From an uncultured Acidimicrobiaceae bacterium (GTDB taxonomy: Bacteria > Actinomycetota > Acidimicrobiia > Spongiisociales > SHLN01), in NCBI GenBank assembly GCA_947259275.1, contig CAMYMH010000010.1, positions 16,833 through 80,832 on the forward strand: a DNA stretch of 64,000 nt, written 5' to 3'. The translations under genes were made by a program, and so were the position numbers. Under the pieces are notes generated by a model, which saw only the letters and a program-made list of their open reading frames with translations, was not told where the DNA came from and searched no databases. This document shows, in pieces, positions 1 through 64,000 of the stretch (position 1 is its first letter; every line of letters begins with the position of its first letter).

Positions 1-491
1 TCGACGCCGAGCCTGACACGGACCTCCTCGATCTGTTTGCTCTCCCAATCCTCGACCTCCCGCGAGCACAAACCGGCCATGGCCTCGAGTTCTGAGGTGG
101 CGTGATCGGGAGGCTGGGAAGCGTCAACCACGCTCAAGCCGAGGACGGCGTAGTCCCGCTGGACGGCAGCCACCGCAGTAGCCAGGTCGCCTCCCTCAGC
201 GGAACCCGTATAGAAGGACTCGGTTGGTGGACACAGCTCGCCATCCATACCCGAGGCAAACAGGCGGGTGTACTCGGCCGACAGCTCGCGCGACGAAGGT
301 AGGCACTCGAGCGTCCCCACCAGGACATCCCAGGCACCCGAGAAAGCGAACGCTTCGATGCCAAGCCCGTCCAGGTAACCGGCGGCGGCAATCAGTGACT
401 CCCGACGGCTCGCATCGGGTGGGAGCAGGGCGCCTCCGAAGAACCGGTAGAGGCCCTGTCGCAGGCGTGCGACATCTACCCAGCTGGTCAC
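1..491 (-). CDS. TorD/DmsD-family molybdoenzyme chaperone (3' end outside window)
   Basis: Cytoplasmic assembly chaperone that would hold the Mo subunit before Tat export. Reading leftward from a GTG at 491 gives a helical acidic protein beginning VTSWVDVARLRQGLYRFFGG, with the family-like segments EYTRLF, CPPTESFY and DHATSELEAMAGLC; at least 163 codons are present and the frame is still open at base 1. The GTG start overlaps the stop of the preceding small membrane protein (GTGA, 488-491), so it is translationally coupled as the last visible gene of the molybdoenzyme operon. The family call rests on these motifs plus context. Which client it serves is inferred from position. Confidence 0.8.
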   Translation of the reverse strand, partial: MTSWVDVARLRQGLYRFFGGALLPPDASRRESLIAAAGYLDGLGIEAFAFSGAWDVLVGTLECLPSSRELSAEYTRLFASGMDGELCPPTESFYTGSAEGGDLATAVAAVQRDYAVLGLSVVDASQPPDHATSELEAMAGLCSREVEDWESKQIEEVRVRLGV

Positions 492-694
492 TCGAACCTG
501 TCGGGCAAGAGCTCGTATAGCAGAGCGGCTCCAATCACCGAGCCGATGCCGAGCACGAACAGAATCGGGGCGCCCGTAAAGGTCGGATCGCCATCCGCTA
601 CCGACTCAGCGCCCCACGGGGCAGCCGCCAGCATACCGATCACCATCAACGCCAGACCCGCGACCACCAGAGTCACCGTGATTGTTCTACGCAT
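488..694 (-). CDS. Small two-helix membrane protein of the molybdoenzyme operon
   Basis: A 68-residue protein with two hydrophobic segments (about residues 6-26 and 42-61), separated by a short polar loop and ending in an acidic tail. I do not recognise a named family. It overlaps the end of the NrfD-like gene by 8 bases and the start of the TorD gene by 3, so it is almost certainly co-translated with them. It could be an accessory or assembly subunit of the membrane complex; that is inference from position only. Confidence 0.65.
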   Translation of the reverse strand: MRRTITVTLVVAGLALMVIGMLAAAPWGAESVADGDPTFTGAPILFVLGIGSVIGAALLYELLPDRFE

Positions 695-1994
695 CGGCGA
701 TCACCTCCTCATCGTCGGTCAGCGGAAGGATCGGGAACGCCTTGATGAACAGTCCGATCAACAATGCCCCAAGAGCAAAGAGACCCGCCACAACGGCAAA
801 CTCGATCCAGTTCGGGAAATACGACCCCGGCTCGTACGGGAGCAACGTTGCATGGGTCTGGGACGGAATGACCGTCAGATAACGCTCGGCGAGTGCTGCG
901 GTCGAGATCAGCACACTGGCCAAGACCAGCGGGCCAATCTGCCACCTGCGTGTTCCGGCCTGCACCAGGAGCAGCACGAGCCCGGCGGCCATGAGGGCTA
1001 TCGACACCCAGAAGATCCAGGCGTACGAGCCGCGAATGAGCTCATCGGCCAGAAGCCGTTCGTGCTCCGGCGTTGCATACATCAGCGTGATGAGCTCCAC
1101 GATCATGAAGTAGAGCGCGGCGGCGGCCGCAACCAGCAGAAATCGGCCCAACCACTTGAACACCGAAGGCCCGATTCGATCGGTGTTTCCGAGCAGGCGC
1201 CGGACGATGGCGGTCAGTACCAACAGGTTGGCGAGTCCGGAGGCGGCTGCCAGTACGAGGAAATCAGGCCCCTGCAGGGACCCGAACCAGCCGGGCCGAC
1301 CGACCTGGATGCCAAAGACGAGGCCCTCAGTTGAGAGAGCCACGACGATCAGCGGCACGATGCCAACCGACAGCCAGAACATCACCTTTCGATGGCGGAG
1401 GCGTTCCGCCTCGGTGTCTGAATAGCCGGCCGCCCAGAGACGGTGAAGCCGTTGCAGCCGGGAAGGCTGTTCCGCGACCACCGCAGCGTCCTGCCGCGCC
1501 CCGAGATACAAGTAGACGAGGCTCGCAGGCAACACGCCCATGGCTACCAGCATGAAGGTGCCGAAGAACGGTGATTGCGGCCGCGCGTACAACAGCATGT
1601 TGACCACGCCGCGGATCGGGTGGCCTAGATCGATGAGCACTGCCAGCAGACCCACCATCAAGGATCCGACCGTGAGCAGCTCTGCGATTCGTGAGATCGG
1701 TTGGAGTTCACGGATTCGGAACACTCGGGAGACGGCTGCGATCACAATGCCGGCAAAGCTCACTCCAATGAAATACTCCACCATCACGACATAGAGGCCC
1801 CATGGGGCCCCGCCCATGGTTCCTGTGTCCCGCATGTTTGTGACGATCATTCCACTCGACACCTCTCGTAGGTAGGCGTAGAGCCCAAAGCCTGCGATCA
1901 GGATCATTCCAAGGAAGAACAGCCTCCAGGTTCGTGTGATGCGACCAACACCCTGGGGCAGAAGCGATCCGGATGTTTGGGTAGCGACAGCCAT
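687..1994 (-). CDS. NrfD/PsrC-type membrane anchor and quinol-interacting subunit
   Basis: A 435-residue polytopic protein with about 9-10 hydrophobic helices and the NrfD/PsrC/TtrC layout. In such complexes this subunit takes electrons from menaquinol and passes them to the Fe-S subunit. It lies one base downstream of the ferredoxin-like subunit and ends inside the small membrane gene, giving the gene order catalytic, Fe-S, anchor seen in polysulfide, thiosulfate and tetrathionate reductases. The N-terminus (MAVATQTSGSLLPQG) is cytoplasmic-looking. The substrate cannot be decided from this subunit. Confidence 0.88.
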   Translation of the reverse strand: MAVATQTSGSLLPQGVGRITRTWRLFFLGMILIAGFGLYAYLREVSSGMIVTNMRDTGTMGGAPWGLYVVMVEYFIGVSFAGIVIAAVSRVFRIRELQPISRIAELLTVGSLMVGLLAVLIDLGHPIRGVVNMLLYARPQSPFFGTFMLVAMGVLPASLVYLYLGARQDAAVVAEQPSRLQRLHRLWAAGYSDTEAERLRHRKVMFWLSVGIVPLIVVALSTEGLVFGIQVGRPGWFGSLQGPDFLVLAAASGLANLLVLTAIVRRLLGNTDRIGPSVFKWLGRFLLVAAAAALYFMIVELITLMYATPEHERLLADELIRGSYAWIFWVSIALMAAGLVLLLVQAGTRRWQIGPLVLASVLISTAALAERYLTVIPSQTHATLLPYEPGSYFPNWIEFAVVAGLFALGALLIGLFIKAFPILPLTDDEEVIADA

Positions 1995-1995
1995 G

Positions 1996-2742
1996 TCACA
2001 CCTCAGCTTTCGGTCGTTCGATTTCTTTCAGGCTCGGATTCGGTGGTTTGCCACCGACGTACATGACGCGGGGGTGAGTGCCGGCCTCCTCCAGCAAGCG
2101 CCAGGGCTGCCGTACCCGGAGGTAGTGGCTGATCGGCGAGTCGGGACTATCGGTATCTCCGAAGATGAGTGCATTCACAGGGCAGGTTTCGACGCAGGCG
2201 GGATTCATGCCCTTCTCAACCCGCTGAACGCAGAAGGTGCACTTCTCGATTACCCCCTTGGCGTGGTTCCCTCCCGCGGTGTAACGCTGCTCCTCTCCGT
2301 ACTTGAGGTCAAGATCGGGGTTCTTGTACGGGGGAACCAGGCCACCGGTGACCAGCGCAAGGTCGTCATCTTCCCAGTCGACTACGTCCTGGTAATGAGA
2401 CTTCTCGGGGCTCTGCCATGTGAAGTAGTTGACGCCGTATGGACAGGCCAACTCGCAATAGCGACAGCCGATGCATCGATCGAAATCGGTCAGCACGAGG
2501 CCGTCTTCTCGCTTGAAGCGGGCGCCAACCGGACACACCTTCACGCACGGGGCGTTGTCGCAGTGCTGACAGGGCCGGGGGAGGAAGCTCATCTTGGTTT
2601 CCGGATACTCCCCCTCTTCAAAGCGAAAGACGTGCATCCAGAAGATGCCGGAGCCGGTGTTGTTCTCGATTTTGCACGCTTCCGTGCAGGCTCGACATCC
2701 TTGACACAGGTCGAGGTCCACAACCATCGAGTACTTCGCCAT
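1996..2742 (-). CDS. Four-cluster [4Fe-4S] ferredoxin-like electron-transfer subunit (PsrB/TtrB/DmsB type)
   Basis: A 248-residue protein carrying four cysteine clusters: CQGCRACTEAC near residue 15, CQHCDNAPCVKVCP near 59, CIGCRYCELACP near 91, and a split CTFC...CVETCP motif around 165-187. This is the usual arrangement for the beta subunit of complex iron-sulfur molybdoenzymes, which wires the Mo subunit to the membrane anchor. Its start overlaps the stop of the catalytic subunit by one base. There is no Tat signal, so it probably leaves the cell by hitch-hiking on the catalytic subunit, as is known for this family. Confidence 0.92.
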   Translation of the reverse strand: MAKYSMVVDLDLCQGCRACTEACKIENNTGSGIFWMHVFRFEEGEYPETKMSFLPRPCQHCDNAPCVKVCPVGARFKREDGLVLTDFDRCIGCRYCELACPYGVNYFTWQSPEKSHYQDVVDWEDDDLALVTGGLVPPYKNPDLDLKYGEEQRYTAGGNHAKGVIEKCTFCVQRVEKGMNPACVETCPVNALIFGDTDSPDSPISHYLRVRQPWRLLEEAGTHPRVMYVGGKPPNPSLKEIERPKAEV

Positions 2743-5351
2743 TACGCATCACCTCCCTTCGTGACTTTTACCTTCACGTGGAATGCCTGGTCGGCCGTGT
2801 TGGTCATGTAGCCCTCGCCGGTGAAATAGATCTCGTTGGCGGAGGCTCCTTGCCCCTTGTTCTGCGGATGGGTCCACATTCCGAAGTGGTGAGGCATGCC
2901 CACGGTGTCGGGCCGGATGCCATCGCAGAAAGCAGCCGTCGTCACCAGCGACCTGGTCTCCCCGGTGATGGCGTTGTGTGATTCGACGATGACGGTGTCG
3001 CCGTCGGCGATACCGCGTTGGCGAGCCGCCTCCGGGTTCATGTCGAGGCGAGCTCCGGGTGCCAGCTCGGCCAGCATGGGAACGAAACTCGTCCGTGACT
3101 GCTTGTGTTCGATCTGGTGGAAGCTGATCAAGATCAGGTCGTAGTCCGGTGGGGAGTGGTCCATGGTCGGAGCTCGCCAGGTGGGCAGGGCCGTGTAGTC
3201 CTGCCAGTAGATCTCCTCCGCACCCTTCTCCTGCATTTGTCGTTGGGCGTCGAGCAGACTTGCTCCGTATAGGCGATGCACCGCTCCCTGGAACGGAGGA
3301 TCGTTGACGTAGCCGTACATCTTGGTGGGTGCCACCGGGCCCTTGACGAACACACCCTTGGCGGGATCCTCGAAGTAGCCGATGCCCTCGTCGATCCCCT
3401 GAGAGTGCGCCCACCGATCGAAGATGTCACGCACGTCCGGTTTCTGGTCGAGCGGAAGGGCGAACTCGGTGTCGGTGAGCTTCAACTCTTTGTTGACTAC
3501 TGACAGGTAGCCATCTTCGCCGAACAGGACGCCAATCTTCTCGCATAAATCCATGTAGATTTCGATTTCCCCGCGCGATTCGAACAGCGGTTCCATCGGG
3601 GGAATCCTGAGGGTCACGGCGTCCGTGTATTGATCGGTGGCCGAGATCGGGCCTTCGTACTTCTCGATCGTGGCCGCCGGCAGGACGACGTCGGCGAAAT
3701 AGTCGGCCGTTTCTGATAGCCAGGGGCTGACCACGGCCACGAACTTGAATATCCCATATGAGTCGAGATAGTCCTGCTGGGAGGGGAACGCGTTCAACGG
3801 GTTGACGTAGTGGAGGATGGCGACCTCGGGAAGCTCCTCGACTCCATACCGACCCGGATCCTGCATGACCTTGGCGACGATCCCGGGAAAACCGGTGTTG
3901 ATCGGGAAGTACTTGCTCTTGTTGAGCATGAAGTCATACGGGGGATCTTCGACCGTGAGCTTTTCGAACTTCGGGTAGTTCTTGTGGATCTTCCAGGTGA
4001 AGTCAGAAAGCTGGCCCCCGGCCGCGCCGACCGCCCCCACCAGCATCGGCACCATCGTCATGGCCCGGGCCGTCTGGAAACCGAGCTCCTGCTGAGCCAT
4101 GTGGTAGGCCATGATGCCGACCGGGCGGTATGGCACTTCCACTCCGTCGACGACGATGGTCGATCCGATTTGGGCGTTGGAGCCGAAGTCTTGCGCTACC
4201 TGACGGATTTGTGCTGCGGACAGGCCGGTGATGTCCGCCGCCCATTCGGGCGTGTATTGGGCGACGTGCTCCTTGAAGAGTTGAAAGCCCGTCTTGACTG
4301 GCCTGCCTTCGATCTCGTATTCCCCCTCAAGGGCGGGATCGGTCGCTTCATCCGTGCGCGTGACGCGGCCCGAGGCTTCGTCCCAGACGAGGGGGATTTC
4401 CTCGGCTTCGTCTCCCTCCCCGACGGTCTCGGTAACCGTCATCCCGTTGGCACTCACCAGATACGGACCGTTCGTGTAGGCCTTCAGGTACGGACGGTCG
4501 AGGTAATCCTGTTCGATCAGCTGATGGCACAGGGCCAATGCCATGGCCAGGTCGGTGCTGGGACGGATTGGAAGCCACGTGTCGGCGAACGGTCCGGCGC
4601 TGCGCAGACGCGGATCGAGATGAGTTATCTTCATCCCCCGTTCGCGGGCCTTGACCATGTGGCGCGGCCAGGTCAGCCAGCAGAACTTGTTGCCGCCGGC
4701 GTTCGTGATGTTCCAGCCCCACGACAACAGGTAGTTGCAGTATCGGAAGTCGGGATGGAGCACGGCGTGAGTGCCGAGCGTGTACTCCAGGGCGCGGTAT
4801 CCAGCATCCGAGCAGAAGGCACCGTGGCCCAGCTTGGAGGAGCCGATTGCCTTCACGAAGGCGTCGTCGTAGAAGTCCTTCGCTTTGCTGCGCCCTTTCT
4901 GCCACAGGACCAGCTTGGGGTCTCGGTCGCGGACCTCTTTGACTCTGTCGGCGACCATCTCCAGCGCCTCATCCCACGATGCTCGGCGCCACTCACCGGT
5001 TGTTCCCTTGTCGTTGGTCCGGACCAGCGGCCACTTGACGCGGTTGGGGTCGTAGAGCGCCTGGATCTGAGCCTGGCCCTTCGGACACAGCGTCCCTACG
5101 TTGCGTGGATTGGTCGGGTTCCCTTCGAACTTCACTACTCGGCCGTCTACGCGGCGGGCCAGCATGCCGCAGTCCTGTTTGCCTATCCAGCACGTCGTTG
5201 CGATGACGTCTTCGACCGGGCCTGCCTGGGCGGTGGTTCCGGCGGAGGCCAAAGTCTCAAGAGGTCCGAACAGAAACTTGGTGGCTACGACGCCTCCCCC
5301 GATGGCGACGGCCGAACCTTGGACGAATTTGCGCCGGGTGACCTTCGGCAT
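2742..5351 (-). CDS. Tat-exported molybdopterin oxidoreductase, catalytic subunit (Psr/Phs/Ttr-like)
   Basis: An 869-residue member of the DMSO-reductase superfamily. A twin-arginine signal (TRRKFVQ, residues 5-11, then a hydrophobic stretch) sends it outside. The Fe-S region reads TTCWIGKQDCGM...LCPKG: the usual second cysteine of the CxxCxxxC core is glycine, leaving three canonical cysteines. The segment GHGAFCSDAGY offers a cysteine as likely Mo ligand, as in polysulfide and thiosulfate reductases. The C-terminal molybdopterin-dinucleotide domain includes MNPEAARQRGI and GMPHHFGMW. It heads the structural genes. The sensor genes immediately upstream resemble the tetrathionate-sensing TtrS layout, so a sulfur oxyanion substrate is plausible, but arsenate, selenate or others remain possible. 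Confidence 0.9.
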   Translation of the reverse strand: MPKVTRRKFVQGSAVAIGGGVVATKFLFGPLETLASAGTTAQAGPVEDVIATTCWIGKQDCGMLARRVDGRVVKFEGNPTNPRNVGTLCPKGQAQIQALYDPNRVKWPLVRTNDKGTTGEWRRASWDEALEMVADRVKEVRDRDPKLVLWQKGRSKAKDFYDDAFVKAIGSSKLGHGAFCSDAGYRALEYTLGTHAVLHPDFRYCNYLLSWGWNITNAGGNKFCWLTWPRHMVKARERGMKITHLDPRLRSAGPFADTWLPIRPSTDLAMALALCHQLIEQDYLDRPYLKAYTNGPYLVSANGMTVTETVGEGDEAEEIPLVWDEASGRVTRTDEATDPALEGEYEIEGRPVKTGFQLFKEHVAQYTPEWAADITGLSAAQIRQVAQDFGSNAQIGSTIVVDGVEVPYRPVGIMAYHMAQQELGFQTARAMTMVPMLVGAVGAAGGQLSDFTWKIHKNYPKFEKLTVEDPPYDFMLNKSKYFPINTGFPGIVAKVMQDPGRYGVEELPEVAILHYVNPLNAFPSQQDYLDSYGIFKFVAVVSPWLSETADYFADVVLPAATIEKYEGPISATDQYTDAVTLRIPPMEPLFESRGEIEIYMDLCEKIGVLFGEDGYLSVVNKELKLTDTEFALPLDQKPDVRDIFDRWAHSQGIDEGIGYFEDPAKGVFVKGPVAPTKMYGYVNDPPFQGAVHRLYGASLLDAQRQMQEKGAEEIYWQDYTALPTWRAPTMDHSPPDYDLILISFHQIEHKQSRTSFVPMLAELAPGARLDMNPEAARQRGIADGDTVIVESHNAITGETRSLVTTAAFCDGIRPDTVGMPHHFGMWTHPQNKGQGASANEIYFTGEGYMTNTADQAFHVKVKVTKGGDA

Positions 5352-5453
5352 GCTTACTCCTCTTGGTCGTCCTTTGTGCTTTTCTTCACAAGCTCACGGT
5401 CAATTGCATCATGAAGCACGACCGGCGTATAGCGGGAGAATCCCGCTTACTGA

Positions 5454-6143
5454 TCAGGTCCTTGTAGGGGTATTCCCTGACGGGGAGGAGAGGATCCCAA
5501 GTTCGAGGGCGTATCGCACCAGGGCTGCCCGGCTGTGGCAGTCCAGCTTGTGCATCAGACGCGCTTTGTAGGTTTCGATCGTCTTCACGCTCAAGAACGT
5601 CATCTCCGCGATCTCGCCGTTGCTATGGCCCAACGCGACCAGCTTGAAGACCTCAGCCTCCCGGGCGCTGAGAGAGAGATAGCGAACCGTCATATCGTCA
5701 TCCTCCGGAGCAGCTCCATCCGCTGCCGTGTCGTCCGCCAGCAACTTGGCATGGTCAGGATGTAGATAGATGCCGCCCTCGGAGACGGTGCGGATGGCCG
5801 ACAGCAATTCGGAGGTGGCCGCCTGCTTCAGGACGTATCCGGCGCCACCGGAGGCGAGTACCTCCCGCAAATAGCCGGCGTCATCGTGCATTGTGAGTAC
5901 CAGCACTCGAGTATCTGGCGCTTGCTCCTGCAGCTGCGCCAGGGCTTGCAGCCCGTTGCATTCGGGCATGTTGATGTCCACCAGGGCTACGTCGGGCGTG
6001 AGCTCGAGCACTTGCTCGACGCAGTCGTGGCCGTCGGTGGCTTCTCCGACCACCTTCAGGTCCGGTTCGGCCTCCAGGAGCGCCCGCAGTCCCGCCCGCA
6101 GGACGGTGTGATCGTCGGCGATGAGGACTCGGATCGATGTCAT
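5454..6143 (-). CDS. NarL/LuxR-family response regulator
   Basis: A 229-residue regulator. The receiver domain (about 1-120) has the acidic pocket IADDH and phospho-acceptor Asp in [13 protein letters not shown] LuxR-type helix-turn-helix follows at about 155-220 ([18 protein letters not shown], then [15 protein letters not shown]). Its ATG overlaps the kinase stop by four bases. It lies about 100 bases upstream of the molybdoenzyme catalytic gene and probably controls that operon. A moderately acidic linker of about 20 residues separates the two domains. Confidence 0.92.
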
Positions 6144-7603
6144 GTCGGGACCTCGATATACACGGTGGTTCCATTGGTTCCGCTCTCGATGCTGAGACGA
6201 CCGCCCAACAACTCGGCTCGTTCTGCCATCCCGTGAATGCCGACACTTTGTCCGTTGCGCCGGGCGGCCTCCGGCCGGAAGCCCCCACCGTTATCTTCGA
6301 TGATCGCCCGCACGTGCCCGTCCCTGCTGGCAATCAGCACGCTTAGCGTGTCGGCGCCGCTATGCCGGGCGACATTCGTCATGGCTTCCTGGATGATGCG
6401 GTACAGCGCGGTCTCGGTCGTCGGCGGTAGCCGGGTTGGAAGGTCGCAGTGGACATCGATGGCGATCTTGGGGTGCTGAATGGCGAACTCGGCCGCATAC
6501 CGATCGATGGCGGCCGCCAAGCCGAGGTCGTCCAGCGCGCTCGGGCGCAGCTCCTTGCCCAACTGGCGTACGAGTTGGAGGGTTTCGCCTCCCAGCTGGT
6601 CGAGCTCGGCGACCTTGGCCTCGATCTCGTCGGGGCCATCCAAGCGGGCGACGACCGACACTCCGACGATCATGGAGCTGAGTGCCTGGCCGACCGAGTC
6701 GTGCAGCTCGCGGCTGATACGTTTGCGCTCTTCCTCCTGGGCGCCGATCAGCCGCTCGAGGAGACGCGAGCGAGCCTGCTCATTGGCGGCAATCGTTGAT
6801 CGGCTGGCCTCCAGGTCGCTCACCATGAGGTTGAAGGCGGTGGCGAGTTCGCCGATCTCGTCATCCGCCCAGTGCTCGGCGCGGGCCGCCAGGTCCCCTT
6901 CACCAACCCTGTGTGTCGTGTCGCGCAGGTCGAGGATTGGACGAGTGAGCAGCCAGGTCAGCAGGCTGGCCGCCAGCACCCCGAGCAAGCCGACGAACAG
7001 CGTGGTCAACAGCATTTGTCCCGTCAAGCCGTCCACCACGTTTTGGAGGCGCGATTCCGCCAAACCAAGACGGGCTACCCCGGCGGTCCCGTCGAGGATC
7101 GGTGCGGCGAAATCGTGTACCCGCCCTTCGTTACTGTCGTAGGCCATGACGTTGACTTGGCCGCCAATCGACATATTGAATGAGAGCAGCGCAGAGGGGA
7201 AGCCGGCGTCACCGTAAGTGTGGGCCAGGACGGTCCCGTCGGTCGAGACGACGAAACCATACAGAACGTCCGGATGGTTGGTGGCGGTTTCGTTGAGCAA
7301 CTCGAACAGAGCGTAAGTGTCGTTGAGGAGGATTGGGTCGACGCTGCGGGCTGCTACGTCGCTGACCTCAGAGTGACCGCGGCTCTCGAGCTCGCTGGTC
7401 ACGACCTGGCTCATAACGGAACGAACTTGCCAGGTGATAGCTAGACCGAGCACGGTTGTGAGGGCTAGCACGATCCCCAGGATCTTGGTGCGAACACTGA
7501 AGCCGCCGGCGAACGCCTTGAATCGGTCGGTCCAATTCTCGAGTGAAATCAGCTCCCATGCTGGTACTCGGGCCCGGCCCTCTCGCAGGGTTGGTGCGGT
7601 CAC
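6140..7603 (-). CDS. NarX-like membrane sensor histidine kinase (HAMP, HisKA_3)
   Basis: A 487-residue kinase. A first membrane helix sits near residues 38-62, an extracytoplasmic sensor of about 130 residues follows, and a second helix near 195-220 ends in TWLLTRP. A HAMP segment (about 220-270), the HisKA_3 phosphoacceptor helix ([19 protein letters not shown], about 290-308) and a HATPase_c domain ([28 protein letters not shown]) complete it. It overlaps both neighbours by four bases, coupling binding protein, kinase and regulator. The order suggests that it reads a signal presented by the PhnD-like lipoprotein. Confidence 0.92.
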
Positions 7604-8523
7604 GGCCCAGCCTCAGCTGCCGCTAGTAGTGACCGCACGCCGTCGTACTCCCCGTCGTCGGTCTCCACGAAGTGATCGATGCCCATTTGAGCAAGAACCT
7701 CCTCGCCGGACGGATCGGTGGCCATGTTCAGCAGCAGCTCCCTCAGTTCCACTTTCCGGCGTGGAGGCAAGTCGGGTGGGACCACCACCGGTGGTATGCC
7801 GAAGGCGGGAGACTCGTGAACTATGGAAATGCGCTCGCGCAGGGCGGGGTCACGTTTGAGCGCGAAGTCCAGGACCAGGCTGTCAACGGCCGCACCATCG
7901 GCAATGCCGTTGGCTACCGCCTCGATCGCCCGATCATGACCATAAGTGAAGAACGTCCGCTGGAAGAACGTCGCGGGAGTCTCGCCAAGTTGATGAACCA
8001 GGTAGGTCGGGTAGGCCCTCCCGGTGTTGCTCATCGGATCGGTGAAAGCGAACACGGTGCCGTGCAGGTCGGCCATGCTCGCTGCGCGGCTGTCGGACGG
8101 AACGATCAGCTGGGAGTGGTAGACGGCTTGACCCGCAATCTCCGGCGCCACCAGCAGCTCCATCCCGAATTCATCGTGGCCCGTCACGTAGGCGCTGGTA
8201 CACACGAAAGCCAGATCCACGCTCTGCTGGGCAACGAGCTCATTGACCTCGGCATAGGTGCGGCGTTGTATGAGCTCGGTGGAGCGTCCCAGCTGGGCTC
8301 CCAGGTAGTCGGCCAAACCCCGGTAGCTGTCGACCGTCCCTTCCGGCGAGATGATGGATGCCACTGCGATGCGAAGCGGCACTACGTCGGTTTCGGCTGC
8401 CGCCGGTAGCGGCTGGCGCTGGCTGAGATCGACAAATCTGGCCTGGTCTGCCCTCGGCGAGCCGCACGAGGTGAGCACAACCGCGATCAACGCCCCAATG
8501 AGTCGGTGACTGCGGTTACCCAC
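7600..8523 (-). CDS. PhnD-like periplasmic-type binding lipoprotein, probable sensor component
   Basis: A 307-residue protein with a lipoprotein signal (hydrophobic residues 8-19, lipobox LTSC) followed by a phosphate/phosphonate-type solute-binding fold: [62 protein letters not shown]. No ABC permease or ATPase accompanies it; a sensor kinase and regulator do. In TtrS-type tetrathionate sensors a PhnD-like domain is fused to the kinase. Here the equivalent parts look split into separate genes, so a ligand-sensing role is inferred. It overlaps the mobB end by 8 bases. Confidence 0.82.
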
Positions 8524-9181
8524 GGTTCACCCGATTCCGGGTTGCTCGATCAGCGGGTGCCACCCGGGCGGCAAGAAAGTGAGCGAGTGGGAGGGGATCA
8601 TCGAGGCGAAAGAGCGGCATCGAACTGGGCAGCTTCCAGCTCTGATCGGAGACCACTGCCAGCAGTTCGTCAAGCCCACAGATCAAGTCTCTGCTGCGGG
8701 CTGCGCGATGGACCTCGATCTTCGGGTACGGGCCCCGCTTATAGCCCTCGATCAAGACGAGATCCATCCCGGCGAAGTGGCTTCCAAGAACGGCATCCAA
8801 GTCGCCCGATCCGTTCTCGCGTCTGAACACGGCCACTTGCACCGGACTGGCCCCCACCACGATGTCGGCGCCGGCCTCGGCCAATCGATAGGTGTCCTTC
8901 CCGGGAACATCGAACGAACTCTGGTGACTGTGATGCTTGAGCACACCGACCTGAAGGCCTCGACTCTTCAGGATTGGCAGCAGGGCCTCGAGCAGGGTGG
9001 TCTTGCCGGTATTCGACTTGGCGACGATGGAGACGGCCGGCGGCTGTGTCGAGCCGTCTGGCCAGGTTTCCCAACGCCAAACGCCGTCGTTGGTGGAGGA
9101 GGTTGCTAGTCGGGTCCTCGCTGTGAGGAGGACCTCCTGTGCGCCGATCACGCTGGGTGATTCGGTCGCCTCCTGGGGCAT
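8516..9181 (-). CDS. mobB: MobB-like molybdopterin-guanine dinucleotide biosynthesis adaptor
   Basis: A 221-residue P-loop GTPase that assists attachment of GMP to molybdopterin, consistent with the bisMGD enzyme downstream. The Walker A motif is SIVAKSNTGKTTLLEALL. Further family landmarks are GVLKHHSH and DLVLIEGYKRGPYPKIEV. I chose the ATG at 9181, preceded by a GAGGA ribosome site; the frame stays open to 9355 but that extension has no family features. About 50 residues precede the P-loop, longer than usual. It overlaps the binding-protein gene, so cofactor supply is co-transcribed with sensing and enzyme genes. Confidence 0.85.
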   Translation of the reverse strand: MPQEATESPSVIGAQEVLLTARTRLATSSTNDGVWRWETWPDGSTQPPAVSIVAKSNTGKTTLLEALLPILKSRGLQVGVLKHHSHQSSFDVPGKDTYRLAEAGADIVVGASPVQVAVFRRENGSGDLDAVLGSHFAGMDLVLIEGYKRGPYPKIEVHRAARSRDLICGLDELLAVVSDQSWKLPSSMPLFRLDDPLPLAHFLAARVAPADRATRNRVNRG

Positions 9182-9392
9182 GGTGTCCTCGATGGAGTGA
9201 ATCCGTCCTTTCCAGAATGGAGGCTTCCCAGACAGAGGATCAGGGACTTTCGTCACCAAGCACCTGTTCGCAAGGCCCTGATTTGCTCCGAAGGCGACCA
9301 GCCGGAAACCGACGAAGCTAGCCGGATGAGACTCCGCGAGGAAGAGCGTCGGCATCGCCGATTGGCGTGGTCCACATGGTGCCCGGCTCGAG

Positions 9393-10208
9393 TCAGCGGA
9401 TCCGGCCGCCGAAGCGGTACTCGGCGATTGGGTTCCCGTCGGGGTCGAGGAGTTCTAGACCGGTGAGGGTGGTGACGAACCCGTCGACTTGTCGAATCGC
9501 TTCGAGGTAGTCGGTTTCCTGGGCCATCACGCCGTCGGGTTCCATGCACGCCATTTCGGTGTGGGCCACGTCACCGATCACGAGGTGGTTCCCATCGATC
9601 TGGTAATCGGCGAAGTAATCGTTGCATCCGGCGATGCCTGTCAGGGTTCCGTCGGCGCCAAAGGCGAGGCTGATTTGGGTGCCGTCGAGGGGTGAGGATC
9701 CTCCTCCGTACCACGCCAGCCGCCAGGCCACCCCGGCAAGCGGGAGTTCCTCCGCCGGGCGGAACTGCAGCTGTGCGGCGCCGGTGGCGTCGGTCAGCTC
9801 CAGGCTTCCGTCGGAGACGACGAAGCGATCAGAGGCTTGCATAGCTCGGATGAAGGCGTCTCCCTGCCCGGTGTAGGCCGGGTCGCATGCGGAGCCGGGG
9901 AGTACGGGGTCACCGAAGGAGATGGAGGTCCCCCCTGCCGTGTAGGCGGCTTGGTAGGAGTTGCATCCGGTGAATCCGGTGGCGGTGCCGTCGGCGAACA
10001 CCATCGTGCCGATGGCGGTGGGATTCGCCGCCACCATCGTGTTTCCCTCCCAGACCGAGGTCATTTCCCAGCTCGAACCGGTCAGGGAATCGCCGGTTGC
10101 TTCGTCTCCCTCCCCGCAGGCGGCGGCAACCACTAGCAATGCCAGCAGCATGGCGAGGCCGGAAGCTGTGGTTCCTCGCTTCCGCGCGGTCTTCGGGGTC
10201 GGTTTCAC
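9393..10208 (-). CDS. Lipoprotein with two META domains
   Basis: A 271-residue secreted lipoprotein: signal helix at about 17-30 and lipobox VVAAAC. Two tandem META-type repeats follow. The first starts at GSSWEMTSVWEG and includes GCNSYQAAY; the second starts near VAWRLAWYGG and includes GCNDYFADY. META domains occur in HslJ-like heat-shock and outer-layer proteins of unknown biochemical role. It precedes a tiny membrane gene. There is a 211-base gap between it and mobB in which I recognise no gene. Confidence 0.85.
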   Translation of the reverse strand: MKPTPKTARKRGTTASGLAMLLALLVVAAACGEGDEATGDSLTGSSWEMTSVWEGNTMVAANPTAIGTMVFADGTATGFTGCNSYQAAYTAGGTSISFGDPVLPGSACDPAYTGQGDAFIRAMQASDRFVVSDGSLELTDATGAAQLQFRPAEELPLAGVAWRLAWYGGGSSPLDGTQISLAFGADGTLTGIAGCNDYFADYQIDGNHLVIGDVAHTEMACMEPDGVMAQETDYLEAIRQVDGFVTTLTGLELLDPDGNPIAEYRFGGRIR

Positions 10209-10220
10209 GTTTCTGTCCTT

Positions 10221-10394
10221 TCACATGGTTCCGGAGAGGGCGTTGACCAGCCCGATGAGGAACATGAGATATCCGGCCGCGACGGCGGCGGCTGACAGGC
10301 TGCGGATGGTGAGGGCGTCGCTCCCGCGGAAGGCAACCGAGCCGCCTGATAAGAGTGCTGCTCCCAGCAGCAAGAAGATGAGATTCAGTGACAT
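10221..10394 (-). CDS. Small two-helix membrane protein
   Basis: A 57-residue protein starting at an ATG at 10394 (MSLNLIFLLLGAALLSGG) with two hydrophobic segments separated by the polar stretch FRGSDALTIRS. No family is recognised. It is 12 bases upstream of the META lipoprotein gene and about 100 bases downstream of the PASTA/GerMN gene, so it may belong to the same leftward transcript. A longer open frame runs upstream but lacks coding character. Confidence 0.5.
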   Translation of the reverse strand: MSLNLIFLLLGAALLSGGSVAFRGSDALTIRSLSAAAVAAGYLMFLIGLVNALSGTM

Positions 10395-10491
10395 GACAAC
10401 TCCTCTGGTTGATCTATCCCGGCACTGCAGCCCTGGTGGGCCAGGCCTGCGCCCACCCGTGGGTGGGCGCAGGTCGTGCGTGGGATTGGGA

Positions 10492-11553
10492 TTACTGGTT
10501 GCGCTGTTGGTCCCACTCGGCGAGGTCCTGTTCCCAGTCGACCCGGGATGTGACCCGGCAGCCGTCCGACTCGAACATGGCCGACCATGCGGCGCAGTCG
10601 CCGTTGAAGTGGAACTCAACACTGTCCACCTCGGGGTGGAAGAACACGTTCCGGTGCAGTTCAGCGTGGAACTGGACCATGCCGGTCGAGGTGTTCATGT
10701 TGTTGACGATGATGGCCTCGTTGAAGTCGACCACCAGCCGTCCATCCGCCAGCGTCGCACTGTTCAGTGCGTCGGCGGTGGCGGCATCGAAAGCCGATGT
10801 GAACCCGACGGCTCGTTCATCAGGTGTCAGGCCGGCCAGTAGCGACCGGAGCGTCCACTCGATGCGATCGATCGCTTCGCCACCCTGTTCGGGGACGATT
10901 CGGGGGACACCAGCACCCGCGGTCGGCCAGACGTCGTCGTTACCACACTCGAAGAAGACACTGATGATCACTTCTCCGGGACCGGGAGCGAGAGGATCCG
11001 GTGGGTTGCAGGTCGCAATCGCCCGCACGTCGACGGTGACCACGGTGCCCTCGTCGACCTCGACGCCGGGAGCAGGCTCCTGAGCCATCACGATCGCGGC
11101 GTCATTGTCCTCCGGCAGTGCCAGGATCTCGAGGCCTGCTTGCTCCAGGAGCGCTCGAGCGTCCGCCAGGGTCTTCCCCGACAGGTCGGGAACCGACACA
11201 ACCAGCGGAACAACGACCTCGGGCAGAGTGGTGGTAACCGGCGGGAGGGTGGTAGTCACCGGCGGAACTCCTTCGGCGACATCACCGTCGTTGGTCACCA
11301 GCAACCAGGCGGTCACTCCGAGTGCGGCGGCTCCGACGAACGAGACCAGGGCAATCGCGGGTCCTCTCCATCTCCGTAGTCGCGGGGGAGCAGGCTGTGA
11401 TTCGATAGTTCTTGGTTCTTTGGTCAACATGGTGGGTTTCCTCTGTTCATGGAGGATGGTTTCGGCGTCGGGACGCTCGGCTACCGGGGCCGAGTCCGCC
11501 GGAGCCGGGTTGGCTTCGGTGAACAGCTGGTAGATCCGATCAATGTCGTTCAT
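10492..11553 (-). CDS. Single-pass membrane protein with PASTA and GerMN-like domains; possible anti-sigma partner
   Basis: A 353-residue protein. A cytoplasmic N-terminus of about 65 residues precedes a basic stop-transfer (RLRRWRG), one membrane helix (about 69-88) and a Thr/Pro linker (VTTTLPPVTTTLP). A PASTA domain follows at about 115-172 (VPDLSGKTLADARALLEQAG), then a GerMN/sporulation-like domain at about 185-330 (RIEWTLRSLLAGLTPDE, LADGRLVVDFNEAI). PASTA domains bind cell-wall muropeptides in known proteins. Its start overlaps the ECF sigma gene stop by four bases, the usual place for an anti-sigma factor. A recognisable zinc anti-sigma motif is absent, so that role is inference. Confidence 0.8.
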   Translation of the reverse strand: MNDIDRIYQLFTEANPAPADSAPVAERPDAETILHEQRKPTMLTKEPRTIESQPAPPRLRRWRGPAIALVSFVGAAALGVTAWLLVTNDGDVAEGVPPVTTTLPPVTTTLPEVVVPLVVSVPDLSGKTLADARALLEQAGLEILALPEDNDAAIVMAQEPAPGVEVDEGTVVTVDVRAIATCNPPDPLAPGPGEVIISVFFECGNDDVWPTAGAGVPRIVPEQGGEAIDRIEWTLRSLLAGLTPDERAVGFTSAFDAATADALNSATLADGRLVVDFNEAIIVNNMNTSTGMVQFHAELHRNVFFHPEVDSVEFHFNGDCAAWSAMFESDGCRVTSRVDWEQDLAEWDQQRNQ

Positions 11554-12137
11554 TGCCTACCGCCTTCCTCTGTCTGCGGGCGACCCGGGGCGTGGACCCT
11601 GCCGTACTCCTTCACCAAACGTTTCTTGGCGCGATGGAGCCGCTGGTCGACTGCCGCCACCGAGCAGCCCAACAGACGGGATATCTGGTCATGAGGAAGC
11701 TCCTCCCATGCCGCCAAACGCAGGATCTCCTGGTCGGCCGGCCGCAGCCGGGCGGTCGCCGCCAGCACCGAGTCGTATTCGGCCCGGCGGACCACCAGTG
11801 GCTCCGGCTCGTCGGCCCGGTTCAATGGGACCGACCGCAGCCTGGTATCGAGGCGGGCGCCGCGGGCGATGCTCCGCCGCTGATGGGCCGCCACGTTGGC
11901 GGCTACGCCGTACAGCCACAGCAGGGTTTCTTCGCCGCGGGGCACGTCGTCGATGCGGCGCCAGGCGACTAGAAACACCTCAGCGGTCAGGTCCTGGGCA
12001 GTTGCTACGCCGCTCCGGCGCAGGAAGTAAGAGTGAATGGCGTCATAGTGCCGGTCATAGAGGCTGCGAAATACGGCCTCACCATCACTTGCCAAGCTCG
12101 TTCCTCCGACTGCGCGTAGGGCGGTTGCTTCCTTCAT
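11550..12137 (-). CDS. ECF-type RNA polymerase sigma factor
   Basis: A 195-residue sigma-70 family protein. Region 2 (FRSLYDRHYDAIHSYFLRRS, then AQDLTAEVFLVAWRRIDDVP) recognises the -10 element. Region 4 (RLRPADQEILRLAAWEELPH, then ISRLLGCSVAAVDQRLHRA) recognises the -35. It is the first gene of a two-gene unit with the PASTA/GerMN membrane protein, suggesting envelope-stress control. Length and domain order fit group 4 (ECF) sigmas. Confidence 0.92.
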   Translation of the reverse strand: MKEATALRAVGGTSLASDGEAVFRSLYDRHYDAIHSYFLRRSGVATAQDLTAEVFLVAWRRIDDVPRGEETLLWLYGVAANVAAHQRRSIARGARLDTRLRSVPLNRADEPEPLVVRRAEYDSVLAATARLRPADQEILRLAAWEELPHDQISRLLGCSVAAVDQRLHRAKKRLVKEYGRVHAPGRPQTEEGGRQ

Positions 12138-12191
12138 ACCCCCCTATTCCCACCTCAGTGAAATCCTGACACCGGATTTCGATGAGATCTG

Positions 12192-12223
12192 CCGGCCGCG
12201 GTTGCCCACAAAAACCGCGCCGG
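12192..12223. terminator. Inverted repeat between the 76-residue gene and the ECF sigma gene
   Basis: CCGGCCGCGGTT pairs with AACCGCGCCGG across a 9-base loop, a strong hairpin with one bulge. It lies in the 208-base gap between two leftward genes. There is no T-run on the leftward side, so it could be an attenuator or operator rather than an intrinsic terminator. Confidence 0.35.
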
Positions 12224-12345
12224 TTCATGATCCGGTTGCTGTCTTCGGTCACGTTCAGATGAGGGGTTCCGGCGAGAAGACGCGCTCTGGCAGGCCCGAT
12301 GTTCCGACGCCGTGAGCTCGGCGCGGTGGGCCGAGCCCATAAGCA

Positions 12346-12576
12346 TCAGGCGGCGCCGGCGCTCGCCTTCTCCTCGAGCAGATGCAAGATCCGCTCGTTC
12401 TGCTCACGGATGGCATTGATATTCAGATACATCCACTTGGGCGGGAAGTCCTCGGGGGCTTCTTCGAATTTGCGATCCATGAACTCGCCCATCTTCGGTC
12501 CGGCCAACCGCATGATCAGCGCAAACCCACCGATTATCACTGCGAGGCGCATCAGCTTCATCAGGAAGGGCCTCAT
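12346..12576 (-). CDS. Small membrane-anchored protein of unknown function
   Basis: A 76-residue protein with one N-terminal hydrophobic helix (about 8-25), then a charged region FMDRKFEEAPEDFPPKW and a probable C-terminal helix (NAIREQNERILHLLEEKA). The ATG at 12576 has a strong ribosome site (GGAGGTG) four to five bases upstream, which argues that it is translated. No family is recognised. Confidence 0.55.
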   Translation of the reverse strand: MRPFLMKLMRLAVIIGGFALIMRLAGPKMGEFMDRKFEEAPEDFPPKWMYLNINAIREQNERILHLLEEKASAGAA

Positions 12577-12851
12577 CCTTCACCTCCTACTCCTGGTCGG
12601 GAAACCTGTCGTCGCGTTCGATTGCCGAGTGACCGCGACAGTCGCCATCCCTCGTGTACCCCGGGACCGACCCGGCGGGTAGAGGCCGATGGCACGTTTC
12701 CCGCCATGCCCAACCACCCGTCCGCGGCCGCCTTGGGCTGTGGTGAGAGGATCGGCGGGTGACCGCATTAACGGGCGGCCGGCCCGGCTCCCGCCCAGCT
12801 TTTCGCTCCCATCCGGATATGCCAGACTCGGCTTGACCGAGAGGGAGGTGA

Positions 12852-14729
12852 ATCGCGAGTTACCGATCGACCTACGAGCGTTCACTCCGAGACCCGGAAG
12901 GCTTCTGGGGCGAGGCGGCAGAGGCAATCACCTGGGACCGGCACTGGGACCGGGTACTCGACGACAGTCACGCGCCTTTCTATCGGTGGTTCACCGGGGC
13001 GATGCTCAACACGTGTTACAACGCCCTCGACCGGCATGTGGACAACGGTCGGGCCGACCAGACCGCCCTCATCTACGACAGTCCCGTGACCGAGACCGTG
13101 GAGTCGTGGACTTTTCAGGAGCTGCGTGACCGCGTTGCCGGCTTCGCCGGAGCCCTGGCCGGGCAGGGGGTCGGCAAAGGTGACCGGGTGCTGATCTACA
13201 TGCCGATGGTCCCGGAAGCCGTCATCGCCATGCTGGCGTGCGCCCGGCTGGGTGCCCCCCACTCGGTGGTTTTCGGCGGGTTCGCCGCCAAGGAGCTGGC
13301 AACCCGCATCGATGACGCCCAGCCGAAGGTGATCGTGTCGGCTTCATGTGGCATCGAGGTCGACCGGGTGGTTGAGTACAAGCCGCTGCTGGACAGGGCG
13401 ATCGAAATGGCCGGGTATGAGCCCGACTCGACCATCATCCTGCAGCGCCCGCAGGCCGAAGCGCCCCTGATTCCGGGCCGGGACCGCGACTGGCGGGAGG
13501 TCGCCGAGGCGGCCGAGATGGTCGGGTGCACTTCGGTGGCCGCCACCGACCCTCTCTACATCCTGTACACATCCGGCACGACGGGTCATCCCAAGGGGGT
13601 GGTGCGCGACAACGGTGGTCACGCGGTCGCACTCCACTGGACGATGAAGAACGTTTATGGAGTGGACCCCGGCGAGGTCTATTGGGCGGCCTCGGATGTG
13701 GGATGGATCGTCGGCCACTCCTACATCGTGTACGCCCCGCTGATCCACGGGAACACCACGGTGCTGTACGAGGGCAAGCCGGTGGGCACTCCCGACCCGG
13801 GGGCGTTCTGGCGGGTGATCTCCCAGCACAAGGTCGGCACCCTCTTCACCGCCCCCACCGCCTTCCGGGCCATCAAGCGGGACGATCCCAACGGGGAGTA
13901 CATGCATCCGTGGGACCTGTCATCACTCCGCTCTTTGTTCCTGGCCGGCGAGCGCTGCGACCCCGACACCCTGCACTGGGCCGAGGAGCGACTCGGCGTT
14001 TCCGTAGTCGATCACTGGTGGCAGACCGAGACCGGTTGGCCGATCGTGTCCAACCAGCTCGGCCTCGAGCCCATGCCGGTCAAGCCTGGTTCGCCCACGG
14101 TGCCGGTGCCAGGGTGGGACATCCGGGTGCTGGACGAATCCGGTGCCGAGGTCCCCGACCGAACCGTGGGCAGCATCGTCGCCAAGCTTCCGCTTCCCCC
14201 GGGCACGCTCCCGTCCCTGTGGAACAACGACGAGGGCTACCGGCAGGCCTACCTCGAAACCTTCCCCGGCTTTTACCTGACCTCCGACGCCGGCTACCGC
14301 GACGAGGACGGGTATCTGTGGATCATGAGCCGCATCGACGACATCATCAATGTGGCGGGCCATCGCCTTTCCACCGGCGCCATCGAAGAGGTGGTTGCCG
14401 CCCATCCGAGCGTGGCCGAGTGCGCCGTCATCGGTGTCGCCGACGAGCTCAAGGGTCAGCTTCCGATGGGCTTCGTGGTTCTCACCGCCGGAGTCGACCG
14501 AAGCCATGAGGTCATCGCCAGCGAGTTGGTCAGCTCGGTTCGAGAATCCATCGGTCCGGTGGCCGCCTTCAAGACCGTCCACGTCGTGCCGCGGCTGCCC
14601 AAGACCCGATCCGGCAAGATTCTCAGGTCCACCATGCGCAAGATCGCCGACGACGATCCTTGGACCACGCCCGCCACCATCGACGATCCTGAGGTCTTGA
14701 CTGAGATCGGCGCCGCCCTCGGCAAGTAG
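12852..14729 (+). CDS. AMP-forming acetyl/propionyl-CoA synthetase (PrpE/Acs family), apparent ATC start
   Basis: Activates acetate, propionate or a similar acid to the CoA ester. Motifs: P-loop YTSGTTGHPKG, WWQTETGWPI, and the catalytic-lysine region KTRSGKILRSTMRKI. The first ATG is at 13002, but in-frame sequence upstream encodes a typical family N-terminus (SYRSTYERSLRDPEGFWGEA, then HWDRVLDDSHAPFYRWF). That frame has a TGA at 12849 and no ATG, GTG or TTG before 13002. An ATC at 12852 follows the near-perfect ribosome site GGAGGTGA. With it the protein is 625 residues, close to PrpE length; from 13002 it is 575 and lacks the N-terminal region. Substrate preference is not determined. Confidence 0.82.
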   Translation: MASYRSTYERSLRDPEGFWGEAAEAITWDRHWDRVLDDSHAPFYRWFTGAMLNTCYNALDRHVDNGRADQTALIYDSPVTETVESWTFQELRDRVAGFAGALAGQGVGKGDRVLIYMPMVPEAVIAMLACARLGAPHSVVFGGFAAKELATRIDDAQPKVIVSASCGIEVDRVVEYKPLLDRAIEMAGYEPDSTIILQRPQAEAPLIPGRDRDWREVAEAAEMVGCTSVAATDPLYILYTSGTTGHPKGVVRDNGGHAVALHWTMKNVYGVDPGEVYWAASDVGWIVGHSYIVYAPLIHGNTTVLYEGKPVGTPDPGAFWRVISQHKVGTLFTAPTAFRAIKRDDPNGEYMHPWDLSSLRSLFLAGERCDPDTLHWAEERLGVSVVDHWWQTETGWPIVSNQLGLEPMPVKPGSPTVPVPGWDIRVLDESGAEVPDRTVGSIVAKLPLPPGTLPSLWNNDEGYRQAYLETFPGFYLTSDAGYRDEDGYLWIMSRIDDIINVAGHRLSTGAIEEVVAAHPSVAECAVIGVADELKGQLPMGFVVLTAGVDRSHEVIASELVSSVRESIGPVAAFKTVHVVPRLPKTRSGKILRSTMRKIADDDPWTTPATIDDPEVLTEIGAALGK

Positions 14730-14785
14730 GCACGCCCGCCGCTCGGCCGACCGGCAGGTGAAGGCCGCTATGGCAGAATGCGCCC

Positions 14786-15850
14786 ATGAGGCGGGTAGCG
14801 GAGCCGGGTGAGGCCATCACGTTCGCGGAGTTGCGGAGGGCAACTCGCAATCGGGGTATGCCCCTCGAGGCGCTGGCGCTCGATGTCACCCCGGTCGGCT
14901 TGCACTATCTCATGATCCACTTCGACGTGCCCCTGCTCGACGAGGATTCATGGTCGCTGCGGGTGGTTGGCAACGTTGAATCTGGGCTCGACCTGTCGCT
15001 GGCAGATCTCCGCTCGATGCCGCAGACCAGTCACGTCGTCACCCTGGAGTGCGCCGGGAACGGACGCACGCTGATGGAGCCGCGACCAATCGGTCAGCCG
15101 TGGGGCCTCGAAGGGGTCAGCACCGCGGAATGGACCGGCGTGTCGCTGCGATCGGTGCTCGAACTGGCTGGGGTGGGCGCCGACACATTGGATCTGGTCT
15201 TCCGAGGCGCCGACCGGGGCCAGCAGTTGGGCATCGAGGACGAATACCGGCGTGGAATGTCGTTGGATGACGCCATGCGAGATGAACTGCTGCTGGCATA
15301 CGAGATGAACGGCCGGCCCCTGGAGCCACAGAACGGAGCGCCGTTGCGGTTGGTAGCACCCGGCTGGTACGGGATGGCCCATGTCAAGTGGCTCACCGAG
15401 ATCGATGCGTCTACCGATCGGTTCGACGGGCCCCAGCACGCGGCCTACCGCTATCGGCAATCCGAGGATGACCGGGGAGAGCCCGTGTGCAGAATGCGTC
15501 CCCGGGCGTTGATGGTCCCGCCCGGGGTCCCCGACAGCTCCACTCGGGAGCGCCTCGTTGAGCCCGGGCAAGTGCTGATCCGGGGACGTGCGTGGTCGGG
15601 GAGCGGGCCGATCACCCAGGTTGAGGTTGCCGTCGACGAATCAACTCACCTCGCCGACCTCGATCCGGCACCGGTCGGACGATGGGCGTGGCACGGCTGG
15701 TCGTGGACCTGGAACGCCGAGCCCGGCGAGTTCACACTCACTTGCAGAGCGAGCGATGCCACCGGTGACGTCCAGCCGATCGATCAGCGCTGGAACCTCC
15801 TGGGCGTGGGGAACAACGCGGTGCAACAGCTGGCCGTCACCGTCTCGTGA
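14786..15850 (+). CDS. Sulfite-oxidase-like molybdopterin enzyme (cytoplasmic)
   Basis: A 354-residue member of the sulfite oxidase family. The Mo-cofactor domain contains the conserved cysteine in VVTLECAGNGRTLMEP and the segment PLRLVAPGWYGMAHVKWL. A C-terminal Ig-like dimerisation domain (about 240-350) includes RGRAWSGSGPITQVEVAVD. No Tat or Sec signal is visible, so it probably stays in the cytoplasm, unlike periplasmic SorA/SoxC. It lies 57 bases after the acyl-CoA synthetase. Its natural substrate (sulfite or another) is unknown. Confidence 0.88.
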   Translation: MRRVAEPGEAITFAELRRATRNRGMPLEALALDVTPVGLHYLMIHFDVPLLDEDSWSLRVVGNVESGLDLSLADLRSMPQTSHVVTLECAGNGRTLMEPRPIGQPWGLEGVSTAEWTGVSLRSVLELAGVGADTLDLVFRGADRGQQLGIEDEYRRGMSLDDAMRDELLLAYEMNGRPLEPQNGAPLRLVAPGWYGMAHVKWLTEIDASTDRFDGPQHAAYRYRQSEDDRGEPVCRMRPRALMVPPGVPDSSTRERLVEPGQVLIRGRAWSGSGPITQVEVAVDESTHLADLDPAPVGRWAWHGWSWTWNAEPGEFTLTCRASDATGDVQPIDQRWNLLGVGNNAVQQLAVTVS

Positions 15851-15875
15851 GCAGATCGAACTCCGACTTCTCTCC

Positions 15876-15920
15876 TAGCGGGGGCGTTGAACCCGCGACC
15901 TTCGGGTCATGAGCCCGATG
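15876..15920 (-). repeat. Degenerate 3' half of initiator tRNA-Met (copy A)
   Basis: Read leftward, the bases give an anticodon arm TCGGGCTCATGACCCGA with CAT anticodon position, then AGGTCGCGGGTTCAA, then CCCCCGCTA. The T-arm has lost about four bases and nothing upstream forms a D-arm, so it is not a functional tRNA. It lies in the convergent gap between the sulfite-oxidase-like gene and a response regulator. Three related copies occur at 20.3, 21.5 and 63.9 kb. Confidence 0.65.
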
Positions 15921-15951
15921 GTGGGTGGCGATTGATCGAAGGGGACGGTCT

Positions 15952-16629
15952 TCAATGTCCTATGTCGTGGTCCCCAGCCTGGACGAGGCCACTTTCGTAC
16001 GCAAAAACGACCGCTTGGGCCCGGTCGCGGAGGCCGAGCTTGGTGAGAATGCTCGATACGTGGGACTTCACGGTTGCAGCTCCGATGAAGAGCTCCTCCG
16101 AGATTTCCGCATTACTGGAACCTCGGGCGATCGCCGCCAAGACTTCGCGTTCCCGCTCGGTGAGCCGTTCCAATCGGCCCGCCACCGCGGTGTCAACGGC
16201 GAGGCGCTGGGCGAACTGCCCGATGAGGCGACGGGTGATGGATGGGGCAAGCAGTGCTCCCCCCTCTGCCACGGTGCGGACTGCCGTGACTAGCTCTTCT
16301 GGTGGTATGTCTTTGAGCACAAAGCCGCTGGCTCCGGCCCGCAGCGCCTTGTACACGTACTCGTCTGGGTCGAAGGTCGTCAAGATCAAGACTCGCACCG
16401 GCCAGTCGGCTTCCTCGATGATGCGGGCGGTTGCTTCTAGGCCGTCCATCTCCGGCATCCGGATGTCCATCAGCACGACATCCGGGTGATGAGTGCGTGT
16501 TGCCTCGATGGCCTCGCGCCCGGTGCCGGCTTCGGCTACCACGTCGATGTCGTCCTCATGTCCGAGCACCATGGCGAACCCACGCCGCACCAGGGCCTGA
16601 TCGTCAACGACGGCGACGCGGATGCTCAC
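15952..16629 (-). CDS. NarL/LuxR-family response regulator (DesR/LiaR-like)
   Basis: A 225-residue regulator with receiver domain (AVVDDQALVRRGFAM, phospho-Asp in VVLMDIRMPEMDG) and LuxR helix-turn-helix (LTEREREVLAAIARGSSN, then GAATVKSHVSSILTKLGL). Its ATG overlaps the stop of the cognate kinase gene by four bases. It is transcribed after the kinase; 30 bases past its stop lies a tRNA-fMet fragment. The target genes are not evident. Confidence 0.92.
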   Translation of the reverse strand: MSIRVAVVDDQALVRRGFAMVLGHEDDIDVVAEAGTGREAIEATRTHHPDVVLMDIRMPEMDGLEATARIIEEADWPVRVLILTTFDPDEYVYKALRAGASGFVLKDIPPEELVTAVRTVAEGGALLAPSITRRLIGQFAQRLAVDTAVAGRLERLTEREREVLAAIARGSSNAEISEELFIGAATVKSHVSSILTKLGLRDRAQAVVFAYESGLVQAGDHDIGH

Positions 16630-17843
16630 GTCTGCTCCGTCCGGAGGGGCAGCCGGGCGACGACCCGGAACCGTCCGTCTGGTTGCGGTCCGGCATCGAA
16701 ACTCCCTCCCAGAAGCACTGCTCGCTCGCGCATGCCGACGATCCCTTGTCCGGCACCGGGCAAGTGACTGCCCGCGCTTCCGGTGTTGACCACCTCTACG
16801 GTGACGGCCTGGTCGTTGCTGTCAAGCCGCACCTCGGCTTGAGTTCCGGGCCCGCCGTGCTTGAGAACATTGGTCAACGCTTCCTGGGTGATTCGGAATG
16901 CCGACAGGGCCACTCGGGCCGGCACATCGGCAGGCACCCCGTCCATGCTCAGCGACACGTCCAACCCCGCCCCAGCGAGCTGATCGACAAGGTCTGGTAT
17001 TTCGGCGATTCCGGGCTGGGGACCAAGTCCATTGATCTCGGCTTCTGGGCGCAATACTCCGAGCAAGAGGCGGAGCTCGCCGAGTGCTTCCCGTCCGGCG
17101 TGCTCCACCGCTTCCATCGCCTCGACGGCGGCGGCCGGGTCGGACCGGGCCACGGTCTTGGCTGCTCCGGCCTGCACCGTCATGAGACTGACCCGATGGG
17201 CCACGACGTCGTGCAGCTCCCGGGCGATACGGGAGCGTTCCTCAGTCACGGCCCGCTTGGCTTCTGCCACGCGTTCCTTCTCGAGATAGGCAGCTCGCTT
17301 CTCGAGTTGGGTCGGGTATTCGCCCCGGATGCCAAGGCGTCTTCCGATGTACCAGGCCAGCAGCATTATCAGGAGAGTCACTCCGACGTCCACCACAGGC
17401 TGCCCATCGACGAGTGACCAGATCCCTACCAGAGCTGCGGCAGCACCCACTCCGGCGTAACCCCACTGTCCGGCGACTGCGTAGCGGCCAACGGTGTAGA
17501 GCGAAACCAACAGGGCGAACAGAGGATCCTCCACATAGCCGAATCCGATCCAGAGGAGCGACGCGACAACGTTTACCCCCAAGACAATCAGTGGTTGGTG
17601 CCTGCGCCAGTAGAGGGCGACACTGCCCACCACCACGACGACGTAGGCGGCGATCGGGATGTCGTTGACCAAGCGAAGGGCGAATTCGTCTGTGGTCCCA
17701 GTGTCCTCTAAGACTCCGTTGAGAACGTCGGCGACGAGTATGACGATGACGAGAATGGCGTCCGCGGTGTGGGGCCAGCGGGTAAAAGGCCCTCGTAGTG
17801 GCCGCTTAACACCACCCAGCGGGTCCACGGCGGTGGAGCTCAC
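16626..17843 (-). CDS. Actinobacterial multi-TM sensor histidine kinase (HisKA_3, DesK-like)
   Basis: A kinase of about 405 residues with some five to six membrane helices in the first 170 residues, then coiled coil, the HisKA_3 helix (EERSRIARELHDVVAHRVSL) and a HATPase_c domain ending GIVGMRERAVLLGG. The GTG at 17843 (VSSTAVDPLGG) is my preferred start because the frame upstream is arginine-rich and non-family-like, although it stays open to 18197. The Pfam-style order matches kinases sensing membrane or cell-envelope state. It is coupled to the downstream regulator by overlap. Confidence 0.88.
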   Translation of the reverse strand: MSSTAVDPLGGVKRPLRGPFTRWPHTADAILVIVILVADVLNGVLEDTGTTDEFALRLVNDIPIAAYVVVVVGSVALYWRRHQPLIVLGVNVVASLLWIGFGYVEDPLFALLVSLYTVGRYAVAGQWGYAGVGAAAALVGIWSLVDGQPVVDVGVTLLIMLLAWYIGRRLGIRGEYPTQLEKRAAYLEKERVAEAKRAVTEERSRIARELHDVVAHRVSLMTVQAGAAKTVARSDPAAAVEAMEAVEHAGREALGELRLLLGVLRPEAEINGLGPQPGIAEIPDLVDQLAGAGLDVSLSMDGVPADVPARVALSAFRITQEALTNVLKHGGPGTQAEVRLDSNDQAVTVEVVNTGSAGSHLPGAGQGIVGMRERAVLLGGSFDAGPQPDGRFRVVARLPLRTEQT

Positions 17844-18097
17844 AGTCCCTCGCAGATCGCACGGCCCGTGCCTGGTCGATGAATGGCCACGTACATGTGC
17901 CAACGGTACGCCATCCAGTCGCTCGTAGTCACCCGCCCGGCGGCGGATCCCCGTCTCCGTCTCAAGGGGGAGACGCACCCTCTCGCGCCTGGGTGTGATC
18001 CGCCGATGGGACGAGCCGTTGATCGATCCCGGGGCCGATGACGACCGCGGCGCTTTGTCATACCTTCGACTCAGTACCAACGACACAAGGAGTCGAA

Positions 18098-20095
18098 ATG
18101 AAACAGCTATTACGTCCCTTCTGGATCGCAGCAATTGCGCTCCTCGCTCTGGTGGCGGCCGCATGCGGCAGCTCAGAGTCTCAGTCAGACACAACAACTA
18201 GCACCACACTTCCCTCAACAATCACGGTGCCGATCGTCGATGGGCCGGGTCCGCTGGAGGGCGAGGAAATAGCCGATCCTCCTCCGCAGCCAGAGGACGA
18301 ACTGCAGGACCTCCTCGACCAACTCGTGGCCGGCTCAGATGTTCCTGCTCTCGGGGTGGCGACATTCGACGGTGACAAGGTCATCGAGGCCGCCGTGTCC
18401 GGTGTGCGTCGCAGCGGGGATCCGACTCCGGTCGAAATGAAGGACCTGTTCCATATCGGTTCCAACGCCAAGGCGATGACTGCCACGCTGGTGGCCACCT
18501 TCGTTGATGAAGGGATCATCTCGTGGGAGACGACCGTCGGCGATGTCTATCAGGACGTGTTGCCGGACCTCGACGAGGGCTTGGCAAAGGTCACCTTCCG
18601 CCAGCTCTTGAGCCATACGGCGGGGTTCCGCGATGAACTCGCGTTCCCCCTGTTGGAAGGCATCGAGGGGGACCTACCGGTCATCGAACAGCGACGCCAG
18701 GGCGCCGAGATCACCCTGACTCGGCCAGGGCAACATCCCGCCGGCGAGTTCATGTACTCGAACCTTGGCTACACAGTGGTGGGAGCCATGCTCGAGGAGC
18801 TGACCGGCACCTCATGGGAGGAACTGCTCCAAACCCGCGTCTTCGAGGTACTGGGGATGGACAGCTGCGGTTTCTATGCCCCGGGCACTCCTGGTGAAGT
18901 GGACCAGCCATGGGGCCACTTCGACGAGCGGGGAGGCGAGGCGATCGACCCCGGCCACCCGGACGCCGAGGCCCCGCAAGTGATCGCACCGTCCGGCCTC
19001 GTGCACTGCAGCATGGCCGACTGGGCGCTCTTCTTGCAGTCCCAGCTCCGCGGTTTCCAGGGCAGTGACTCAGAAGTGATCAGCGAGAGTTCGTTCGAAG
19101 CGTTGCGGACCTCGCCCGAAGGCTCGACGTACGCGCTCGGCTGGGACACGATCGAGTCGCCAACCGGGCAAGTCATTCATCATCACGGCAGCAACCATCG
19201 ATTCACCGCTTACACGCTGCTTGTGCCCAACGAGGACTTCGGCCTGCTCGTAGTCACAAACCTGGGTGAATTGATGGCCGACCCCACAATCGGCGTGGTC
19301 GTCGATGCCATGATCCAGCGTCAGGTCCGGGCCGACGGAGAGAACGTCGATATCGGGGGCCGCGAGATCTTCCTTTCTTGTCAAGGCTCCGGCAGCCCGA
19401 CCGTGATCCTCGAGCATGGTCTTGGCACGACCGGCGCAGACTTTGGGATCGTGCAGGGTGCGATCGCCGCCACTAATCGGGTGTGCTACACATCCCGGGC
19501 CGGGATGGGGTTCAGCGACCCGATCCCAGGGGGCGGGGTGCGAACGGCGCAGGACGCGGCAGACGACCTGTCCGCCGTGCTGGCCGCGGCCGACGTGCCC
19601 GGACCGTACGTGCTGGTTGGACATTCATTCGGTGGCCTGGTCGTCAGGCTCTTCGCCGACCAACATCCCGCCGATGTTGCCGGGGTGGTCCTGGTCGACA
19701 CGACGCACGAAGACCTAACGGACCGCGTTCGTGAAGCCATTTCCGTTGAGGCTTGGAATGAGGTTGCAGTCTTCTTCGGGTCCGAGAACGCCGAGCTCAT
19801 GGACCTCGAGGCCAGCGGCGCTGAAGCAGCCGCAGCCGGCGACCTGGCGGATGTGCCGCTGGTGGTGCTCCAAGCCGCCCGGGAAGAGGTCGAGCCGCCT
19901 CCGCCCGGGATATCGCAGGCGACCGCCGACGAGGTGGAAGCAGCGACACGGTCGATCGAGGGTGAATTGCAGCTCGATCTGGCAAACCTGTCCACCAACG
20001 GCAGGCATGTGCTGGTCGAAGGAAGTGGTCATTTCATCCAGATTGACCGTCCGGATGCGGTAATCGACGCAATCAACTCAGTCCTTGCCGGTTAG
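18098..20095 (+). CDS. Lipoprotein fusion of a serine beta-lactamase/esterase domain and an alpha/beta hydrolase
   Basis: A 665-residue secreted lipoprotein: signal at residues 1-25 with lipobox AAAC, ATG at 18098 after AAGGAG. Domain 1 (about 65-420) is a class C beta-lactamase/PBP-fold serine hydrolase: catalytic SNAK (S-x-x-K), YSN, and HHG in the third-box position. Domain 2 (about 430-660) is an alpha/beta hydrolase: EHGLGTTGADFG oxyanion loop, nucleophile elbow GHSFGG, and a C-terminal GSGHFIQ histidine. Two independent serine hydrolases on one chain are unusual. It could act on a wall precursor, ester or lactone; the substrate is unknown. Confidence 0.87.
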   Translation: MKQLLRPFWIAAIALLALVAAACGSSESQSDTTTSTTLPSTITVPIVDGPGPLEGEEIADPPPQPEDELQDLLDQLVAGSDVPALGVATFDGDKVIEAAVSGVRRSGDPTPVEMKDLFHIGSNAKAMTATLVATFVDEGIISWETTVGDVYQDVLPDLDEGLAKVTFRQLLSHTAGFRDELAFPLLEGIEGDLPVIEQRRQGAEITLTRPGQHPAGEFMYSNLGYTVVGAMLEELTGTSWEELLQTRVFEVLGMDSCGFYAPGTPGEVDQPWGHFDERGGEAIDPGHPDAEAPQVIAPSGLVHCSMADWALFLQSQLRGFQGSDSEVISESSFEALRTSPEGSTYALGWDTIESPTGQVIHHHGSNHRFTAYTLLVPNEDFGLLVVTNLGELMADPTIGVVVDAMIQRQVRADGENVDIGGREIFLSCQGSGSPTVILEHGLGTTGADFGIVQGAIAATNRVCYTSRAGMGFSDPIPGGGVRTAQDAADDLSAVLAAADVPGPYVLVGHSFGGLVVRLFADQHPADVAGVVLVDTTHEDLTDRVREAISVEAWNEVAVFFGSENAELMDLEASGAEAAAAGDLADVPLVVLQAAREEVEPPPPGISQATADEVEAATRSIEGELQLDLANLSTNGRHVLVEGSGHFIQIDRPDAVIDAINSVLAG

Positions 20096-20127
20096 GACGC
20101 ACACACGCTCCCCACAGAGAATCGAAG

Positions 20128-20156
20128 AGGAACCCGGGCGAAAGGTCCGGGTTCCT
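20128..20156 (+). terminator. Intrinsic terminator after the hydrolase fusion gene
   Basis: AGGAACCCGG and CCGGGTTCCT form a perfect 10-bp stem around a 9-base loop, 33 bases after the stop codon, followed by TTCG. The position suits termination of the rightward transcript. Confidence 0.75.
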
Positions 20157-20176
20157 TTCGTTGGGGCGAGGGGTTG

Positions 20177-20217
20177 TCCGGCGAACCTCCCGACCTGGGG
20201 CCGGGAGAACCGCCGGA
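20177..20217. repeat. REP-like nested palindrome (copy 1)
   Basis: Outer arms TCCGGCG/CGCCGGA enclose inner arms CTCCCG/CGGGAG. Sequence and geometry match copies at 31580-31617 and 43975-44014. It lies in the 375-base convergent gap 20096-20470, which also holds a terminator and a tRNA-fMet fragment. I see no gene in the gap. Confidence 0.65.
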
Positions 20218-20315
20218 GCGAGGGCGGAATTTACATGCTTATTACTCTTCGCAGCTGGCCTTAGGCCAGCGCTCATCGCTGTTTCAAATCCCTCAGATCA
20301 GCCAGGAAACGACAA

Positions 20316-20443
20316 AAGCCAGGCCGATGGCCTGACTTTCGCCGTTCGTAGCGGGGGCGGGATTTGGCCTGTTGGTCCTCGCGATCGCCGCCGCTCGCAA
20401 GCTCACTGCGATCGCACTCCGACCTTCGGGTTATGAGCCGAAG
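20316..20443 (-). repeat. Hairpin terminator plus interrupted tRNA-fMet 3' half (copy B)
   Basis: A hairpin (AAGCCAGGCC/GGCCTGACTT, 20316-20338) precedes TAGCGGGGGCGGGATTTG (20349-20366). The expected AACCCG is then replaced by about 54 unrelated bases, which include two copies of the palindrome GCGATCGC, before CGACCTTCGGGTTATGAGCC (20420 on) resumes the tRNA sequence. Read leftward this is anticodon arm, variable loop, insertion, acceptor 3' strand, terminator. The same hairpin-plus-tRNA order recurs at 63.87-63.95 kb. Confidence 0.6.
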
Positions 20444-20470
20444 ATGTCTCGTTGGATTGGCGGTGCGCTC

Positions 20471-21382
20471 TCAGCGACTCCGCGACCACTCGAAGTCGCT
20501 GAGGCGGGCGAGCGCAAGCAGCAGGGCTTGCGTCCCACTCCTCCCACCGCCCTGGGCCTGCAACGCCACGTAGAGTTGGTGGGCGAGGGCCAGACCTGGG
20601 GTCGAGAGCCGCATCGTCCCGGCTTCATCCAGTGCGATGCCCATGTCCTTCACAAAGTGGTCGACGAAGAACCCGGGGGCGAAGTCCCCCTCTAGCATTC
20701 GCGGCCCGTAGTTGCTGAGCGACCAGGAACCGGCGGCTCCACCGCTGACGGCCTCGAGGGTCTTGTCGAGGTCAAGGCCAGCCTGCTGCGCATAAAGCAG
20801 CGCCTCGCTCACCCCGATCATCCCGGTCGCGATCAGGATCTGGTTGACCATCTTCGTGTGTTGGCCTGCCCCGGGCCCACCGGCATGAACCAGCGTGTTG
20901 CCCAGGATCTCGAGCAGCGGCCACACCCGGACGACGTCGTCGTCGGCTCCACCGATCATGATGGACAGCGTGGCGTTTCGGGCCCCGACATCGCCTCCCG
21001 ACACGGGTGCATCGACGGCGCCGATGCCTTTGGCCGCGGCCGCTTCGGCAATCTCGACCGCTAGCGATGGCTCGCTGGTCGTCATGTCGACCAGCAAACT
21101 GCCAGGGTTCGCTCCGGCCAGGGCGCCCTCCGCACCGAGGAATGTGTCGCGAACATCCGCCGGGAACCCCACGATCGCAAAGGTGGTGTCGCATTCGGCG
21201 GCAACCTCGGCCGGACTGTCGGCCCACCTGGCATTGCGGCTCTCGAGGTCTGCAGCCTTCTCCCGGGTCCGGGTGTGAACGGTCATCGGATAGCCGGCCG
21301 CCAGCAGGTGGCGCGCCATCGACGCTCCCATGACTCCGGTGCCAATCCAGCCGACGCGGGTCAGCTCGCGACTTACGCTCAT
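20471..21382 (-). CDS. 3-hydroxyisobutyrate dehydrogenase family; probable tartronate-semialdehyde-type reductase
   Basis: A 303-residue NAD(P)-dependent beta-hydroxyacid dehydrogenase. The N-terminal Rossmann domain starts [18 protein letters not shown]; the substrate-binding signature [19 protein letters not shown] and catalytic-lysine region [13 protein letters not shown] follow. It is last in a leftward sugar-acid gene group that includes glycolate oxidase subunits. A tartronate-semialdehyde reductase role (glyoxylate to glycerate) therefore fits, but the family also includes 3-hydroxyisobutyrate and other dehydrogenases. Confidence 0.85.
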
Positions 21383-21457
21383 GTGCCTCTCCTCGCTGTC
21401 GGCGTACCTTACCGACGAGTCGCTTCCCGATCAGCTACCAGAGGCATTCGGCCCGGA

Positions 21458-21502
21458 CCCGCGGGATTTGACCCGCGACCTTGGGGTCATGAGTTAAACG
21501 AT
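21458..21502 (-). repeat. Diverged tRNA-fMet 3' fragment (copy C)
   Basis: Read leftward: ACTCATGACCCCAAGGTCGC then GGGTCAAATCCCGCGGGT. The T-arm has lost one loop base and the anticodon stem has decayed. It sits in the 126-base gap between two leftward genes. It is the weakest of the four copies. Confidence 0.5.
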
Positions 21503-21508
21503 GGGGAA

Positions 21509-22246
21509 TCAGACCATTATCCAGCCGCCGTCGACATTGATGGTCTGGCCCGTGATGAACGAGGATTCGTCGCTGCAGAGAAACGACACCAGCGCGGCCA
21601 CGTCCTCGCTTCTTCCCCTGCGTTTGAGCGCTTGCGACTGGAGGATCTCGCGCTCGTAGGCTTCCAGGTCCTCGTGCTGGGCGGCCTCGGCAGCGGTGGG
21701 GAACGCCCCGGGGGCGACGCCGTTCACGCGAATGTCGTGTCGACCCAACTCGCGGGCCAGGGCGCGGGTCATCGCCACGACGGCTCCCTTCGAAGCCACG
21801 TAGGGCGACAGGTTGTCCCACCGGCCGTGCCACACGATGGACGCCACGTTGACGATCACTCCGCCGCCGGTGTTGGTCATGGATCGAGCGGCGAGCTGAG
21901 CGGTGAGGAAGTACGCCCGCTGATTGACCGTGATGGTGTCGTCGAGGGTGGACGTCTCCACCTCCAGGAACGGACCGGACGGAAAGATCGCCGCGTTGTT
22001 GACCAGCGCTTGCACCGTCCCCAACTGTTCCTCGGCGCCCGCAAACACCTCTTCGATCGCCGCCTGCTCACGCAGGTCGCAAGTTAACGCCACCGCCTCG
22101 TGGCCGGCCTCAACGATCCGGGAGACCGTCGCCTCAGCGGCGCTTCTATCAATGTCGACGACGGCCACCCGAAACCCGTCACCGGCGAGGCGTTCGGCGA
22201 TGGCGCCCCCGAGTGCCCCACCGGCTCCGGTCACAAACGCACTCAA
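21509..22246 (-). CDS. Short-chain dehydrogenase/reductase, probable sugar or sugar-acid dehydrogenase
   Basis: A 245-residue classical SDR: cofactor motif TGAGGALGGAIAERL, NNAA (residues about 86-89), catalytic Ser region VNVASIVWHG, YxxxK in YVASKGA, and C-terminal GQTINVDGGW. It shares the stop/start overlap ATGA with the upstream dehydratase gene. In this context it may oxidise an aldose to its lactone. Its sequence is equally like 3-oxoacyl-ACP reductases, so the assignment depends on neighbours. Confidence 0.87.
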   Translation of the reverse strand: MSAFVTGAGGALGGAIAERLAGDGFRVAVVDIDRSAAEATVSRIVEAGHEAVALTCDLREQAAIEEVFAGAEEQLGTVQALVNNAAIFPSGPFLEVETSTLDDTITVNQRAYFLTAQLAARSMTNTGGGVIVNVASIVWHGRWDNLSPYVASKGAVVAMTRALARELGRHDIRVNGVAPGAFPTAAEAAQHEDLEAYEREILQSQALKRRGRSEDVAALVSFLCSDESSFITGQTINVDGGWIMV

Positions 22247-23955
22247 TGCGACTCCCGTTTGACCTCGTCGCCCGAGCCACCAACCAGGAAGTCAAAGTCG
22301 ACGCCGCGGTCCGCCTGCAGCACCCGATCCAGGTAGAGCCGGTAGTACCCACGGTCATACTCCGGGTCCGGTGGTGACCAGGCGGCCCGGCGCCGCTCGA
22401 ACTCGTCGTCGTGGATGTCGAGGGTGAGGCGGCGGTCTTCGACATCGAGGACGATCTGGTCACCATTCTCAACCAGGGCCAGCGGCCCCCCGGCGGCGGA
22501 CTCGGGCGCGACGTGCAGGACGGCAGTCCCGAACGCGGTGCCGCTCATCCGGGCATCGGAGATGCGCACCATGTCCGTCACACCTTGTTCGAGTAATCGC
22601 CGGGGCAGGCGCATGTTGCCGACCTCCGGCATGCCCGGATAGCCCCGGGGGCCGCAACCCTTGAGCACCAGGACCGAGTCGGCGGGAACGTCGAGATCGT
22701 CGATACGGGATTTGAAGTCCTCGATGTTCTCGAACACCGCGGCCGGGCCACGATGTTGCAGCAGCTCGGGGGTGGCGGCGGCCGGTTTCACGATCGCCCC
22801 GTCGGGGCAGAGGTTTCCCCGCAGCACGGCGATTCCGGCATCGGCCTTGATGGGATTGGTTCGGGGCCGGATCACGTCCGCCAGGTGATGGTCGGCGTCG
22901 GCCGCTTGTTCGGCAACGGTGGCACCGGAGACGGTGGCGGCGGTTCCATCGATCAGGTCACCCAGCTCCCGCAACACTGCCGGGAGTCCGCCGGCGTAGG
23001 AGAAGTCCTCCATCAGGTATTCGCCGGCCGGCATCAAATTGACGAGCAGCGGAACGCCCTTTCCGAGCCGGTCCCAATCGTCGAGCTCGAGCGGGATTCC
23101 GACCCTTCCCGCGAGTGCCAGCAGGTGGATCACGGCGTTGGTCGAGCCGCCGATGGCGGCGCAGGCTCGGACCGCGTTCTCGAAGGCGGCGCGGGTGAGG
23201 ATCCGGCTGAGTCGCAAGTCTTCGGTCACCATTTCGACGATGCGGCGGCCGGTGTGGTGGGCGAGGGTGAACCGCCGCGAGTCGACGGCCGGGATGGAGC
23301 CGTTGTGGGGGAGCGTCAATCCCATTGCTTCCACCAGGCAGGCCATGGTCGAGGCGGTCCCCATCGTGTTGCAGAAGCCGGCCGAGCGTGACATACAGCT
23401 CTCGGCGGCGAGGAACTCATCCATCGACATGTCCCCGGCCCTGACTGCTTCGGAGAACCGCCACACGTCGGTACCGGAGCCGATCCGCCGCCCCTGGTAA
23501 ATGCCATTCAACTTGGGACCACCGGACAGGACGATGGTGGGGAGATCGACGCTGGCCGCCCCCATCAACTGGGCGGGAGTGTTCTTGTCGCACCCGCCCA
23601 GCAGCACGACCCCGTCGATGGGGTTGGCGCGGATCGATTCTTCCACCGCCATGCTCATCAGGTTTCGAAACAACATGGTGGTGGGGAGCATCTGGGTCTC
23701 TCCAAGCGACATGGCCGAGAACTCGAGGGGGACGCCCCCTGCCTCCCACACGCCGCGCTTCACGTGCTCGGCGACGTCCCGCAGGTTCTGGTTGCAGGGA
23801 GTGAGCTCCGACCAGCTATTGCAGATTCCGATGATCGGCCGCCCATCAAAGGCCTCGTCGGGGAGCCCGGCGGACCGCATCCAGCTTCGATGGATGAAGC
23901 CGTCGCGGTCGGTTCCTTTGAACCAGCGGTGGCTGCGAAGCGAAGTGGGTTCCAT
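22243..23955 (-). CDS. IlvD/Edd-family dehydratase, likely sugar-acid (pentonate) dehydratase
   Basis: A 570-residue Fe-S dehydratase. Cluster cysteines are in GICNSW, GGCDKNTPA and SAGFCNTMGTAST; GGSTNAVIHLLALAGR and the C-terminal RISDARMSGTAFGT are family signatures. The start (MEPTSLRSHRWFKGTDRDGF) matches aldonate dehydratases of the arabonate/xylonate type better than IlvD proper. It would turn a pentonate into 2-keto-3-deoxypentonate. It is followed by an SDR with overlap and preceded by a lactonase-like gene 92 bases upstream. Confidence 0.87.
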   Translation of the reverse strand: MEPTSLRSHRWFKGTDRDGFIHRSWMRSAGLPDEAFDGRPIIGICNSWSELTPCNQNLRDVAEHVKRGVWEAGGVPLEFSAMSLGETQMLPTTMLFRNLMSMAVEESIRANPIDGVVLLGGCDKNTPAQLMGAASVDLPTIVLSGGPKLNGIYQGRRIGSGTDVWRFSEAVRAGDMSMDEFLAAESCMSRSAGFCNTMGTASTMACLVEAMGLTLPHNGSIPAVDSRRFTLAHHTGRRIVEMVTEDLRLSRILTRAAFENAVRACAAIGGSTNAVIHLLALAGRVGIPLELDDWDRLGKGVPLLVNLMPAGEYLMEDFSYAGGLPAVLRELGDLIDGTAATVSGATVAEQAADADHHLADVIRPRTNPIKADAGIAVLRGNLCPDGAIVKPAAATPELLQHRGPAAVFENIEDFKSRIDDLDVPADSVLVLKGCGPRGYPGMPEVGNMRLPRRLLEQGVTDMVRISDARMSGTAFGTAVLHVAPESAAGGPLALVENGDQIVLDVEDRRLTLDIHDDEFERRRAAWSPPDPEYDRGYYRLYLDRVLQADRGVDFDFLVGGSGDEVKRESH

Positions 23956-24047
23956 CGACTCCCGATCCTATTCCGGGACGGCTGCCGCAGCTTCAGAGTC
24001 GAGCAATCCCGGCCGTTCGGCGCCCGGTGGGCTCCAGGAGAGCAGTT

Positions 24048-24878
24048 TCATGTGGTCCATCCCCCGTCGGCGATGTGGACGGCGCCGGTTGTGAAACCTG
24101 ATTCGTCGGTGGCCAGGTGCATCCGCGCCGAAGTGACGAAGAGGATGTCGAGAGCCTCGCCGCCGAAGGCACAGGAGGTGGGGTTCTCAACCGGCATCTC
24201 CACGATCCGATCGACGGAACCGTCGGGGGCGTACCGGACCACCCGGTGACCGCCCCATTGAGCGTTCCACAAGCAGCCTTCGGTGTCGACGGTGGACCCG
24301 TCCGGGTAGCACCCCTCGATGGTGGCGAAGACCCGGCGTCCCGACGCCGCGCCGGTGGCCTGGTCGTAGTCGAACGCGTGGATGATCCGATCCAGGGTCT
24401 CGGCGAAGTACATGACGTCCCCGGCTGGGCTGAAGGCCAGGCTGTTGGGAATCCCCACTCCCGTCAACACCCGGTGGACGGTGCGGTCGGGATCGAAGCG
24501 ATAGAGCGCTCCCGTGCGGTCTCGTTCGTGGTCGTCCATCGAACCGAACCAGAAGCGGCCCCGGCGATCTGTGGTCCCGTCGTTGAGCCGGTTGCCGAGC
24601 AGATCGGGTTCCGGGTCGACCCACTTCGCTACCCGGCCGCTGGCAGGATCGAAGCCGGCGAGACCGTCGGCCAGCGCCAGCACCAGGCCGCCGCCGGCCT
24701 GCAGTGCCAGCGCTCCCGGCTGGTCGGGGAGATCCCAGCTGTCGTGATGTCGGCCGGACGGGCGATAGGCGTGAAGGCGGCGTTGCTTGATGTCGATCCA
24801 GTAGAGGAGTGCCGCGCCGGGATCCCACACCGGCCCCTCGCCTAGAGTGCAGCCGGCGTCGACCACACACTCGATCAT
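24048..24878 (-). CDS. SMP-30/gluconolactonase-family lactonase
   Basis: A 276-residue six-bladed propeller protein. It starts at ATG 24878 (MIECVVDAGCTLGEGPVWDP, with the metal-ligand Glu in GEGPVW) and continues with RFWFGSMD, NSLAFSPAGDVMYFAET and DTEGCLWNAQWGG. It would hydrolyse sugar lactones to aldonates. Its start overlaps the glcF stop by four bases. The same frame stays open far upstream, but that stretch is the glcF gene read out of frame. Confidence 0.88.
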   Translation of the reverse strand: MIECVVDAGCTLGEGPVWDPGAALLYWIDIKQRRLHAYRPSGRHHDSWDLPDQPGALALQAGGGLVLALADGLAGFDPASGRVAKWVDPEPDLLGNRLNDGTTDRRGRFWFGSMDDHERDRTGALYRFDPDRTVHRVLTGVGIPNSLAFSPAGDVMYFAETLDRIIHAFDYDQATGAASGRRVFATIEGCYPDGSTVDTEGCLWNAQWGGHRVVRYAPDGSVDRIVEMPVENPTSCAFGGEALDILFVTSARMHLATDESGFTTGAVHIADGGWTT

Positions 24879-26098
24879 TCGATCGCTTCGGCGAACAGCT
24901 CCACCGGGTGCGCTACTCGATACCCGGGACCGAGGTGAGAGCGCAGCTGCATCTCGCACCCCGGGTTGGCCGATGCCACGATCCGGGCCGAGGTAGCGGT
25001 CACCTGGGCTGCCTTGCGGCCTCCCAGCTCCGCCGAGGTCTCGGGGCGGAGCACCGAATAGACCCCGGCCGCTCCACAGCACATGGCGAGCGGGTCGATT
25101 TCGACCGGGGTGTAGCCGGCGGCGTGCACGATGGCGCGCGGGGGCTCGATGATTCGCTGGGCGTGACGCAGGTGGCAGGGATCCTGCATGGCCACCGGCG
25201 TGCCGGTTTCGGGCTGGGTGGGAAGTCGGCCGTCGGCGATGGCTTCGGCCACGACCTCGGTGATGTCTCGTACTCGATCGGCCCACCCTTCGCCGCCCGG
25301 CGCCCAGGATTCGTATTCCTTCAGGTGAGCTCCGCAACCGGCCGAGTCGGCAACGATCAGGTCGTAGCCGGCGAAGGCTTGCCGGTTGGTGGCTGCCAGG
25401 GCCCGGGCTTCGTCGGCGGCGCCGTCGTGGGCTGCCAGTGCTCCACAGCACGTTTGACCGGCCGGGACTTCGACCCGATAGCCGGCTCGTCGCAGCACCG
25501 CGATCGAGGCGGTGTGCACGCCCGCGAACCATGGGTCCATGACGCATCCGGCCAGCAGGGCGGCGGTGCCCACCCTCGCCGCCAGCGGCTCCCAGGTGTC
25601 GCTGAGCGTGCTCGGAGCCCGGACGGGGAGCGGGCGAAGCCCGCCGAGCGCTCCGCCCAGCCGGCCTGGCAGCCACCGGGGGGCACGCAGGCGCTGACCG
25701 ATGGCGGCCAGCATGGTCACGAGGGCGACCGCGGGGCGGCTTCCGAGGCCCCGTCTCCCCAGCAGCCTGCCCCGGGCTCGACGGGTGGGCGATGGCCGCT
25801 GAGCTGCCAGCTCGACCCGCGCACCCTCCATCGCCCGACCGAAGGGCACCAGCGACGGACACGCGACTTCGCACGCCCGGCACTGCAGGCAGAAGCTCAT
25901 CATCTCCTCGAAGGTCTCGTCGACGGCGGCGATGCCGTCGGCCACTGCACTCATGGCCGACAAGCGGCCCCGCGGTGAAGCGGTCTCCTCGCCCGTCAGC
26001 CGGTAGGTGGGGCATCCCGGCAGGCACAGCCCGCAGTGAATGCAGGCGGCCAGCTCCTCGGGTGTGGGCGCGTCTCGGGTCACCCATCCGCCGGTCAT
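24875..26098 (-). CDS. glcF: Glycolate oxidase iron-sulfur subunit GlcF
   Basis: A 407-residue protein with two ferredoxin motifs (CIHCGLCLPGCPTYRL near residue 18; CLQCRACEVACPS near 70) and two cysteine-rich CCG modules (CCGALAAHDG, CCGAAGVYSV), as in GlcF and lactate-utilisation proteins. Together with GlcD and GlcE it would form membrane-associated glycolate oxidase, feeding electrons from glycolate to the respiratory chain. It overlaps glcE by four bases upstream and the lactonase by four bases downstream. Confidence 0.92.
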   Translation of the reverse strand: MTGGWVTRDAPTPEELAACIHCGLCLPGCPTYRLTGEETASPRGRLSAMSAVADGIAAVDETFEEMMSFCLQCRACEVACPSLVPFGRAMEGARVELAAQRPSPTRRARGRLLGRRGLGSRPAVALVTMLAAIGQRLRAPRWLPGRLGGALGGLRPLPVRAPSTLSDTWEPLAARVGTAALLAGCVMDPWFAGVHTASIAVLRRAGYRVEVPAGQTCCGALAAHDGAADEARALAATNRQAFAGYDLIVADSAGCGAHLKEYESWAPGGEGWADRVRDITEVVAEAIADGRLPTQPETGTPVAMQDPCHLRHAQRIIEPPRAIVHAAGYTPVEIDPLAMCCGAAGVYSVLRPETSAELGGRKAAQVTATSARIVASANPGCEMQLRSHLGPGYRVAHPVELFAEAIE

Positions 26099-27216
26099 AG
26101 TTTTCCCGGCAGTCGCCCCGGGTTGCAGATCCCGAGCGGGTCGAAGGCAGCCTTGACGCGTCGCTGCAGTTCCAGACTCGGCCCGGGCTCACCCCACGGG
26201 TCGACCTTCTCGTAGAGGGCCTCCGGCGCCCGCTCGACGACGGCGGCACCGCCAACGGTTGCCGTCCAATCGCGCAGGGTGGCGAGGAGGTCGGCGGCCG
26301 GCTCGCTCGGTCCCGCCAGCCGAACCTCTCCCACCCCGAAGGCGGCCTGGTAGCTCCAACTCGAAGGGACCCGTTCGGTGGCAGCCCCCGTGAGGCCGGC
26401 CGGCACCCGCACGACGAGCACCGTTTCCCCGGCCAGCGGGTGGGGCCAGTCCAGCCCGTCGACGGCGGTTCCGCTCAGCTCGGCAGTTTGCGTCTCGACC
26501 TCGGCGGAAGTGCCGGTGAGATACACCCGGGCGGTGCCGTTCTCTTCGATCACGGCCAGAGGCCGATAGGCGATGGCCAGGGCCCGGTCGGCAGCTTCGA
26601 CTGTGACGGTGGCGGCCCGTTCACCGACCGGCCACAGCTTGAGCGCCACCCGGCTGATCAAACCGAGCGATCCGAATGAGCCGGTAGCGAGGCGAGGCAG
26701 GTCGTAGCCGGTGACGTTCTTGACCACGGGGGCACCGCCTCGGACCACCCGACCGTCACCGGTGGCGAGTACCACTTCGAGCATCCGGTCCCGGATCGGT
26801 CCGTAACGGAGGCGGCCCCAGCCCGATTGTCCGGATGCGATGACGCCGCCCACCGTCGCCTCTACCGGAGCCTCCGGCAGCACGGCGGTTTGGTTCTCCT
26901 CCAACAAGCGGAGGGCGAGGTCGCCGATGCGGACTCCGGCCTCTGCCACCACGGTGAGGTCGGCCGGACTCCACTCGATGATTCGGTTCATGCGCTCGGT
27001 GGAGATGACGATGGCAGTCTCGACCCGGTGGCCGAAGCCCTGGTGGGAGCCGTTACCCCAGAAGAGCACTGGCAATCCGTGCTCGGCGGCGGCGTCGAGC
27101 ACCGCCGCCGCCTCCTCGGCGGTGGTGGGGGCCAGCACCAGCTGGCACTCCGGCATGCGTTCGTTCGCTTCCACCTCCAGGTGGTGGAACCTGCGGCCGA
27201 TCGTCTCGGTCGTCAT
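26095..27216 (-). CDS. glcE: Glycolate oxidase FAD-binding subunit GlcE
   Basis: A 373-residue FAD-binding protein of the FAD_binding_4 type: GNGSHQGFGHRV early, then VVAEAGVRIGDLALRLLEEN, IASGQSGWGRLRYGPIRDRM, VVKNVTGYDLPRLATGSFG, and a C-terminal FDPLGICNPGRLPGKL shared with GlcD-type proteins. It is shorter than GlcD and lacks that protein's extended oxidase C-terminal domain, as expected for GlcE. It overlaps glcD upstream and glcF downstream by four bases each. Confidence 0.92.
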   Translation of the reverse strand: MTTETIGRRFHHLEVEANERMPECQLVLAPTTAEEAAAVLDAAAEHGLPVLFWGNGSHQGFGHRVETAIVISTERMNRIIEWSPADLTVVAEAGVRIGDLALRLLEENQTAVLPEAPVEATVGGVIASGQSGWGRLRYGPIRDRMLEVVLATGDGRVVRGGAPVVKNVTGYDLPRLATGSFGSLGLISRVALKLWPVGERAATVTVEAADRALAIAYRPLAVIEENGTARVYLTGTSAEVETQTAELSGTAVDGLDWPHPLAGETVLVVRVPAGLTGAATERVPSSWSYQAAFGVGEVRLAGPSEPAADLLATLRDWTATVGGAAVVERAPEALYEKVDPWGEPGPSLELQRRVKAAFDPLGICNPGRLPGKL

Positions 27217-28622
27217 TGAGCCGGCGCCGGTCGCCCGTAGTCGAAACAGCGAGACCCGGCGGGAAGGACCTTGTCGGGATTGAAAAGCCCGACGGGATCG
27301 AAAGCCTCACGCAGCCTCGCCTGGGCGTCCAGATCGACGGGCGAGAATACCAGCGACATGAGGTCCCGTTTCTCGAGGCCGATGCCGTGTTCACCCGAGA
27401 GGGTGCCACCTGCTTCTACTGATGCCGTCACGATTTCGTCGGCCGCCGCTTGAACCCGTTCCAGGGTGCCGGGCTCGGCGGCGTCGAACGGCATCAGGGG
27501 GTGAAGGTTGCCGTCGCCGGCGTGGAACACGTTCATCACTTCCAGGTCGTGGCGCTCGGCAATCTCATGCACCCTGCCCAGGATGTCCACCAGCCGGCTG
27601 CGGGGCACGACCGTGTCGTGCAGGTAGTAATCGGGTGCCCGCTGGGCGACCGCACCGAAGGCGCCCTTGCGGCCCTTCCACCATCGGGCTGCCTCGTCGG
27701 CATCGGCAGCCAGCCGGGCCGACAGGGCACCGTTGGCTTTGGCGATGTTGGAGAGCATTTCGGCCTCGGCCTCGACTGCCGCCGGGTGACCGGCCAGCTC
27801 GGCGAGCAACACACCGGCGGCGTCGGTGGGAAACCCGGCATGAATCCAGTTCTCGATGAGCCCCACCATGACTCGGTCCATCATCTCGAGCGCGGCCGGT
27901 ATCACTCCGGCGGCCACGGTGTCTGAGACGGTGGCCGCCGCGTCGGCGGTGTCACCGAAGGCGAGGAGCAAAGTGCGGGTGGCGGGAGCGTCCTCGGTCA
28001 GCCGTACCAGGACCCGGGTCACAACCCCGACCGTTCCCTCCGATCCCACTACCACTCCTCGCAGGTCGAGCCCGATCGGGTCTGGAGCCGCGCCGCCGAG
28101 CATGACAACTTCACCGTCGACGGTCACCAACTCGATGCCCAGCACGTGGGCCACGGTGGTGCCGTCTGCCAGGCAGTGGGGCCCGCCGGCGTTGGTGGCG
28201 ACGTTGCCGCCGATGGTGCAGATCGATTGGGACGAGGGGTCGGGGGCGTAGTGGAGGCCGAGCGGCGCGATGTGCTGGGAGAGCTCCAGATTGATCAGCC
28301 CGGGCCCCACCCAGGCGGTGCGTGACGCCTCGTCAACTTCGTGAATCTCATCCATGCGGGTCAGCACCACCAGGACTGCCGGCCCGGTGGGCACCGCGCC
28401 GCTCGCCAGGCCGGTTCCGGCGCCGCGCGCTACCACCGGGCTCCCGTGGTTGCGGGCGGTGCGTACGATCTCGACCACCTCGGCCGTGGTTCGTGGATGA
28501 ACGATCACCTCGACCGGTCCCGTCCGGAGACCGCCGTCGCGAGCGTAGACGTGGCGCTCCAGTGGATCCGTCTTGACCCGGCCGGGGCCGAGGAACGCAG
28601 CTAGATCGTCAGCCAAGGACAT
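27213..28622 (-). CDS. glcD: Glycolate oxidase catalytic subunit GlcD (FAD-linked)
   Basis: A 469-residue FAD-linked oxidase: FAD domain with VVARGAGTGLASGAVP, IGGNVATNAGGPHCLADG and GVVVGSEGTVGVVTRVLVRL. The FAD-oxidase C domain contains NVFHAGDGNLHPLMPFD and SGEHGIGLEKRDL, ending FDPVGLFNPDKVLP. It oxidises glycolate (or a related 2-hydroxyacid such as D-lactate) to the 2-oxoacid. It is the first gene of the overlapping glcDEF-lactonase unit, divergent from the B12-radical SAM gene across a 175-base gap. Confidence 0.92.
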   Translation of the reverse strand: MSLADDLAAFLGPGRVKTDPLERHVYARDGGLRTGPVEVIVHPRTTAEVVEIVRTARNHGSPVVARGAGTGLASGAVPTGPAVLVVLTRMDEIHEVDEASRTAWVGPGLINLELSQHIAPLGLHYAPDPSSQSICTIGGNVATNAGGPHCLADGTTVAHVLGIELVTVDGEVVMLGGAAPDPIGLDLRGVVVGSEGTVGVVTRVLVRLTEDAPATRTLLLAFGDTADAAATVSDTVAAGVIPAALEMMDRVMVGLIENWIHAGFPTDAAGVLLAELAGHPAAVEAEAEMLSNIAKANGALSARLAADADEAARWWKGRKGAFGAVAQRAPDYYLHDTVVPRSRLVDILGRVHEIAERHDLEVMNVFHAGDGNLHPLMPFDAAEPGTLERVQAAADEIVTASVEAGGTLSGEHGIGLEKRDLMSLVFSPVDLDAQARLREAFDPVGLFNPDKVLPAGSRCFDYGRPAPAQ

Positions 28623-28797
28623 GAACCGAGGCTACCCGGATTCACGGCGGCCCCTTCCCGAAAACGGCGGCCGCCGGCTCGATACCCGGTCGAACCAGGT
28701 CAGACCAACGCTTCATAGGCCCGCTTGGAAACTACCTTCGGCCTCTGGGCCGGCCGGCGGCTACCAGATACGTTGGGGATGGGACGAAGGGAAATCG

Positions 28798-30636
28798 ATG
28801 AGAAATCCGTTCCGGCGTGACCTCGTGCTGCTGCACCCGCCGTCGGTCTACGACTTTCGAGCCAAGGAGATCTTCCTGGGCCCGATTGCCGACGCCGTGC
28901 CGTCGACGAGCGCCTTTGAAATGTACCCGGTGGGGCTCACCAGCATCGCCTCGTTCCTGGAGAAGAATCACTACAACGTCCAGATCGTCAACCTGGCCTA
29001 CCGGATGATGAAGAACCCGAAGTTCGATGCCGACCGGTACATCGGAAAACAAGACGGCACCGTTTTCGGGATCGACCTCCATTGGCTCCCGCACGCCCAG
29101 GGCGGGCTGGCCCTGGCCGAGATGGTCAAGCGGCACCACCCCGAGAGCCACGTTCTTTTCGGCGGCCTGTCGGCCAGCTACTACCACGAGGAGCTGATCG
29201 GCTATCCCTTCGTCGACTTCGTCATTCGAGGTGACTCGACCGAGGAGCCGGTCCGCCAGTTGCTACAGGCATTGCGGGAGGGTGGGGACCTCGCAGGGGT
29301 TGAGAACCTCACCTGGAAGCGCCTCGACGGTTCGTCGGTCGTGAATCCACTCACGTTCATACCGTGTGATCTCGATTACGTCGACGTTCCCGACTATCGC
29401 TTCGCTCTTCGGTCGGTTTTCAAGTACGGGAACCTCGACAATCTCATCCCCTACCTGGAGTGGATGCGTTATCCGATCACGATGCTGCTCAACAGTCGAG
29501 GCTGCGCCGAGAACTGCGCGGTGTGCGGGGGGTCGGTCTCGGCCTACCGCCAGATCTGCGACCGCACGCTGCCCGCCTATCGATCCCCCCGCAAGCTCAT
29601 CGAGGACGTGCAGACCATCACCAGCTTCTCCCGCGCGCCCATCTTCGTGGTGCATGACCCCCGCATGGGCGGCATGGTGCGCTGCGTTGAGTTCTTCTCC
29701 CGGCTCTCCGAGGTGGATCTCGCGAACGAGCTGGTGCTGGAGTTGTTCTTTCCGGCCGGGGATGCCTTCTTTTCCATGGTGGCCGACAGCGTGGAAACGT
29801 GGAGTGCCCAACTCACGATCGAATCACCGATCGAGGCGTTGCGACGGATCAATGCCAAGTTCCCATTCTCCAACGCCGAGTTGGAGGACACCATGAGATC
29901 CGCTTTCAACCACGGCTGCCAAAAGATGGACCTCTTCTTCATGGTGGGCCTTCCCCATCAGTCATACGACGACGCGCTGGAAGCGGTTTCCTACTACGAG
30001 CATCTGTTGGAGCAGCTCGCAGACGTCGGACCCATTCATGCCTTCGTGGCCCCGCTCAGCCCCTTCCTCGATCCCGGCAGCCGGGCATTCGAGAATCCCG
30101 AGTTCGGCTACCGGCTCCGGTACCGAACCCTCGAAGAGCATCGACAGGCGTTGCTGCAGCCGTCGTGGAAGGACATTCTTTCGTTCGAGACCGACGCCAT
30201 GAGCGCCGAGGAGCTGGCGCAGGCGACCTATCGAGTGGCACGGGAGCTCAACCTCCTCAAGTACCGCCACGAGTTGATCGACGCCGCCACCTATGTAAAC
30301 GTCGCCCAGCGGTTGCGCACCGCCGAGTCGATACTGGCCGACCTCGATCGGACTGCCGGCCTCCCGCCCGAGAAGCGCCAGCAGGCATACCGACAGATGC
30401 AGAAGAGGTTGCGGTTCGCGAACGGATCGACGCTTTCGGGTGATGATGAGATGAAGTGGCCCCTTTCGCGGCGCTTCCATTTAGGAGCGACCCTGGCGCG
30501 CGGCTTGGCGGCAGGCCTCGGCAACGAGGTACGGCACACGGCGGCCCGTCTGGGCGGTAAGTACGACACGGCGCCGTTCGCGGGCACACGGGCAGCACCC
30601 TGGAGCTCTCGACTCGGCTCGTCGGCACCTCGGTGA
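28798..30636 (+). CDS. B12-binding-domain radical SAM protein of unknown substrate
   Basis: About 612 residues from ATG 28798, which I prefer because the open frame upstream lacks family character. The N-terminal cobalamin-binding domain (about 5-165) has GIDLHWLPHAQGG and VLFGGLSASYYHEELIGYPF. The radical SAM core carries C236, C240 and C243 (RGCAENCAVCGG). The last about 60 residues are basic and low-complexity. Such enzymes perform methylations or C-C rearrangements in natural product, lipid or hopanoid pathways. Nothing nearby fixes the substrate. Confidence 0.83.
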   Translation: MRNPFRRDLVLLHPPSVYDFRAKEIFLGPIADAVPSTSAFEMYPVGLTSIASFLEKNHYNVQIVNLAYRMMKNPKFDADRYIGKQDGTVFGIDLHWLPHAQGGLALAEMVKRHHPESHVLFGGLSASYYHEELIGYPFVDFVIRGDSTEEPVRQLLQALREGGDLAGVENLTWKRLDGSSVVNPLTFIPCDLDYVDVPDYRFALRSVFKYGNLDNLIPYLEWMRYPITMLLNSRGCAENCAVCGGSVSAYRQICDRTLPAYRSPRKLIEDVQTITSFSRAPIFVVHDPRMGGMVRCVEFFSRLSEVDLANELVLELFFPAGDAFFSMVADSVETWSAQLTIESPIEALRRINAKFPFSNAELEDTMRSAFNHGCQKMDLFFMVGLPHQSYDDALEAVSYYEHLLEQLADVGPIHAFVAPLSPFLDPGSRAFENPEFGYRLRYRTLEEHRQALLQPSWKDILSFETDAMSAEELAQATYRVARELNLLKYRHELIDAATYVNVAQRLRTAESILADLDRTAGLPPEKRQQAYRQMQKRLRFANGSTLSGDDEMKWPLSRRFHLGATLARGLAAGLGNEVRHTAARLGGKYDTAPFAGTRAAPWSSRLGSSAPR

Positions 30637-30667
30637 TCGGTGGTATGCCGGGGCGTAGCCTGCGGTG

Positions 30668-31531
30668 ATGCGATTTCTCGACGCCGGGAGCCTGCGGGCC
30701 GCTTTGCCGATGCCTCGTGCCATCGAGACGATGCGGGCCGCCTTCGGCCCGGACCGGGAGACGCCTCCGAGGACGCGGGTGGGAGCATCGCTGTTCATGC
30801 CGGGCCGGGTCGGCGACGTGTCCGGAATCAAAGTGGTCTCGACGGTTCCCGGAAACCCGGCCGGGATCGTGGTGGTCTTCGGACCCGACGGGGCCCCGCT
30901 GGGCCTGGTCGACGGTCCGACCTTGACGGCGATCCGTACGGGTGCCGGGTGCGGGCTGGCCACGGATCTGATGGCTGCCGGTTCGGTGTCGACGATGGCG
31001 ATGCTGGGGGCCGGGTCGATGGCGGCCGATCAGGTGGCGGCGGTGCGGGCGGTGCGGCCGATCGACCGGGTCAGAGTGTGGAGCCGGGCCTTTGCCCACG
31101 CCGAGGCCCTGGCCGAGCGGATCGGAGCCGAGCCTGTGGCCGATCCCGATGAGGCGGTGGCGGGGGCGGAGGTTGTCACGACGGCGACTCCCGCTCGGGC
31201 CCCGATCTTCTCGGCTGCCGCCATCGCTCCCGGAACCCACCTCAATGCGGTTGGTGCCTTCACCCCCGCCATGGTCGAGCTTCCGGCTCAGGTGGTCCGG
31301 CAAGCCTTTGTCGCGGTCGACGATCGTGAGGCTGCCGCCGCCGAGGCTGGGGACCTGCTTCAGGCAGAGGTTGAGCCCGACGCCGACATGGCGGAGATGC
31401 TTGCCGGCCGGAGGCCCCCGCAGGGTGCGACCACGGTATTCAAGTCCGTCGGTATCTCCAGCCAGGACGTGGCGGCCGCCCTGGGCGCCCTTCAGACGGC
31501 GGAAGCCGATAACCTCGGCGTCATTCTCTGA
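30668..31531 (+). CDS. Ornithine cyclodeaminase/mu-crystallin family oxidoreductase
   Basis: A 287-residue NAD(P)-binding protein: TRVGASLFMPG, IKVVSTVPGNPAG, VDGPTLTAIRTGAG, Rossmann motif MLGAGSMAADQV and VGAFTPAMVELP. Members act as cyclodeaminases, ketimine reductases or alanine and other imino-acid dehydrogenases. It begins 32 bases after the radical SAM gene and may share its transcript. The substrate cannot be told. GTG at 30665 directly precedes the chosen ATG. Confidence 0.85.
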   Translation: MRFLDAGSLRAALPMPRAIETMRAAFGPDRETPPRTRVGASLFMPGRVGDVSGIKVVSTVPGNPAGIVVVFGPDGAPLGLVDGPTLTAIRTGAGCGLATDLMAAGSVSTMAMLGAGSMAADQVAAVRAVRPIDRVRVWSRAFAHAEALAERIGAEPVADPDEAVAGAEVVTTATPARAPIFSAAAIAPGTHLNAVGAFTPAMVELPAQVVRQAFVAVDDREAAAAEAGDLLQAEVEPDADMAEMLAGRRPPQGATTVFKSVGISSQDVAAALGALQTAEADNLGVIL

Positions 31532-31579
31532 GGCTCGAGCGAGCGCTTCACAGGTGAACTGTGGGCCCGACTCTGTTGG

Positions 31580-31617
31580 TTCGGCGACCTCCCAACCTGC
31601 GTCCGGGAGAACGCCGG
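31580..31617. repeat. REP-like nested palindrome (copy 2, degenerate)
   Basis: TTCGGCGACCTCCCAACC pairs imperfectly with GTCCGGGAGAACGCCGG. It is related to copies at 20177-20217 and 43975-44014, but with mismatches in the outer arm. It lies in the 105-base convergent gap between the cyclodeaminase and histidine kinase genes, where it could also end both transcripts. Confidence 0.5.
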
Positions 31618-31636
31618 TTCCCGGGGTTGGCACCCG

Positions 31637-33040
31637 CTAAGCGGCCTGTGACAAGCCGAGCGGGTAGGTGACGGCGAAGACCGTTTCGTTTTTGTCGCGC
31701 CGGTGGGCGATGCTGCCCCCGGTTTGGGTAGTGAGGAGGTGAGCGATTGAGAGCCCCAGGCCGACGCTGCCGGTTAGGAGCGGCGCATCCCCCTGATGAA
31801 TAAAGCGGGTGAAGAGGCGCTCCTCGAGGTGAGCGGAGACACCGGGCCCGTCGTCCCGCACCTCAATGATGTATTGGTTCCCTTTCACGCGGCCAACGAG
31901 TCGGATATTCATCCCACCATGGCGATGGGCGTTTGAGACGAGGTTACGAATCACCTGCCGCAGCCGCAGCCGATCCCCGGTTATGAGCCCAGCCTCCATA
32001 TCCTGTTCGATCTCGACTCCGGTTGCCTTAAACGGGTCGAGGACTGTGGCGACCTCCGCAACCGGGTCTACGTCCTCGATCGCGAACACCAGTCCCCCCT
32101 GATCCGCGCTGGCGGCGGTAAGCAGGTCTTCGACCATCCGGCTCAGCTCGGCAGATTCGCTGGCGATGAGCGTTACCACCTCGCGGTAGAGGGCGGGGTC
32201 CTGCTCGATTGACCGCCCGAGCAACTCGTGAGAGAACCCGTAGATGCTCGTCAATGGGGTGCGTAACTCATGGGAGAGATTGGTGATGAACTCGTCTTTG
32301 GTCTTGCTAATGGCCCGGTGCGTCTCGAGTTGATGTTCCAGCTCGCGTCGTCGCTCCTCCCGCCGCGAGCGGACCCGGTAGGCCAGCAACGCTGCGAGTG
32401 GGACGAGGAGCACAACTACGAATCTTGCTGCGTCGACAAGACGCCCGGCGTCTTTGCGCCCGAGTGCGATGCGGGCCAGAGCTTGGTTCCTTTGGTCAGC
32501 CAAAACTGTGACCAGCGCTTGATAGGAAACCACGACTTCGGACGCGATGGCGGCTTCGGCACCGGCAAGGTCGCCGTCACGGATCAGGCCGATTACGCCC
32601 CGCGTGGCGCTGGCCAGCGCGGCCGAGTCGTCCGAGATCTGCTGAGCCGTCTCTGTGTCTGCCAGCTCGTCGGTCACCCGGTCGGTTCGGTTCACGAGCT
32701 CGGCGGTGGCTGCTTCGGCTTGGCTGAGGTTGAGAGCAAGGTCACTGTCCCGGGTTATCCCTGCAGCCTGGGCCTCCGCGATTACGAGTGCCTGAGCGGT
32801 TTGGTTGCGCGCCGCCGCGGCTGCGCTTAGCGAGGCCTCCTCGAGGATGCCGGCAGTTCCCTGGGCGGCTACATCGGAGGTCCCTTTGGCGATCGCGAAG
32901 ATCGCTGCCGTGGCGATCAGCCCAACAATTAAGGTTGCACTGATCCCCACCACCAGGCCCGATCGGGTGCGCAAGCCTCCACCGGGGGGCTGGTGGATGT
33001 CCGCGGTGGCTTCGGGCAGTGTCGACGATGTGCGCGTCAT
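31637..33040 (-). CDS. Membrane sensor histidine kinase (HisKA/HATPase)
   Basis: A 467-residue kinase: membrane helix near 28-50, an extracytoplasmic helical region of about 140 residues rich in Ala/Glu/Asp (four-helix-bundle-like sensor), and a second helix near 203-220. The phosphoacceptor helix ITNLSHELRTPLTSIYGF follows at about 255-272, then HATPase boxes (LVSNAHRHGG, DDGPGVSAHLEERLF, VGLGLSIAHLL). There is no response regulator beside it. Its start overlaps the upstream Thr/Pro stalk protein gene by four bases, implying a shared function. Confidence 0.9.
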   Translation of the reverse strand: MTRTSSTLPEATADIHQPPGGGLRTRSGLVVGISATLIVGLIATAAIFAIAKGTSDVAAQGTAGILEEASLSAAAAARNQTAQALVIAEAQAAGITRDSDLALNLSQAEAATAELVNRTDRVTDELADTETAQQISDDSAALASATRGVIGLIRDGDLAGAEAAIASEVVVSYQALVTVLADQRNQALARIALGRKDAGRLVDAARFVVVLLVPLAALLAYRVRSRREERRRELEHQLETHRAISKTKDEFITNLSHELRTPLTSIYGFSHELLGRSIEQDPALYREVVTLIASESAELSRMVEDLLTAASADQGGLVFAIEDVDPVAEVATVLDPFKATGVEIEQDMEAGLITGDRLRLRQVIRNLVSNAHRHGGMNIRLVGRVKGNQYIIEVRDDGPGVSAHLEERLFTRFIHQGDAPLLTGSVGLGLSIAHLLTTQTGGSIAHRRDKNETVFAVTYPLGLSQAA

Positions 33041-34365
33041 TGTTTCTCTCCTCGCTGGGAGCTGCGTCGAGAACCGGCCAGAACGCGAAGTCGCGACTTA
33101 CTTGTCACCCAGGCAGCCCCGAGCGACAACAGCAGGCCGGGTAACAGGAGTTCGATGCCGGCATCCGTGAAAGCACCCACAAAGGCCTCCAACAGCAACC
33201 ATGGCGAAAGGACCGCTGCCGCGGCTGCCGGTGGAATCACCAGCTCGAGACCATCGAGCAACATGCTCGAAAACTCCCGATCCGCCGCGGTTTCTTCCTC
33301 GGTGCTCTCGAGAAGTGGTGCTAGGGCGATGTCCCGACCGGCACTCTGATCAGGCGGGAACGACTCGTTTGGCGTCGTCGAGGGAAAAGCCTCCGGCCCC
33401 GGAGTTGATCCACCAGGATCCGTCGCCGGTGGTACCTCGCTGGTCGTGGTCGTGGTGGTTGGCTCCAGCGTTGTCGTCGTTGGCGGGGTCACCCTTGTCG
33501 AATTGATCGTGGTCGTGGTTGGTAGCGGCACCGTCGTCGTCGTGGCTGGCGGCGGCACCATCGTCGTGGTGGTGGTCGTGGTCGTGGTGGTGGTTGGCAG
33601 CGGCACCGTGGTGGTGGTGGTGGTGGTGGTGGTGGTTGGCGGCGGCACCGTCGTCGTGGTCGTAGTGGCGGTGGTCGTGGACGTCGTCGTTGGCGTCCCA
33701 AGCTGTACCGTCAGCCGGGTCGAGTAAGCGGTCGTGTCGTAAGCGAACCACATGTCGTCTCCGGACTGGTCGCCTACGACCAGCTTCACGGCGAGGGATC
33801 GGCCTTCGGCCACTGTGTATGCCACGGTTCCAAAGTCGATGGTGCCCGATATCCAACTGTCTGAGCCACCACCCCACGGGTCAAGCGTCTTCGATGCCGA
33901 ATCGATCAGGGTGCAGGTCGTTCCCGCAGATGTGCAGTCGAGTAGGTAAGCCTGGACCACGCCCTGCTTGTTGTTATCGAAGTCCTTCATGGCGCTCCAA
34001 AGGGTGAGCGAGGCGGGGCCGTCGAGGTCGACGCCCGTAGGAGAGCCCACCCATAGCTGGTATTTGACTGGATCGGTCTCGTTGATGCCCTGGTCGGATT
34101 TGGCTAGTAACAAACCCGGAAAGGCATCCCGGCCCGGATCGTAGTTGGGTAGCGTGGTGGCGGCCGGAGCGCTCGGCGAGAGCGATGCCGCCGGGACACC
34201 GTCTCCTTTGAGATAAAACACATTCGATGCCGCATAGGTGGCCACCAGCGGAAACGCAACCTTCAGCAGAACTGCGGCGGCGATCGCGACCGTGTACAGG
34301 TGCCGCCAAGCAAACCGACCAGCACCAGAGCCGTCGCGCCGAGGGTGCGCGTGGTTCACGTCCAC
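33037..34365 (-). CDS. Cell-surface protein with Thr/Pro stalk and C-terminal membrane segments
   Basis: A 442-residue protein: a signal or anchor helix (about 24-46), an extracytoplasmic beta-rich domain (about 48-225) with an internal cysteine pair (LLDCTSAGTTCTL), a Thr/Pro stalk of about 90 residues (coded by 33420-33705), and two hydrophobic C-terminal segments (about 370-425) ending in a basic tail. No family is recognised for the globular domain. It is translationally coupled to a histidine kinase, so it may be an external sensor or adhesin feeding that kinase. Stalks of this kind are common in surface proteins. Confidence 0.72.
   Translation of the reverse strand: MDVNHAHPRRDGSGAGRFAWRHLYTVAIAAAVLLKVAFPLVATYAASNVFYLKGDGVPAASLSPSAPAATTLPNYDPGRDAFPGLLLAKSDQGINETDPVKYQLWVGSPTGVDLDGPASLTLWSAMKDFDNNKQGVVQAYLLDCTSAGTTCTLIDSASKTLDPWGGGSDSWISGTIDFGTVAYTVAEGRSLAVKLVVGDQSGDDMWFAYDTTAYSTRLTVQLGTPTTTSTTTATTTTTTVPPPTTTTTTTTTTVPLPTTTTTTTTTTTMVPPPATTTTVPLPTTTTINSTRVTPPTTTTLEPTTTTTTSEVPPATDPGGSTPGPEAFPSTTPNESFPPDQSAGRDIALAPLLESTEEETAADREFSSMLLDGLELVIPPAAAAAVLSPWLLLEAFVGAFTDAGIELLLPGLLLSLGAAWVTSKSRLRVLAGSRRSSQRGEKQ
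33420..33705 (-). repeat. Low-complexity Thr/Pro codon repeat inside the surface protein
   Basis: Runs of ACC/ACG-type codons (GGT/CGT on the forward strand) broken by VPPP, VPLP and MVPPP blocks, giving at least four irregular repeat units. It is a coding repeat that is likely to vary in length between strains, not a CRISPR array or intergenic repeat. Confidence 0.8.
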
Positions 34366-34530
34366 CTACCTTCAGTGGCTTAAGACCGACATATCGACTC
34401 ATCGGGCGCTGGACTCGGGGTCTTGAGGACGGGATCTCGTCATACGCTACGACTCACGGCGCTATGCCAGGCCGGCCTCAATCTCCCCGATCCGCCCCGC
34501 TAGGGCTTTGCAGCCGGGGCCATTCGAGCC

Positions 34531-35319
34531 TCAGATCCGGTTGCGGTAGCGGGCGATGGTCAGTGGGCTGAACAGCACGGTGATTGCGACCAACCAGCCG
34601 ATCGACTTCAAGACCGGGGTGGCGACGGCGCCGCCCAGCATGAGTCCCCGGGTGGCGTCGATGAAGGCGGTGATCGGGTTGACTCTCGCGAGTGCCTCGA
34701 GCCAGCCGGGCATCGTTTCGATGGGCACGAACGCCGAACTGAGGAACGTGAGGGGGAGGATGATCATGAAGCCCCACGTGTTCACCGATTCGGGCGTCCG
34801 GGCGGTGACGCCGATGAAGGCCATGGGCCAGCACATGGTGATGCCGAACGCCGTCACCAGGATGAGCGCGCCGATGGCCCCGGCGAAGCCACCCCCAAAC
34901 CGGAAGCCCAGCGCCACTCCGAAGCCGGTCATGATGAGGGCGCTCCACACCACCCGGACCCCATCGGCGGCGATCCGTCCCCCCACCACCGCCGAGCGGG
35001 CAATCGGCAGCGAGCGAAACCGATCGATCAAGCCTTTGGTGAAATCGGAGTTCAATCCCAGGGCGGTCGTGAACGGGGTGAAGGCGATGCCCTGTACCAG
35101 GATGCCAGGCAGCGCGAACTGCAAGTACTCCCGGCTCGACCCGGCGATCGCTCCCCCGAACACGTAGACGAACAGCACCAGGAACATGAGCGGCTGGATG
35201 GTCATCTCGACCAGCTGCTCGGGATTGGCCCGAATGTGCAAGAGATTGCGGCGGGCGATCGTCAGCGTGTTGCCGACGACGTTGGGGCGGCCGGGTAAGA
35301 CCGTGGTTTCGACAGTCAT
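34531..35319 (-). CDS. ABC-2-type multidrug/lipid transporter permease (DrrB-like)
   Basis: A 262-residue membrane protein with six predicted helices and the ABC-2 signature of daunorubicin-type exporters: FALPGILVQGIAFTPF, LSSAFVPIETMPGWLEA, VNPITAFIDATRGLMLGG. Its start overlaps the ATPase gene by four bases. With the ATPase it would form a two-plus-two exporter for a drug, glycolipid or peptide. It lies about 8 kb from the NRPS genes on the same replicon, but nothing ties it to them directly. Confidence 0.9.
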   Translation of the reverse strand: MTVETTVLPGRPNVVGNTLTIARRNLLHIRANPEQLVEMTIQPLMFLVLFVYVFGGAIAGSSREYLQFALPGILVQGIAFTPFTTALGLNSDFTKGLIDRFRSLPIARSAVVGGRIAADGVRVVWSALIMTGFGVALGFRFGGGFAGAIGALILVTAFGITMCWPMAFIGVTARTPESVNTWGFMIILPLTFLSSAFVPIETMPGWLEALARVNPITAFIDATRGLMLGGAVATPVLKSIGWLVAITVLFSPLTIARYRNRI

Positions 35320-36299
35320 GCGTTGCTCCCTTCCTGGGCTTGCTCATTTTCGAGTTCCTCGGTAGCGGTGTGCCCGGTGATGGCGAGGAACACCTCATCG
35401 AGACTGGGGCGCCGCAATGACAGGTCTTCTACTGCGATCCCGGCCTCGTCCAGCTTCCGGACCGCATGACCGAGTGCCGACCGGTCGGCAATGGTGACAC
35501 TGACGACCTGTCCTTCGACGTGGCTGCCGTCACCGTCCGCCGCGAACTGATGGAGAATCTGCTCGGTTGCCGCCAGGTCTGCCGGATCGAGGGGATGGGC
35601 CTGGAGGACCTGTCCTCCCACCCTGGTCTTCAAATCCAGGGGCGTCCCGGCGGCGATGACCCGTCCGTGGTCGATGACGACGATATCGTCGGCGAGCCGG
35701 TCGGCCTCGTCCAGGTACTGGGTCGTGAGCAGGACGGTGGTGCCCTCAGCGACCAGTTGACGGATGAGGTCCCACAGATCGAGGCGGCTGCGAGGGTCGA
35801 GCCCGGTGGTTGGCTCGTCCAGGTAGAGGAAGGGCGGTCTGCCTACCAGGCTGGCGGCCAGATCCAGGCGCCGCCGCATGCCGCCGGAATAGGTCTTGAC
35901 CAGCTTCGAAGCGGCGTCGGCCAGGTCGAACCGGTCGAGTAGGGCACCGGCTCGGCTGCGCGCTTCCCGGGATGATACGCCGAGCAGCCGGCCGATCATG
36001 TAGAGGTTCTCTTCGCCGGAGAGCAATTCGTCCACCGCGGCGTATTGGCCGGTGAGCCCGATGCGGCGGCGCACTTCGGCCGGTTGGGTGAGCACATCAA
36101 AGCCGCCGACCGTGGCCCGGCCGGCATGCGGCTTGAGGAGGGTGGACAGGATTCTGATGGCGGTCGTCTTCCCGGCCCCGTTTGGCCCGAGCAGTCCGAA
36201 CACGGTGCCCTCCGTCACCGCCAGGTCGATTCCGTCGAGTGCCGTGACATTTCCGAAGGTCCTGACCAGGCCCTCGGCTTCTATCGCTGGTACCCCCAC
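35316..36299 (-). CDS. ABC transporter ATP-binding protein (DrrA-like)
   Basis: A 327-residue ATPase from GTG 36299 (VGVPAIEAEGLVRTFG), chosen because GAGGAGGG lies just upstream and the family begins there, although the frame extends to 36431. Walker A GPNGAGKTT, signature YSGGMRRRLDLA, Walker B FLYLDEPTTGLDP, and a DrrA-type C-terminal extension (residues about 230-327, ending SLDEVFLAITGH). It energises the adjacent DrrB-like permease. Confidence 0.92.
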   Translation of the reverse strand: MGVPAIEAEGLVRTFGNVTALDGIDLAVTEGTVFGLLGPNGAGKTTAIRILSTLLKPHAGRATVGGFDVLTQPAEVRRRIGLTGQYAAVDELLSGEENLYMIGRLLGVSSREARSRAGALLDRFDLADAASKLVKTYSGGMRRRLDLAASLVGRPPFLYLDEPTTGLDPRSRLDLWDLIRQLVAEGTTVLLTTQYLDEADRLADDIVVIDHGRVIAAGTPLDLKTRVGGQVLQAHPLDPADLAATEQILHQFAADGDGSHVEGQVVSVTIADRSALGHAVRKLDEAGIAVEDLSLRRPSLDEVFLAITGHTATEELENEQAQEGSNA

Positions 36300-36446
36300 T
36301 CGCGCCCTCCTCTCATCGTGACCTTCACGGGAGGCTACGGCTTGCGGGGTAGTAGGTGTCGAGCGGCTGGGGCGGTGCCTACGTGCCCCGATCGTCATCT
36401 CGCCAAGGGCGACGTGGCGCGTTGGCAGCACCAGGTCGGGCGCGTA

Positions 36447-37211
36447 TCACCCAAAGAACCCGGCAACCGGGATGAACTGCCCGCCGCCGAACGGGATCTC
36501 GATGTCGGCGGTCGCCTGCCCATGCTCGGTTGAGAGGTAGAACCGGCCCGCCGAGGCCCGATAGAGGCCGACGGTGTCATCACCGTCGCCATCCCAATCG
36601 CCGAACACGATCTGATCGCGACGAGTGCCGTAGAAGAACTCGACATCGGACATGCCGCTCGTGACTGACTGGCGGATGTAGATCCGGGCCAGGCTCGCAC
36701 GGTGCAATGCGATCGAGCTGAAGCCGTCACCGTTGAAGTCGCCGCCGTATGGCCGATCCCCGGGAATCCCGAACAGAAAGGAGTGCTCGGCGAAACCGGT
36801 GTCGAGTGAGTTCCGAATGTAGGTCGTGCCATGGCGGTATACGCCCAGGGTGTCGCAGCCGTCACCATCCCAATCGCCGACCAGCGGGACGTCTCCCTCG
36901 GCTCCGAAGAAGAAGTCGATGTCGGCACCGCCGGTCGTGGATGAGTTCCGGAGAAGGACGTGACCCGTGGCCGGCCGATAGACACCGGGCGTGTCGATGC
37001 CGTCGCAGTCCCAGTCACCGGTCAGGGGGATGTCGCCCGGTATGCCGTAGTAGAAGTTCAGAATGGCGCCGCTCTCGGTCCGCAAGAACCACTCTGCCGT
37101 GGTCGGATTGACGAGCCCGATTGAGTCGGCGGACGTGGCGGCCCAGCCGGGCGATGCCAGGGGGAATCCGAGCACCACACTGAGCACTGCCCCAACCACG
37201 CCCACTCTCAT
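36447..37211 (-). CDS. Secreted FG-GAP/VCBS-like repeat protein
   Basis: About 254 residues from ATG 37211, giving a signal peptide (MRVGVVGAVLSVVLGFPLAS, then PGWAATS). The mature part is at least four repeats of the form G-D-W-D-G-D-G-x-D-T-x-G-V-Y-R (GDWDCDGIDTPGVYR, GDWDGDGCDTLGVYR, GDFNGDGFSSIALHR, GDWDGDGDDTVGLYR), each with a calcium-binding DxDxDG loop. These form propeller blades. The frame stays open to 37301 without added features. The role is probably a surface or extracellular binding protein. Confidence 0.75.
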   Translation of the reverse strand: MRVGVVGAVLSVVLGFPLASPGWAATSADSIGLVNPTTAEWFLRTESGAILNFYYGIPGDIPLTGDWDCDGIDTPGVYRPATGHVLLRNSSTTGGADIDFFFGAEGDVPLVGDWDGDGCDTLGVYRHGTTYIRNSLDTGFAEHSFLFGIPGDRPYGGDFNGDGFSSIALHRASLARIYIRQSVTSGMSDVEFFYGTRRDQIVFGDWDGDGDDTVGLYRASAGRFYLSTEHGQATADIEIPFGGGQFIPVAGFFG

Positions 37212-37409
37212 AGCTGTGAGATCGGCGAAACCTCGAAAAACTTGACGTCGCACGCGACTCGTTCCTGCCGAGACCAGCCTCCCAAGGAGCCATCTGACCA
37301 TTCTGGAGATGCCGATCTGTCAGCCCGGGTCGAGGTGTGCTGTCCAGCGAGGGCGGGATTGACGGCCATGGCTGCGATGCCTCCTACCCACAGGCCAATC
37401 AACATCACG

Positions 37410-38108
37410 ATGACGAGGCGCTGCAGGTTTTCCCAGCCAGCCGAGGCGGCTCGCTTTCAGGCGCGCTCGGCGTTTACCGGCGTCGGCTTCACCACCAGCG
37501 AATCTGAAGCCATTGTTGGGCACCCGGTCCGTCGCCGGATCGTGATGGTGCTGATGACAGTCGGCAATGCCGGGTTCGTGACCATCGTCGCCTCGCTGAT
37601 CTTGAGTTTCGACAGCACCACCAGCACCGGCAATGCCCTGCTGCGCCTACTTCTCATCGTGGGCGCCATCAGCGGCCTCGCCCCGCTGACACGGACCGCC
37701 CTTTTCCAGCAACGCGTGACGTCCTTGCTCGCCAAGCTTCTCGATCGCTACTCGAGCTTGGAGCTGCGCGATTTCCATCACATGATGCGCCTGGGCGGTG
37801 AATACGCCGTCACCGAGCTCGGAATCCGTGACGGTGACTGGCTGGCGGGGAAATCACTCCACGAGCTGGCCCTGTCGGATGAAGGGGTCCTGGTGCTGGC
37901 GGTCCATACCGCGCGGGGGGAATTCCGCGGCGTGCCGCGGGGGCACACGTCGGTCAACCCGGGCGACACGCTGGTTCTCTATGGTCGGACCAGCCTCATC
38001 GCCGACCTCGACACGCGCCCCGATTCATCCCGCGGTGATCGCGCGCATGACGAGGCGGTGGCCGAGCAGCACGACATTCTCGAGGAAGAGACCGACGGCA
38101 GCGAGTGA
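37410..38108 (+). CDS. TrkA-C (RCK_C) domain membrane protein, N-terminal membrane segment apparently missing
   Basis: The conserved part starts at EAARFQARSAFTGVGFTTSE (about 37443), runs through HPVRRRIVMVLM and two hydrophobic helices, and ends in a C-terminal RCK_C domain (LGIRDGDWLAGKSLHELA, NPGDTLVLYGR). From memory, relatives begin with one more membrane helix before the EAARFQARS motif; here the preceding sequence (MTRRCRFSQP) is not hydrophobic. The first helix may have been lost or replaced by rearrangement, so the gene may be truncated. RCK_C domains usually regulate ion channels by ligand binding. Confidence 0.65.
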   Translation: MTRRCRFSQPAEAARFQARSAFTGVGFTTSESEAIVGHPVRRRIVMVLMTVGNAGFVTIVASLILSFDSTTSTGNALLRLLLIVGAISGLAPLTRTALFQQRVTSLLAKLLDRYSSLELRDFHHMMRLGGEYAVTELGIRDGDWLAGKSLHELALSDEGVLVLAVHTARGEFRGVPRGHTSVNPGDTLVLYGRTSLIADLDTRPDSSRGDRAHDEAVAEQHDILEEETDGSE

Positions 38109-38180
38109 GCTGCCGCCAGAAGACCTTGAGCACCTCCGGGGGTAGGAAGGTGCGACCGGAAAGAACTGCCGTGGCGACTC

Positions 38181-39137
38181 CTAGATTTCAGCGATGTGGG
38201 CGACGGCGTCGCCCTGGTTGACCAGGGGGTGCTGGGTGTGGCCGATGATGAGGCCGCCGCTCTTTGCGGTAACGCGGCTGAGTCGCTTACCGAAGGGGTC
38301 GAAGATGGTCGCAATCGTCTCGCCCACGTTGACATGGGCGCCCAGGTCGGCTTCGAGATGGAGAATGCCACTCCGGGGCGCCCGCACCCATCGGCTTTGG
38401 CGGGAAAGCACGGTCTCACTCGCGGCGGCTTCGAGGGTGGGTGTGATGCCGAGCTTGGCGAGGATGCGGCGGGTGCCGTCTCTGCCCATGGCGACGGCCG
38501 CCGCGTCGAACCTGAGGGCTTCACCTCCCTCGTAGAGCAACACCGTCGCGCCGGCCTCGGTTGCGGCCTGGCGGAGCGATCCGTCGCGGGTACGGGAGTG
38601 GATGGCGATCGGGGCGGCGAACGTTTGGGCGAGTTCGAGGGTGCTCGGATCGTCGAGGTCGGCCCGGACTTGGGGGAGGTTGGTGCGATGATCTGAGCCG
38701 GTATGTAAGTCGATGCCCACGCGACAGCGGCCGACCACCTCGGTCATCAGCAGGTGGGCGATCCGCGAGGCAAGCGACCCACGAGCCGAACCCGGGAACG
38801 ACCGGTTGAGGTCCCTGCGATCCGGCAGATACCGGTCGCCGCTGTTGAATCCGTGGACGTTGACCACCGGTATGGCTATCACCGTCCCGGACATTGACCT
38901 GGGGTCGAGGCCGTCGAGGACTTGACGGATGATTTCCACACCGCACAACTCGTCCCCGTGGACTGCCGCGCTCAGCCATATGGTTGGACCGTCGTTTCGA
39001 CCGTGGAAGACGAGCACCGGCAGCGCGACGGGCGTACCGGACATGAGGCGAGCGATGGGAAGCTCGAACTTGGCCTTTTTGCCCGCGGGCACGGAGTGGT
39101 CGGCGATTGCGAATGCGGCGCGACCTTGTCGTGGCAT
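38181..39137 (-). CDS. Succinylglutamate desuccinylase/aspartoacylase-family zinc deacylase (AstE-like)
   Basis: A 318-residue M14-like zinc enzyme: metal ligands in AAVHGDELCGVEI (HxxE) and GIDLHTGSDHRTNLPQ; IPVVNVHGFNSGDRYLPDR and DLNRSFPGS are family landmarks. A C-terminal beta-barrel (about 235-318) contains PRSGILHLEADLGAHVNVGE. ATG 39137 overlaps the rimK stop (TGATG). In the RimB-RimK-AstE arrangement it could process the amino-acid or amide product of the ligase; the substrate is unproven. Confidence 0.87.
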   Translation of the reverse strand: MPRQGRAAFAIADHSVPAGKKAKFELPIARLMSGTPVALPVLVFHGRNDGPTIWLSAAVHGDELCGVEIIRQVLDGLDPRSMSGTVIAIPVVNVHGFNSGDRYLPDRRDLNRSFPGSARGSLASRIAHLLMTEVVGRCRVGIDLHTGSDHRTNLPQVRADLDDPSTLELAQTFAAPIAIHSRTRDGSLRQAATEAGATVLLYEGGEALRFDAAAVAMGRDGTRRILAKLGITPTLEAAASETVLSRQSRWVRAPRSGILHLEADLGAHVNVGETIATIFDPFGKRLSRVTAKSGGLIIGHTQHPLVNQGDAVAHIAEI

Positions 39138-40366
39138 CAGCTCGGGTCGTGCTCGACGGCGGGTGGCTCGTCGGGGTCGGGAATCGGAACCTCGGGTAAG
39201 GGCTGGATCGTCGGCCGGGCGCGGCGGCGGCGGCGTTCGGGGACGAGGTCTCGCATCGACTCGAGCTTCCCGAAGCACAGCAGACGGTCGTTGGCCTCGA
39301 GTACTCGATCATCCCTTGGATTGGGGATGACCGTGGTGCCACGGGTCAAGGTCAGCACCGTGATATCACGTTTGCGCAACCCGGACTCGTTGATGGCTCG
39401 TCCCACCAGGTCGGCGCCCTCGTGCACCACCAGCTCCGCCACGCCGTAGCCGGTGCTGACCGTCAGCCGCTGGCGAACGTCGAGCTCGGGAAACGCGACC
39501 TGGCGAAGCATGTAGTCGACTATGGCGCCGGCGACGTCGAGACCAGTCGCGGTCTCGATCCCTTCCAGCCCGGGTGACGAGTTGACCTCCAACACCAGGG
39601 GTCCACTCTCGCCTTCGAGCATGTCGACCCCGGCAACCCGCAAGCCCATGATCTGCGCGGACTGCACCGCCACCCGCTCAAACTCCTCATCCAGCTCCAC
39701 GATTTCGGTGGTGCCGCCCCGGTGTACGTTCGAACGGAACTCGTCCGCCTGGGCTCGACGGCGCATGGCCGCGACCACACGGTCGCCGACCACGAGCGCT
39801 CGAATGTCGCGGCCTTTGCTTTCGGCGATGAAGCGTTGGATCAAAACGTTCTGCCTGGTGCTCTGGAGCGTTTCGATGACGGCTTCCGCCACCTTGGTGT
39901 CGGGAGCGAGGATGACCCCGATGCCCTGGGTCCCCTCGAGGAGCTTGATCACGACCGGCGCGCCGCCGACGCGTTCGATCGCGTCCAGGACATCGGCACG
40001 GTCCCGAACGAAGGTCGTGGCGGGAATCCTGATGTCGTGCCGCGACAGAATCTGAATCGAGCGGAGCTTGTCCCGGGAGTTGGCGATGCCGTTGGCGGTG
40101 TTCGGGGTGTACACGTCCATCTGTTCGAACTGGCGGACGACCGCGATCCCAAAGAACGTGATCGAGGCCCCGATGCGGGGGAGGACCGCGTCGTAATGCG
40201 ACAGTTGCTTGCCCCGGTACTGCAGATCCGGTTCGTCTCCCGAGAGATCAATGGCGAACCGCAACGTGTTCAACACCCGAACCTGGTGACCGCGCTCAAC
40301 CGCGGCAGCCTTGAGCCGCTGGGTGCTATACGACCTCGGTGCTCGGGAGAGGATGGCAAGTCTCAT
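39137..40366 (-). CDS. rimK: RimK-type ATP-grasp glutamate ligase with a C-terminal TrkA-C domain
   Basis: A 409-residue protein starting MRLAILSRAPRSYSTQRL at ATG 40366. RimK pre-ATP-grasp and ATP-grasp core: VLPRIGASITFFG, FVRDRADVLDAIERVGGAPV, KLLEGTQGIGVILA, RDIRALVVGDRVVAAMRR, metal-binding LVLEVNSSPGLEGIE; this ends near residue 300. A further about 85 residues (LTVSTGYGVAELVVHEGADL, then NPRDDRVLEANDRLLCFG) are an RCK_C domain absent from classical RimK. RimK adds glutamates to ribosomal protein S6 in known bacteria. The RCK_C domain suggests ligand control. It overlaps both neighbours. Confidence 0.88.
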   Translation of the reverse strand: MRLAILSRAPRSYSTQRLKAAAVERGHQVRVLNTLRFAIDLSGDEPDLQYRGKQLSHYDAVLPRIGASITFFGIAVVRQFEQMDVYTPNTANGIANSRDKLRSIQILSRHDIRIPATTFVRDRADVLDAIERVGGAPVVIKLLEGTQGIGVILAPDTKVAEAVIETLQSTRQNVLIQRFIAESKGRDIRALVVGDRVVAAMRRRAQADEFRSNVHRGGTTEIVELDEEFERVAVQSAQIMGLRVAGVDMLEGESGPLVLEVNSSPGLEGIETATGLDVAGAIVDYMLRQVAFPELDVRQRLTVSTGYGVAELVVHEGADLVGRAINESGLRKRDITVLTLTRGTTVIPNPRDDRVLEANDRLLCFGKLESMRDLVPERRRRRARPTIQPLPEVPIPDPDEPPAVEHDPS

Positions 40367-40842
40367 ACTGGGCTGATTCCTTCTTGGGCTGCATGTGGTG
40401 ATGCCGGATGGAGAAAGGACCGGCCGGGGTCGACCCAAAATCGTCGGCGGAGAGCGGCCCGGCCGAGCAGCATCCGAAAACCCATCTCGTCACGCGACGT
40501 CAGCGTCAGGTCGATCTCGTACTCGTGCTCTCCAATCTGGATCACAGTCCGAATCACCGGCCTTCGCTCCGAATGACCGGTCGAGGACCGCACTTGCTTG
40601 AACGAATGGACCCGACATGAGACCGTCGAGCTCCCGGCCCGAGACCGCTGGGTTGGATGTACTTCGAACTGCGCCCATGGCTCGCCATCATCCGCTTCGA
40701 CCGACAAGCCGAAGGCATGCAGCGTCGACGTCCGCGCCCCGGTATCGATCTTGGCCTTCATCGGCACAGAAGAGAGTTGGGGGACCAGCACCCACTCCCG
40801 CCATCCGATCAGCGGCCGCGGTTTCGGTTTTCGCTTCGCCAT
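40363..40842 (-). CDS. rimB: RimB-like retropepsin-type protease (Zn_protease family PF05618)
   Basis: About 159 residues from ATG 40842 (MAKRKPKPRPLIGWREWV). The aspartic motif KIDTGARTSTLHA and the later DLTLTSRDEMGFRMLLGR are diagnostic of the RimB/ATP-dependent-zinc-protease-like family. Its stop overlaps the rimK start by four bases (ATGA). In Pseudomonas an equivalent protein works with RimK to edit glutamylation of S6; a similar job here is inferred from gene order. Confidence 0.87.
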   Translation of the reverse strand: MAKRKPKPRPLIGWREWVLVPQLSSVPMKAKIDTGARTSTLHAFGLSVEADDGEPWAQFEVHPTQRSRAGSSTVSCRVHSFKQVRSSTGHSERRPVIRTVIQIGEHEYEIDLTLTSRDEMGFRMLLGRAALRRRFWVDPGRSFLHPASPHAAQEGISPV

Positions 40843-40954
40843 GCGCCCAGCCTCCCACATCCTGCGTCCGAAGGCGCGTCGGGAGAGCGCCGTAGCCCGG
40901 CTCCCACAGTTGACGCATCTCGAGACCAAATCGTCGCGCGGCCGGCGCGGTCAT

Positions 40955-41512
40955 CTACGACGCTCGAACCGTGGCAACGACGGCCATCGCCGCGGCCAGC
41001 ATCGTTTCCTTCTCTCGCCCCGCGTCCAAGTCGGTCATATTCCGCATCGGTCGCCACAATGTCCCGAGAACCGAAGACGCACCCAGGCGGGCTGCCGTCG
41101 ACCGATTGTCGCCCCGGATGGCCTCCCGCACCCGCCGATTGGCTTCAGCCAAGCGCTTGCCGAGCGCCGGGTGCTGCAGCACAGCCTTGTCGGCGTCAAT
41201 CCAGATGATCACATCGCGGTGCTCGAGAAGAACGTTCAGGTATGCGGATAGCAGCCTCCGTCCCTCATGGGGCCAGGATGGATGGTGGGGGAACCGGCCG
41301 AGGGTCGACTCCAGGTCGTCCAAAACCGGCCCTACCAGCTCCACCAGAAGCTGCTCCTTCGACTCGAGGTGGTAGGTGAAGGCCGCCTTGCTCATGCCCA
41401 AAGTGGAAACGACGTCGGCCACCGACGTGCCTTCATACCCTCGTTCCTTGAACGCCTCCAGCGCCGCGGCAAGAACTTCGTCCCTCCGACTTTTCCTTGC
41501 CATGCCGACCAT
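40955..41512 (-). CDS. TetR-family transcriptional regulator
   Basis: A 185-residue regulator: N-terminal helix-turn-helix RDEVLAAALEAFKERGYEGT followed by VADVVSTLGMSKAAFTYHLE, then an all-helical ligand domain. ATG 41512 or the internal ATG 41503 could start it; neither has a clear ribosome site. It is divergent from a frameshifted SDR gene, its likely original target, with a palindrome between them at 41518-41531. Confidence 0.9.
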   Translation of the reverse strand: MVGMARKSRRDEVLAAALEAFKERGYEGTSVADVVSTLGMSKAAFTYHLESKEQLLVELVGPVLDDLESTLGRFPHHPSWPHEGRRLLSAYLNVLLEHRDVIIWIDADKAVLQHPALGKRLAEANRRVREAIRGDNRSTAARLGASSVLGTLWRPMRNMTDLDAGREKETMLAAAMAVVATVRAS

Positions 41513-41517
41513 GATAC

Positions 41518-41531
41518 TTGACGATCGTTCA
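41518..41531. promoter_or_regulatory. Candidate TetR operator
   Basis: TTGACGATCGTTCA has a perfect 8-bp palindromic core (ACGATCGT) six bases upstream of the tetR start, where an autorepression site would lie. The 238-base divergent gap to the SDR gene holds no other obvious palindrome. Confidence 0.4.
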
Positions 41532-41750
41532 GTCAGCTAGTCGCGTCTCCGGCGGAAGAGGAGGCCCCCTTTGACCAGTCGATCAGCCGGATCCGTGCCC
41601 AGGAATGACGCGGTGATCCACTCGAAGGTGCATCCATCTCTCGCTCGGGAGCCTGCCGCATGGTCGTCTTCGAGTCGAAGGTCGCACCGGAACCACCCGA
41701 CGACTGACATGACACCACGGTAAGTCCACGTCGGCTCCTACGCTTCGGAG

Positions 41751-43183
41751 ATGCGCGTCCTGGTCACCGGCGCCACCGGGTACATCGGTGGCAGGCTCGT
41801 CCCCGCCCTGCTCGAGGCAGGGCACGACGTTCGTTGCCTGACGAGGGACCCCAAGAAGCTGGACCAAGACCCGTGGCGGGACCAAGTGGAAGTGGTGCCG
41901 GGCGACGTCCTCGATGCCGCCACCCTGGCGCCCGCCCTCAACGGATGCGAGGCCGCCTACTACCTAGTGCACTCCATGGACGGAGGCACTGAGTCCTTCC
42001 AGGACCGCGATCGCAAGGCGGCCATCAACTTTCGCGATGCGGCGGCGGAGGCCGGGCTCGGCCGCGACTGGGACGGGGTGACAACCTCTCACGGCACCTG
42101 GCCAGCCGGCAGGAGGTTGGGGCGCAGTTGGCCGAAGGGGCGACGCCGGTGACCGAGGTTCGCGCCGCGGTCATCATCGGGTCGGGGTCCGTCTCCTTCG
42201 AGATGATGCGCTATCTCACCGAGGTGCTGCCGGTCATGATCACGCCCAAGTGGGTGCGCACCCGGTGCCAGCCGATCGCCATCGCCGACATCCTGGAGAT
42301 CCTGGTTGCCTCGCTGGACGGTCACGACGGCTCTGATCACGTCTGGGAGGTCGGAGGTCCCGAACAGCTCACCTACGAGGAGATGATGCGGATCTACGCC
42401 GAGGAGGCCGGGCTGCCCAGACGGCTCATAATCCCGGTGCCCGTCCTCAGCCCCCAGCTGTCGCGACACTGGATCGGCCTGGTCACTCCCTTGCCGACCG
42501 GGGTCGCCAAGCCGTTGGTGAACAGCCTTCGCAACGAGGTGACCGTCCGTGACAATTCGGTGGCCGAGGAGCTGACCGGCGGCTTGATTCCGTTCCGCGA
42601 TGCGGTGCGCCGGGCATTGCGACCATCCACGGACGCCGACATCGCCACCCGCTGGACCGACGCGGCGACATCGCCCGCCGAAGCCCGGCCGTCCGATCCC
42701 GACTGGGCCGGAGGGACACTCAAGACAGATGTGCAACGGGTTCGATCCTCGGCTTCTCCCAGGGACCTGTACTGGGCGTTCGCACGCATCGGCGGTGACG
42801 TCGGGTACTACACCTTCGACTGGGCATGGAAGCTGCGCGGAATGATCGACAAGGCCGTCGGCGGAGTCGGGCTGCGCCGCGGCCGGCGACATCCGGAAGA
42901 GCTTGGTAGCGGCGAGGCACTCGACTTCTGGCGAGTATCCGCAGTCGAGCCCGGGCGGCGGCTCCAGCTGTGGGCCGAAATGAAGCTTCCCGGCTCGGCG
43001 TGGCTCGAGTTCGAAGCTCGGCCGGATGGAGACGGGGCGGAACTCAGTCAGACCGCCTACTTCTTGCCCCGGGGCCTGTTGGGCCGCCTCTACTGGCTGG
43101 TCCTCATCCCGTTCCATGTCCTGATCTTCAAGCGCATGGCACACCGCATCGCCACGACGGCGGAACAGAGACAGCTTCGCTAG
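41751..43183 (+). pseudogene. Frameshifted NAD(P)-binding SDR with DUF2867 domain
   Basis: The N-terminal half (ATG 41751; Rossmann motif VTGATGYIGGRLVPALLEAG, YYLVHSMDGG) is in one frame to about 42065, ending AAAEAGLGR. From about 42082 the continuation DNLSRHLASRQEVGAQLAEG is in another frame and runs intact to 43183 through VRAAVIIGSGSVSFEMMRYL and a DUF2867-type C-terminal domain. About 14 bases replace the roughly 33 that would encode the family's catalytic-loop segment (typically like IVYLGG...), a net loss near 19 bases. Unless this is a sequence error, the gene is dead or makes two fragments. The first frame terminates at 42150. Confidence 0.8.
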
Positions 43184-43357
43184 CGGGCTGGCTCCCGGTG
43201 GCGGGCAGCCGAACCCGGCCGGCGTTCCCCGAGCCCCCAGTCGCATCGGCGTCCGCAAAGTCCGGTGGGCGCTCCTCGTCGTGGCCGGTGCCACGCCCAC
43301 CGAGGTAGGGCGGCATTGTCTGAGCAAAGGGGTGTGCCTCCTCCTAGCCTGAAGTCC

Positions 43358-43957
43358 ATGGACGAACGCACCAGTCTCAGGGCCGCCCAGCTCACCAGAA
43401 TGCGGGGCATGAACCGCTACTACCACGGGCGGTTCTTCTCCGATGTTCGCTTCTCCGCCGTCGCTCTACTGGCGTTGTTCGTGGTTGGCTGGTGGGATGT
43501 CCCCGAGGCTTTCCTCCTGATCCCGTTCGTAGCTCTCTACGGCGCCACCATGACCGCTTTCGATGCCTCCTACCTCCTGTTTGCCCGGCACTACGCAGCC
43601 CGACTGGAAGCCGACCTGAACGCTGAGTTCGGTGACGACACCCTGCTGGCGGTGGCCGTAGAGCAGGCCTACCTGTTCCCCCTCAACGACCGGAAGATCG
43701 TCGTGGCGCGGCTGGGATCTGGGTTCACCTGGTTCGGCTTCATGACGCTCTTCATCACCGGCATCGGGCTGGCGGCCTTCGGGTTCGGGTTGGCGCTCGG
43801 TTGGCCGGTGATAACAGACCACGGCGGCGCTTGGGCCGTCGCCTACGGCACCGTCCTCGCCATCGCCGGGCTCGCTCCGGTTGGCGTGGGCAGCTGGTGG
43901 TTCATCGGCGGCGAGGGCGAGCGCCGGCTCCGGGTCGGGTTCGGCCGAGAGGGGTAG
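43358..43957 (+). CDS. Integral membrane protein of unknown function
   Basis: A 199-residue protein beginning MDERTSLRAAQLTRMRGMNR with about four membrane helices (near 35-70, two segments, and near 120-180, two segments). A soluble stretch between them (RHYAARLEADLNAEFGDDTL) looks helical. I do not recognise the family. ATG 43358 was chosen; the frame extends further upstream without coding signs. It lies between the broken SDR gene and the NRPS neighbourhood. Confidence 0.65.
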   Translation: MDERTSLRAAQLTRMRGMNRYYHGRFFSDVRFSAVALLALFVVGWWDVPEAFLLIPFVALYGATMTAFDASYLLFARHYAARLEADLNAEFGDDTLLAVAVEQAYLFPLNDRKIVVARLGSGFTWFGFMTLFITGIGLAAFGFGLALGWPVITDHGGAWAVAYGTVLAIAGLAPVGVGSWWFIGGEGERRLRVGFGREG

Positions 43958-43974
43958 ACGAGGTGTGTGGTTTG

Positions 43975-44014
43975 TCCGGCGAGTCTCCCGACCTTCGGCC
44001 GGGGAACCGCCGGA
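43975..44014. repeat. REP-like nested palindrome (copy 3)
   Basis: Outer arms TCCGGCG/CGCCGGA enclose an inner stem CTCCCGACC/GGCCGGGG closed by TTC. It is nearly identical in design to copy 1 at 20177-20217. It begins 17 bases after the stop of the preceding membrane-protein gene. Confidence 0.65.
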
Positions 44015-44306
44015 GCGGGGGCGACCCTCGCGAAGACTGAGCTCGGCTTGCCACCACAGCTGCGCTCCTCCCCATGTTGGGGTCCACTTGGTACCGATCT
44101 GACTTGAGCCCGACGCCGGCAATAGTCGTACCTATTCTGATAGCCAATCAGCGGAATCCTCGATAGAGAGAAGGTGGCAACATTCGACTCGGGTGGCTAG
44201 CCGTGGGAGCCCGCACCGAGCGCCACCTGTTCGGCGGCTACACCAATGGTTGGGGCCGGGAGATCTACGGGACAAAGATCCTCGAGATCCGAATTGGTCC
44301 CGAGCC
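44015..44306 (+). other. Gap before the flippase gene, with a doubtful 35-codon reading frame
   Basis: Part of the 349-base gap 43958-44306. After the REP-like element I see no clear promoter. A GTG at 44203 opens a short frame (VGARTERHLFGGYTNGWGRE, then IYGTKILEIRIGPEP) whose TGA overlaps the GTG start of the flippase gene, so it could be a leader peptide. It has no recognisable family and no convincing ribosome site. Confidence 0.25.
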
Positions 44307-45602
44307 GTGAGCACCGACACGGGCTTGCGACGCCGACTCCCGGCCGGGATCGTAGATGCTGGATTCGCGTCGCTGGCCACCTTCGCAATCGGACTGGCGG
44401 CCGTCTCGTGGCTCGACGATGTCAGCCGGGGCGTCTACGCCGTCTTCTTCACTGTTTTCGTGGCTGCCAGTTTGCTGTCGACCGAGCTCATATTCACGCC
44501 GGCAGAAGTGAAAACCGTTTCGTTCCCAACGTCCGAGAGGCTGTCGCTGGTGCCACAAACCCTGCGTCTCGGCCTCGGCCCAGTGCTGTTGGGAACAACG
44601 GCAGTGGGTGGTGCGGTAGCCGCGACCTGGAGTTACGCCTCCGTCGAAGTCCTGATTCCACTCGCCGTCACGTCAACGGTCTCGATCGTGCTCTCCCCAC
44701 TGCAAGATCACGTGCGACGCATGCTCCACATCGCGGCTCTCAATTGGCAAGCTTCGTGGGTTTCCGTTGTCCAGTTCCTCGTCGCAGTAGCGGGGGTTAC
44801 GGTCGGATATCTGGTTGATGTTCCCGTCGCCTGGATCCCGTTCGGTGCCCTGGCGATCGCCAACGCCGTTTCCCTCAGCGTGGGGTTCGTTGTTGCCAGG
44901 ACGAGCATTCAAGAGAACTCCCGCGCGGTGCTGCGTTTCTGGGAGTTGGCAACGAGGGGCAAATGGTTCGTCCTCGCGGCCAGCGCGCCCGCCATTGCTT
45001 CGTTCGTGGTCGTCACCGTCATCGCCTGGGTTGTGAGCCCGGAGGACCTTGGCTATGCCGAATCTGCCCGGGTGGTTGCGCAACCAATCCTGGTGCTCGC
45101 CGCTGGGCTGACAGCGGTCCTGGCCCCCCGGTCGATGCGGGCAGCCATGGACGGTGATAGCTCGACCGCGCGACGCACAAGCGGCGTCTATCTCGGTCTG
45201 ATGGGACTCGGCGGGCTCGCGTACCTATTGCTGGTGGCCTGGGACGTGCCCATCAACCCGATGGCCCGAATCGTGCCGTCGGCCTACGTATTGCCGGGTC
45301 TGGTCGCACTGACCATCGCCGCCAACGTGATCGGGTCCGCTCCCTTCCTCAGAAGTAACGAATTGGCGGGCGCCCACCGAGAGCGCACACTGGCCGGGAT
45401 CGCCTGGCTCTCATCCACCGTATCTGTCATCGGGGGCCTGACGGCCTGGTTCACCGGCGCCTACGCACGACCTCTCAGCGTCCTCGCTAACGGCGCCTCC
45501 CGGTACGCGGCCCAATCGCGGGTTCTTGGAACTGTCTACGCGGCGAGGACTTCTCAGACTACGGCCAATCGGCCATCTGGAACCGGGCCAACGAACACCT
45601 GA
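44307..45602 (+). CDS. Multi-pass membrane protein resembling polysaccharide flippases (MATE/Wzx-like)
   Basis: A 431-residue protein from GTG 44307 (VSTDTGLRRRLPAGIVDAGF) with about 12 hydrophobic helices and short loops. The layout resembles lipid-linked oligosaccharide flippases, and early residues GIVDAGFASLATFAIGLAAV fit their first helix. It converges on the glycosyltransferase gene with only 13 bases between stops. It could export a glycosylated product or a surface polymer; this is inference from topology and neighbour. Confidence 0.65.
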   Translation: MSTDTGLRRRLPAGIVDAGFASLATFAIGLAAVSWLDDVSRGVYAVFFTVFVAASLLSTELIFTPAEVKTVSFPTSERLSLVPQTLRLGLGPVLLGTTAVGGAVAATWSYASVEVLIPLAVTSTVSIVLSPLQDHVRRMLHIAALNWQASWVSVVQFLVAVAGVTVGYLVDVPVAWIPFGALAIANAVSLSVGFVVARTSIQENSRAVLRFWELATRGKWFVLAASAPAIASFVVVTVIAWVVSPEDLGYAESARVVAQPILVLAAGLTAVLAPRSMRAAMDGDSSTARRTSGVYLGLMGLGGLAYLLLVAWDVPINPMARIVPSAYVLPGLVALTIAANVIGSAPFLRSNELAGAHRERTLAGIAWLSSTVSVIGGLTAWFTGAYARPLSVLANGASRYAAQSRVLGTVYAARTSQTTANRPSGTGPTNT

Positions 45603-45615
45603 GGATCGAGTCGGA

Positions 45616-47094
45616 TCAATCAGCCGCAGCCTCCCCACCCGCCGCGGCCAGGAAATCCTCGATGACGGCAACCGCCGTCCCCTCCTCGTTGTACCTATCG
45701 AAGACCCGTTGCATAGCCTGGACCCTGCCATGCATCGCCGGGTCGGAGAGCACGCGGGCAACGTGCTGTTCGAGTCTCTCGGGCTTCTTCGTGTCCCATC
45801 CGGCGGCAACACCGAGTCCGTGGTATTCGATGCGGGCCGCGCAACCGTCCTGATCGACAAGCGACGGTGAGTACACCACCATCGGCACCCCGTAAGAGAT
45901 GCACTCGTTGATGGATGTGATCCCACCATGGTTGATGGCGCAGTCGGCGAGCTCCAGCACGTCGAGTTGGGGCGCCCAGTCCAGCAGCAGCACGTTGTCG
46001 GGAATCGGTCCCAAATCGCCCTCGGTCGCCTGGCCGCCGAGCCCGAGGACGAGGTCCCATTCGGGGCGTCGTTCGAAGGTTGCGATAACCATGCGAAGGA
46101 AGTCCGCGTCGGCCCAGTACGAGCCCAGCGAGCAATACACGAGCGGTCGCCCGCCATCGTTGGCCGACCGAGCCGCCCGGTAGGCATCCCAGCGACGCCT
46201 GCTTTCGGATTGAAGCCGGGACTCGGGCCGTTGACGGTTCACCATCGGTCCCACGTATCTGATGTTCGGGTGAGGCGTGTGGGGGAATTCCAGCTCGAAC
46301 GAGTTGAGACACAGGACGCGGAGGCGCGTATACATGAACGGACGGACCCACTCGTTTCGGTTGGTGTTTTCTTTGAGCGAGTACCCGTGAGCTTTGGCGA
46401 CCTGCTTGATGTCGGCGTAGTGGTTTGTCCCGTAGGTAACGGGACGCAGGACGTCCCCGACACCGCGCCGGCCGATCTTGTGCCGGATCCTCGCCCCCCA
46501 GGCAGCCAACCGCACCCGAATCCAGGCACGCCGAAATCGGGCCTCGCCTCGTGATGCGCCACGGGGTGGCGAGAGCTTGGAGTTGAGCGGCGGGAGGCCG
46601 GGCAGGCGAAACACGGACAACCAGTTCATGACGAGCATGGTGGGGATCTGGAGGTGGGCGGAGACGATGGTTGCGTAGTGCATCTCGAGGTCGATGAGCA
46701 GCAGGTCGGGATCCAGTGCCGTGATGGCTCGCTCGTAGTCGTCGTTGGTGATGGATCGGCGCCGGGCCCGGCGCATCGCCCGCAGGCGGGCCAGCGGATT
46801 CCCGGCACTGCGTGCCTCACGCCGAATTGATTCGTCAGATGCGAGTTGCACGAAAGCGAACCCGTGAGCCTCGACTTCATGGGAAATGTCGGCATGGCTC
46901 ATGAAGGTCACGTGGTGACCGTGATTGGCCAACCGGCGGCTCAGTTCCAGCGCAGCATTGAGCGGACTGATCAGGCCGTGAGCGACAAAGACGACGTGTG
47001 CCACCTCAGGCCGGACCGGACCGGCTGGTGCCGAGTGGGTCGGGCCCGGAGTCGCCTGCTCGTCGACCCCCGGGCGCGTCCCGACGGGTGCCAC
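45616..47094 (-). CDS. UDP-glycosyltransferase-type GT1 enzyme (MGT-like)
   Basis: Up to 492 residues (GTG 47094; a later GTG at 47004 starts directly at VAHVVFVAHG). GT-B fold: N-terminal VFVAHGLISPLNAALELSRR with the acceptor-site loop. The C-terminal nucleotide-sugar half has PLVYCSLGSYW, LLLDWAPQLDVLELADCA and INHGGITSINE, where antibiotic glycosyltransferases carry their HGG motif. In this operon it may glycosylate the peptide or a lipid carrier. It is the last gene of the leftward transcript, 23 bases after the HupE-like gene. Confidence 0.87.
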   Translation of the reverse strand: MAPVGTRPGVDEQATPGPTHSAPAGPVRPEVAHVVFVAHGLISPLNAALELSRRLANHGHHVTFMSHADISHEVEAHGFAFVQLASDESIRREARSAGNPLARLRAMRRARRRSITNDDYERAITALDPDLLLIDLEMHYATIVSAHLQIPTMLVMNWLSVFRLPGLPPLNSKLSPPRGASRGEARFRRAWIRVRLAAWGARIRHKIGRRGVGDVLRPVTYGTNHYADIKQVAKAHGYSLKENTNRNEWVRPFMYTRLRVLCLNSFELEFPHTPHPNIRYVGPMVNRQRPESRLQSESRRRWDAYRAARSANDGGRPLVYCSLGSYWADADFLRMVIATFERRPEWDLVLGLGGQATEGDLGPIPDNVLLLDWAPQLDVLELADCAINHGGITSINECISYGVPMVVYSPSLVDQDGCAARIEYHGLGVAAGWDTKKPERLEQHVARVLSDPAMHGRVQAMQRVFDRYNEEGTAVAVIEDFLAAAGGEAAAD

Positions 47095-47117
47095 CGTGGA
47101 GCTGAGAACGATTCGGC

Positions 47118-48470
47118 TCAGGTCTCAGCATCCGCGAGTGCCGGCGTTGGAGTGTCCATGCGGCTCGAAAGCGGGAGCAGTCGATTGTGGTGCCGGTCGC
47201 CTCGGTAGGCGGCTGCGGCGAGGAGGTAGGCGAGGGCCACCGGGACGAGCTGGCGCGGCCACACCGAGGCTCGATCCATGATCCAATCGGTGCCGAGGCT
47301 CACGCCGAACGCTCGCTCGACGGCCCAGACGCTGGCGATCGCGATGAGGAGCACCGATCCGGCCTGCATCGACGGCAGGAAGGCTCTCGTTCGCCGCGCC
47401 AAGAAGAGGGCCGGGAAGATCAGCACGATGATGACCGCCTGACCTATCTCGATCCCGAGGTTGAATCCGAGCAGGGAGGCGACTCGCCGGCTCTGGGTCA
47501 AGCCGAGATCGGAGAGGAGGCCGGCAAATCCGAAGCCGTGTACGAGTCCAAATCCGAATGCGATCAACCACTCCTGGTTCACGAGGACCGGTCGAAGGTT
47601 GTGGAGCGCGGCCAGGATGATGGAGAAGGCGATGACTGTCTCCACCAGCGCCGGTGGGAGCTCGATGATCCCGAGCCCGCCCAGCGTAAGGGTGATCGTA
47701 TGGGCAACGGTGAACATCGTCACGATTTTGAGTACCCGCCACAGGCTGGCACCGAAGCTCGGGGACGGTTGCCAGCCGGCTGCTCGCCCAAAGATGAGCA
47801 CAGACGGAAGCACGAGAGCGAGGATGAAGAGGATGTGATCGGTGCCGATCCGAATGTGGTCCACACCAAGGGCGATGACTGCGGTTATTCCGCTCCAGAA
47901 AGACGTGTCTCCGAGATCGACGGTCTGCGTCGTGGTGCTCGCTGTATAGCGCAGGAGGGTGTCGGCTTCGTTGTTGAAGGTCCCGGAGCCGAAATCGGTA
48001 GCGATCGCGAGCAGCGCAGCCCGCTCCGGTTTCGCATGCAGGATGCCGTCGTATGTGACGACGAACTGCCTCGGGACTCCGGCGAACTCGCGGTCGACTT
48101 CGAACCCCACCAGGAGGTAGGCACCATCGAAGACTTCAAGACCCTCAAAGGTGCTGAACGCGATCGGCCACTCTGTTCCGTTGAGATCGGACATGGCGAT
48201 GTGGTCGGCGCTGTAGTCCTGGATGAGGTCCGGGTTGGCCTCGGCCCACTCTGCAGCACCGTCCGGGTCATTGGGGATATCCAGGCCCAGCACCTCGTTG
48301 AGATCCGGGACCGGGTAGTGGATCTCCCCTTCGATGCTCGAGTCGAAGATGTCGAGGTAGACGTAGGAATCCGCGAGGTTGTGGGCGGCAGCCGCCCCCG
48401 GGATGGAAAGCACGGCGAGCATCGCCGCCAGCAGCACCAGGGCGGCCCGGCCCATCAGCCGTTGGCTCAT
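47118..48470 (-). CDS. HupE/UreJ-family membrane protein with extracytoplasmic N-terminal domain
   Basis: A 450-residue protein: signal peptide (about 1-29, ending AAAAHN), an external domain of about 170 residues, then six to seven helices with the HupE hallmark histidines (ALGVDHIRIGTDHILFI; FTVAHTITLTLGGLG; FGLVHGFGFAGLL). HupE/UreJ relatives are linked to nickel or cobalt uptake, but the long form with an external domain is widespread and uncharacterised. It overlaps the PPTase stop by four bases, so it is co-expressed with NRPS genes. No urease or hydrogenase is nearby. Confidence 0.85.
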   Translation of the reverse strand: MSQRLMGRAALVLLAAMLAVLSIPGAAAAHNLADSYVYLDIFDSSIEGEIHYPVPDLNEVLGLDIPNDPDGAAEWAEANPDLIQDYSADHIAMSDLNGTEWPIAFSTFEGLEVFDGAYLLVGFEVDREFAGVPRQFVVTYDGILHAKPERAALLAIATDFGSGTFNNEADTLLRYTASTTTQTVDLGDTSFWSGITAVIALGVDHIRIGTDHILFILALVLPSVLIFGRAAGWQPSPSFGASLWRVLKIVTMFTVAHTITLTLGGLGIIELPPALVETVIAFSIILAALHNLRPVLVNQEWLIAFGFGLVHGFGFAGLLSDLGLTQSRRVASLLGFNLGIEIGQAVIIVLIFPALFLARRTRAFLPSMQAGSVLLIAIASVWAVERAFGVSLGTDWIMDRASVWPRQLVPVALAYLLAAAAYRGDRHHNRLLPLSSRMDTPTPALADAET

Positions 48471-49234
48471 CCCTCTAGCTCCGATTCGCTCGTTGGGAGT
48501 GCGGGGCCATCCCGGTAGCCGGATCGACTCACTTCACCACTAGCCGCCGTCTTGGGCAGTATGACCGCGGTGAGCACGAGATCTCCGGACCGGACGGATG
48601 TGATCGCAAAGGTGCGGTGCGACGGATAATCACGGTCGAGGCCGTCGGCGAGGCGGCCCACGAAGCCCGATGCGGTCGGTGCGAGGGAGGCCCGTTCGAA
48701 CCCGAAGTAGGATCCGATTCGGGGGAAGAACGCCTTGAACACCGACTCTTTGGCGGAGAACAACGCCAACATCGCGGCCTCTCTTTCCGTGGCTTCGAGA
48801 TTCCCGAGCCAGCTTCGCTCTTCGGGTCGGGGCACGTGATCCCAGAGCTCGGGGACGTTGCGGAGCTCTTCGAGATCGACGCCGACGCCATCGGTGTCCT
48901 CCGCCGGTGCGACCAGGGCAACGCCGAAGCCCGCCGCGTGCGAGATCGCTCCGGTTGCGCCGTCGGGCCACAGTGGCTCCCGGCCGGAACCCGAGAGAAT
49001 CGGCCCGCGATCGAAGTGGATCGCTCGCAGCGCTGCGTGAGCTGCCGCCCGGCCCCGGGAGAAGGCTTCCCTTCTGGCCGGCACCATCGAGGACGAAAGT
49101 AGGTCCTCCTCGCCCGACTCGACGACGGGAAGGGGTTCGGAGGGGCGGGAAACGGCGAACGCGGCAAAGGTTGGGAGATCCGGTGGCGGGGCGAGGTCTA
49201 CGGCCGCGGCCGCTCGATTCTTGAGCGCAGTCAC
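48467..49234 (-). CDS. 4'-phosphopantetheinyl transferase (EntD/Sfp type)
   Basis: About 255 residues from GTG 49234 (VTALKNRAAAAVDLAPPPDL); an ATG at 49279 would add 15 residues. Core motifs: RGRAAAHAALRAI, GAISHAAGFGVALVAP, the magnesium site GVGVDLEEL, and FSAKESVFKAFFP. It converts apo- to holo-carrier proteins by adding the CoA phosphopantetheine arm, and should serve the four carrier domains of this cluster. I prefer the GTG because a TATTAT -10-like box (49270-49275) lies between it and the ATG, and GGAAGG precedes the GTG at good spacing. Confidence 0.88.
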   Translation of the reverse strand: MTALKNRAAAAVDLAPPPDLPTFAAFAVSRPSEPLPVVESGEEDLLSSSMVPARREAFSRGRAAAHAALRAIHFDRGPILSGSGREPLWPDGATGAISHAAGFGVALVAPAEDTDGVGVDLEELRNVPELWDHVPRPEERSWLGNLEATEREAAMLALFSAKESVFKAFFPRIGSYFGFERASLAPTASGFVGRLADGLDRDYPSHRTFAITSVRSGDLVLTAVILPKTAASGEVSRSGYRDGPALPTSESELEG

Positions 49235-49269
49235 ACTCCCCGCCTTCCTGTCAAACAAGATCGGGGATG

Positions 49270-49275
49270 ATAATA
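49270..49275 (-). promoter_or_regulatory. Candidate -10 box (TATTAT) for the PPTase-HupE-GT transcript
   Basis: On the leftward strand TATTAT matches five of six bases of the -10 consensus, 36 bases before the preferred GTG. A convincing -35 at normal spacing is not seen. The gap 49235-49451 to the adenylation gene otherwise holds nothing I recognise. Confidence 0.3.
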
Positions 49276-49451
49276 GCATTCCGCAGTTACCCTGCGTGTC
49301 GGAAATCGCGCACAGGGTGGTCGTTTACCTGGGGGCGGAGGAAGCGAGTGGTTGACCGCTGATGTCGCCGGGTCGGGACCTCCCCACATGGACGGTTGGT
49401 TCCTCGAGCGGCTCGTCGTGATCGGCGCGTGCGCTGTCACCAACGCTGACT

Positions 49452-51026
49452 TCAGCCTTCCCCGGCCTGGCCGTGCGGGGGGGTCAGTCGTTTCCGGATC
49501 AGGCGCTGTCGATCGATCTTTCCCGTCGACGTCTTGGGCAGCCTGTCCAGGTAGTCGAAGGACTCGGGAACCATGTACCTCGGAAGCAGCTCGGCGAGGT
49601 ATCTCCGGATCTCTTCCTCGGTCAGCGTTTCCGCCTTCACAACAGACACGGTGATGCGGTTCGTCACGAGGTCGTCCGGCACGGGAATGACTGCGCACTC
49701 CAGGATGCCGGGGTGGGTGAGCATCGCAGCCTCGATGTCGCCGAGTTCGATTCGATACCCGCGACTCTTGATCTGGCTGTCGCGTCGTCCGATGAACTCG
49801 TAGTCACCCGAACCCGTTTCTCTGACGATGTCGCCGGTCCGGTAGACGCCGGCGCCCGGATCGGTCGCCGCAGTTCGACTCGGCCAGTAGCCCTGCATCA
49901 CGGTCGGCCCCCGCACCCAGAGCTCCCCGGCTTTGCCGGTCGCAACCGGGACGCCGTCGTCGTCCATCACCGTCGTCTCGACACCGGCTATCGCCCGGCC
50001 GATCAGGACCGGCGGGCCATTCTCCGGCGGCGCCTCAGGCACGCGGTAGAAGGTGCAGACGTTGGTCTCGGTGGGGCCGAAGAGGTTGGCGAACTCGACA
50101 TGCGGCAGCGCCTTCATGATTCGCGACAGGTACTTGGTCGGGAAGACCTCCCCGGCAAACAAAACCGTTCGCAAGTCCGGCAGATCGCCCACCTCGAGCG
50201 GGGTGCGTTCGACCAGGGCGGTGAGGATCGACGGCACCGCGTAGACCACCGAAATCCGCCCAGCTTCGAGGAACCGGCGGATCTCCATCGGGAATATCGC
50301 CGTTTGCCGCGAGGCCAGGTGCACGGACGCTCCCGCGCGGGCAGCGGCGAACAGGTCCAGGGTCGAAAGGTCGAAGTGCAGGGGAGCGAGCTGCGACAGC
50401 CGGTCGTCCGGCCTCAACCCAAACTCTTCGGCGGCCCATTCTGCGAAGGCGAACACGTTGCCGTGCGTCAGCATCACGCCTTTCGGGTTGCCGGTCGAGC
50501 CGGAGGTGTACAGGATCAGCGCCAAGTCGTCCGGTGCGACCACGGCGCCCGGCGGCGCGGTCGGCTGGCTGGCAATGGCTGCCGCGCCGAGGAGTTTCAC
50601 CCCGCCCGCCGGCACTGAACTCGTAGGGGCAAGGTCCGGGGCAATGACCATTTCGATCGGGGCACCAAGCGCCATGAGTTCCTCCCATACCCCGGCCTTG
50701 TCCTGCTGGGATATCAACGTCGATGCGGCGCAGTCATCGACCGTGTGAGCTACGCGGGTGGCGGGCGCTACCGGGTCGAGCGGCAGGTAGGCCGCTCCGG
50801 CCTTCATGATCCCGTAGAGGCTGGCCACGGCGTCCAGCGACTTGTCGAGCAGCAGGCCGACGCGATGTCCCGGCCCCACTCCGTGCTCGGCGAGAAGGTT
50901 CGCTATCCGATTGGCCGCGGCGTCGAGTTGCGCATAGGTCATCGCGTCGCCACCAGACACGACGGCGACCCGGGCGCCCCGACGCTCAGCCGAACGCTCG
51001 AGTTGGGCGTGGAGCAGCTCAGTCAC
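49452..51026 (-). CDS. Stand-alone amino-acid adenylation (A) domain
   Basis: A 524-residue free-standing A domain with no carrier domain. Core motifs: LYTSGSTGNPKG (A3), LFGPTETNVC (A5), YRTGDI (A7), GRRDSQIKSRGYRIELGDIE (A8), KTSTGKIDRQRL with catalytic Lys (A10). By alignment to GrsA PheA the pocket code reads about D-L-L-A-L-A-L-V-C-K. This is one residue off the DLLYLALVC-type code I remember for free L-prolyl ligases of pyrrole pathways (unverified), but no acyl-CoA-dehydrogenase-like partner is present. It must load carriers in trans: the free carrier protein at 51556 and/or the A-less last module. Confidence 0.9.
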   Translation of the reverse strand: MTELLHAQLERSAERRGARVAVVSGGDAMTYAQLDAAANRIANLLAEHGVGPGHRVGLLLDKSLDAVASLYGIMKAGAAYLPLDPVAPATRVAHTVDDCAASTLISQQDKAGVWEELMALGAPIEMVIAPDLAPTSSVPAGGVKLLGAAAIASQPTAPPGAVVAPDDLALILYTSGSTGNPKGVMLTHGNVFAFAEWAAEEFGLRPDDRLSQLAPLHFDLSTLDLFAAARAGASVHLASRQTAIFPMEIRRFLEAGRISVVYAVPSILTALVERTPLEVGDLPDLRTVLFAGEVFPTKYLSRIMKALPHVEFANLFGPTETNVCTFYRVPEAPPENGPPVLIGRAIAGVETTVMDDDGVPVATGKAGELWVRGPTVMQGYWPSRTAATDPGAGVYRTGDIVRETGSGDYEFIGRRDSQIKSRGYRIELGDIEAAMLTHPGILECAVIPVPDDLVTNRITVSVVKAETLTEEEIRRYLAELLPRYMVPESFDYLDRLPKTSTGKIDRQRLIRKRLTPPHGQAGEG

Positions 51027-51555
51027 GGACCGATGCCGCTGGGGACGATGTCACGCTGATCGGACTTCTCCTCATAGAGCAGGCTGGATCGCAACGTTAC
51101 CTCGCCTTCGCACGCAGCCCTCGGCGGATTCCTGCCGGTTATCGGGTCGCGGAATCCCAGCACCGCAGGGCCGGTACACTGCGCGCCACGCACTCGAAGG
51201 ACCCAACTTTGGACCACGCACCTATCCCCATGGCCACCTGGTCCCGACCGGCGTCATGAGGATCGGGCACACGACATCCAATGATGGGAAGTAATCCAGA
51301 ACGCGGCGCCTGCGAGCTAGCTGTCCGCGAGGATCGCCGCCACTCATCCAGTACGGGCCGTGACTCCGAATACACTGCAGGTGGGATCCGGGCTCAGTAC
51401 CCTGAGTGAGAGATACTGGATGCACAGAGTGAGGAAGGGAGTCTGGGGCGATGAGGGTCACGGGGCACAAGGAACGACAGGCGGCGTATCCCGGCTCGCA
51501 ATTGGCGTGGTTCTTCACAGGCACTGCCCGCCGCTCGCCAGGTTGACTGATCGCG
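51027..51555. promoter_or_regulatory. Divergent intergenic region driving both NRPS transcripts
   Basis: 529 bases between the leftward A-domain gene and the rightward carrier gene, with no convincing protein gene. Near 51400-51425 CAGTA...TACTG forms an inverted repeat with a 14-base spacer, and a second CAGTAC stands at 51350-51355; these could be operator half-sites. TTGACT occurs 13 bases before the carrier ATG. Promoter positions cannot be fixed by eye. Confidence 0.4.
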
Positions 51556-51804
51556 ATGTCCATTCGACGCCGCAAGATCGTTGACTACGTGAGCGCTCAG
51601 CTGCTCGTCGACCCCGAGCTGGGATTAGACGAACACGAAGAGATCCTGGCGACCGGCCGGATCGACTCGATGAGCGTGATGCGGCTGGTCTCCTTCATCA
51701 AAGAAGAGTTCTCGATCACGATCCCCAACGAGGACCTGGTGGTCGACAATTTCAAATCGGTTGACGCAATCGACGCGTACTTGAGCAGGTACGAGAGTGT
51801 CTAG
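51556..51804 (+). CDS. Free-standing peptidyl/acyl carrier protein
   Basis: An 82-residue acidic four-helix carrier protein. The phosphopantetheine serine is S38 in GRIDSMSVMRL; the preceding EEILATGRID and following EEFSITIPNEDLV are typical of small ACPs/PCPs. It is the first gene of the rightward operon, its stop overlapping the GTG of the C-A-T synthetase by 8 bases. It is therefore the likely donor to that protein's first condensation domain, charged by the stand-alone A domain. Confidence 0.9.
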   Translation: MSIRRRKIVDYVSAQLLVDPELGLDEHEEILATGRIDSMSVMRLVSFIKEEFSITIPNEDLVVDNFKSVDAIDAYLSRYESV

Positions 51805-54800
51805 GCACCTGGGTCTGACCAGCGCTCAGCGGCTGATGCTGGCCGGCCAGAACCTGAACCCGGACGATCCGCTCTACAACTCGGCGTTCCTGTTCGTCAT
51901 CAACGGTGCGATCGACGTCGCCGCCTTCGTGGAGGCGTTCGCTCGTCTGGTCGCCGACGCAGAGCCGTTGCGCACGGTGATCAAGAACCCCACGGGCGAC
52001 GCACGGCAAGAGGTTCTCGAGATGACCGAGTTCGATCTGCCGATCATCGACTTCGCCGAGGACGCCGACCCCGAAGCTGCGGCGATGGCGTGGGCCAAGG
52101 AAAAGGCGAAGCAGACCCTCGACATCGAGCAGGCGACCTTCGACTCGGCCCTCCTGAAGCTGGCGGACGACCGCTTTGCTTGGTATCTGAACCAGCACCA
52201 CCTGGTGACCGACGCTAAGAGTTTCGAGGTGGTGTTCCGACATATGGAAGAGCTCTACGTGGCAGCCCGCTCGGGAACAACTGAGCACATTGACTCAATC
52301 CCGTCCTTTTCTCCCTACGTCGACTACGAGTCACAGAGGGCCCAGAGCAGGGAGCCCATTTCCAACCTTGCGGTGGTTCCGCCGCCGCTCTACGGACGGC
52401 CGGTGCAGGCCGGCGGAACCGAAAACGAACGAATTGAGATCGAGCTTTCCCAACGCATGAGCGATGACCTCCGACAGCTGCTCGGCCGGCCAGGCAATCA
52501 GGCCCTCACACGTGACCTCGGCCAACTCCAGATCTTTGCCACCGCCACGTTTGCCTTTCTGAAGCGAGTGAGCGGCCAGGAGACGATCACCATCGTGGCA
52601 CCTGCCCACAATCGGGTAAACCGCCAGTTCGCATCCTCGGCCGGACTGTTCATCGAGCTCTTTCCCATCGAGGTTACGACCGACGGCGACGAGACCTTCG
52701 CCTCGCTCCACCACAGAGTTCAGGACGCCAGCATCGAGTACTTGCGACTCGCTCAGCCGGGTCACGCCGACCCCGAGGTCAACCGGCGCGTCAATGTGGT
52801 TCTGAACTACCTCACAATGGAGTTCGTGAGCTTCGCCGGGAATCCTGTGACTACCCGCTGGCTGCACCCGGACAGCGTTGACGGCCATCATCAGCTGCGA
52901 GTCCAGGTGTTTGACTTCGATCGGACCGGCCGGTTCACCCTGGCGTTCGACGTAGCGACCGGTGTTCTGGGCGAGCGACAGAGGGTCGCGCTTGCCGCTC
53001 ACTTCGAGACCATGCTCGAGGCCATGGTCGAGGATTGGGACAGGCCCATCGAAGAGGTCGACCTGCTGGGTGATGAGGAACGGCTCGAGGTACTGGCGCT
53101 CGCCGCCGGCGATCCCGTGGGTGACGAGCCCACGGACGTAGTGGCAATGTTCTTGAAACGGGCGGCAAACATGCCCGCTTCGGTGGCGATTCAGGAAGAC
53201 GACACCTGCTGGACGTACGCCGACCTGGATCGTGCGACCGAGCGGCTGGCCCAAAGCATCGAACCGCAATCGGTGATCGGAGTGGCGCTCCCCCGTTCGG
53301 CCGGGGCAGTGATTGCCATGCTTGCGACCTTGCGAGCGGGGGCGGTATTCGTTCCGATCGACCCGGCCTGGCCGTTGGAGCGAATCCGCTACCTGGCGAC
53401 CGACGCCGGCTGCTCCACGATCATCGCGGACGCGCCGCTCGATGTTGATATCCCGATCGTCACGCTCGATGAGTTGCCGTCGACGACGCCTACGGCCAGG
53501 CGGCCGGCTGCGGCCACGCCCGAGGACCTGGCCTACATCCTGTACACATCGGGCTCTACCGGCGAACCGAAAGGGGTCATGATCGAGCGCGGCTCGTTGG
53601 CCAACTACATCTCGTGGGCCGCTGGCTTCTACGGTCCTGCCCTCACATTCCCGCTCTTCACCCCACTCACGTTCGACCTGACGATCACGTCGATCTTCGT
53701 TCCGCTGACCTCGGGAGGCTCGATTGTGGTCTATCCGTCGACCACTGACGCAGCCGACCTCGCAGTTCTCGACGTGTTTGCCGAGGACGCGGTCGACATC
53801 GTCAAGCTCACGCCGTCCCATCTTGCGTTGCTGGTCGACCGCCACCTGACCGGCACCCGCATTCGCCAGCTGATCCTCGGGGGCGAGGACTTGACCACGG
53901 CAGTTGCCGCCGGCGTCTTCGAGCAGTTCGATGGACGGCTCACAATCCACAACGAATACGGCCCCACGGAAGCCACGGTGGGCTGCGTGGTCCACACGTA
54001 CGACCCGGAAGCCGATACCGATGCGAGCGTGCCCATCGGCAGACCGATCGACGGCGCGCAGGCGTATGTCATCGACGCAGCGGGACAGCCCGTACCGCCC
54101 GGGGTCCCGGGTGAGCTCTGGATCGCAGGAGTCGGGCTCGCCCGCGGCTACGCCCGCCGTCCCGACCTGACCAAGGAGCGATTCGTGCCGGGTCCCGCAA
54201 TCGATGAGGACCGGGCTTACCGAACCGGGGACATCGCCCGCGTCCGACCCTCCGGGACGATCGAGTACCTCGGACGCCGAGATGACCAGGTGAAGATCAA
54301 GGGCATCCGGGTGGAGCTGGGAGAGATTGAATCGGCGCTGGCATCACATCCAGGAGTCACTGCGGTGGCAGCCCGCCTCTGGGAGCACAGCGACGCCGAG
54401 GCGTCCGAAGACCTGATCTATTGCACTCGCTGCGGTCTCGCCTCCGACTATCCGGGAGTCTCGTTCGATGCCAATCGGGTGTGCAACGATTGCCGGGCGT
54501 TCGACGAGTACAGCGTCAAGGCGCGCGTGTATTTCAAGCCCGAAGCCGAACTCGCCACCCTCTTGACGTCGCAGCGGGGCAGCCGCGGCAACTACGACTG
54601 CATCGCACTGCTGAGCGGCGGAAAGGACAGCACGTACGTGCTGTGCCGATTGGTCGACATGGGGCTGCGCGTTCTGGCGGTCACCCTCGATAACGGGTAC
54701 CTGTCGGATCAAGCGCACGGCAACATCGGACGAGTCGTCGAGGCCCTCGGCGTTGATCACCGATACCTGACCACGCCGGCAATGAACGAGATCTTCGTGG

Positions 54801-55963
54801 ACAGCCTCCAGCGGCACGCCAACGTCTGCAACGGCTGCTTTAAGACGATCTACACACTCAGCATGCAGACGGCGCTGGACGAGGACATCCCATACATCGT
54901 CACCGGCCTCTCCCGAGGACAGTTCTTCGAGACGCGCCTCACCGCCGACCTGTTCACGGAACTAACCGTCAGCTCGAACCAGATCGACGCCAATGTCTTG
55001 GCAACCCGCAAGGCATACCACCGGGTCGACGACGCCGTTCATCGGCTGCTCGACGTCTCGATGTTCGACGACGATGACGTGTTTGAGGCCGTCCAGTTCG
55101 TCGACTTCTATCGATACATCGATGTCGGTCTCGAGGAACTGTACGCCTACTTGGACGAGCGTGTCCCGTGGTCGCGACCCACCGACACCGGGCGCTCCAC
55201 GAACTGTCTGATCAACGACGTCGGCATCTACTACCACCGCAAGGTCCGGGGTCATCACAACTACGCACTGCCCTACAGCTGGGACGTCCGCATGGGGCAT
55301 AAGACGCGCAACCAGGCCCTCGAGGAGCTGGATGACGATATCGACGTGGCCGAGGTGGCGCGCATCCTCGACGAGATCGGCTTCCCCGACGACGTCACCG
55401 GCTCCGAAGGGGGACGAAGGTTGGTCATGTATTACGCAGCGCCGGCCGAGATCCCCGTGCCCCAGCTCAAGGAGCACATGGCGTCCACGCTTCCGCCGCA
55501 GCTCGTCCCGAGCAGATTCGTGCGGCTGGACGCCATTCCCCTCACCCGGAACGGCAAGGTGGACCGCGATGCCCTGCCCTCTCCAGACCATCAGCGGCCG
55601 GAGATGGAGACGACGTTCGTTGCCCCGCGATCCGACAATGAGATCATCCTCACCCGCATCTGGGAGCAAGTTCTCGGTGTCGCCGGCATCGGGGTTCGCG
55701 ACCGGTTCTTCGATCTCGGCGGAGACTCCATCATGGCTATCCAGGTGGTTGCGCAGGCGAGCCGGGCCGGACTCGCCATCACCCTGCCCGACCTGTTTGA
55801 GGCCCTCACGGTGGAGAGGTTGGCGGAGGCGGCCGACCGCTCGCCGGCCGTACCCGCCGAGCCCGATCGGTCGGAAGCGGCCACCTCCGGCCTGGCCACG
55901 CTCGGCGCCGAGGAGCTCGAGCGACTGGCGGATGTGCTGAAGGCCGGCGAAGACGGGCTATGA
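51797..55963 (+). CDS. NRPS C-A-T module with a PP-loop ATPase embedded in the A domain
   Basis: A 1388-residue synthetase from GTG 51797. The condensation domain (about 5-435) has H134-H135-LVT-D139-A. The A domain starts about 450: A3 YTSGSTGEPKG at 583, A5 NEYGPTE at 719, A8 GRRDDQVKIKGIRVELGEIE at 826-845. About 340 residues of another protein then interrupt it (see 54392-55417) before strand RRLVMYYAAP (1207) and A10 NGKVDRDAL (K1254). The T domain has S1311 in LGGDSIMAIQV. Pocket code D-L-T-K-I-G-E-V-G-K closely matches published asparagine codes. It should condense the starter with an Asn-derived residue. Confidence 0.9.
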   Translation: MSRHLGLTSAQRLMLAGQNLNPDDPLYNSAFLFVINGAIDVAAFVEAFARLVADAEPLRTVIKNPTGDARQEVLEMTEFDLPIIDFAEDADPEAAAMAWAKEKAKQTLDIEQATFDSALLKLADDRFAWYLNQHHLVTDAKSFEVVFRHMEELYVAARSGTTEHIDSIPSFSPYVDYESQRAQSREPISNLAVVPPPLYGRPVQAGGTENERIEIELSQRMSDDLRQLLGRPGNQALTRDLGQLQIFATATFAFLKRVSGQETITIVAPAHNRVNRQFASSAGLFIELFPIEVTTDGDETFASLHHRVQDASIEYLRLAQPGHADPEVNRRVNVVLNYLTMEFVSFAGNPVTTRWLHPDSVDGHHQLRVQVFDFDRTGRFTLAFDVATGVLGERQRVALAAHFETMLEAMVEDWDRPIEEVDLLGDEERLEVLALAAGDPVGDEPTDVVAMFLKRAANMPASVAIQEDDTCWTYADLDRATERLAQSIEPQSVIGVALPRSAGAVIAMLATLRAGAVFVPIDPAWPLERIRYLATDAGCSTIIADAPLDVDIPIVTLDELPSTTPTARRPAAATPEDLAYILYTSGSTGEPKGVMIERGSLANYISWAAGFYGPALTFPLFTPLTFDLTITSIFVPLTSGGSIVVYPSTTDAADLAVLDVFAEDAVDIVKLTPSHLALLVDRHLTGTRIRQLILGGEDLTTAVAAGVFEQFDGRLTIHNEYGPTEATVGCVVHTYDPEADTDASVPIGRPIDGAQAYVIDAAGQPVPPGVPGELWIAGVGLARGYARRPDLTKERFVPGPAIDEDRAYRTGDIARVRPSGTIEYLGRRDDQVKIKGIRVELGEIESALASHPGVTAVAARLWEHSDAEASEDLIYCTRCGLASDYPGVSFDANRVCNDCRAFDEYSVKARVYFKPEAELATLLTSQRGSRGNYDCIALLSGGKDSTYVLCRLVDMGLRVLAVTLDNGYLSDQAHGNIGRVVEALGVDHRYLTTPAMNEIFVDSLQRHANVCNGCFKTIYTLSMQTALDEDIPYIVTGLSRGQFFETRLTADLFTELTVSSNQIDANVLATRKAYHRVDDAVHRLLDVSMFDDDDVFEAVQFVDFYRYIDVGLEELYAYLDERVPWSRPTDTGRSTNCLINDVGIYYHRKVRGHHNYALPYSWDVRMGHKTRNQALEELDDDIDVAEVARILDEIGFPDDVTGSEGGRRLVMYYAAPAEIPVPQLKEHMASTLPPQLVPSRFVRLDAIPLTRNGKVDRDALPSPDHQRPEMETTFVAPRSDNEIILTRIWEQVLGVAGIGVRDRFFDLGGDSIMAIQVVAQASRAGLAITLPDLFEALTVERLAEAADRSPAVPAEPDRSEAATSGLATLGAEELERLADVLKAGEDGL
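54392..55417 (+). other. Inserted PP-loop (adenine-nucleotide alpha-hydrolase) domain, N-acetyl-sugar-amidotransferase type
   Basis: Residues about 866-1207 of the C-A-T synthetase. Zinc-ribbon-like pairs C876/C879 and C896/C899 are followed by the PP-loop S940-GGKDS, then TLDNGY and CNGC (C1011/C1014). It ends in a helical tail with WDVRMGHKTRNQALEELDDD. This whole order matches WbpG/PseA-type N-acetyl-sugar amidotransferases, which adenylate an acetamido group and replace its oxygen with nitrogen. The domain sits in the A8-A9 loop, the place where methyltransferase domains are inserted in other NRPSs. All catalytic motifs look intact. Confidence 0.82.
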
Positions 55964-58900
55964 CCGGTCGCCCTGGGCTCGAGAACGTAGCCGACGCCTA
56001 CCCATTGACGCCGATGCAGGAAGGCATGCTATTCCATGCGCTGGCTGAGCCCGGCTCGGACGTGTTCGAGAACCAACGAACCATCGAGGTGGAAGGAGAG
56101 CTGGATCTGGCGGCTTTCCGGGCTGCCTGGGAGCGGCTGGTAGAACGATATGACGTGCTGCGAACCGCCTTCGTGTGGGACGGGCTCGATCGGCCGCTCC
56201 AGGTGGTCCGCCGCTCCGCGGCACTCGAGTGGCACGAGCATGACTGGGTCCACCTCACTCCGGACGAGCAGTCCCAACGGTTCCGTCTGCTGCAGGGCGA
56301 AGACATGCAACGCGGCTTCGACCTGCAAGCGGCACCACTCATGCGCATGACGATGATCAGAATGCGGGAGGATGGATGGCGCTGGTTGTGGACATCGCAT
56401 CACCTGATCGCAGATGCGTGGTCGGTCCAGGTGCTACTGGATGAGCTACAGGCAATCTATGCCGAGTTGCGGGGAGGCCCTGCGGCCCAGCTGCCAGGGC
56501 CCTCCAGCTATCAGGGCTTCGTGCGCAGCGTGCTCGCACGCGACGCGGCTCGTGATGAGGCCTTCTGGCGACCCCGGTTGGCCGGCTTCACCGCTCCGCA
56601 TCACCTGGAGGTTCCGGGGCTTCCACCCGCACCGAACGCCGCCGGACACCGTGCCGTAACCGTGGAACTGGATGCGGGCTCTTCTACTGCGTTGCGGGCG
56701 GCGGCGGCCGCCGAAGGGGTGACCCTCAACTCGGCCGTGCTGGCGGCCTGGGCAGTGCAGCTTTCCCGATGGACGAGAGAGACTGATGTCGTGTTCGGCA
56801 CCACCACCGCCGGACGGGAGGTGACGGTCTCCGGGGTAGAACGGGCCGTGGGACTCTTCATCAACACGCTTCCCATCCGTCTGGCGGTCGATGGGAAAGA
56901 GTCTGTTGCTGATTTTTGGCGAACGGCCCAGCGCCATCAGCAGGAGTTGTATCCATTCGAACACAGCTCCCTCGCCGCCGTACAGCGGTGGAGCGACGCT
57001 CCCGCCGGCGATCCGCTCTTCGAAAGCATCTTCGTGTTTGGGAACCGGCCTGCCCCCGCGTTGGAGGACACAACCGGCCTGATCCTGAGGAGCGTTGAGT
57101 TCACCGAGCACAGCAACTATCCGCTCGCCATCCTGGTCGAGCCGGGCGGCAGTATCCAGCTCCGGTTCATCTACGACTCGGCCCGGTTCGCCCACGGGGC
57201 GGTGGAGAGCCTGGCCTCGCAGACGATCAACCTCCTGGCGCAGTTCGCACACAGCCCGGGCATGCGGCTGGCACAGCTCGAGCGGCTGCCGGCCGCCCAG
57301 CTAGGGCAGGTCCAAGCTTTCGAGACGGGGCCTCCGCTCGACCCAACCGACGAGACCATTCATCAGCTCATCGCCCGGAAGGGATCGGAGCGGCCGGATG
57401 CGCCGGCAGTTGTGTTCCAGGGCCAGGTGCTGACCTACCACCAGCTGGAGGAAGCCGCCGGGCGGGTTGCCGTTCAGCTGCAAGCAGCCGGGGTGGGGCC
57501 GAATCGACCGGTCGGGCTTTACCTCCGCCGCTCGGTGGAGCTGATCGTCGGCATGCTGGGGATTCTCAAGGCAGGTGGAGCATACGTGCCGCTCGACCCG
57601 GATTATCCCGCTGGTCACATCCAGCACCTGCTCGAAGGAGACGGGATCGACATCGTGCTCACCGACGAATCCCGCCGTGACGACGTGCCGGCCGTCGCCA
57701 CGGTGGTGACCATCGAGGGCGACGGGCCTGCCGAAGCCGGATCAGCTCCTCCCGTCGTCGCCCCCAATGCGGACCACCTGGCCTATGTCATTCACACCTC
57801 AGGCTCGACGGGCCGGCCCAAAGGGGTGATGGTGAGCCACCGCAACCTCGTTCAGTCCACGCGGGCGCGGGCCGTGCACTACCGGCGTCCGGTCGGCCGC
57901 TTTCTCTTGCTGTCCTCGTTCGCCTTCGACAGCTCGGTGGCGGGTATCTTCTGGACGCTGAGTAGCGGCGGGACGCTGGTGCTTCCCGCTCCTGGACTGG
58001 AACATGACATCAATCGTCTGCTGGCACTGGCGGCGACCCAGCGGATTACTCACCTGCTGGGTCTTCCCGCCCTATACGAGGTGATGCTCGAACGGATCGA
58101 CGCCGGTGAGTTGGATTCACTGGAAGTGGCGATCGTGGCAGGCGAAGCGTGCCCTCCGCGCGTTCTTGCCGCCCACCAATCGCGTTTGCCGCAGACCGAG
58201 CTGCACAACGAATACGGTCCAACCGAAGCGACGGTGTGGTGCACGGTTCACCGGGCCGAGCAGACGGACCGGGGGGCGCCGCTCCCGATCGGCCGCCCGA
58301 TTGCGGGCACCACCGTCCACCTGCTCGACGATCACGGGCATAGGGTCCCGGCCGGCTTCATCGGTGAACTGTGGGTGGGCGGTGCCGGGGTGACCGGCGG
58401 GTATCTCAACCGCCCGGACCTCACCGCCGAACGATTCGCCACCGTCCGACTCGACAACGAGGACCGCCGGCTCTACCGAACTGGAGATCTTGCGTGCTTT
58501 CGGGCCGACGACGGCGTCCTCATGTTTCTGGGCCGCGCCGACGTCCAGCTGAAAGTGCGAGGCCACCGAATCGAACCGGAGGCCGTCGAGGAGACGCTCC
58601 GCTCACACACAACCATCGCAGAGGCCGCGGTCGCGGGGCGCAGCACCGATGGCAGAGCGGCCACGCAGCTGATCGGCTATGTGGTGTTCGAAGGCGATCC
58701 GATCGACCCCGCGATCCTGCGCGACTACCTCCGGGATCGGCTGCCCCCGTTCATGGTGCCGGACGTGTTCGTTCCAATCGACAAGATTCCGCGTCTCCCT
58801 AATGGGAAGGTGGATTCCGGCTCGCTGCCGGACCCGCAGGACCATGTTCAGCGAGACGGTACCCAGATTGCTCCCCGTACCGACCGCGAACGCCTCCTTG

Positions 58901-60453
58901 CCGCGATCTGGTCCGATCTGCTCGGTCTCGAGGCCGTTGGCGTGCGGGACGACTTCTTCGCGCTCGGTGGTGACTCGATCATGAGTATCCGGATGATCTC
59001 CCGGGCGCGTCAGGCCGGTGTCCATATTGCGCCGGGACAGATCACGAGCCATCCCACCATCGAGCAGCTCGCAATGGCCTCGGACGCCGCTGTGCCCACT
59101 GGTGAGGCAGTATCGGGACCGGTACCCCTCGGACCCATTCAGCAGTGGTTCTTCGAGATGGCCCTTGCCGTGCCCGACCACTGGAACCAATCAAGCCTCT
59201 TCTCGATCGACGTCGAAGTTGACGAAGCGGCGCTCGAACGGGCGCTGCAGGCGTGCGTGCAGCATCACGACATGCTCCGGGCACGATTCGGGCACCGGGA
59301 CGGCGCATGGGAGCAACTGGTCGATCCGGACGCACTGGTCAAGCTCGAAGTCACCGACGAAGGGGCCGACGTCGATGAGACCGTGGCCGCTTGCCAACGG
59401 AGCCTCGACCTCGGAGCAGGCCCCGTGATCCAGGCAACGCTCATCTTGCGGCCATCGACCGAACCGGATCTGCTGTTCCTCGCCGTACACCATCTCGTCA
59501 TCGACGTCGTCTCGTGGGCGATCCTCGTCGACGATCTGGAGCGAGCGTATTTTCAGGCGTCGACGGGCGCAGACCTCGAACTTGCGCCGCGGTCGACTTC
59601 ATACCGGGACTGGGTTTCCCACCTGGCCTCCGGCGAATGGGCGGAACGGGAAGGCCACTTCTGGAGGACCGATCGCAGTGGGTCGTCGGAAGGCCCTCCC
59701 GAGTCGTGGGGGACGGAGGCATCCCGCCAGACGGTGACCGTCGAACTCGAGGCAGACGCCACCGGATTGCTGCTGCGAGAAGCAAACGACGCCTTCCGAA
59801 CCCGTCCCGACGAACTCATGGTTGCCGCTCTGGCACCGGTGCTTGGATCCCAGCCGGGGGAAAGAGTGACTCTGGCGCTCGAGCGCCACGGTCGGCCCTC
59901 GGACATCCCCGGGGTCGACCTGTCACGGACGATCGGCTGGTTCACGGCCCAATACCCGGTCACGTTGACCTCGACCGATAGTGACGATGCCGGCCTCATC
60001 AAGGCCACCAAGGAGACGCTGCGGAGTGTTCCCAACGGAGGCGTTGGCTACGGGGCGTTGCGCTACCTCCACCAGCTTCCCGAGCTGGTTCGCCAAGCCG
60101 AACCGGCGTACATCTTCAACTACATCGGTCACACCTCTACCGACGGTGGCGAGCTCTTCCGCCGGCTCTCGTGGTGCGACGACTCGTCCCGTCATCCGAA
60201 CAACGGGCGGGCGCACCGCATCGAGATAGTGGCTGTGGTCCGGGATGGCCAACTCGCCGTCGATTGGCACTTCAGCAGCCTCCACGACGATCGTGAGACG
60301 GTGGAGGCGTTGGCCCGGGCCCACCTCGAGGGCCTTCGACGACTCGTGTCGCACTGCATGGCCGACGACAGTGGCGGCCTGACTCCCTCCGATTTCCCTG
60401 CGGCCGGGCTGGATCAGAACGAGCTCGACCGATTCCTGGACGGCCTCGCATGA
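55960..60453 (+). CDS. NRPS module C-A-T-E
   Basis: A 1497-residue synthetase. The C domain has H147-H148-LIA-D152. The A domain has A3 HTSGSTGRPKG at 612, A5 NEYGPTE at 750, GRADVQLKVRGHRIE (A8) and NGKVDSGSL (A10). The T domain has S1006 in LGGDSIMSIR. The epimerisation domain (about 1050-1480) has H1177-H1178-LVI-D1182 followed by VVSW, plus YIFNYIGHTS, both typical of E domains. The A-domain code reads about D-S-A-G-I-A-E-V-W-K, which I cannot assign. It should add a residue and invert it to the D form. It overlaps both neighbouring synthetase genes by four bases. Confidence 0.92.
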   Translation: MTGRPGLENVADAYPLTPMQEGMLFHALAEPGSDVFENQRTIEVEGELDLAAFRAAWERLVERYDVLRTAFVWDGLDRPLQVVRRSAALEWHEHDWVHLTPDEQSQRFRLLQGEDMQRGFDLQAAPLMRMTMIRMREDGWRWLWTSHHLIADAWSVQVLLDELQAIYAELRGGPAAQLPGPSSYQGFVRSVLARDAARDEAFWRPRLAGFTAPHHLEVPGLPPAPNAAGHRAVTVELDAGSSTALRAAAAAEGVTLNSAVLAAWAVQLSRWTRETDVVFGTTTAGREVTVSGVERAVGLFINTLPIRLAVDGKESVADFWRTAQRHQQELYPFEHSSLAAVQRWSDAPAGDPLFESIFVFGNRPAPALEDTTGLILRSVEFTEHSNYPLAILVEPGGSIQLRFIYDSARFAHGAVESLASQTINLLAQFAHSPGMRLAQLERLPAAQLGQVQAFETGPPLDPTDETIHQLIARKGSERPDAPAVVFQGQVLTYHQLEEAAGRVAVQLQAAGVGPNRPVGLYLRRSVELIVGMLGILKAGGAYVPLDPDYPAGHIQHLLEGDGIDIVLTDESRRDDVPAVATVVTIEGDGPAEAGSAPPVVAPNADHLAYVIHTSGSTGRPKGVMVSHRNLVQSTRARAVHYRRPVGRFLLLSSFAFDSSVAGIFWTLSSGGTLVLPAPGLEHDINRLLALAATQRITHLLGLPALYEVMLERIDAGELDSLEVAIVAGEACPPRVLAAHQSRLPQTELHNEYGPTEATVWCTVHRAEQTDRGAPLPIGRPIAGTTVHLLDDHGHRVPAGFIGELWVGGAGVTGGYLNRPDLTAERFATVRLDNEDRRLYRTGDLACFRADDGVLMFLGRADVQLKVRGHRIEPEAVEETLRSHTTIAEAAVAGRSTDGRAATQLIGYVVFEGDPIDPAILRDYLRDRLPPFMVPDVFVPIDKIPRLPNGKVDSGSLPDPQDHVQRDGTQIAPRTDRERLLAAIWSDLLGLEAVGVRDDFFALGGDSIMSIRMISRARQAGVHIAPGQITSHPTIEQLAMASDAAVPTGEAVSGPVPLGPIQQWFFEMALAVPDHWNQSSLFSIDVEVDEAALERALQACVQHHDMLRARFGHRDGAWEQLVDPDALVKLEVTDEGADVDETVAACQRSLDLGAGPVIQATLILRPSTEPDLLFLAVHHLVIDVVSWAILVDDLERAYFQASTGADLELAPRSTSYRDWVSHLASGEWAEREGHFWRTDRSGSSEGPPESWGTEASRQTVTVELEADATGLLLREANDAFRTRPDELMVAALAPVLGSQPGERVTLALERHGRPSDIPGVDLSRTIGWFTAQYPVTLTSTDSDDAGLIKATKETLRSVPNGGVGYGALRYLHQLPELVRQAEPAYIFNYIGHTSTDGGELFRRLSWCDDSSRHPNNGRAHRIEIVAVVRDGQLAVDWHFSSLHDDRETVEALARAHLEGLRRLVSHCMADDSGGLTPSDFPAAGLDQNELDRFLDGLA

Positions 60454-62882
60454 CCAGCGACCCCACGCTCGCCTCATGGGCGGGTTCGCCCGAACCGTCG
60501 AGCGCCCGGGCCAACGTGCAAGACGTGCTCCCCCTCCTGCCAAACCAGCTGGCCCTGCTTCTGTTTCGCGATCGGGCCGATGTGGATCCGGGATTCCTCC
60601 AGGTCAGATACCGGTTGGAGGGTCCGCTGGACGTCGTCCGTTACGAGCAGGCCTGGCAGGCCGTCATCGACCGCCATCCGACGCTCCGCTCTTCGATTCG
60701 ACCTCGACCGGATGGCAACCCGCTGGCGATCGTGTGGCGTAGTGCGCCCCTGGCCGTGCAGGTCGAGGACTGGCGATCCGAGCCTGATCAGCAGGCCCGG
60801 ATGGAGCGCCTGCTGCAATCCGATCGAGCCCAGGGGCTCGACCTCACGGAGGCACCTGCGATGCGGCTCCGGCTCATCCGGACGCAGGATGAGGCCTACG
60901 AGGCGGTGTGGACCTGCCACCACCTGTACGTGGACGGATGGTCGTCCGCCATTGTGCTCGAAGACGTGATGGCGCTGTACCGCGACGCTGCCGCGGGGAA
61001 CGCCCTCCAACCGGCTCCACCGTCCGACGGGCTTCGCTCGTATGTCGCATGGGCATCCAGCCAGGACGACGATCAGCTCCGCCAGTACTGGAGCCGCACC
61101 CTGTCCGGGTACGGCGGCAATCCTCCGCTGCGCATCGGATCGGTCGACGGACAATCCGGGTTTGGCGAGCTCACGGTGGAGATCGCAGACGAAATGTTGG
61201 AGCGTATCTCGTCGGTCGCATCGGACCTCAACGTGCCGGCCGCCGTTTTGTTCCAGGCCGCGTGGGCGCTGGTGCTGGGTCTCCTCACTGGTGAGGAAGA
61301 CGTTGCGTTCGGGACGACGGTGTCGGGCCGCAACGCAGATGTCCCGGGTATGGAGCGGCTTGTCGGGTACTTCTCCAATGCCGTGCCCGTCCGTGTCGAG
61401 ATCGATCGTTCTGCAGACCTTGCGACTTGGCTCGGCGGATTCCGGAACCGGCAATTCGAGATGGCCCAATTCGAGCACGCCTCTCTCGCCGACATCCATC
61501 GTTGGAGCGACGTGCCGGGACATCGAGCGATATTCGAGACGTTCGTTGTCATAGAGAACTTCCTGGCAGGGGAATCCACCGCAGACGGGGTCGTCCAAAG
61601 CGACTTCCGAAGCGGCCTCACGACGGCGTACCCGATCACCCTCGCCGTAGGAATGGCAACCCCCTGGTTCCTCCAGCTGCGATTCGACCGCCGGCGCTGC
61701 TCTGAGGAGGGTGCGCGAACGCTCATCGATCAGCTGGTGCGGGTGGTCTTCGCCGCCGTTGACAACCCGCGCGAACGGGTCGGCACGCTGGTGGATCTTG
61801 CCGGCGACGCGCTGTCCGGACTTGCATCCCTCACCGAGGTGGAAGGGCACGGACAGCCCCCGGTCGGAGAGAGGAGCCGCAGCAACACCGAACGGCGACT
61901 GACGGCCATCTGGTGCCGTCATCTCGATCTCACCGACATCGGCATCGATGCGGACTATTTCGATCTCGGAGGAACGTCGCTCGGTGCAGTGCGGCTGTTC
62001 GGCTCGATCGAGGAAGAGTTCGGCATCAATCTTCCCCTCAGCACTCTGCTCACCCACCCGACGATCGAACTTCTGGCCCAGGTCATCGCGGGCGCAGAGC
62101 CCGGGGCCGCAGTGGGTTCGGAGTGTCTCGTGCCAATCCAGCCGAACGGCACCCGAGCGGCCATCGCCGCCGTGCACGGCGGTGGCGGCGAGGTCTACAT
62201 CTATCGCGAGCTGGCCGAGCTGCTCGGCACCGATCAGCCGTTGTACGGACTGCAGCCGGTCGGCATCGACGGCGTGACGAAACCGCTCGACTCGGTACCC
62301 GAGATGGCGTCGCGCTACGTCAAAGAACTCCGGCAGGTGCAGCCGGAGGGCCCTTACCGTTTGATCGGCTTCTGCTTCGGGGGATCGGTCTGTCTCGAGA
62401 TGGCGGCACAGCTCGAGGACATGGGTCAAGAGGTTGACTTCATCGGCGTGATCGACGGCGGGCTGCCCCTCGACCAAGCCCGACACGAGACGGAGCTGGA
62501 GCGCCTCAAATACCTCGTGCGGAGCCGAGGCCTGGGCGGCACCGCCCGGGCGGCGTGGCGGCGCGTCCGCTGGCGAGGCGAGGAGTGGCGGAAGGCCTCG
62601 ATTCGGCGGATCAAGGGTGAGGACCAAGCAAGGAATGTCGCAGTGGCGTTGGCGAATGACCGGGCGTTCAATTCGTTCGAACCCCGGCCGTCATCGGCCC
62701 TGATCACGCTCATACGGTCAGCGGAGCAACAGGTCGGCGAGGGCAAGGACTGGGACTTCGCCTGGGACGACTACACGCCGCGCCTTCAAACGGAAACCGT
62801 CGATGCTCGACATCAGACCCTCTTCGAAGGATCGGCCGTGCAGGCGCTGGCGGCCATCATTCGGCGATCGATCCCCCGCTGA
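60450..62882 (+). CDS. NRPS terminal module C-T-TE lacking an A domain
   Basis: An 810-residue synthetase. The C domain (about 25-450) has H157-H158-LYV-D162-G. The T domain has S510 in LGGTSLGAVRL. The thioesterase (about 560-810) begins PIQPNGTRAAIAAVHGGGG and has the nucleophile elbow GFCFGG, placing C642 where most thioesterases have serine; the catalytic His is probably in DARHQTLF. No adenylation domain lies between C and T, so this carrier must be charged in trans. The TE releases the peptide by hydrolysis or cyclisation. Stop at 62882 ends the operon. Confidence 0.92.
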   Translation: MTSDPTLASWAGSPEPSSARANVQDVLPLLPNQLALLLFRDRADVDPGFLQVRYRLEGPLDVVRYEQAWQAVIDRHPTLRSSIRPRPDGNPLAIVWRSAPLAVQVEDWRSEPDQQARMERLLQSDRAQGLDLTEAPAMRLRLIRTQDEAYEAVWTCHHLYVDGWSSAIVLEDVMALYRDAAAGNALQPAPPSDGLRSYVAWASSQDDDQLRQYWSRTLSGYGGNPPLRIGSVDGQSGFGELTVEIADEMLERISSVASDLNVPAAVLFQAAWALVLGLLTGEEDVAFGTTVSGRNADVPGMERLVGYFSNAVPVRVEIDRSADLATWLGGFRNRQFEMAQFEHASLADIHRWSDVPGHRAIFETFVVIENFLAGESTADGVVQSDFRSGLTTAYPITLAVGMATPWFLQLRFDRRRCSEEGARTLIDQLVRVVFAAVDNPRERVGTLVDLAGDALSGLASLTEVEGHGQPPVGERSRSNTERRLTAIWCRHLDLTDIGIDADYFDLGGTSLGAVRLFGSIEEEFGINLPLSTLLTHPTIELLAQVIAGAEPGAAVGSECLVPIQPNGTRAAIAAVHGGGGEVYIYRELAELLGTDQPLYGLQPVGIDGVTKPLDSVPEMASRYVKELRQVQPEGPYRLIGFCFGGSVCLEMAAQLEDMGQEVDFIGVIDGGLPLDQARHETELERLKYLVRSRGLGGTARAAWRRVRWRGEEWRKASIRRIKGEDQARNVAVALANDRAFNSFEPRPSSALITLIRSAEQQVGEGKDWDFAWDDYTPRLQTETVDARHQTLFEGSAVQALAAIIRRSIPR

Positions 62883-62883
62883 C

Positions 62884-63644
62884 ACGACCAACCGCAAACC
62901 GGCTCCGAAGACCGTCCACAACATCCATCTCACGCTGCATCGTGCACTCGAGGATGCCGTCCATCAAGATCTGGCCCCCGCAACCCTGCATCTGGATCCC
63001 GCCGCGCACCGAAAGCTGGCCCCGAGATGATGACTTAGGACCCGAACCAGCTGCGCGCGTTCTTCGACCAGAGCACCGGGGATCGGCTGTTCCCGCTGTG
63101 GCGGCTCGCAGCCATGTCGGGGATGCGCCGCGGAGAAATACTTGGACTGCGATGGGACGGTCTCGACGCCTCGGGATCGACAACCACCGTTACTCGCCAG
63201 TGGAAGCCTGGCGAGCATGGCTTTGTCCTGGGACCGCCGAAGACCGACCGCGGCCGACGCACGGTCGATATAGATGCCGAGACGCTGGCCGTGCTCAAGG
63301 GGTGGCGGCGCAGTCAACATGAGGAGCGGATGGTCTTCGACGGCGTATGGCTCGATACCGGGCACGTGTTCACTCGCAAGGATGGAAGGGCGCACGACCC
63401 CGACGTCGTATTGCGGTATGACCGTCTTGTCCGACAAGCCGGTCTACCCCGAGTCAGGTTTCGTGGCTTACGGCGCACGCATGCGACGCTTCTGCTCTTG
63501 GCCGGCGTTCCCCCGCACGTCGTGTCGATGCGGCTTGGCCATCGCAGCGTTGCGTTCACACTTCAACAGTACGCCCACGTGCTGCCGCAGCAGCAGGCGG
63601 ACGCCGTCGAACGGCTGGCCACGCGCCTACTCGGTGACTCATAG
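62884..63644 (+). pseudogene. Decayed tyrosine recombinase (phage/ICE-type integrase)
   Basis: An N-terminal core-binding remnant (PAPKTVHNIHLTLHRALEDA, about 62902-62961) is in one frame and ends at a stop. The continuation DPNQLRAFFDQSTGDRLFPL (from 63039) is in another frame, immediately after an in-frame TAG at 63036. The catalytic part (from about 63114) keeps RRGEI, LGHRS and the tyrosine region QQYAHVLP. Its HxxR box reads RGLRRTHATLL, with arginine where the catalytic histidine is normally found. Frameshift, nonsense codon and lost histidine mark it as inactive. It lies 260 bases from a tRNA-fMet fragment, the usual place for an integrase next to its att site. Confidence 0.83.
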
Positions 63645-63875
63645 CACGAAGGCTTGGACAAGCATTTCGCTCGGCACGTGTCCCGCGCCGCACCCCATCC
63701 CGGCTGCTGAAGGAGCATGTCAAGCCACCGCGCGGAGTGTTCGCCGGGCCTCGCCGCGGTCGATGACCTTCGGACCGTGAAAGGGCGGAAGCGGTCGCAG
63801 CCGAACCGTTGGGCTTCAGTCTGGCTTCAGGGCGCCTCGCGACGAGTATCCGGAGCGGGCTCGCAGCAGCAGAAA
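63645..63875. other. Non-coding stretch between dead integrase and tRNA fragment
   Basis: About 230 bases in which I see no gene with coding character or known motif on either strand. Confidence 0.3.
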
Positions 63876-63894
63876 ACCCAGGCATTGCCTGGGT
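63876..63894 (-). terminator. Hairpin terminator downstream of the tRNA-fMet fragment
   Basis: ACCCAGGC and GCCTGGGT form a perfect 8-bp stem with a 3-base loop. On the leftward strand it is followed by TTTT, so it fits an intrinsic terminator of the original tRNA gene. A similar hairpin precedes copy B at 20.3 kb. Confidence 0.65.
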
Positions 63895-63904
63895 CTTCTG
63901 GTCG

Positions 63905-63954
<50 letters not shown>

Positions 63955-64000
63955 CTGCAGTGCTAACGATGTTGACGGCCAATTATTAGCGGTATTTGAG

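What the first reader, a model, noticed from the sequence alone, without database searches (positions are those of the whole stretch)
54392..55417. A PP-loop amide-activating enzyme spliced into an NRPS adenylation domain
The C-A-T synthetase carries a complete PP-loop domain (four zinc-ribbon-like cysteines, SGGKDS, CNGC, GHKTR tail) like N-acetyl-sugar amidotransferases, located between A8 and A9, the loop used by embedded methyltransferases in other NRPSs. I know of no described NRPS with this insertion. Known relatives convert an acetamido group to an acetamidino group; related PP-loop enzymes make nitriles or thio-groups. An assembly-line domain that turns a carrier-bound amide into amidine, thioamide or nitrile would be a new kind of NRPS tailoring.
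Basis: partly seen in the sequence, partly recalled or inferred. Interest (0 to 1): 0.95.

Follow-up and report, generated by a model that had tools for sequence, protein, structure and literature searches.

The report
Nitrile-making domain inside a peptide synthetase
A peptide-assembly enzyme in this bacterium carries, inside its predicted asparagine-selecting domain, the same kind of extra ATP-binding-motif domain already known from the synthesis of the antibiotic cystobactamid, where it makes nitriles; here it likely turns the amide of bound asparagine into a nitrile, so the part is a known kind, in a gene neighbourhood that recurs in several bacterial phyla and whose product is unknown to me.

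Summary
In detail: ORF 51797-55963 encodes C-A-T with a complete ~342-residue PP-loop domain between A8 and A9. The novelty claim is wrong. This is the AMDH (aminomutase/amide dehydratase, alpha-ANH-like) domain described in CysH (cystobactamid) and AlbIV (albicidin); CysH dehydrates carrier-bound L-Asn to beta-cyanoalanine in vitro (PMC7966384). The insert is 55.8% identical (184 of 330) to the AMDH domain of a CysH-like protein in a cystobactamid-type cluster. The A-domain code is Asn-type here and in every homologue fully readable (119 of 121 rows; 79 of 82). Most likely reaction: ATP-dependent dehydration of Asn to beta-cyanoalanine. Added here: (1) besides a zinc-type Cys4, a CXXC-C trio is invariant, the pattern that binds [4Fe-4S] in LarE, which would explain the published brown colour of CysH; (2) in the capped list of 79 loci nearest to the window, 68 are in-line modules with a C domain, often behind a stand-alone A plus carrier pair, with HupE/UreJ and TonB-receptor genes nearby. 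New member of a known kind, with a testable mechanistic idea.

The parts
51797..55963 (+). NRPS 1: C-A(AMDH)-T, 1388 aa
51803..53083 (+). Condensation domain (residues 3-429)
   Evidence: Pfam PF00668
53156..54370 (+). Adenylation core up to A8 (residues 454-858), Asn-type code DLTKIGEVG
   Evidence: PF00501; TIGR01733 ends at 858; code (meaning of the code recalled; the CysH paper states that AMDH homologues lie in A domains predicted Asn-specific)
54392..55417 (+). AMDH / alpha-ANH-like PP-loop insert (residues 866-1207; TIGR03573 match 874-1189)
54422..54493 (+). Zinc-type tetracysteine C876, C879, C896, C899
   Evidence: 121 of 121 each; 82 of 82, but C896 81 of 82; like the Zn-binding Cys4 of LpNASAT (PMC10607449)
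54614..54631 (+). PP-loop SGGKDS (940-945)
54827..54838 (+). CNGC (C1011, C1014), first two cysteines of the CXXC-C trio
   Evidence: 121 of 121 each; 62 of 62 each; aligned by phmmer with CYNC of LarE 8cnz
55205..55207 (+). C1137, third cysteine of the CXXC-C trio (in DTGRSTNC)
   Evidence: 120 of 120 without a gap; 62 of 62
55376..55558 (+). A-domain C-terminal subdomain with A10 (residues 1194-1254)
   Evidence: PF13193
55649..55831 (+). Thiolation domain (residues 1285-1345)
   Evidence: PF00550
55960..60453 (+). NRPS 2: C-A-T plus a second condensation-fold domain, read as E from recalled motifs
   Evidence: two Condensation stretches
60450..62882 (+). NRPS 3: C-T-TE
51556..51804 (+). Stand-alone carrier protein, 82 aa
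   Evidence: PF00550 26.1 bits
49452..51026 (-). Stand-alone adenylation enzyme, code DLLYLALVC (prolyl-type, recalled)
   Evidence: PltF prolyl ligase 6o6e/7thq E 3e-104, but LgrA scores higher
48467..49279 (-). Phosphopantetheinyl transferase
47118..48470 (-). HupE/UreJ_2 membrane protein, recurrent neighbour of AMDH modules
45616..47094 (-). UDP-glycosyltransferase-like, recurrent neighbour (14 of 80 loci, window included)

Best explanation
The insert belongs to the AMDH domain family of cystobactamid synthesis, and in this module it likely uses ATP to dehydrate carrier-bound L-asparagine to beta-cyanoalanine, so that a nitrile-bearing residue would be passed down the assembly line. Steps: (a) the A domain, by its code, is predicted to load L-Asn on the module's own T domain; (b) the PP-loop would adenylate the side-chain amide oxygen to an AMP-imidate (inferred from the proposals for QueC and ArtA); (c) AMP would leave and the nitrile form, a dehydration shown for CysH but not here; (d) the CXXC-C cysteines would hold a [4Fe-4S] cluster near the PP-loop (inferred), as in LarE and TtuA; (e) the upstream stand-alone A enzyme and carrier would supply a proline-type starter to the first C domain (predicted). 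No CysJ-like hydroxylase was found in the window, its genome or the 79 related loci; in cystobactamid, loss of CysJ shifts the domain towards dehydration.
Against: No assay of this protein exists. CysH also makes isoasparagine, and in delta-cysJ strains the Asn and isoAsn products were the two major ones, so the product could be isoAsn or a mixture. TIGR03573 is under its cut-off. The proline code is recalled, the window lacks the clustered prolyl-carrier dehydrogenase of many relatives, and the PDB search ranks LgrA above PltF. The CysJ search used one query sequence. The window ends at the contig end, so a missing gene downstream cannot be excluded.
Confidence: 0.68

Rival explanations
1. 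Same AMDH domain, but its main job here is isomerisation: carrier-bound Asn becomes isoasparagine, possibly through a cyclic imide- or nitrile-like intermediate, and the nitrile is a by-product.
For: CysH makes isoAsn-linked products in vivo and these are lost when the AMDH domain is deleted; without CysJ, isoAsn and Asn products were the two major ones (PMC7966384). The domain is homologous over its whole length.
Against: In cystobactamid the efficient isomerisation follows hydroxylation by CysJ; no CysJ relative was found near 79 related modules, in the window or in its genome. Without CysJ the isoAsn to Asn ratio dropped six- to eightfold in the paper.
Confidence: 0.24
2. The domain makes an amidine or thioamide of Asn, as its sugar-amidotransferase or thiolase relatives would suggest.
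For: Nearest fold is N-acetyl sugar amidotransferase; CXXC-C is the signature of sulfur-transferring LarE and TtuA.
Against: CysH gives -18 Da with only ATP and Asn. No glutaminase, HisF, cysteine desulfurase or sulfur carrier among the window genes annotated or the 8 of 13 recurrent families annotated by one representative each. The other neighbours of the loci were not annotated.
Confidence: 0.06
3. The insert is a structural remnant without catalysis.
For: None beyond the lack of an assay.
Against: PP-loop and trio cysteines invariant, purifying selection, confident fold.
Confidence: 0.02

Closest known systems
AMDH domain of CysH (cystobactamid NRPS), PMC7966384
   Different: CysH is a stand-alone A-AMDH-T that hands its residue over through CysB and works with CysJ and CysQ; here the module is in-line with its own C domain and no CysJ relative was found
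Alpha-ANH-like domain of AlbIV (albicidin), PMC8949500
   Same: 342-residue extension with SGGKD, Asn as preferred substrate, beta-cyanoalanine in the product (review text); scan row 56%
   Different: Stand-alone A-T; locus not opened here
LapB (lapcin), PMC8837603
   Same: Described as a homologue of the Asn-installing cystobactamid and albicidin proteins (passage)
   Different: Sequence not seen; product assumed to keep plain Asn
N-acetyl sugar amidotransferase, TIGR03573 and 8wex
   Different: Insert scores below the family cut-off; family members free-standing; CXXC after the PP-loop in only 1 of 5 over-cut-off members looked at
LarE and TtuA [4Fe-4S] PP-loop sulfur transferases
   Same: Fold of the PP-loop core; CXXC-C order after SGGXDS
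   Different: Sulfur insertion; free-standing; no Asn loading; spacing to the third Cys is longer here (123 against 77 residues in T. maritima LarE)
QueC and ArtA nitrile synthetases
   Different: Different subfamilies; not part of an NRPS
TioS-type interrupted A domains (MT inserts)
   Same: A domain interrupted by another domain (5wmm matched); A8-A9 as the usual site is stated in PMC8949500
   Different: Methyltransferase, not PP-loop

Membership tests
AMDH / alpha-ANH-like NRPS domain | Nested in an A domain between A8 and A9 or before T | tested here: met
AMDH / alpha-ANH-like NRPS domain | SGGKD ATP-binding motif | tested here: met
AMDH / alpha-ANH-like NRPS domain | Host A domain of Asn type | tested here: met
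   Code DLTKIGEVG; meaning of the code recalled
AMDH / alpha-ANH-like NRPS domain | Full-length homology to CysH AMDH | tested here: met
AMDH / alpha-ANH-like NRPS domain | Seven core motif regions defined in the CysH paper's supplement | not tested
AMDH / alpha-ANH-like NRPS domain | Dehydrates or isomerises carrier-bound Asn | not testable with these tools
   needs assay
N-acetyl sugar amidotransferase (TIGR03573) | Score over curated cut-off 203.2 | tested here: not met
   120.7 and 125.5 bits
N-acetyl sugar amidotransferase (TIGR03573) | Acts on acetamido sugar with ammonia from a glutaminase (recalled) | not testable with these tools
   no glutaminase family among the annotated neighbours
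LarE/TtuA-type [4Fe-4S] PP-loop enzymes | CXXC-C after the PP-loop | tested here: met
LarE/TtuA-type [4Fe-4S] PP-loop enzymes | Bound [4Fe-4S] cluster | not testable with these tools
   model gives no cofactor; CysH reported brown
QueC (PF06508) | Pfam gathering score over the PP-loop part | tested here: met
   26.1 bits against 22, residues 935-1008 only
QueC (PF06508) | Canonical C(x)8CxxCxxC zinc motif (PMC13329287) | tested here: not met
   cysteines are spaced CxxC-x16-CxxC and CxxC-x122-C (positions)

The most novel reading that the evidence does not exclude
AMDH domains are iron-sulfur enzymes: an NRPS domain that pairs PP-loop adenylation of an amide with a three-cysteine [4Fe-4S] cluster to make nitriles. 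Its main natural home may not be gyrase-inhibitor synthesis but an initiation cassette (stand-alone A, carrier, C-A-AMDH-T, with prolyl-carrier dehydrogenase, HupE/UreJ and TonB-receptor genes in many members) that makes an undescribed metal-handling nitrile peptide; the A-plus-carrier pair sits directly upstream of the module in eight phyla among the loci sampled.
Probability: 0.3. Interest if true: 0.75.

Novelty: new member of a known kind. Interest (0 to 1): 0.45.

Why it matters
The headline claim (a new kind of NRPS tailoring) falls, because the domain was proposed for albicidin (2015, as cited in PMC8949500) and shown to act in CysH in 2021. What remains matters in two ways. The CysH paper left the AMDH mechanism and the protein's brown colour unexplained; the invariant CXXC-C trio gives a direct, cheap test of a [4Fe-4S] cofactor. 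And among the loci sampled, which are the 80 nearest to the window of 327 confirmed, the in-line C-A-AMDH-T module within a recurring gene set outnumbers the stand-alone form that was studied, so its product is worth isolating.

Tried and rejected
Amidine or thioamide formation: set low for lack of partner genes among those annotated and by the CysH precedent. Membership in TIGR03573: below cut-off. CXXC-C as a general NASAT trait: only 1 of 5 over-cut-off NASATs has a CXXC after the PP-loop (the earlier alignment had lost two of the five, L104 and L107, through strand handling). Rooting the AMDH tree with NASATs: the NASAT branches are near 10 changes per column, so the root and the order 'in-line before stand-alone' are not decided; the nine rows labelled stand-alone lie in three places of that tree, although treekit, which did not count the 72 ungrouped rows, gave one change. 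In that tree L059, a short frame without C, was labelled in-line. Proline starter from the PDB search: inconclusive, LgrA (424.9 bits) ranks over PltF (352.8); codes of the stand-alone A enzymes vary between loci, so the starter need not be the same everywhere. Own-genome search for the prolyl-carrier dehydrogenase: best 36% identity, one of 13 hits. Paper searches for the neighbouring gene set: no listed title concerned it, and one search returned no paper; PMC12971057 on peptide metallophores has no occurrence of the six terms tried. Viral, plasmid, phage and E. coli collections were not searched. Caveats: the 79 genome loci were found by patterns that include SGGKDS[TS]Y and DTGRSTNC, so those letters, C1137 among them, are conserved there by construction; the 121 rows were cut at SGG[KR]DS, and A2 is 61 of the 120 fragments listed. 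One search listed 120 of 2159 proteins, 120 of 571, 80 of 327 loci: all capped towards the window. L074 fell out of the gene-order count because its frame was not recovered there.
Full report
1. What is there. The window's ORF 51797-55963 (+) encodes a 1388-residue NRPS. Pfam gives C (3-429), A (454-785), a QueC-type PP-loop piece (935-1008), the A C-terminal subdomain (1194-1254) and T (1285-1345). NCBIfam finds TIGR03573 over 874-1189 at 120.7 bits, under its cut-off of 203.2. A search of the window's genome (G000) with this family gave this one match.

2. It is a known domain. A paper search on cyanoalanine and NRPS led to the CysH paper (PMC7966384; abstract, outline and passages seen). 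CysH carries a domain inserted in its Asn-activating A domain. Incubated with L-Asn, CysH gains +96 instead of +114, i.e. dehydration to beta-cyanoalanine; without the domain it does not. With the hydroxylase CysJ, isoasparagine-type linkers arise instead. The authors named it AMDH, noted SGGKD, reported a dark brown protein and an unknown mechanism, and found numerous homologues, all in A domains predicted Asn-specific. A review (PMC8949500, section 4.1 read) describes the albicidin counterpart as a 342-residue alpha-ANH-like extension.

3. Membership test. In the phylum group of a Myxococcota genome, 3 of 195 genomes have the insert at E 1e-40, one of them the centre genome itself. The other two, unnamed, carry it in open frames of 1036 and 1004 residues. 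In one (L099) Pfam finds next to it TauD, a bimodular NRPS with TE, an O-methyltransferase and a TE; in the other (L098) a pabAB-type synthase and a C-A NRPS. This fits the cystobactamid genes named in the passages (CysF, CysG, CysH, CysJ, CysK); the pabAB and TE parts are matched from recall. The window's insert is identical at 184 of 330 positions (55.8%) to this CysH-type AMDH; the A cores agree at 43%. All eight cysteines align. The window insert is an AMDH domain.

4. Asn link. The nine-position specificity code is DLTKIGEVG, the Asn type (recalled). Among 121 rows (window plus the 120 proteins listed) 119 have a full code, all DLTK[IV]GE[VI]G; one is partly readable and agrees, one is unreadable. 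Among 82 rows (79 genome loci, two CysH types, window) 79 are readable and all are Asn-like, one of them with S for T. Of 55 stand-alone-A-sized rows from these loci 44 are readable and none shows this code (the other 11 are gapped, or are short AMDH frames).

6. A cofactor hint. Besides the Zn-type Cys4 shared with LpNASAT (PMC10607449), C1011, C1014 (121 of 121) and C1137 (120 of 120) are invariant (also 62 of 62 each in A2, and 82 of 82, where C1137 lies inside a search pattern). The Cys4 has one exception in 82 at C896 and a few in fragments; C935 varies (79 of 82). The order SGGKDS, CXXC, distant C is that of LarE, where the three cysteines bind a [4Fe-4S] cluster, as three do in TtuA (PMC9283937); phmmer aligns CNGC with CYNC of the LarE structure 8cnz (E 4e-4). 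The CysH authors looked for CxxCxxxC and found none; this pattern is different and would explain the brown colour. Of five over-cut-off NASATs only one has a CXXC after the PP-loop. The cluster is inferred, not shown. Of the 39 papers listed only three hold the word AMDH (the CysH paper, its correction, the review), and searches listed no title on a cluster in AMDH; these are listings of open-licence papers only.

7. Context. Of 79 loci from the capped genome scan (80 nearest of 327; X. albilineans row left out), 68 have a C domain in the same frame as the AMDH, 9 of these also a downstream E-like domain; 11 have none, 3 of which are cut by the contig end. Of 59 in-line loci with at least 2.5 kb upstream, 42 have a stand-alone carrier within 400 bp, 41 a stand-alone A enzyme within 1.5 kb and 34 both; 44 have a HupE/UreJ_2 gene, 32 a TonB-type receptor, 27 an acyl-CoA-dehydrogenase relative and 21 an ornithine-cyclodeaminase relative. 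The 34 with both lie in eight phyla by the labels (34 by Actinomycetota, Acidobacteriota, Planctomycetota, Bacteroidota, Cyanobacteriota, Chloroflexota, Balneolota, Pseudomonadota together); AMDH rows as a whole lie in 13. A representative dehydrogenase scores best with PigA (379.5 bits) and RedW (320.3), prolyl-carrier dehydrogenases, both under cut-off. The window shares the stand-alone A, carrier, HupE/UreJ_2 and glycosyltransferase genes but not the dehydrogenase. A CysJ query found nothing in the 79 loci, the window or its genome, while it finds the L098 copy at 85%. A pyrrole or proline starter and a metal-related role are hypotheses from this gene set. In the window's class, 8 of 296 genomes sampled have the insert at E 1e-40, the window's own included.

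8. Verdict. Observation confirmed; PP-loop assignment right; novelty claim wrong. New member of a known kind, in an in-line arrangement that is the commoner one among the loci sampled. Dehydration to beta-cyanoalanine is the most likely reaction (0.68), isomerisation the main rival (0.24).

Noticed in passing
window 47118-48470 (-): A HupE/UreJ_2 membrane protein gene recurs beside AMDH modules (48 of 80 loci, window included), with TonB-type receptor genes in 33 of 80; suggests a metal-related peptide.
   Followed up: partly
L008:4397-5530, L058:4380-5531 and relatives; L031:3105-4208: PigA/RedW-like dehydrogenase (35 of 80 loci) and ornithine-cyclodeaminase-family genes (21 of 80) accompany the stand-alone A and carrier in many loci, pointing to a proline-derived, perhaps pyrrole, starter; absent near the window's module.
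   Followed up: partly
window 63114-63644 (+): Phage-integrase-family fragment just downstream of the NRPS genes, close to the contig end, which is the window end.
   Followed up: no
L028:11496-11960 (family of 24 loci): Small protein, His-rich in this representative and without a Pfam match, between the AMDH gene and the TonB-type receptor.
   Followed up: no
window 687-5351 (-): Molybdopterin oxidoreductase, 4Fe-4S dicluster protein and NrfD-like membrane protein in a row.
   Followed up: no
L063, L065, L067, L071, L081: Microvirga and Bradyrhizobium loci with stand-alone A-AMDH-T modules next to dehydrogenase-family genes and genes that I read as PPTase, unlike the cystobactamid arrangement.
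   Followed up: no
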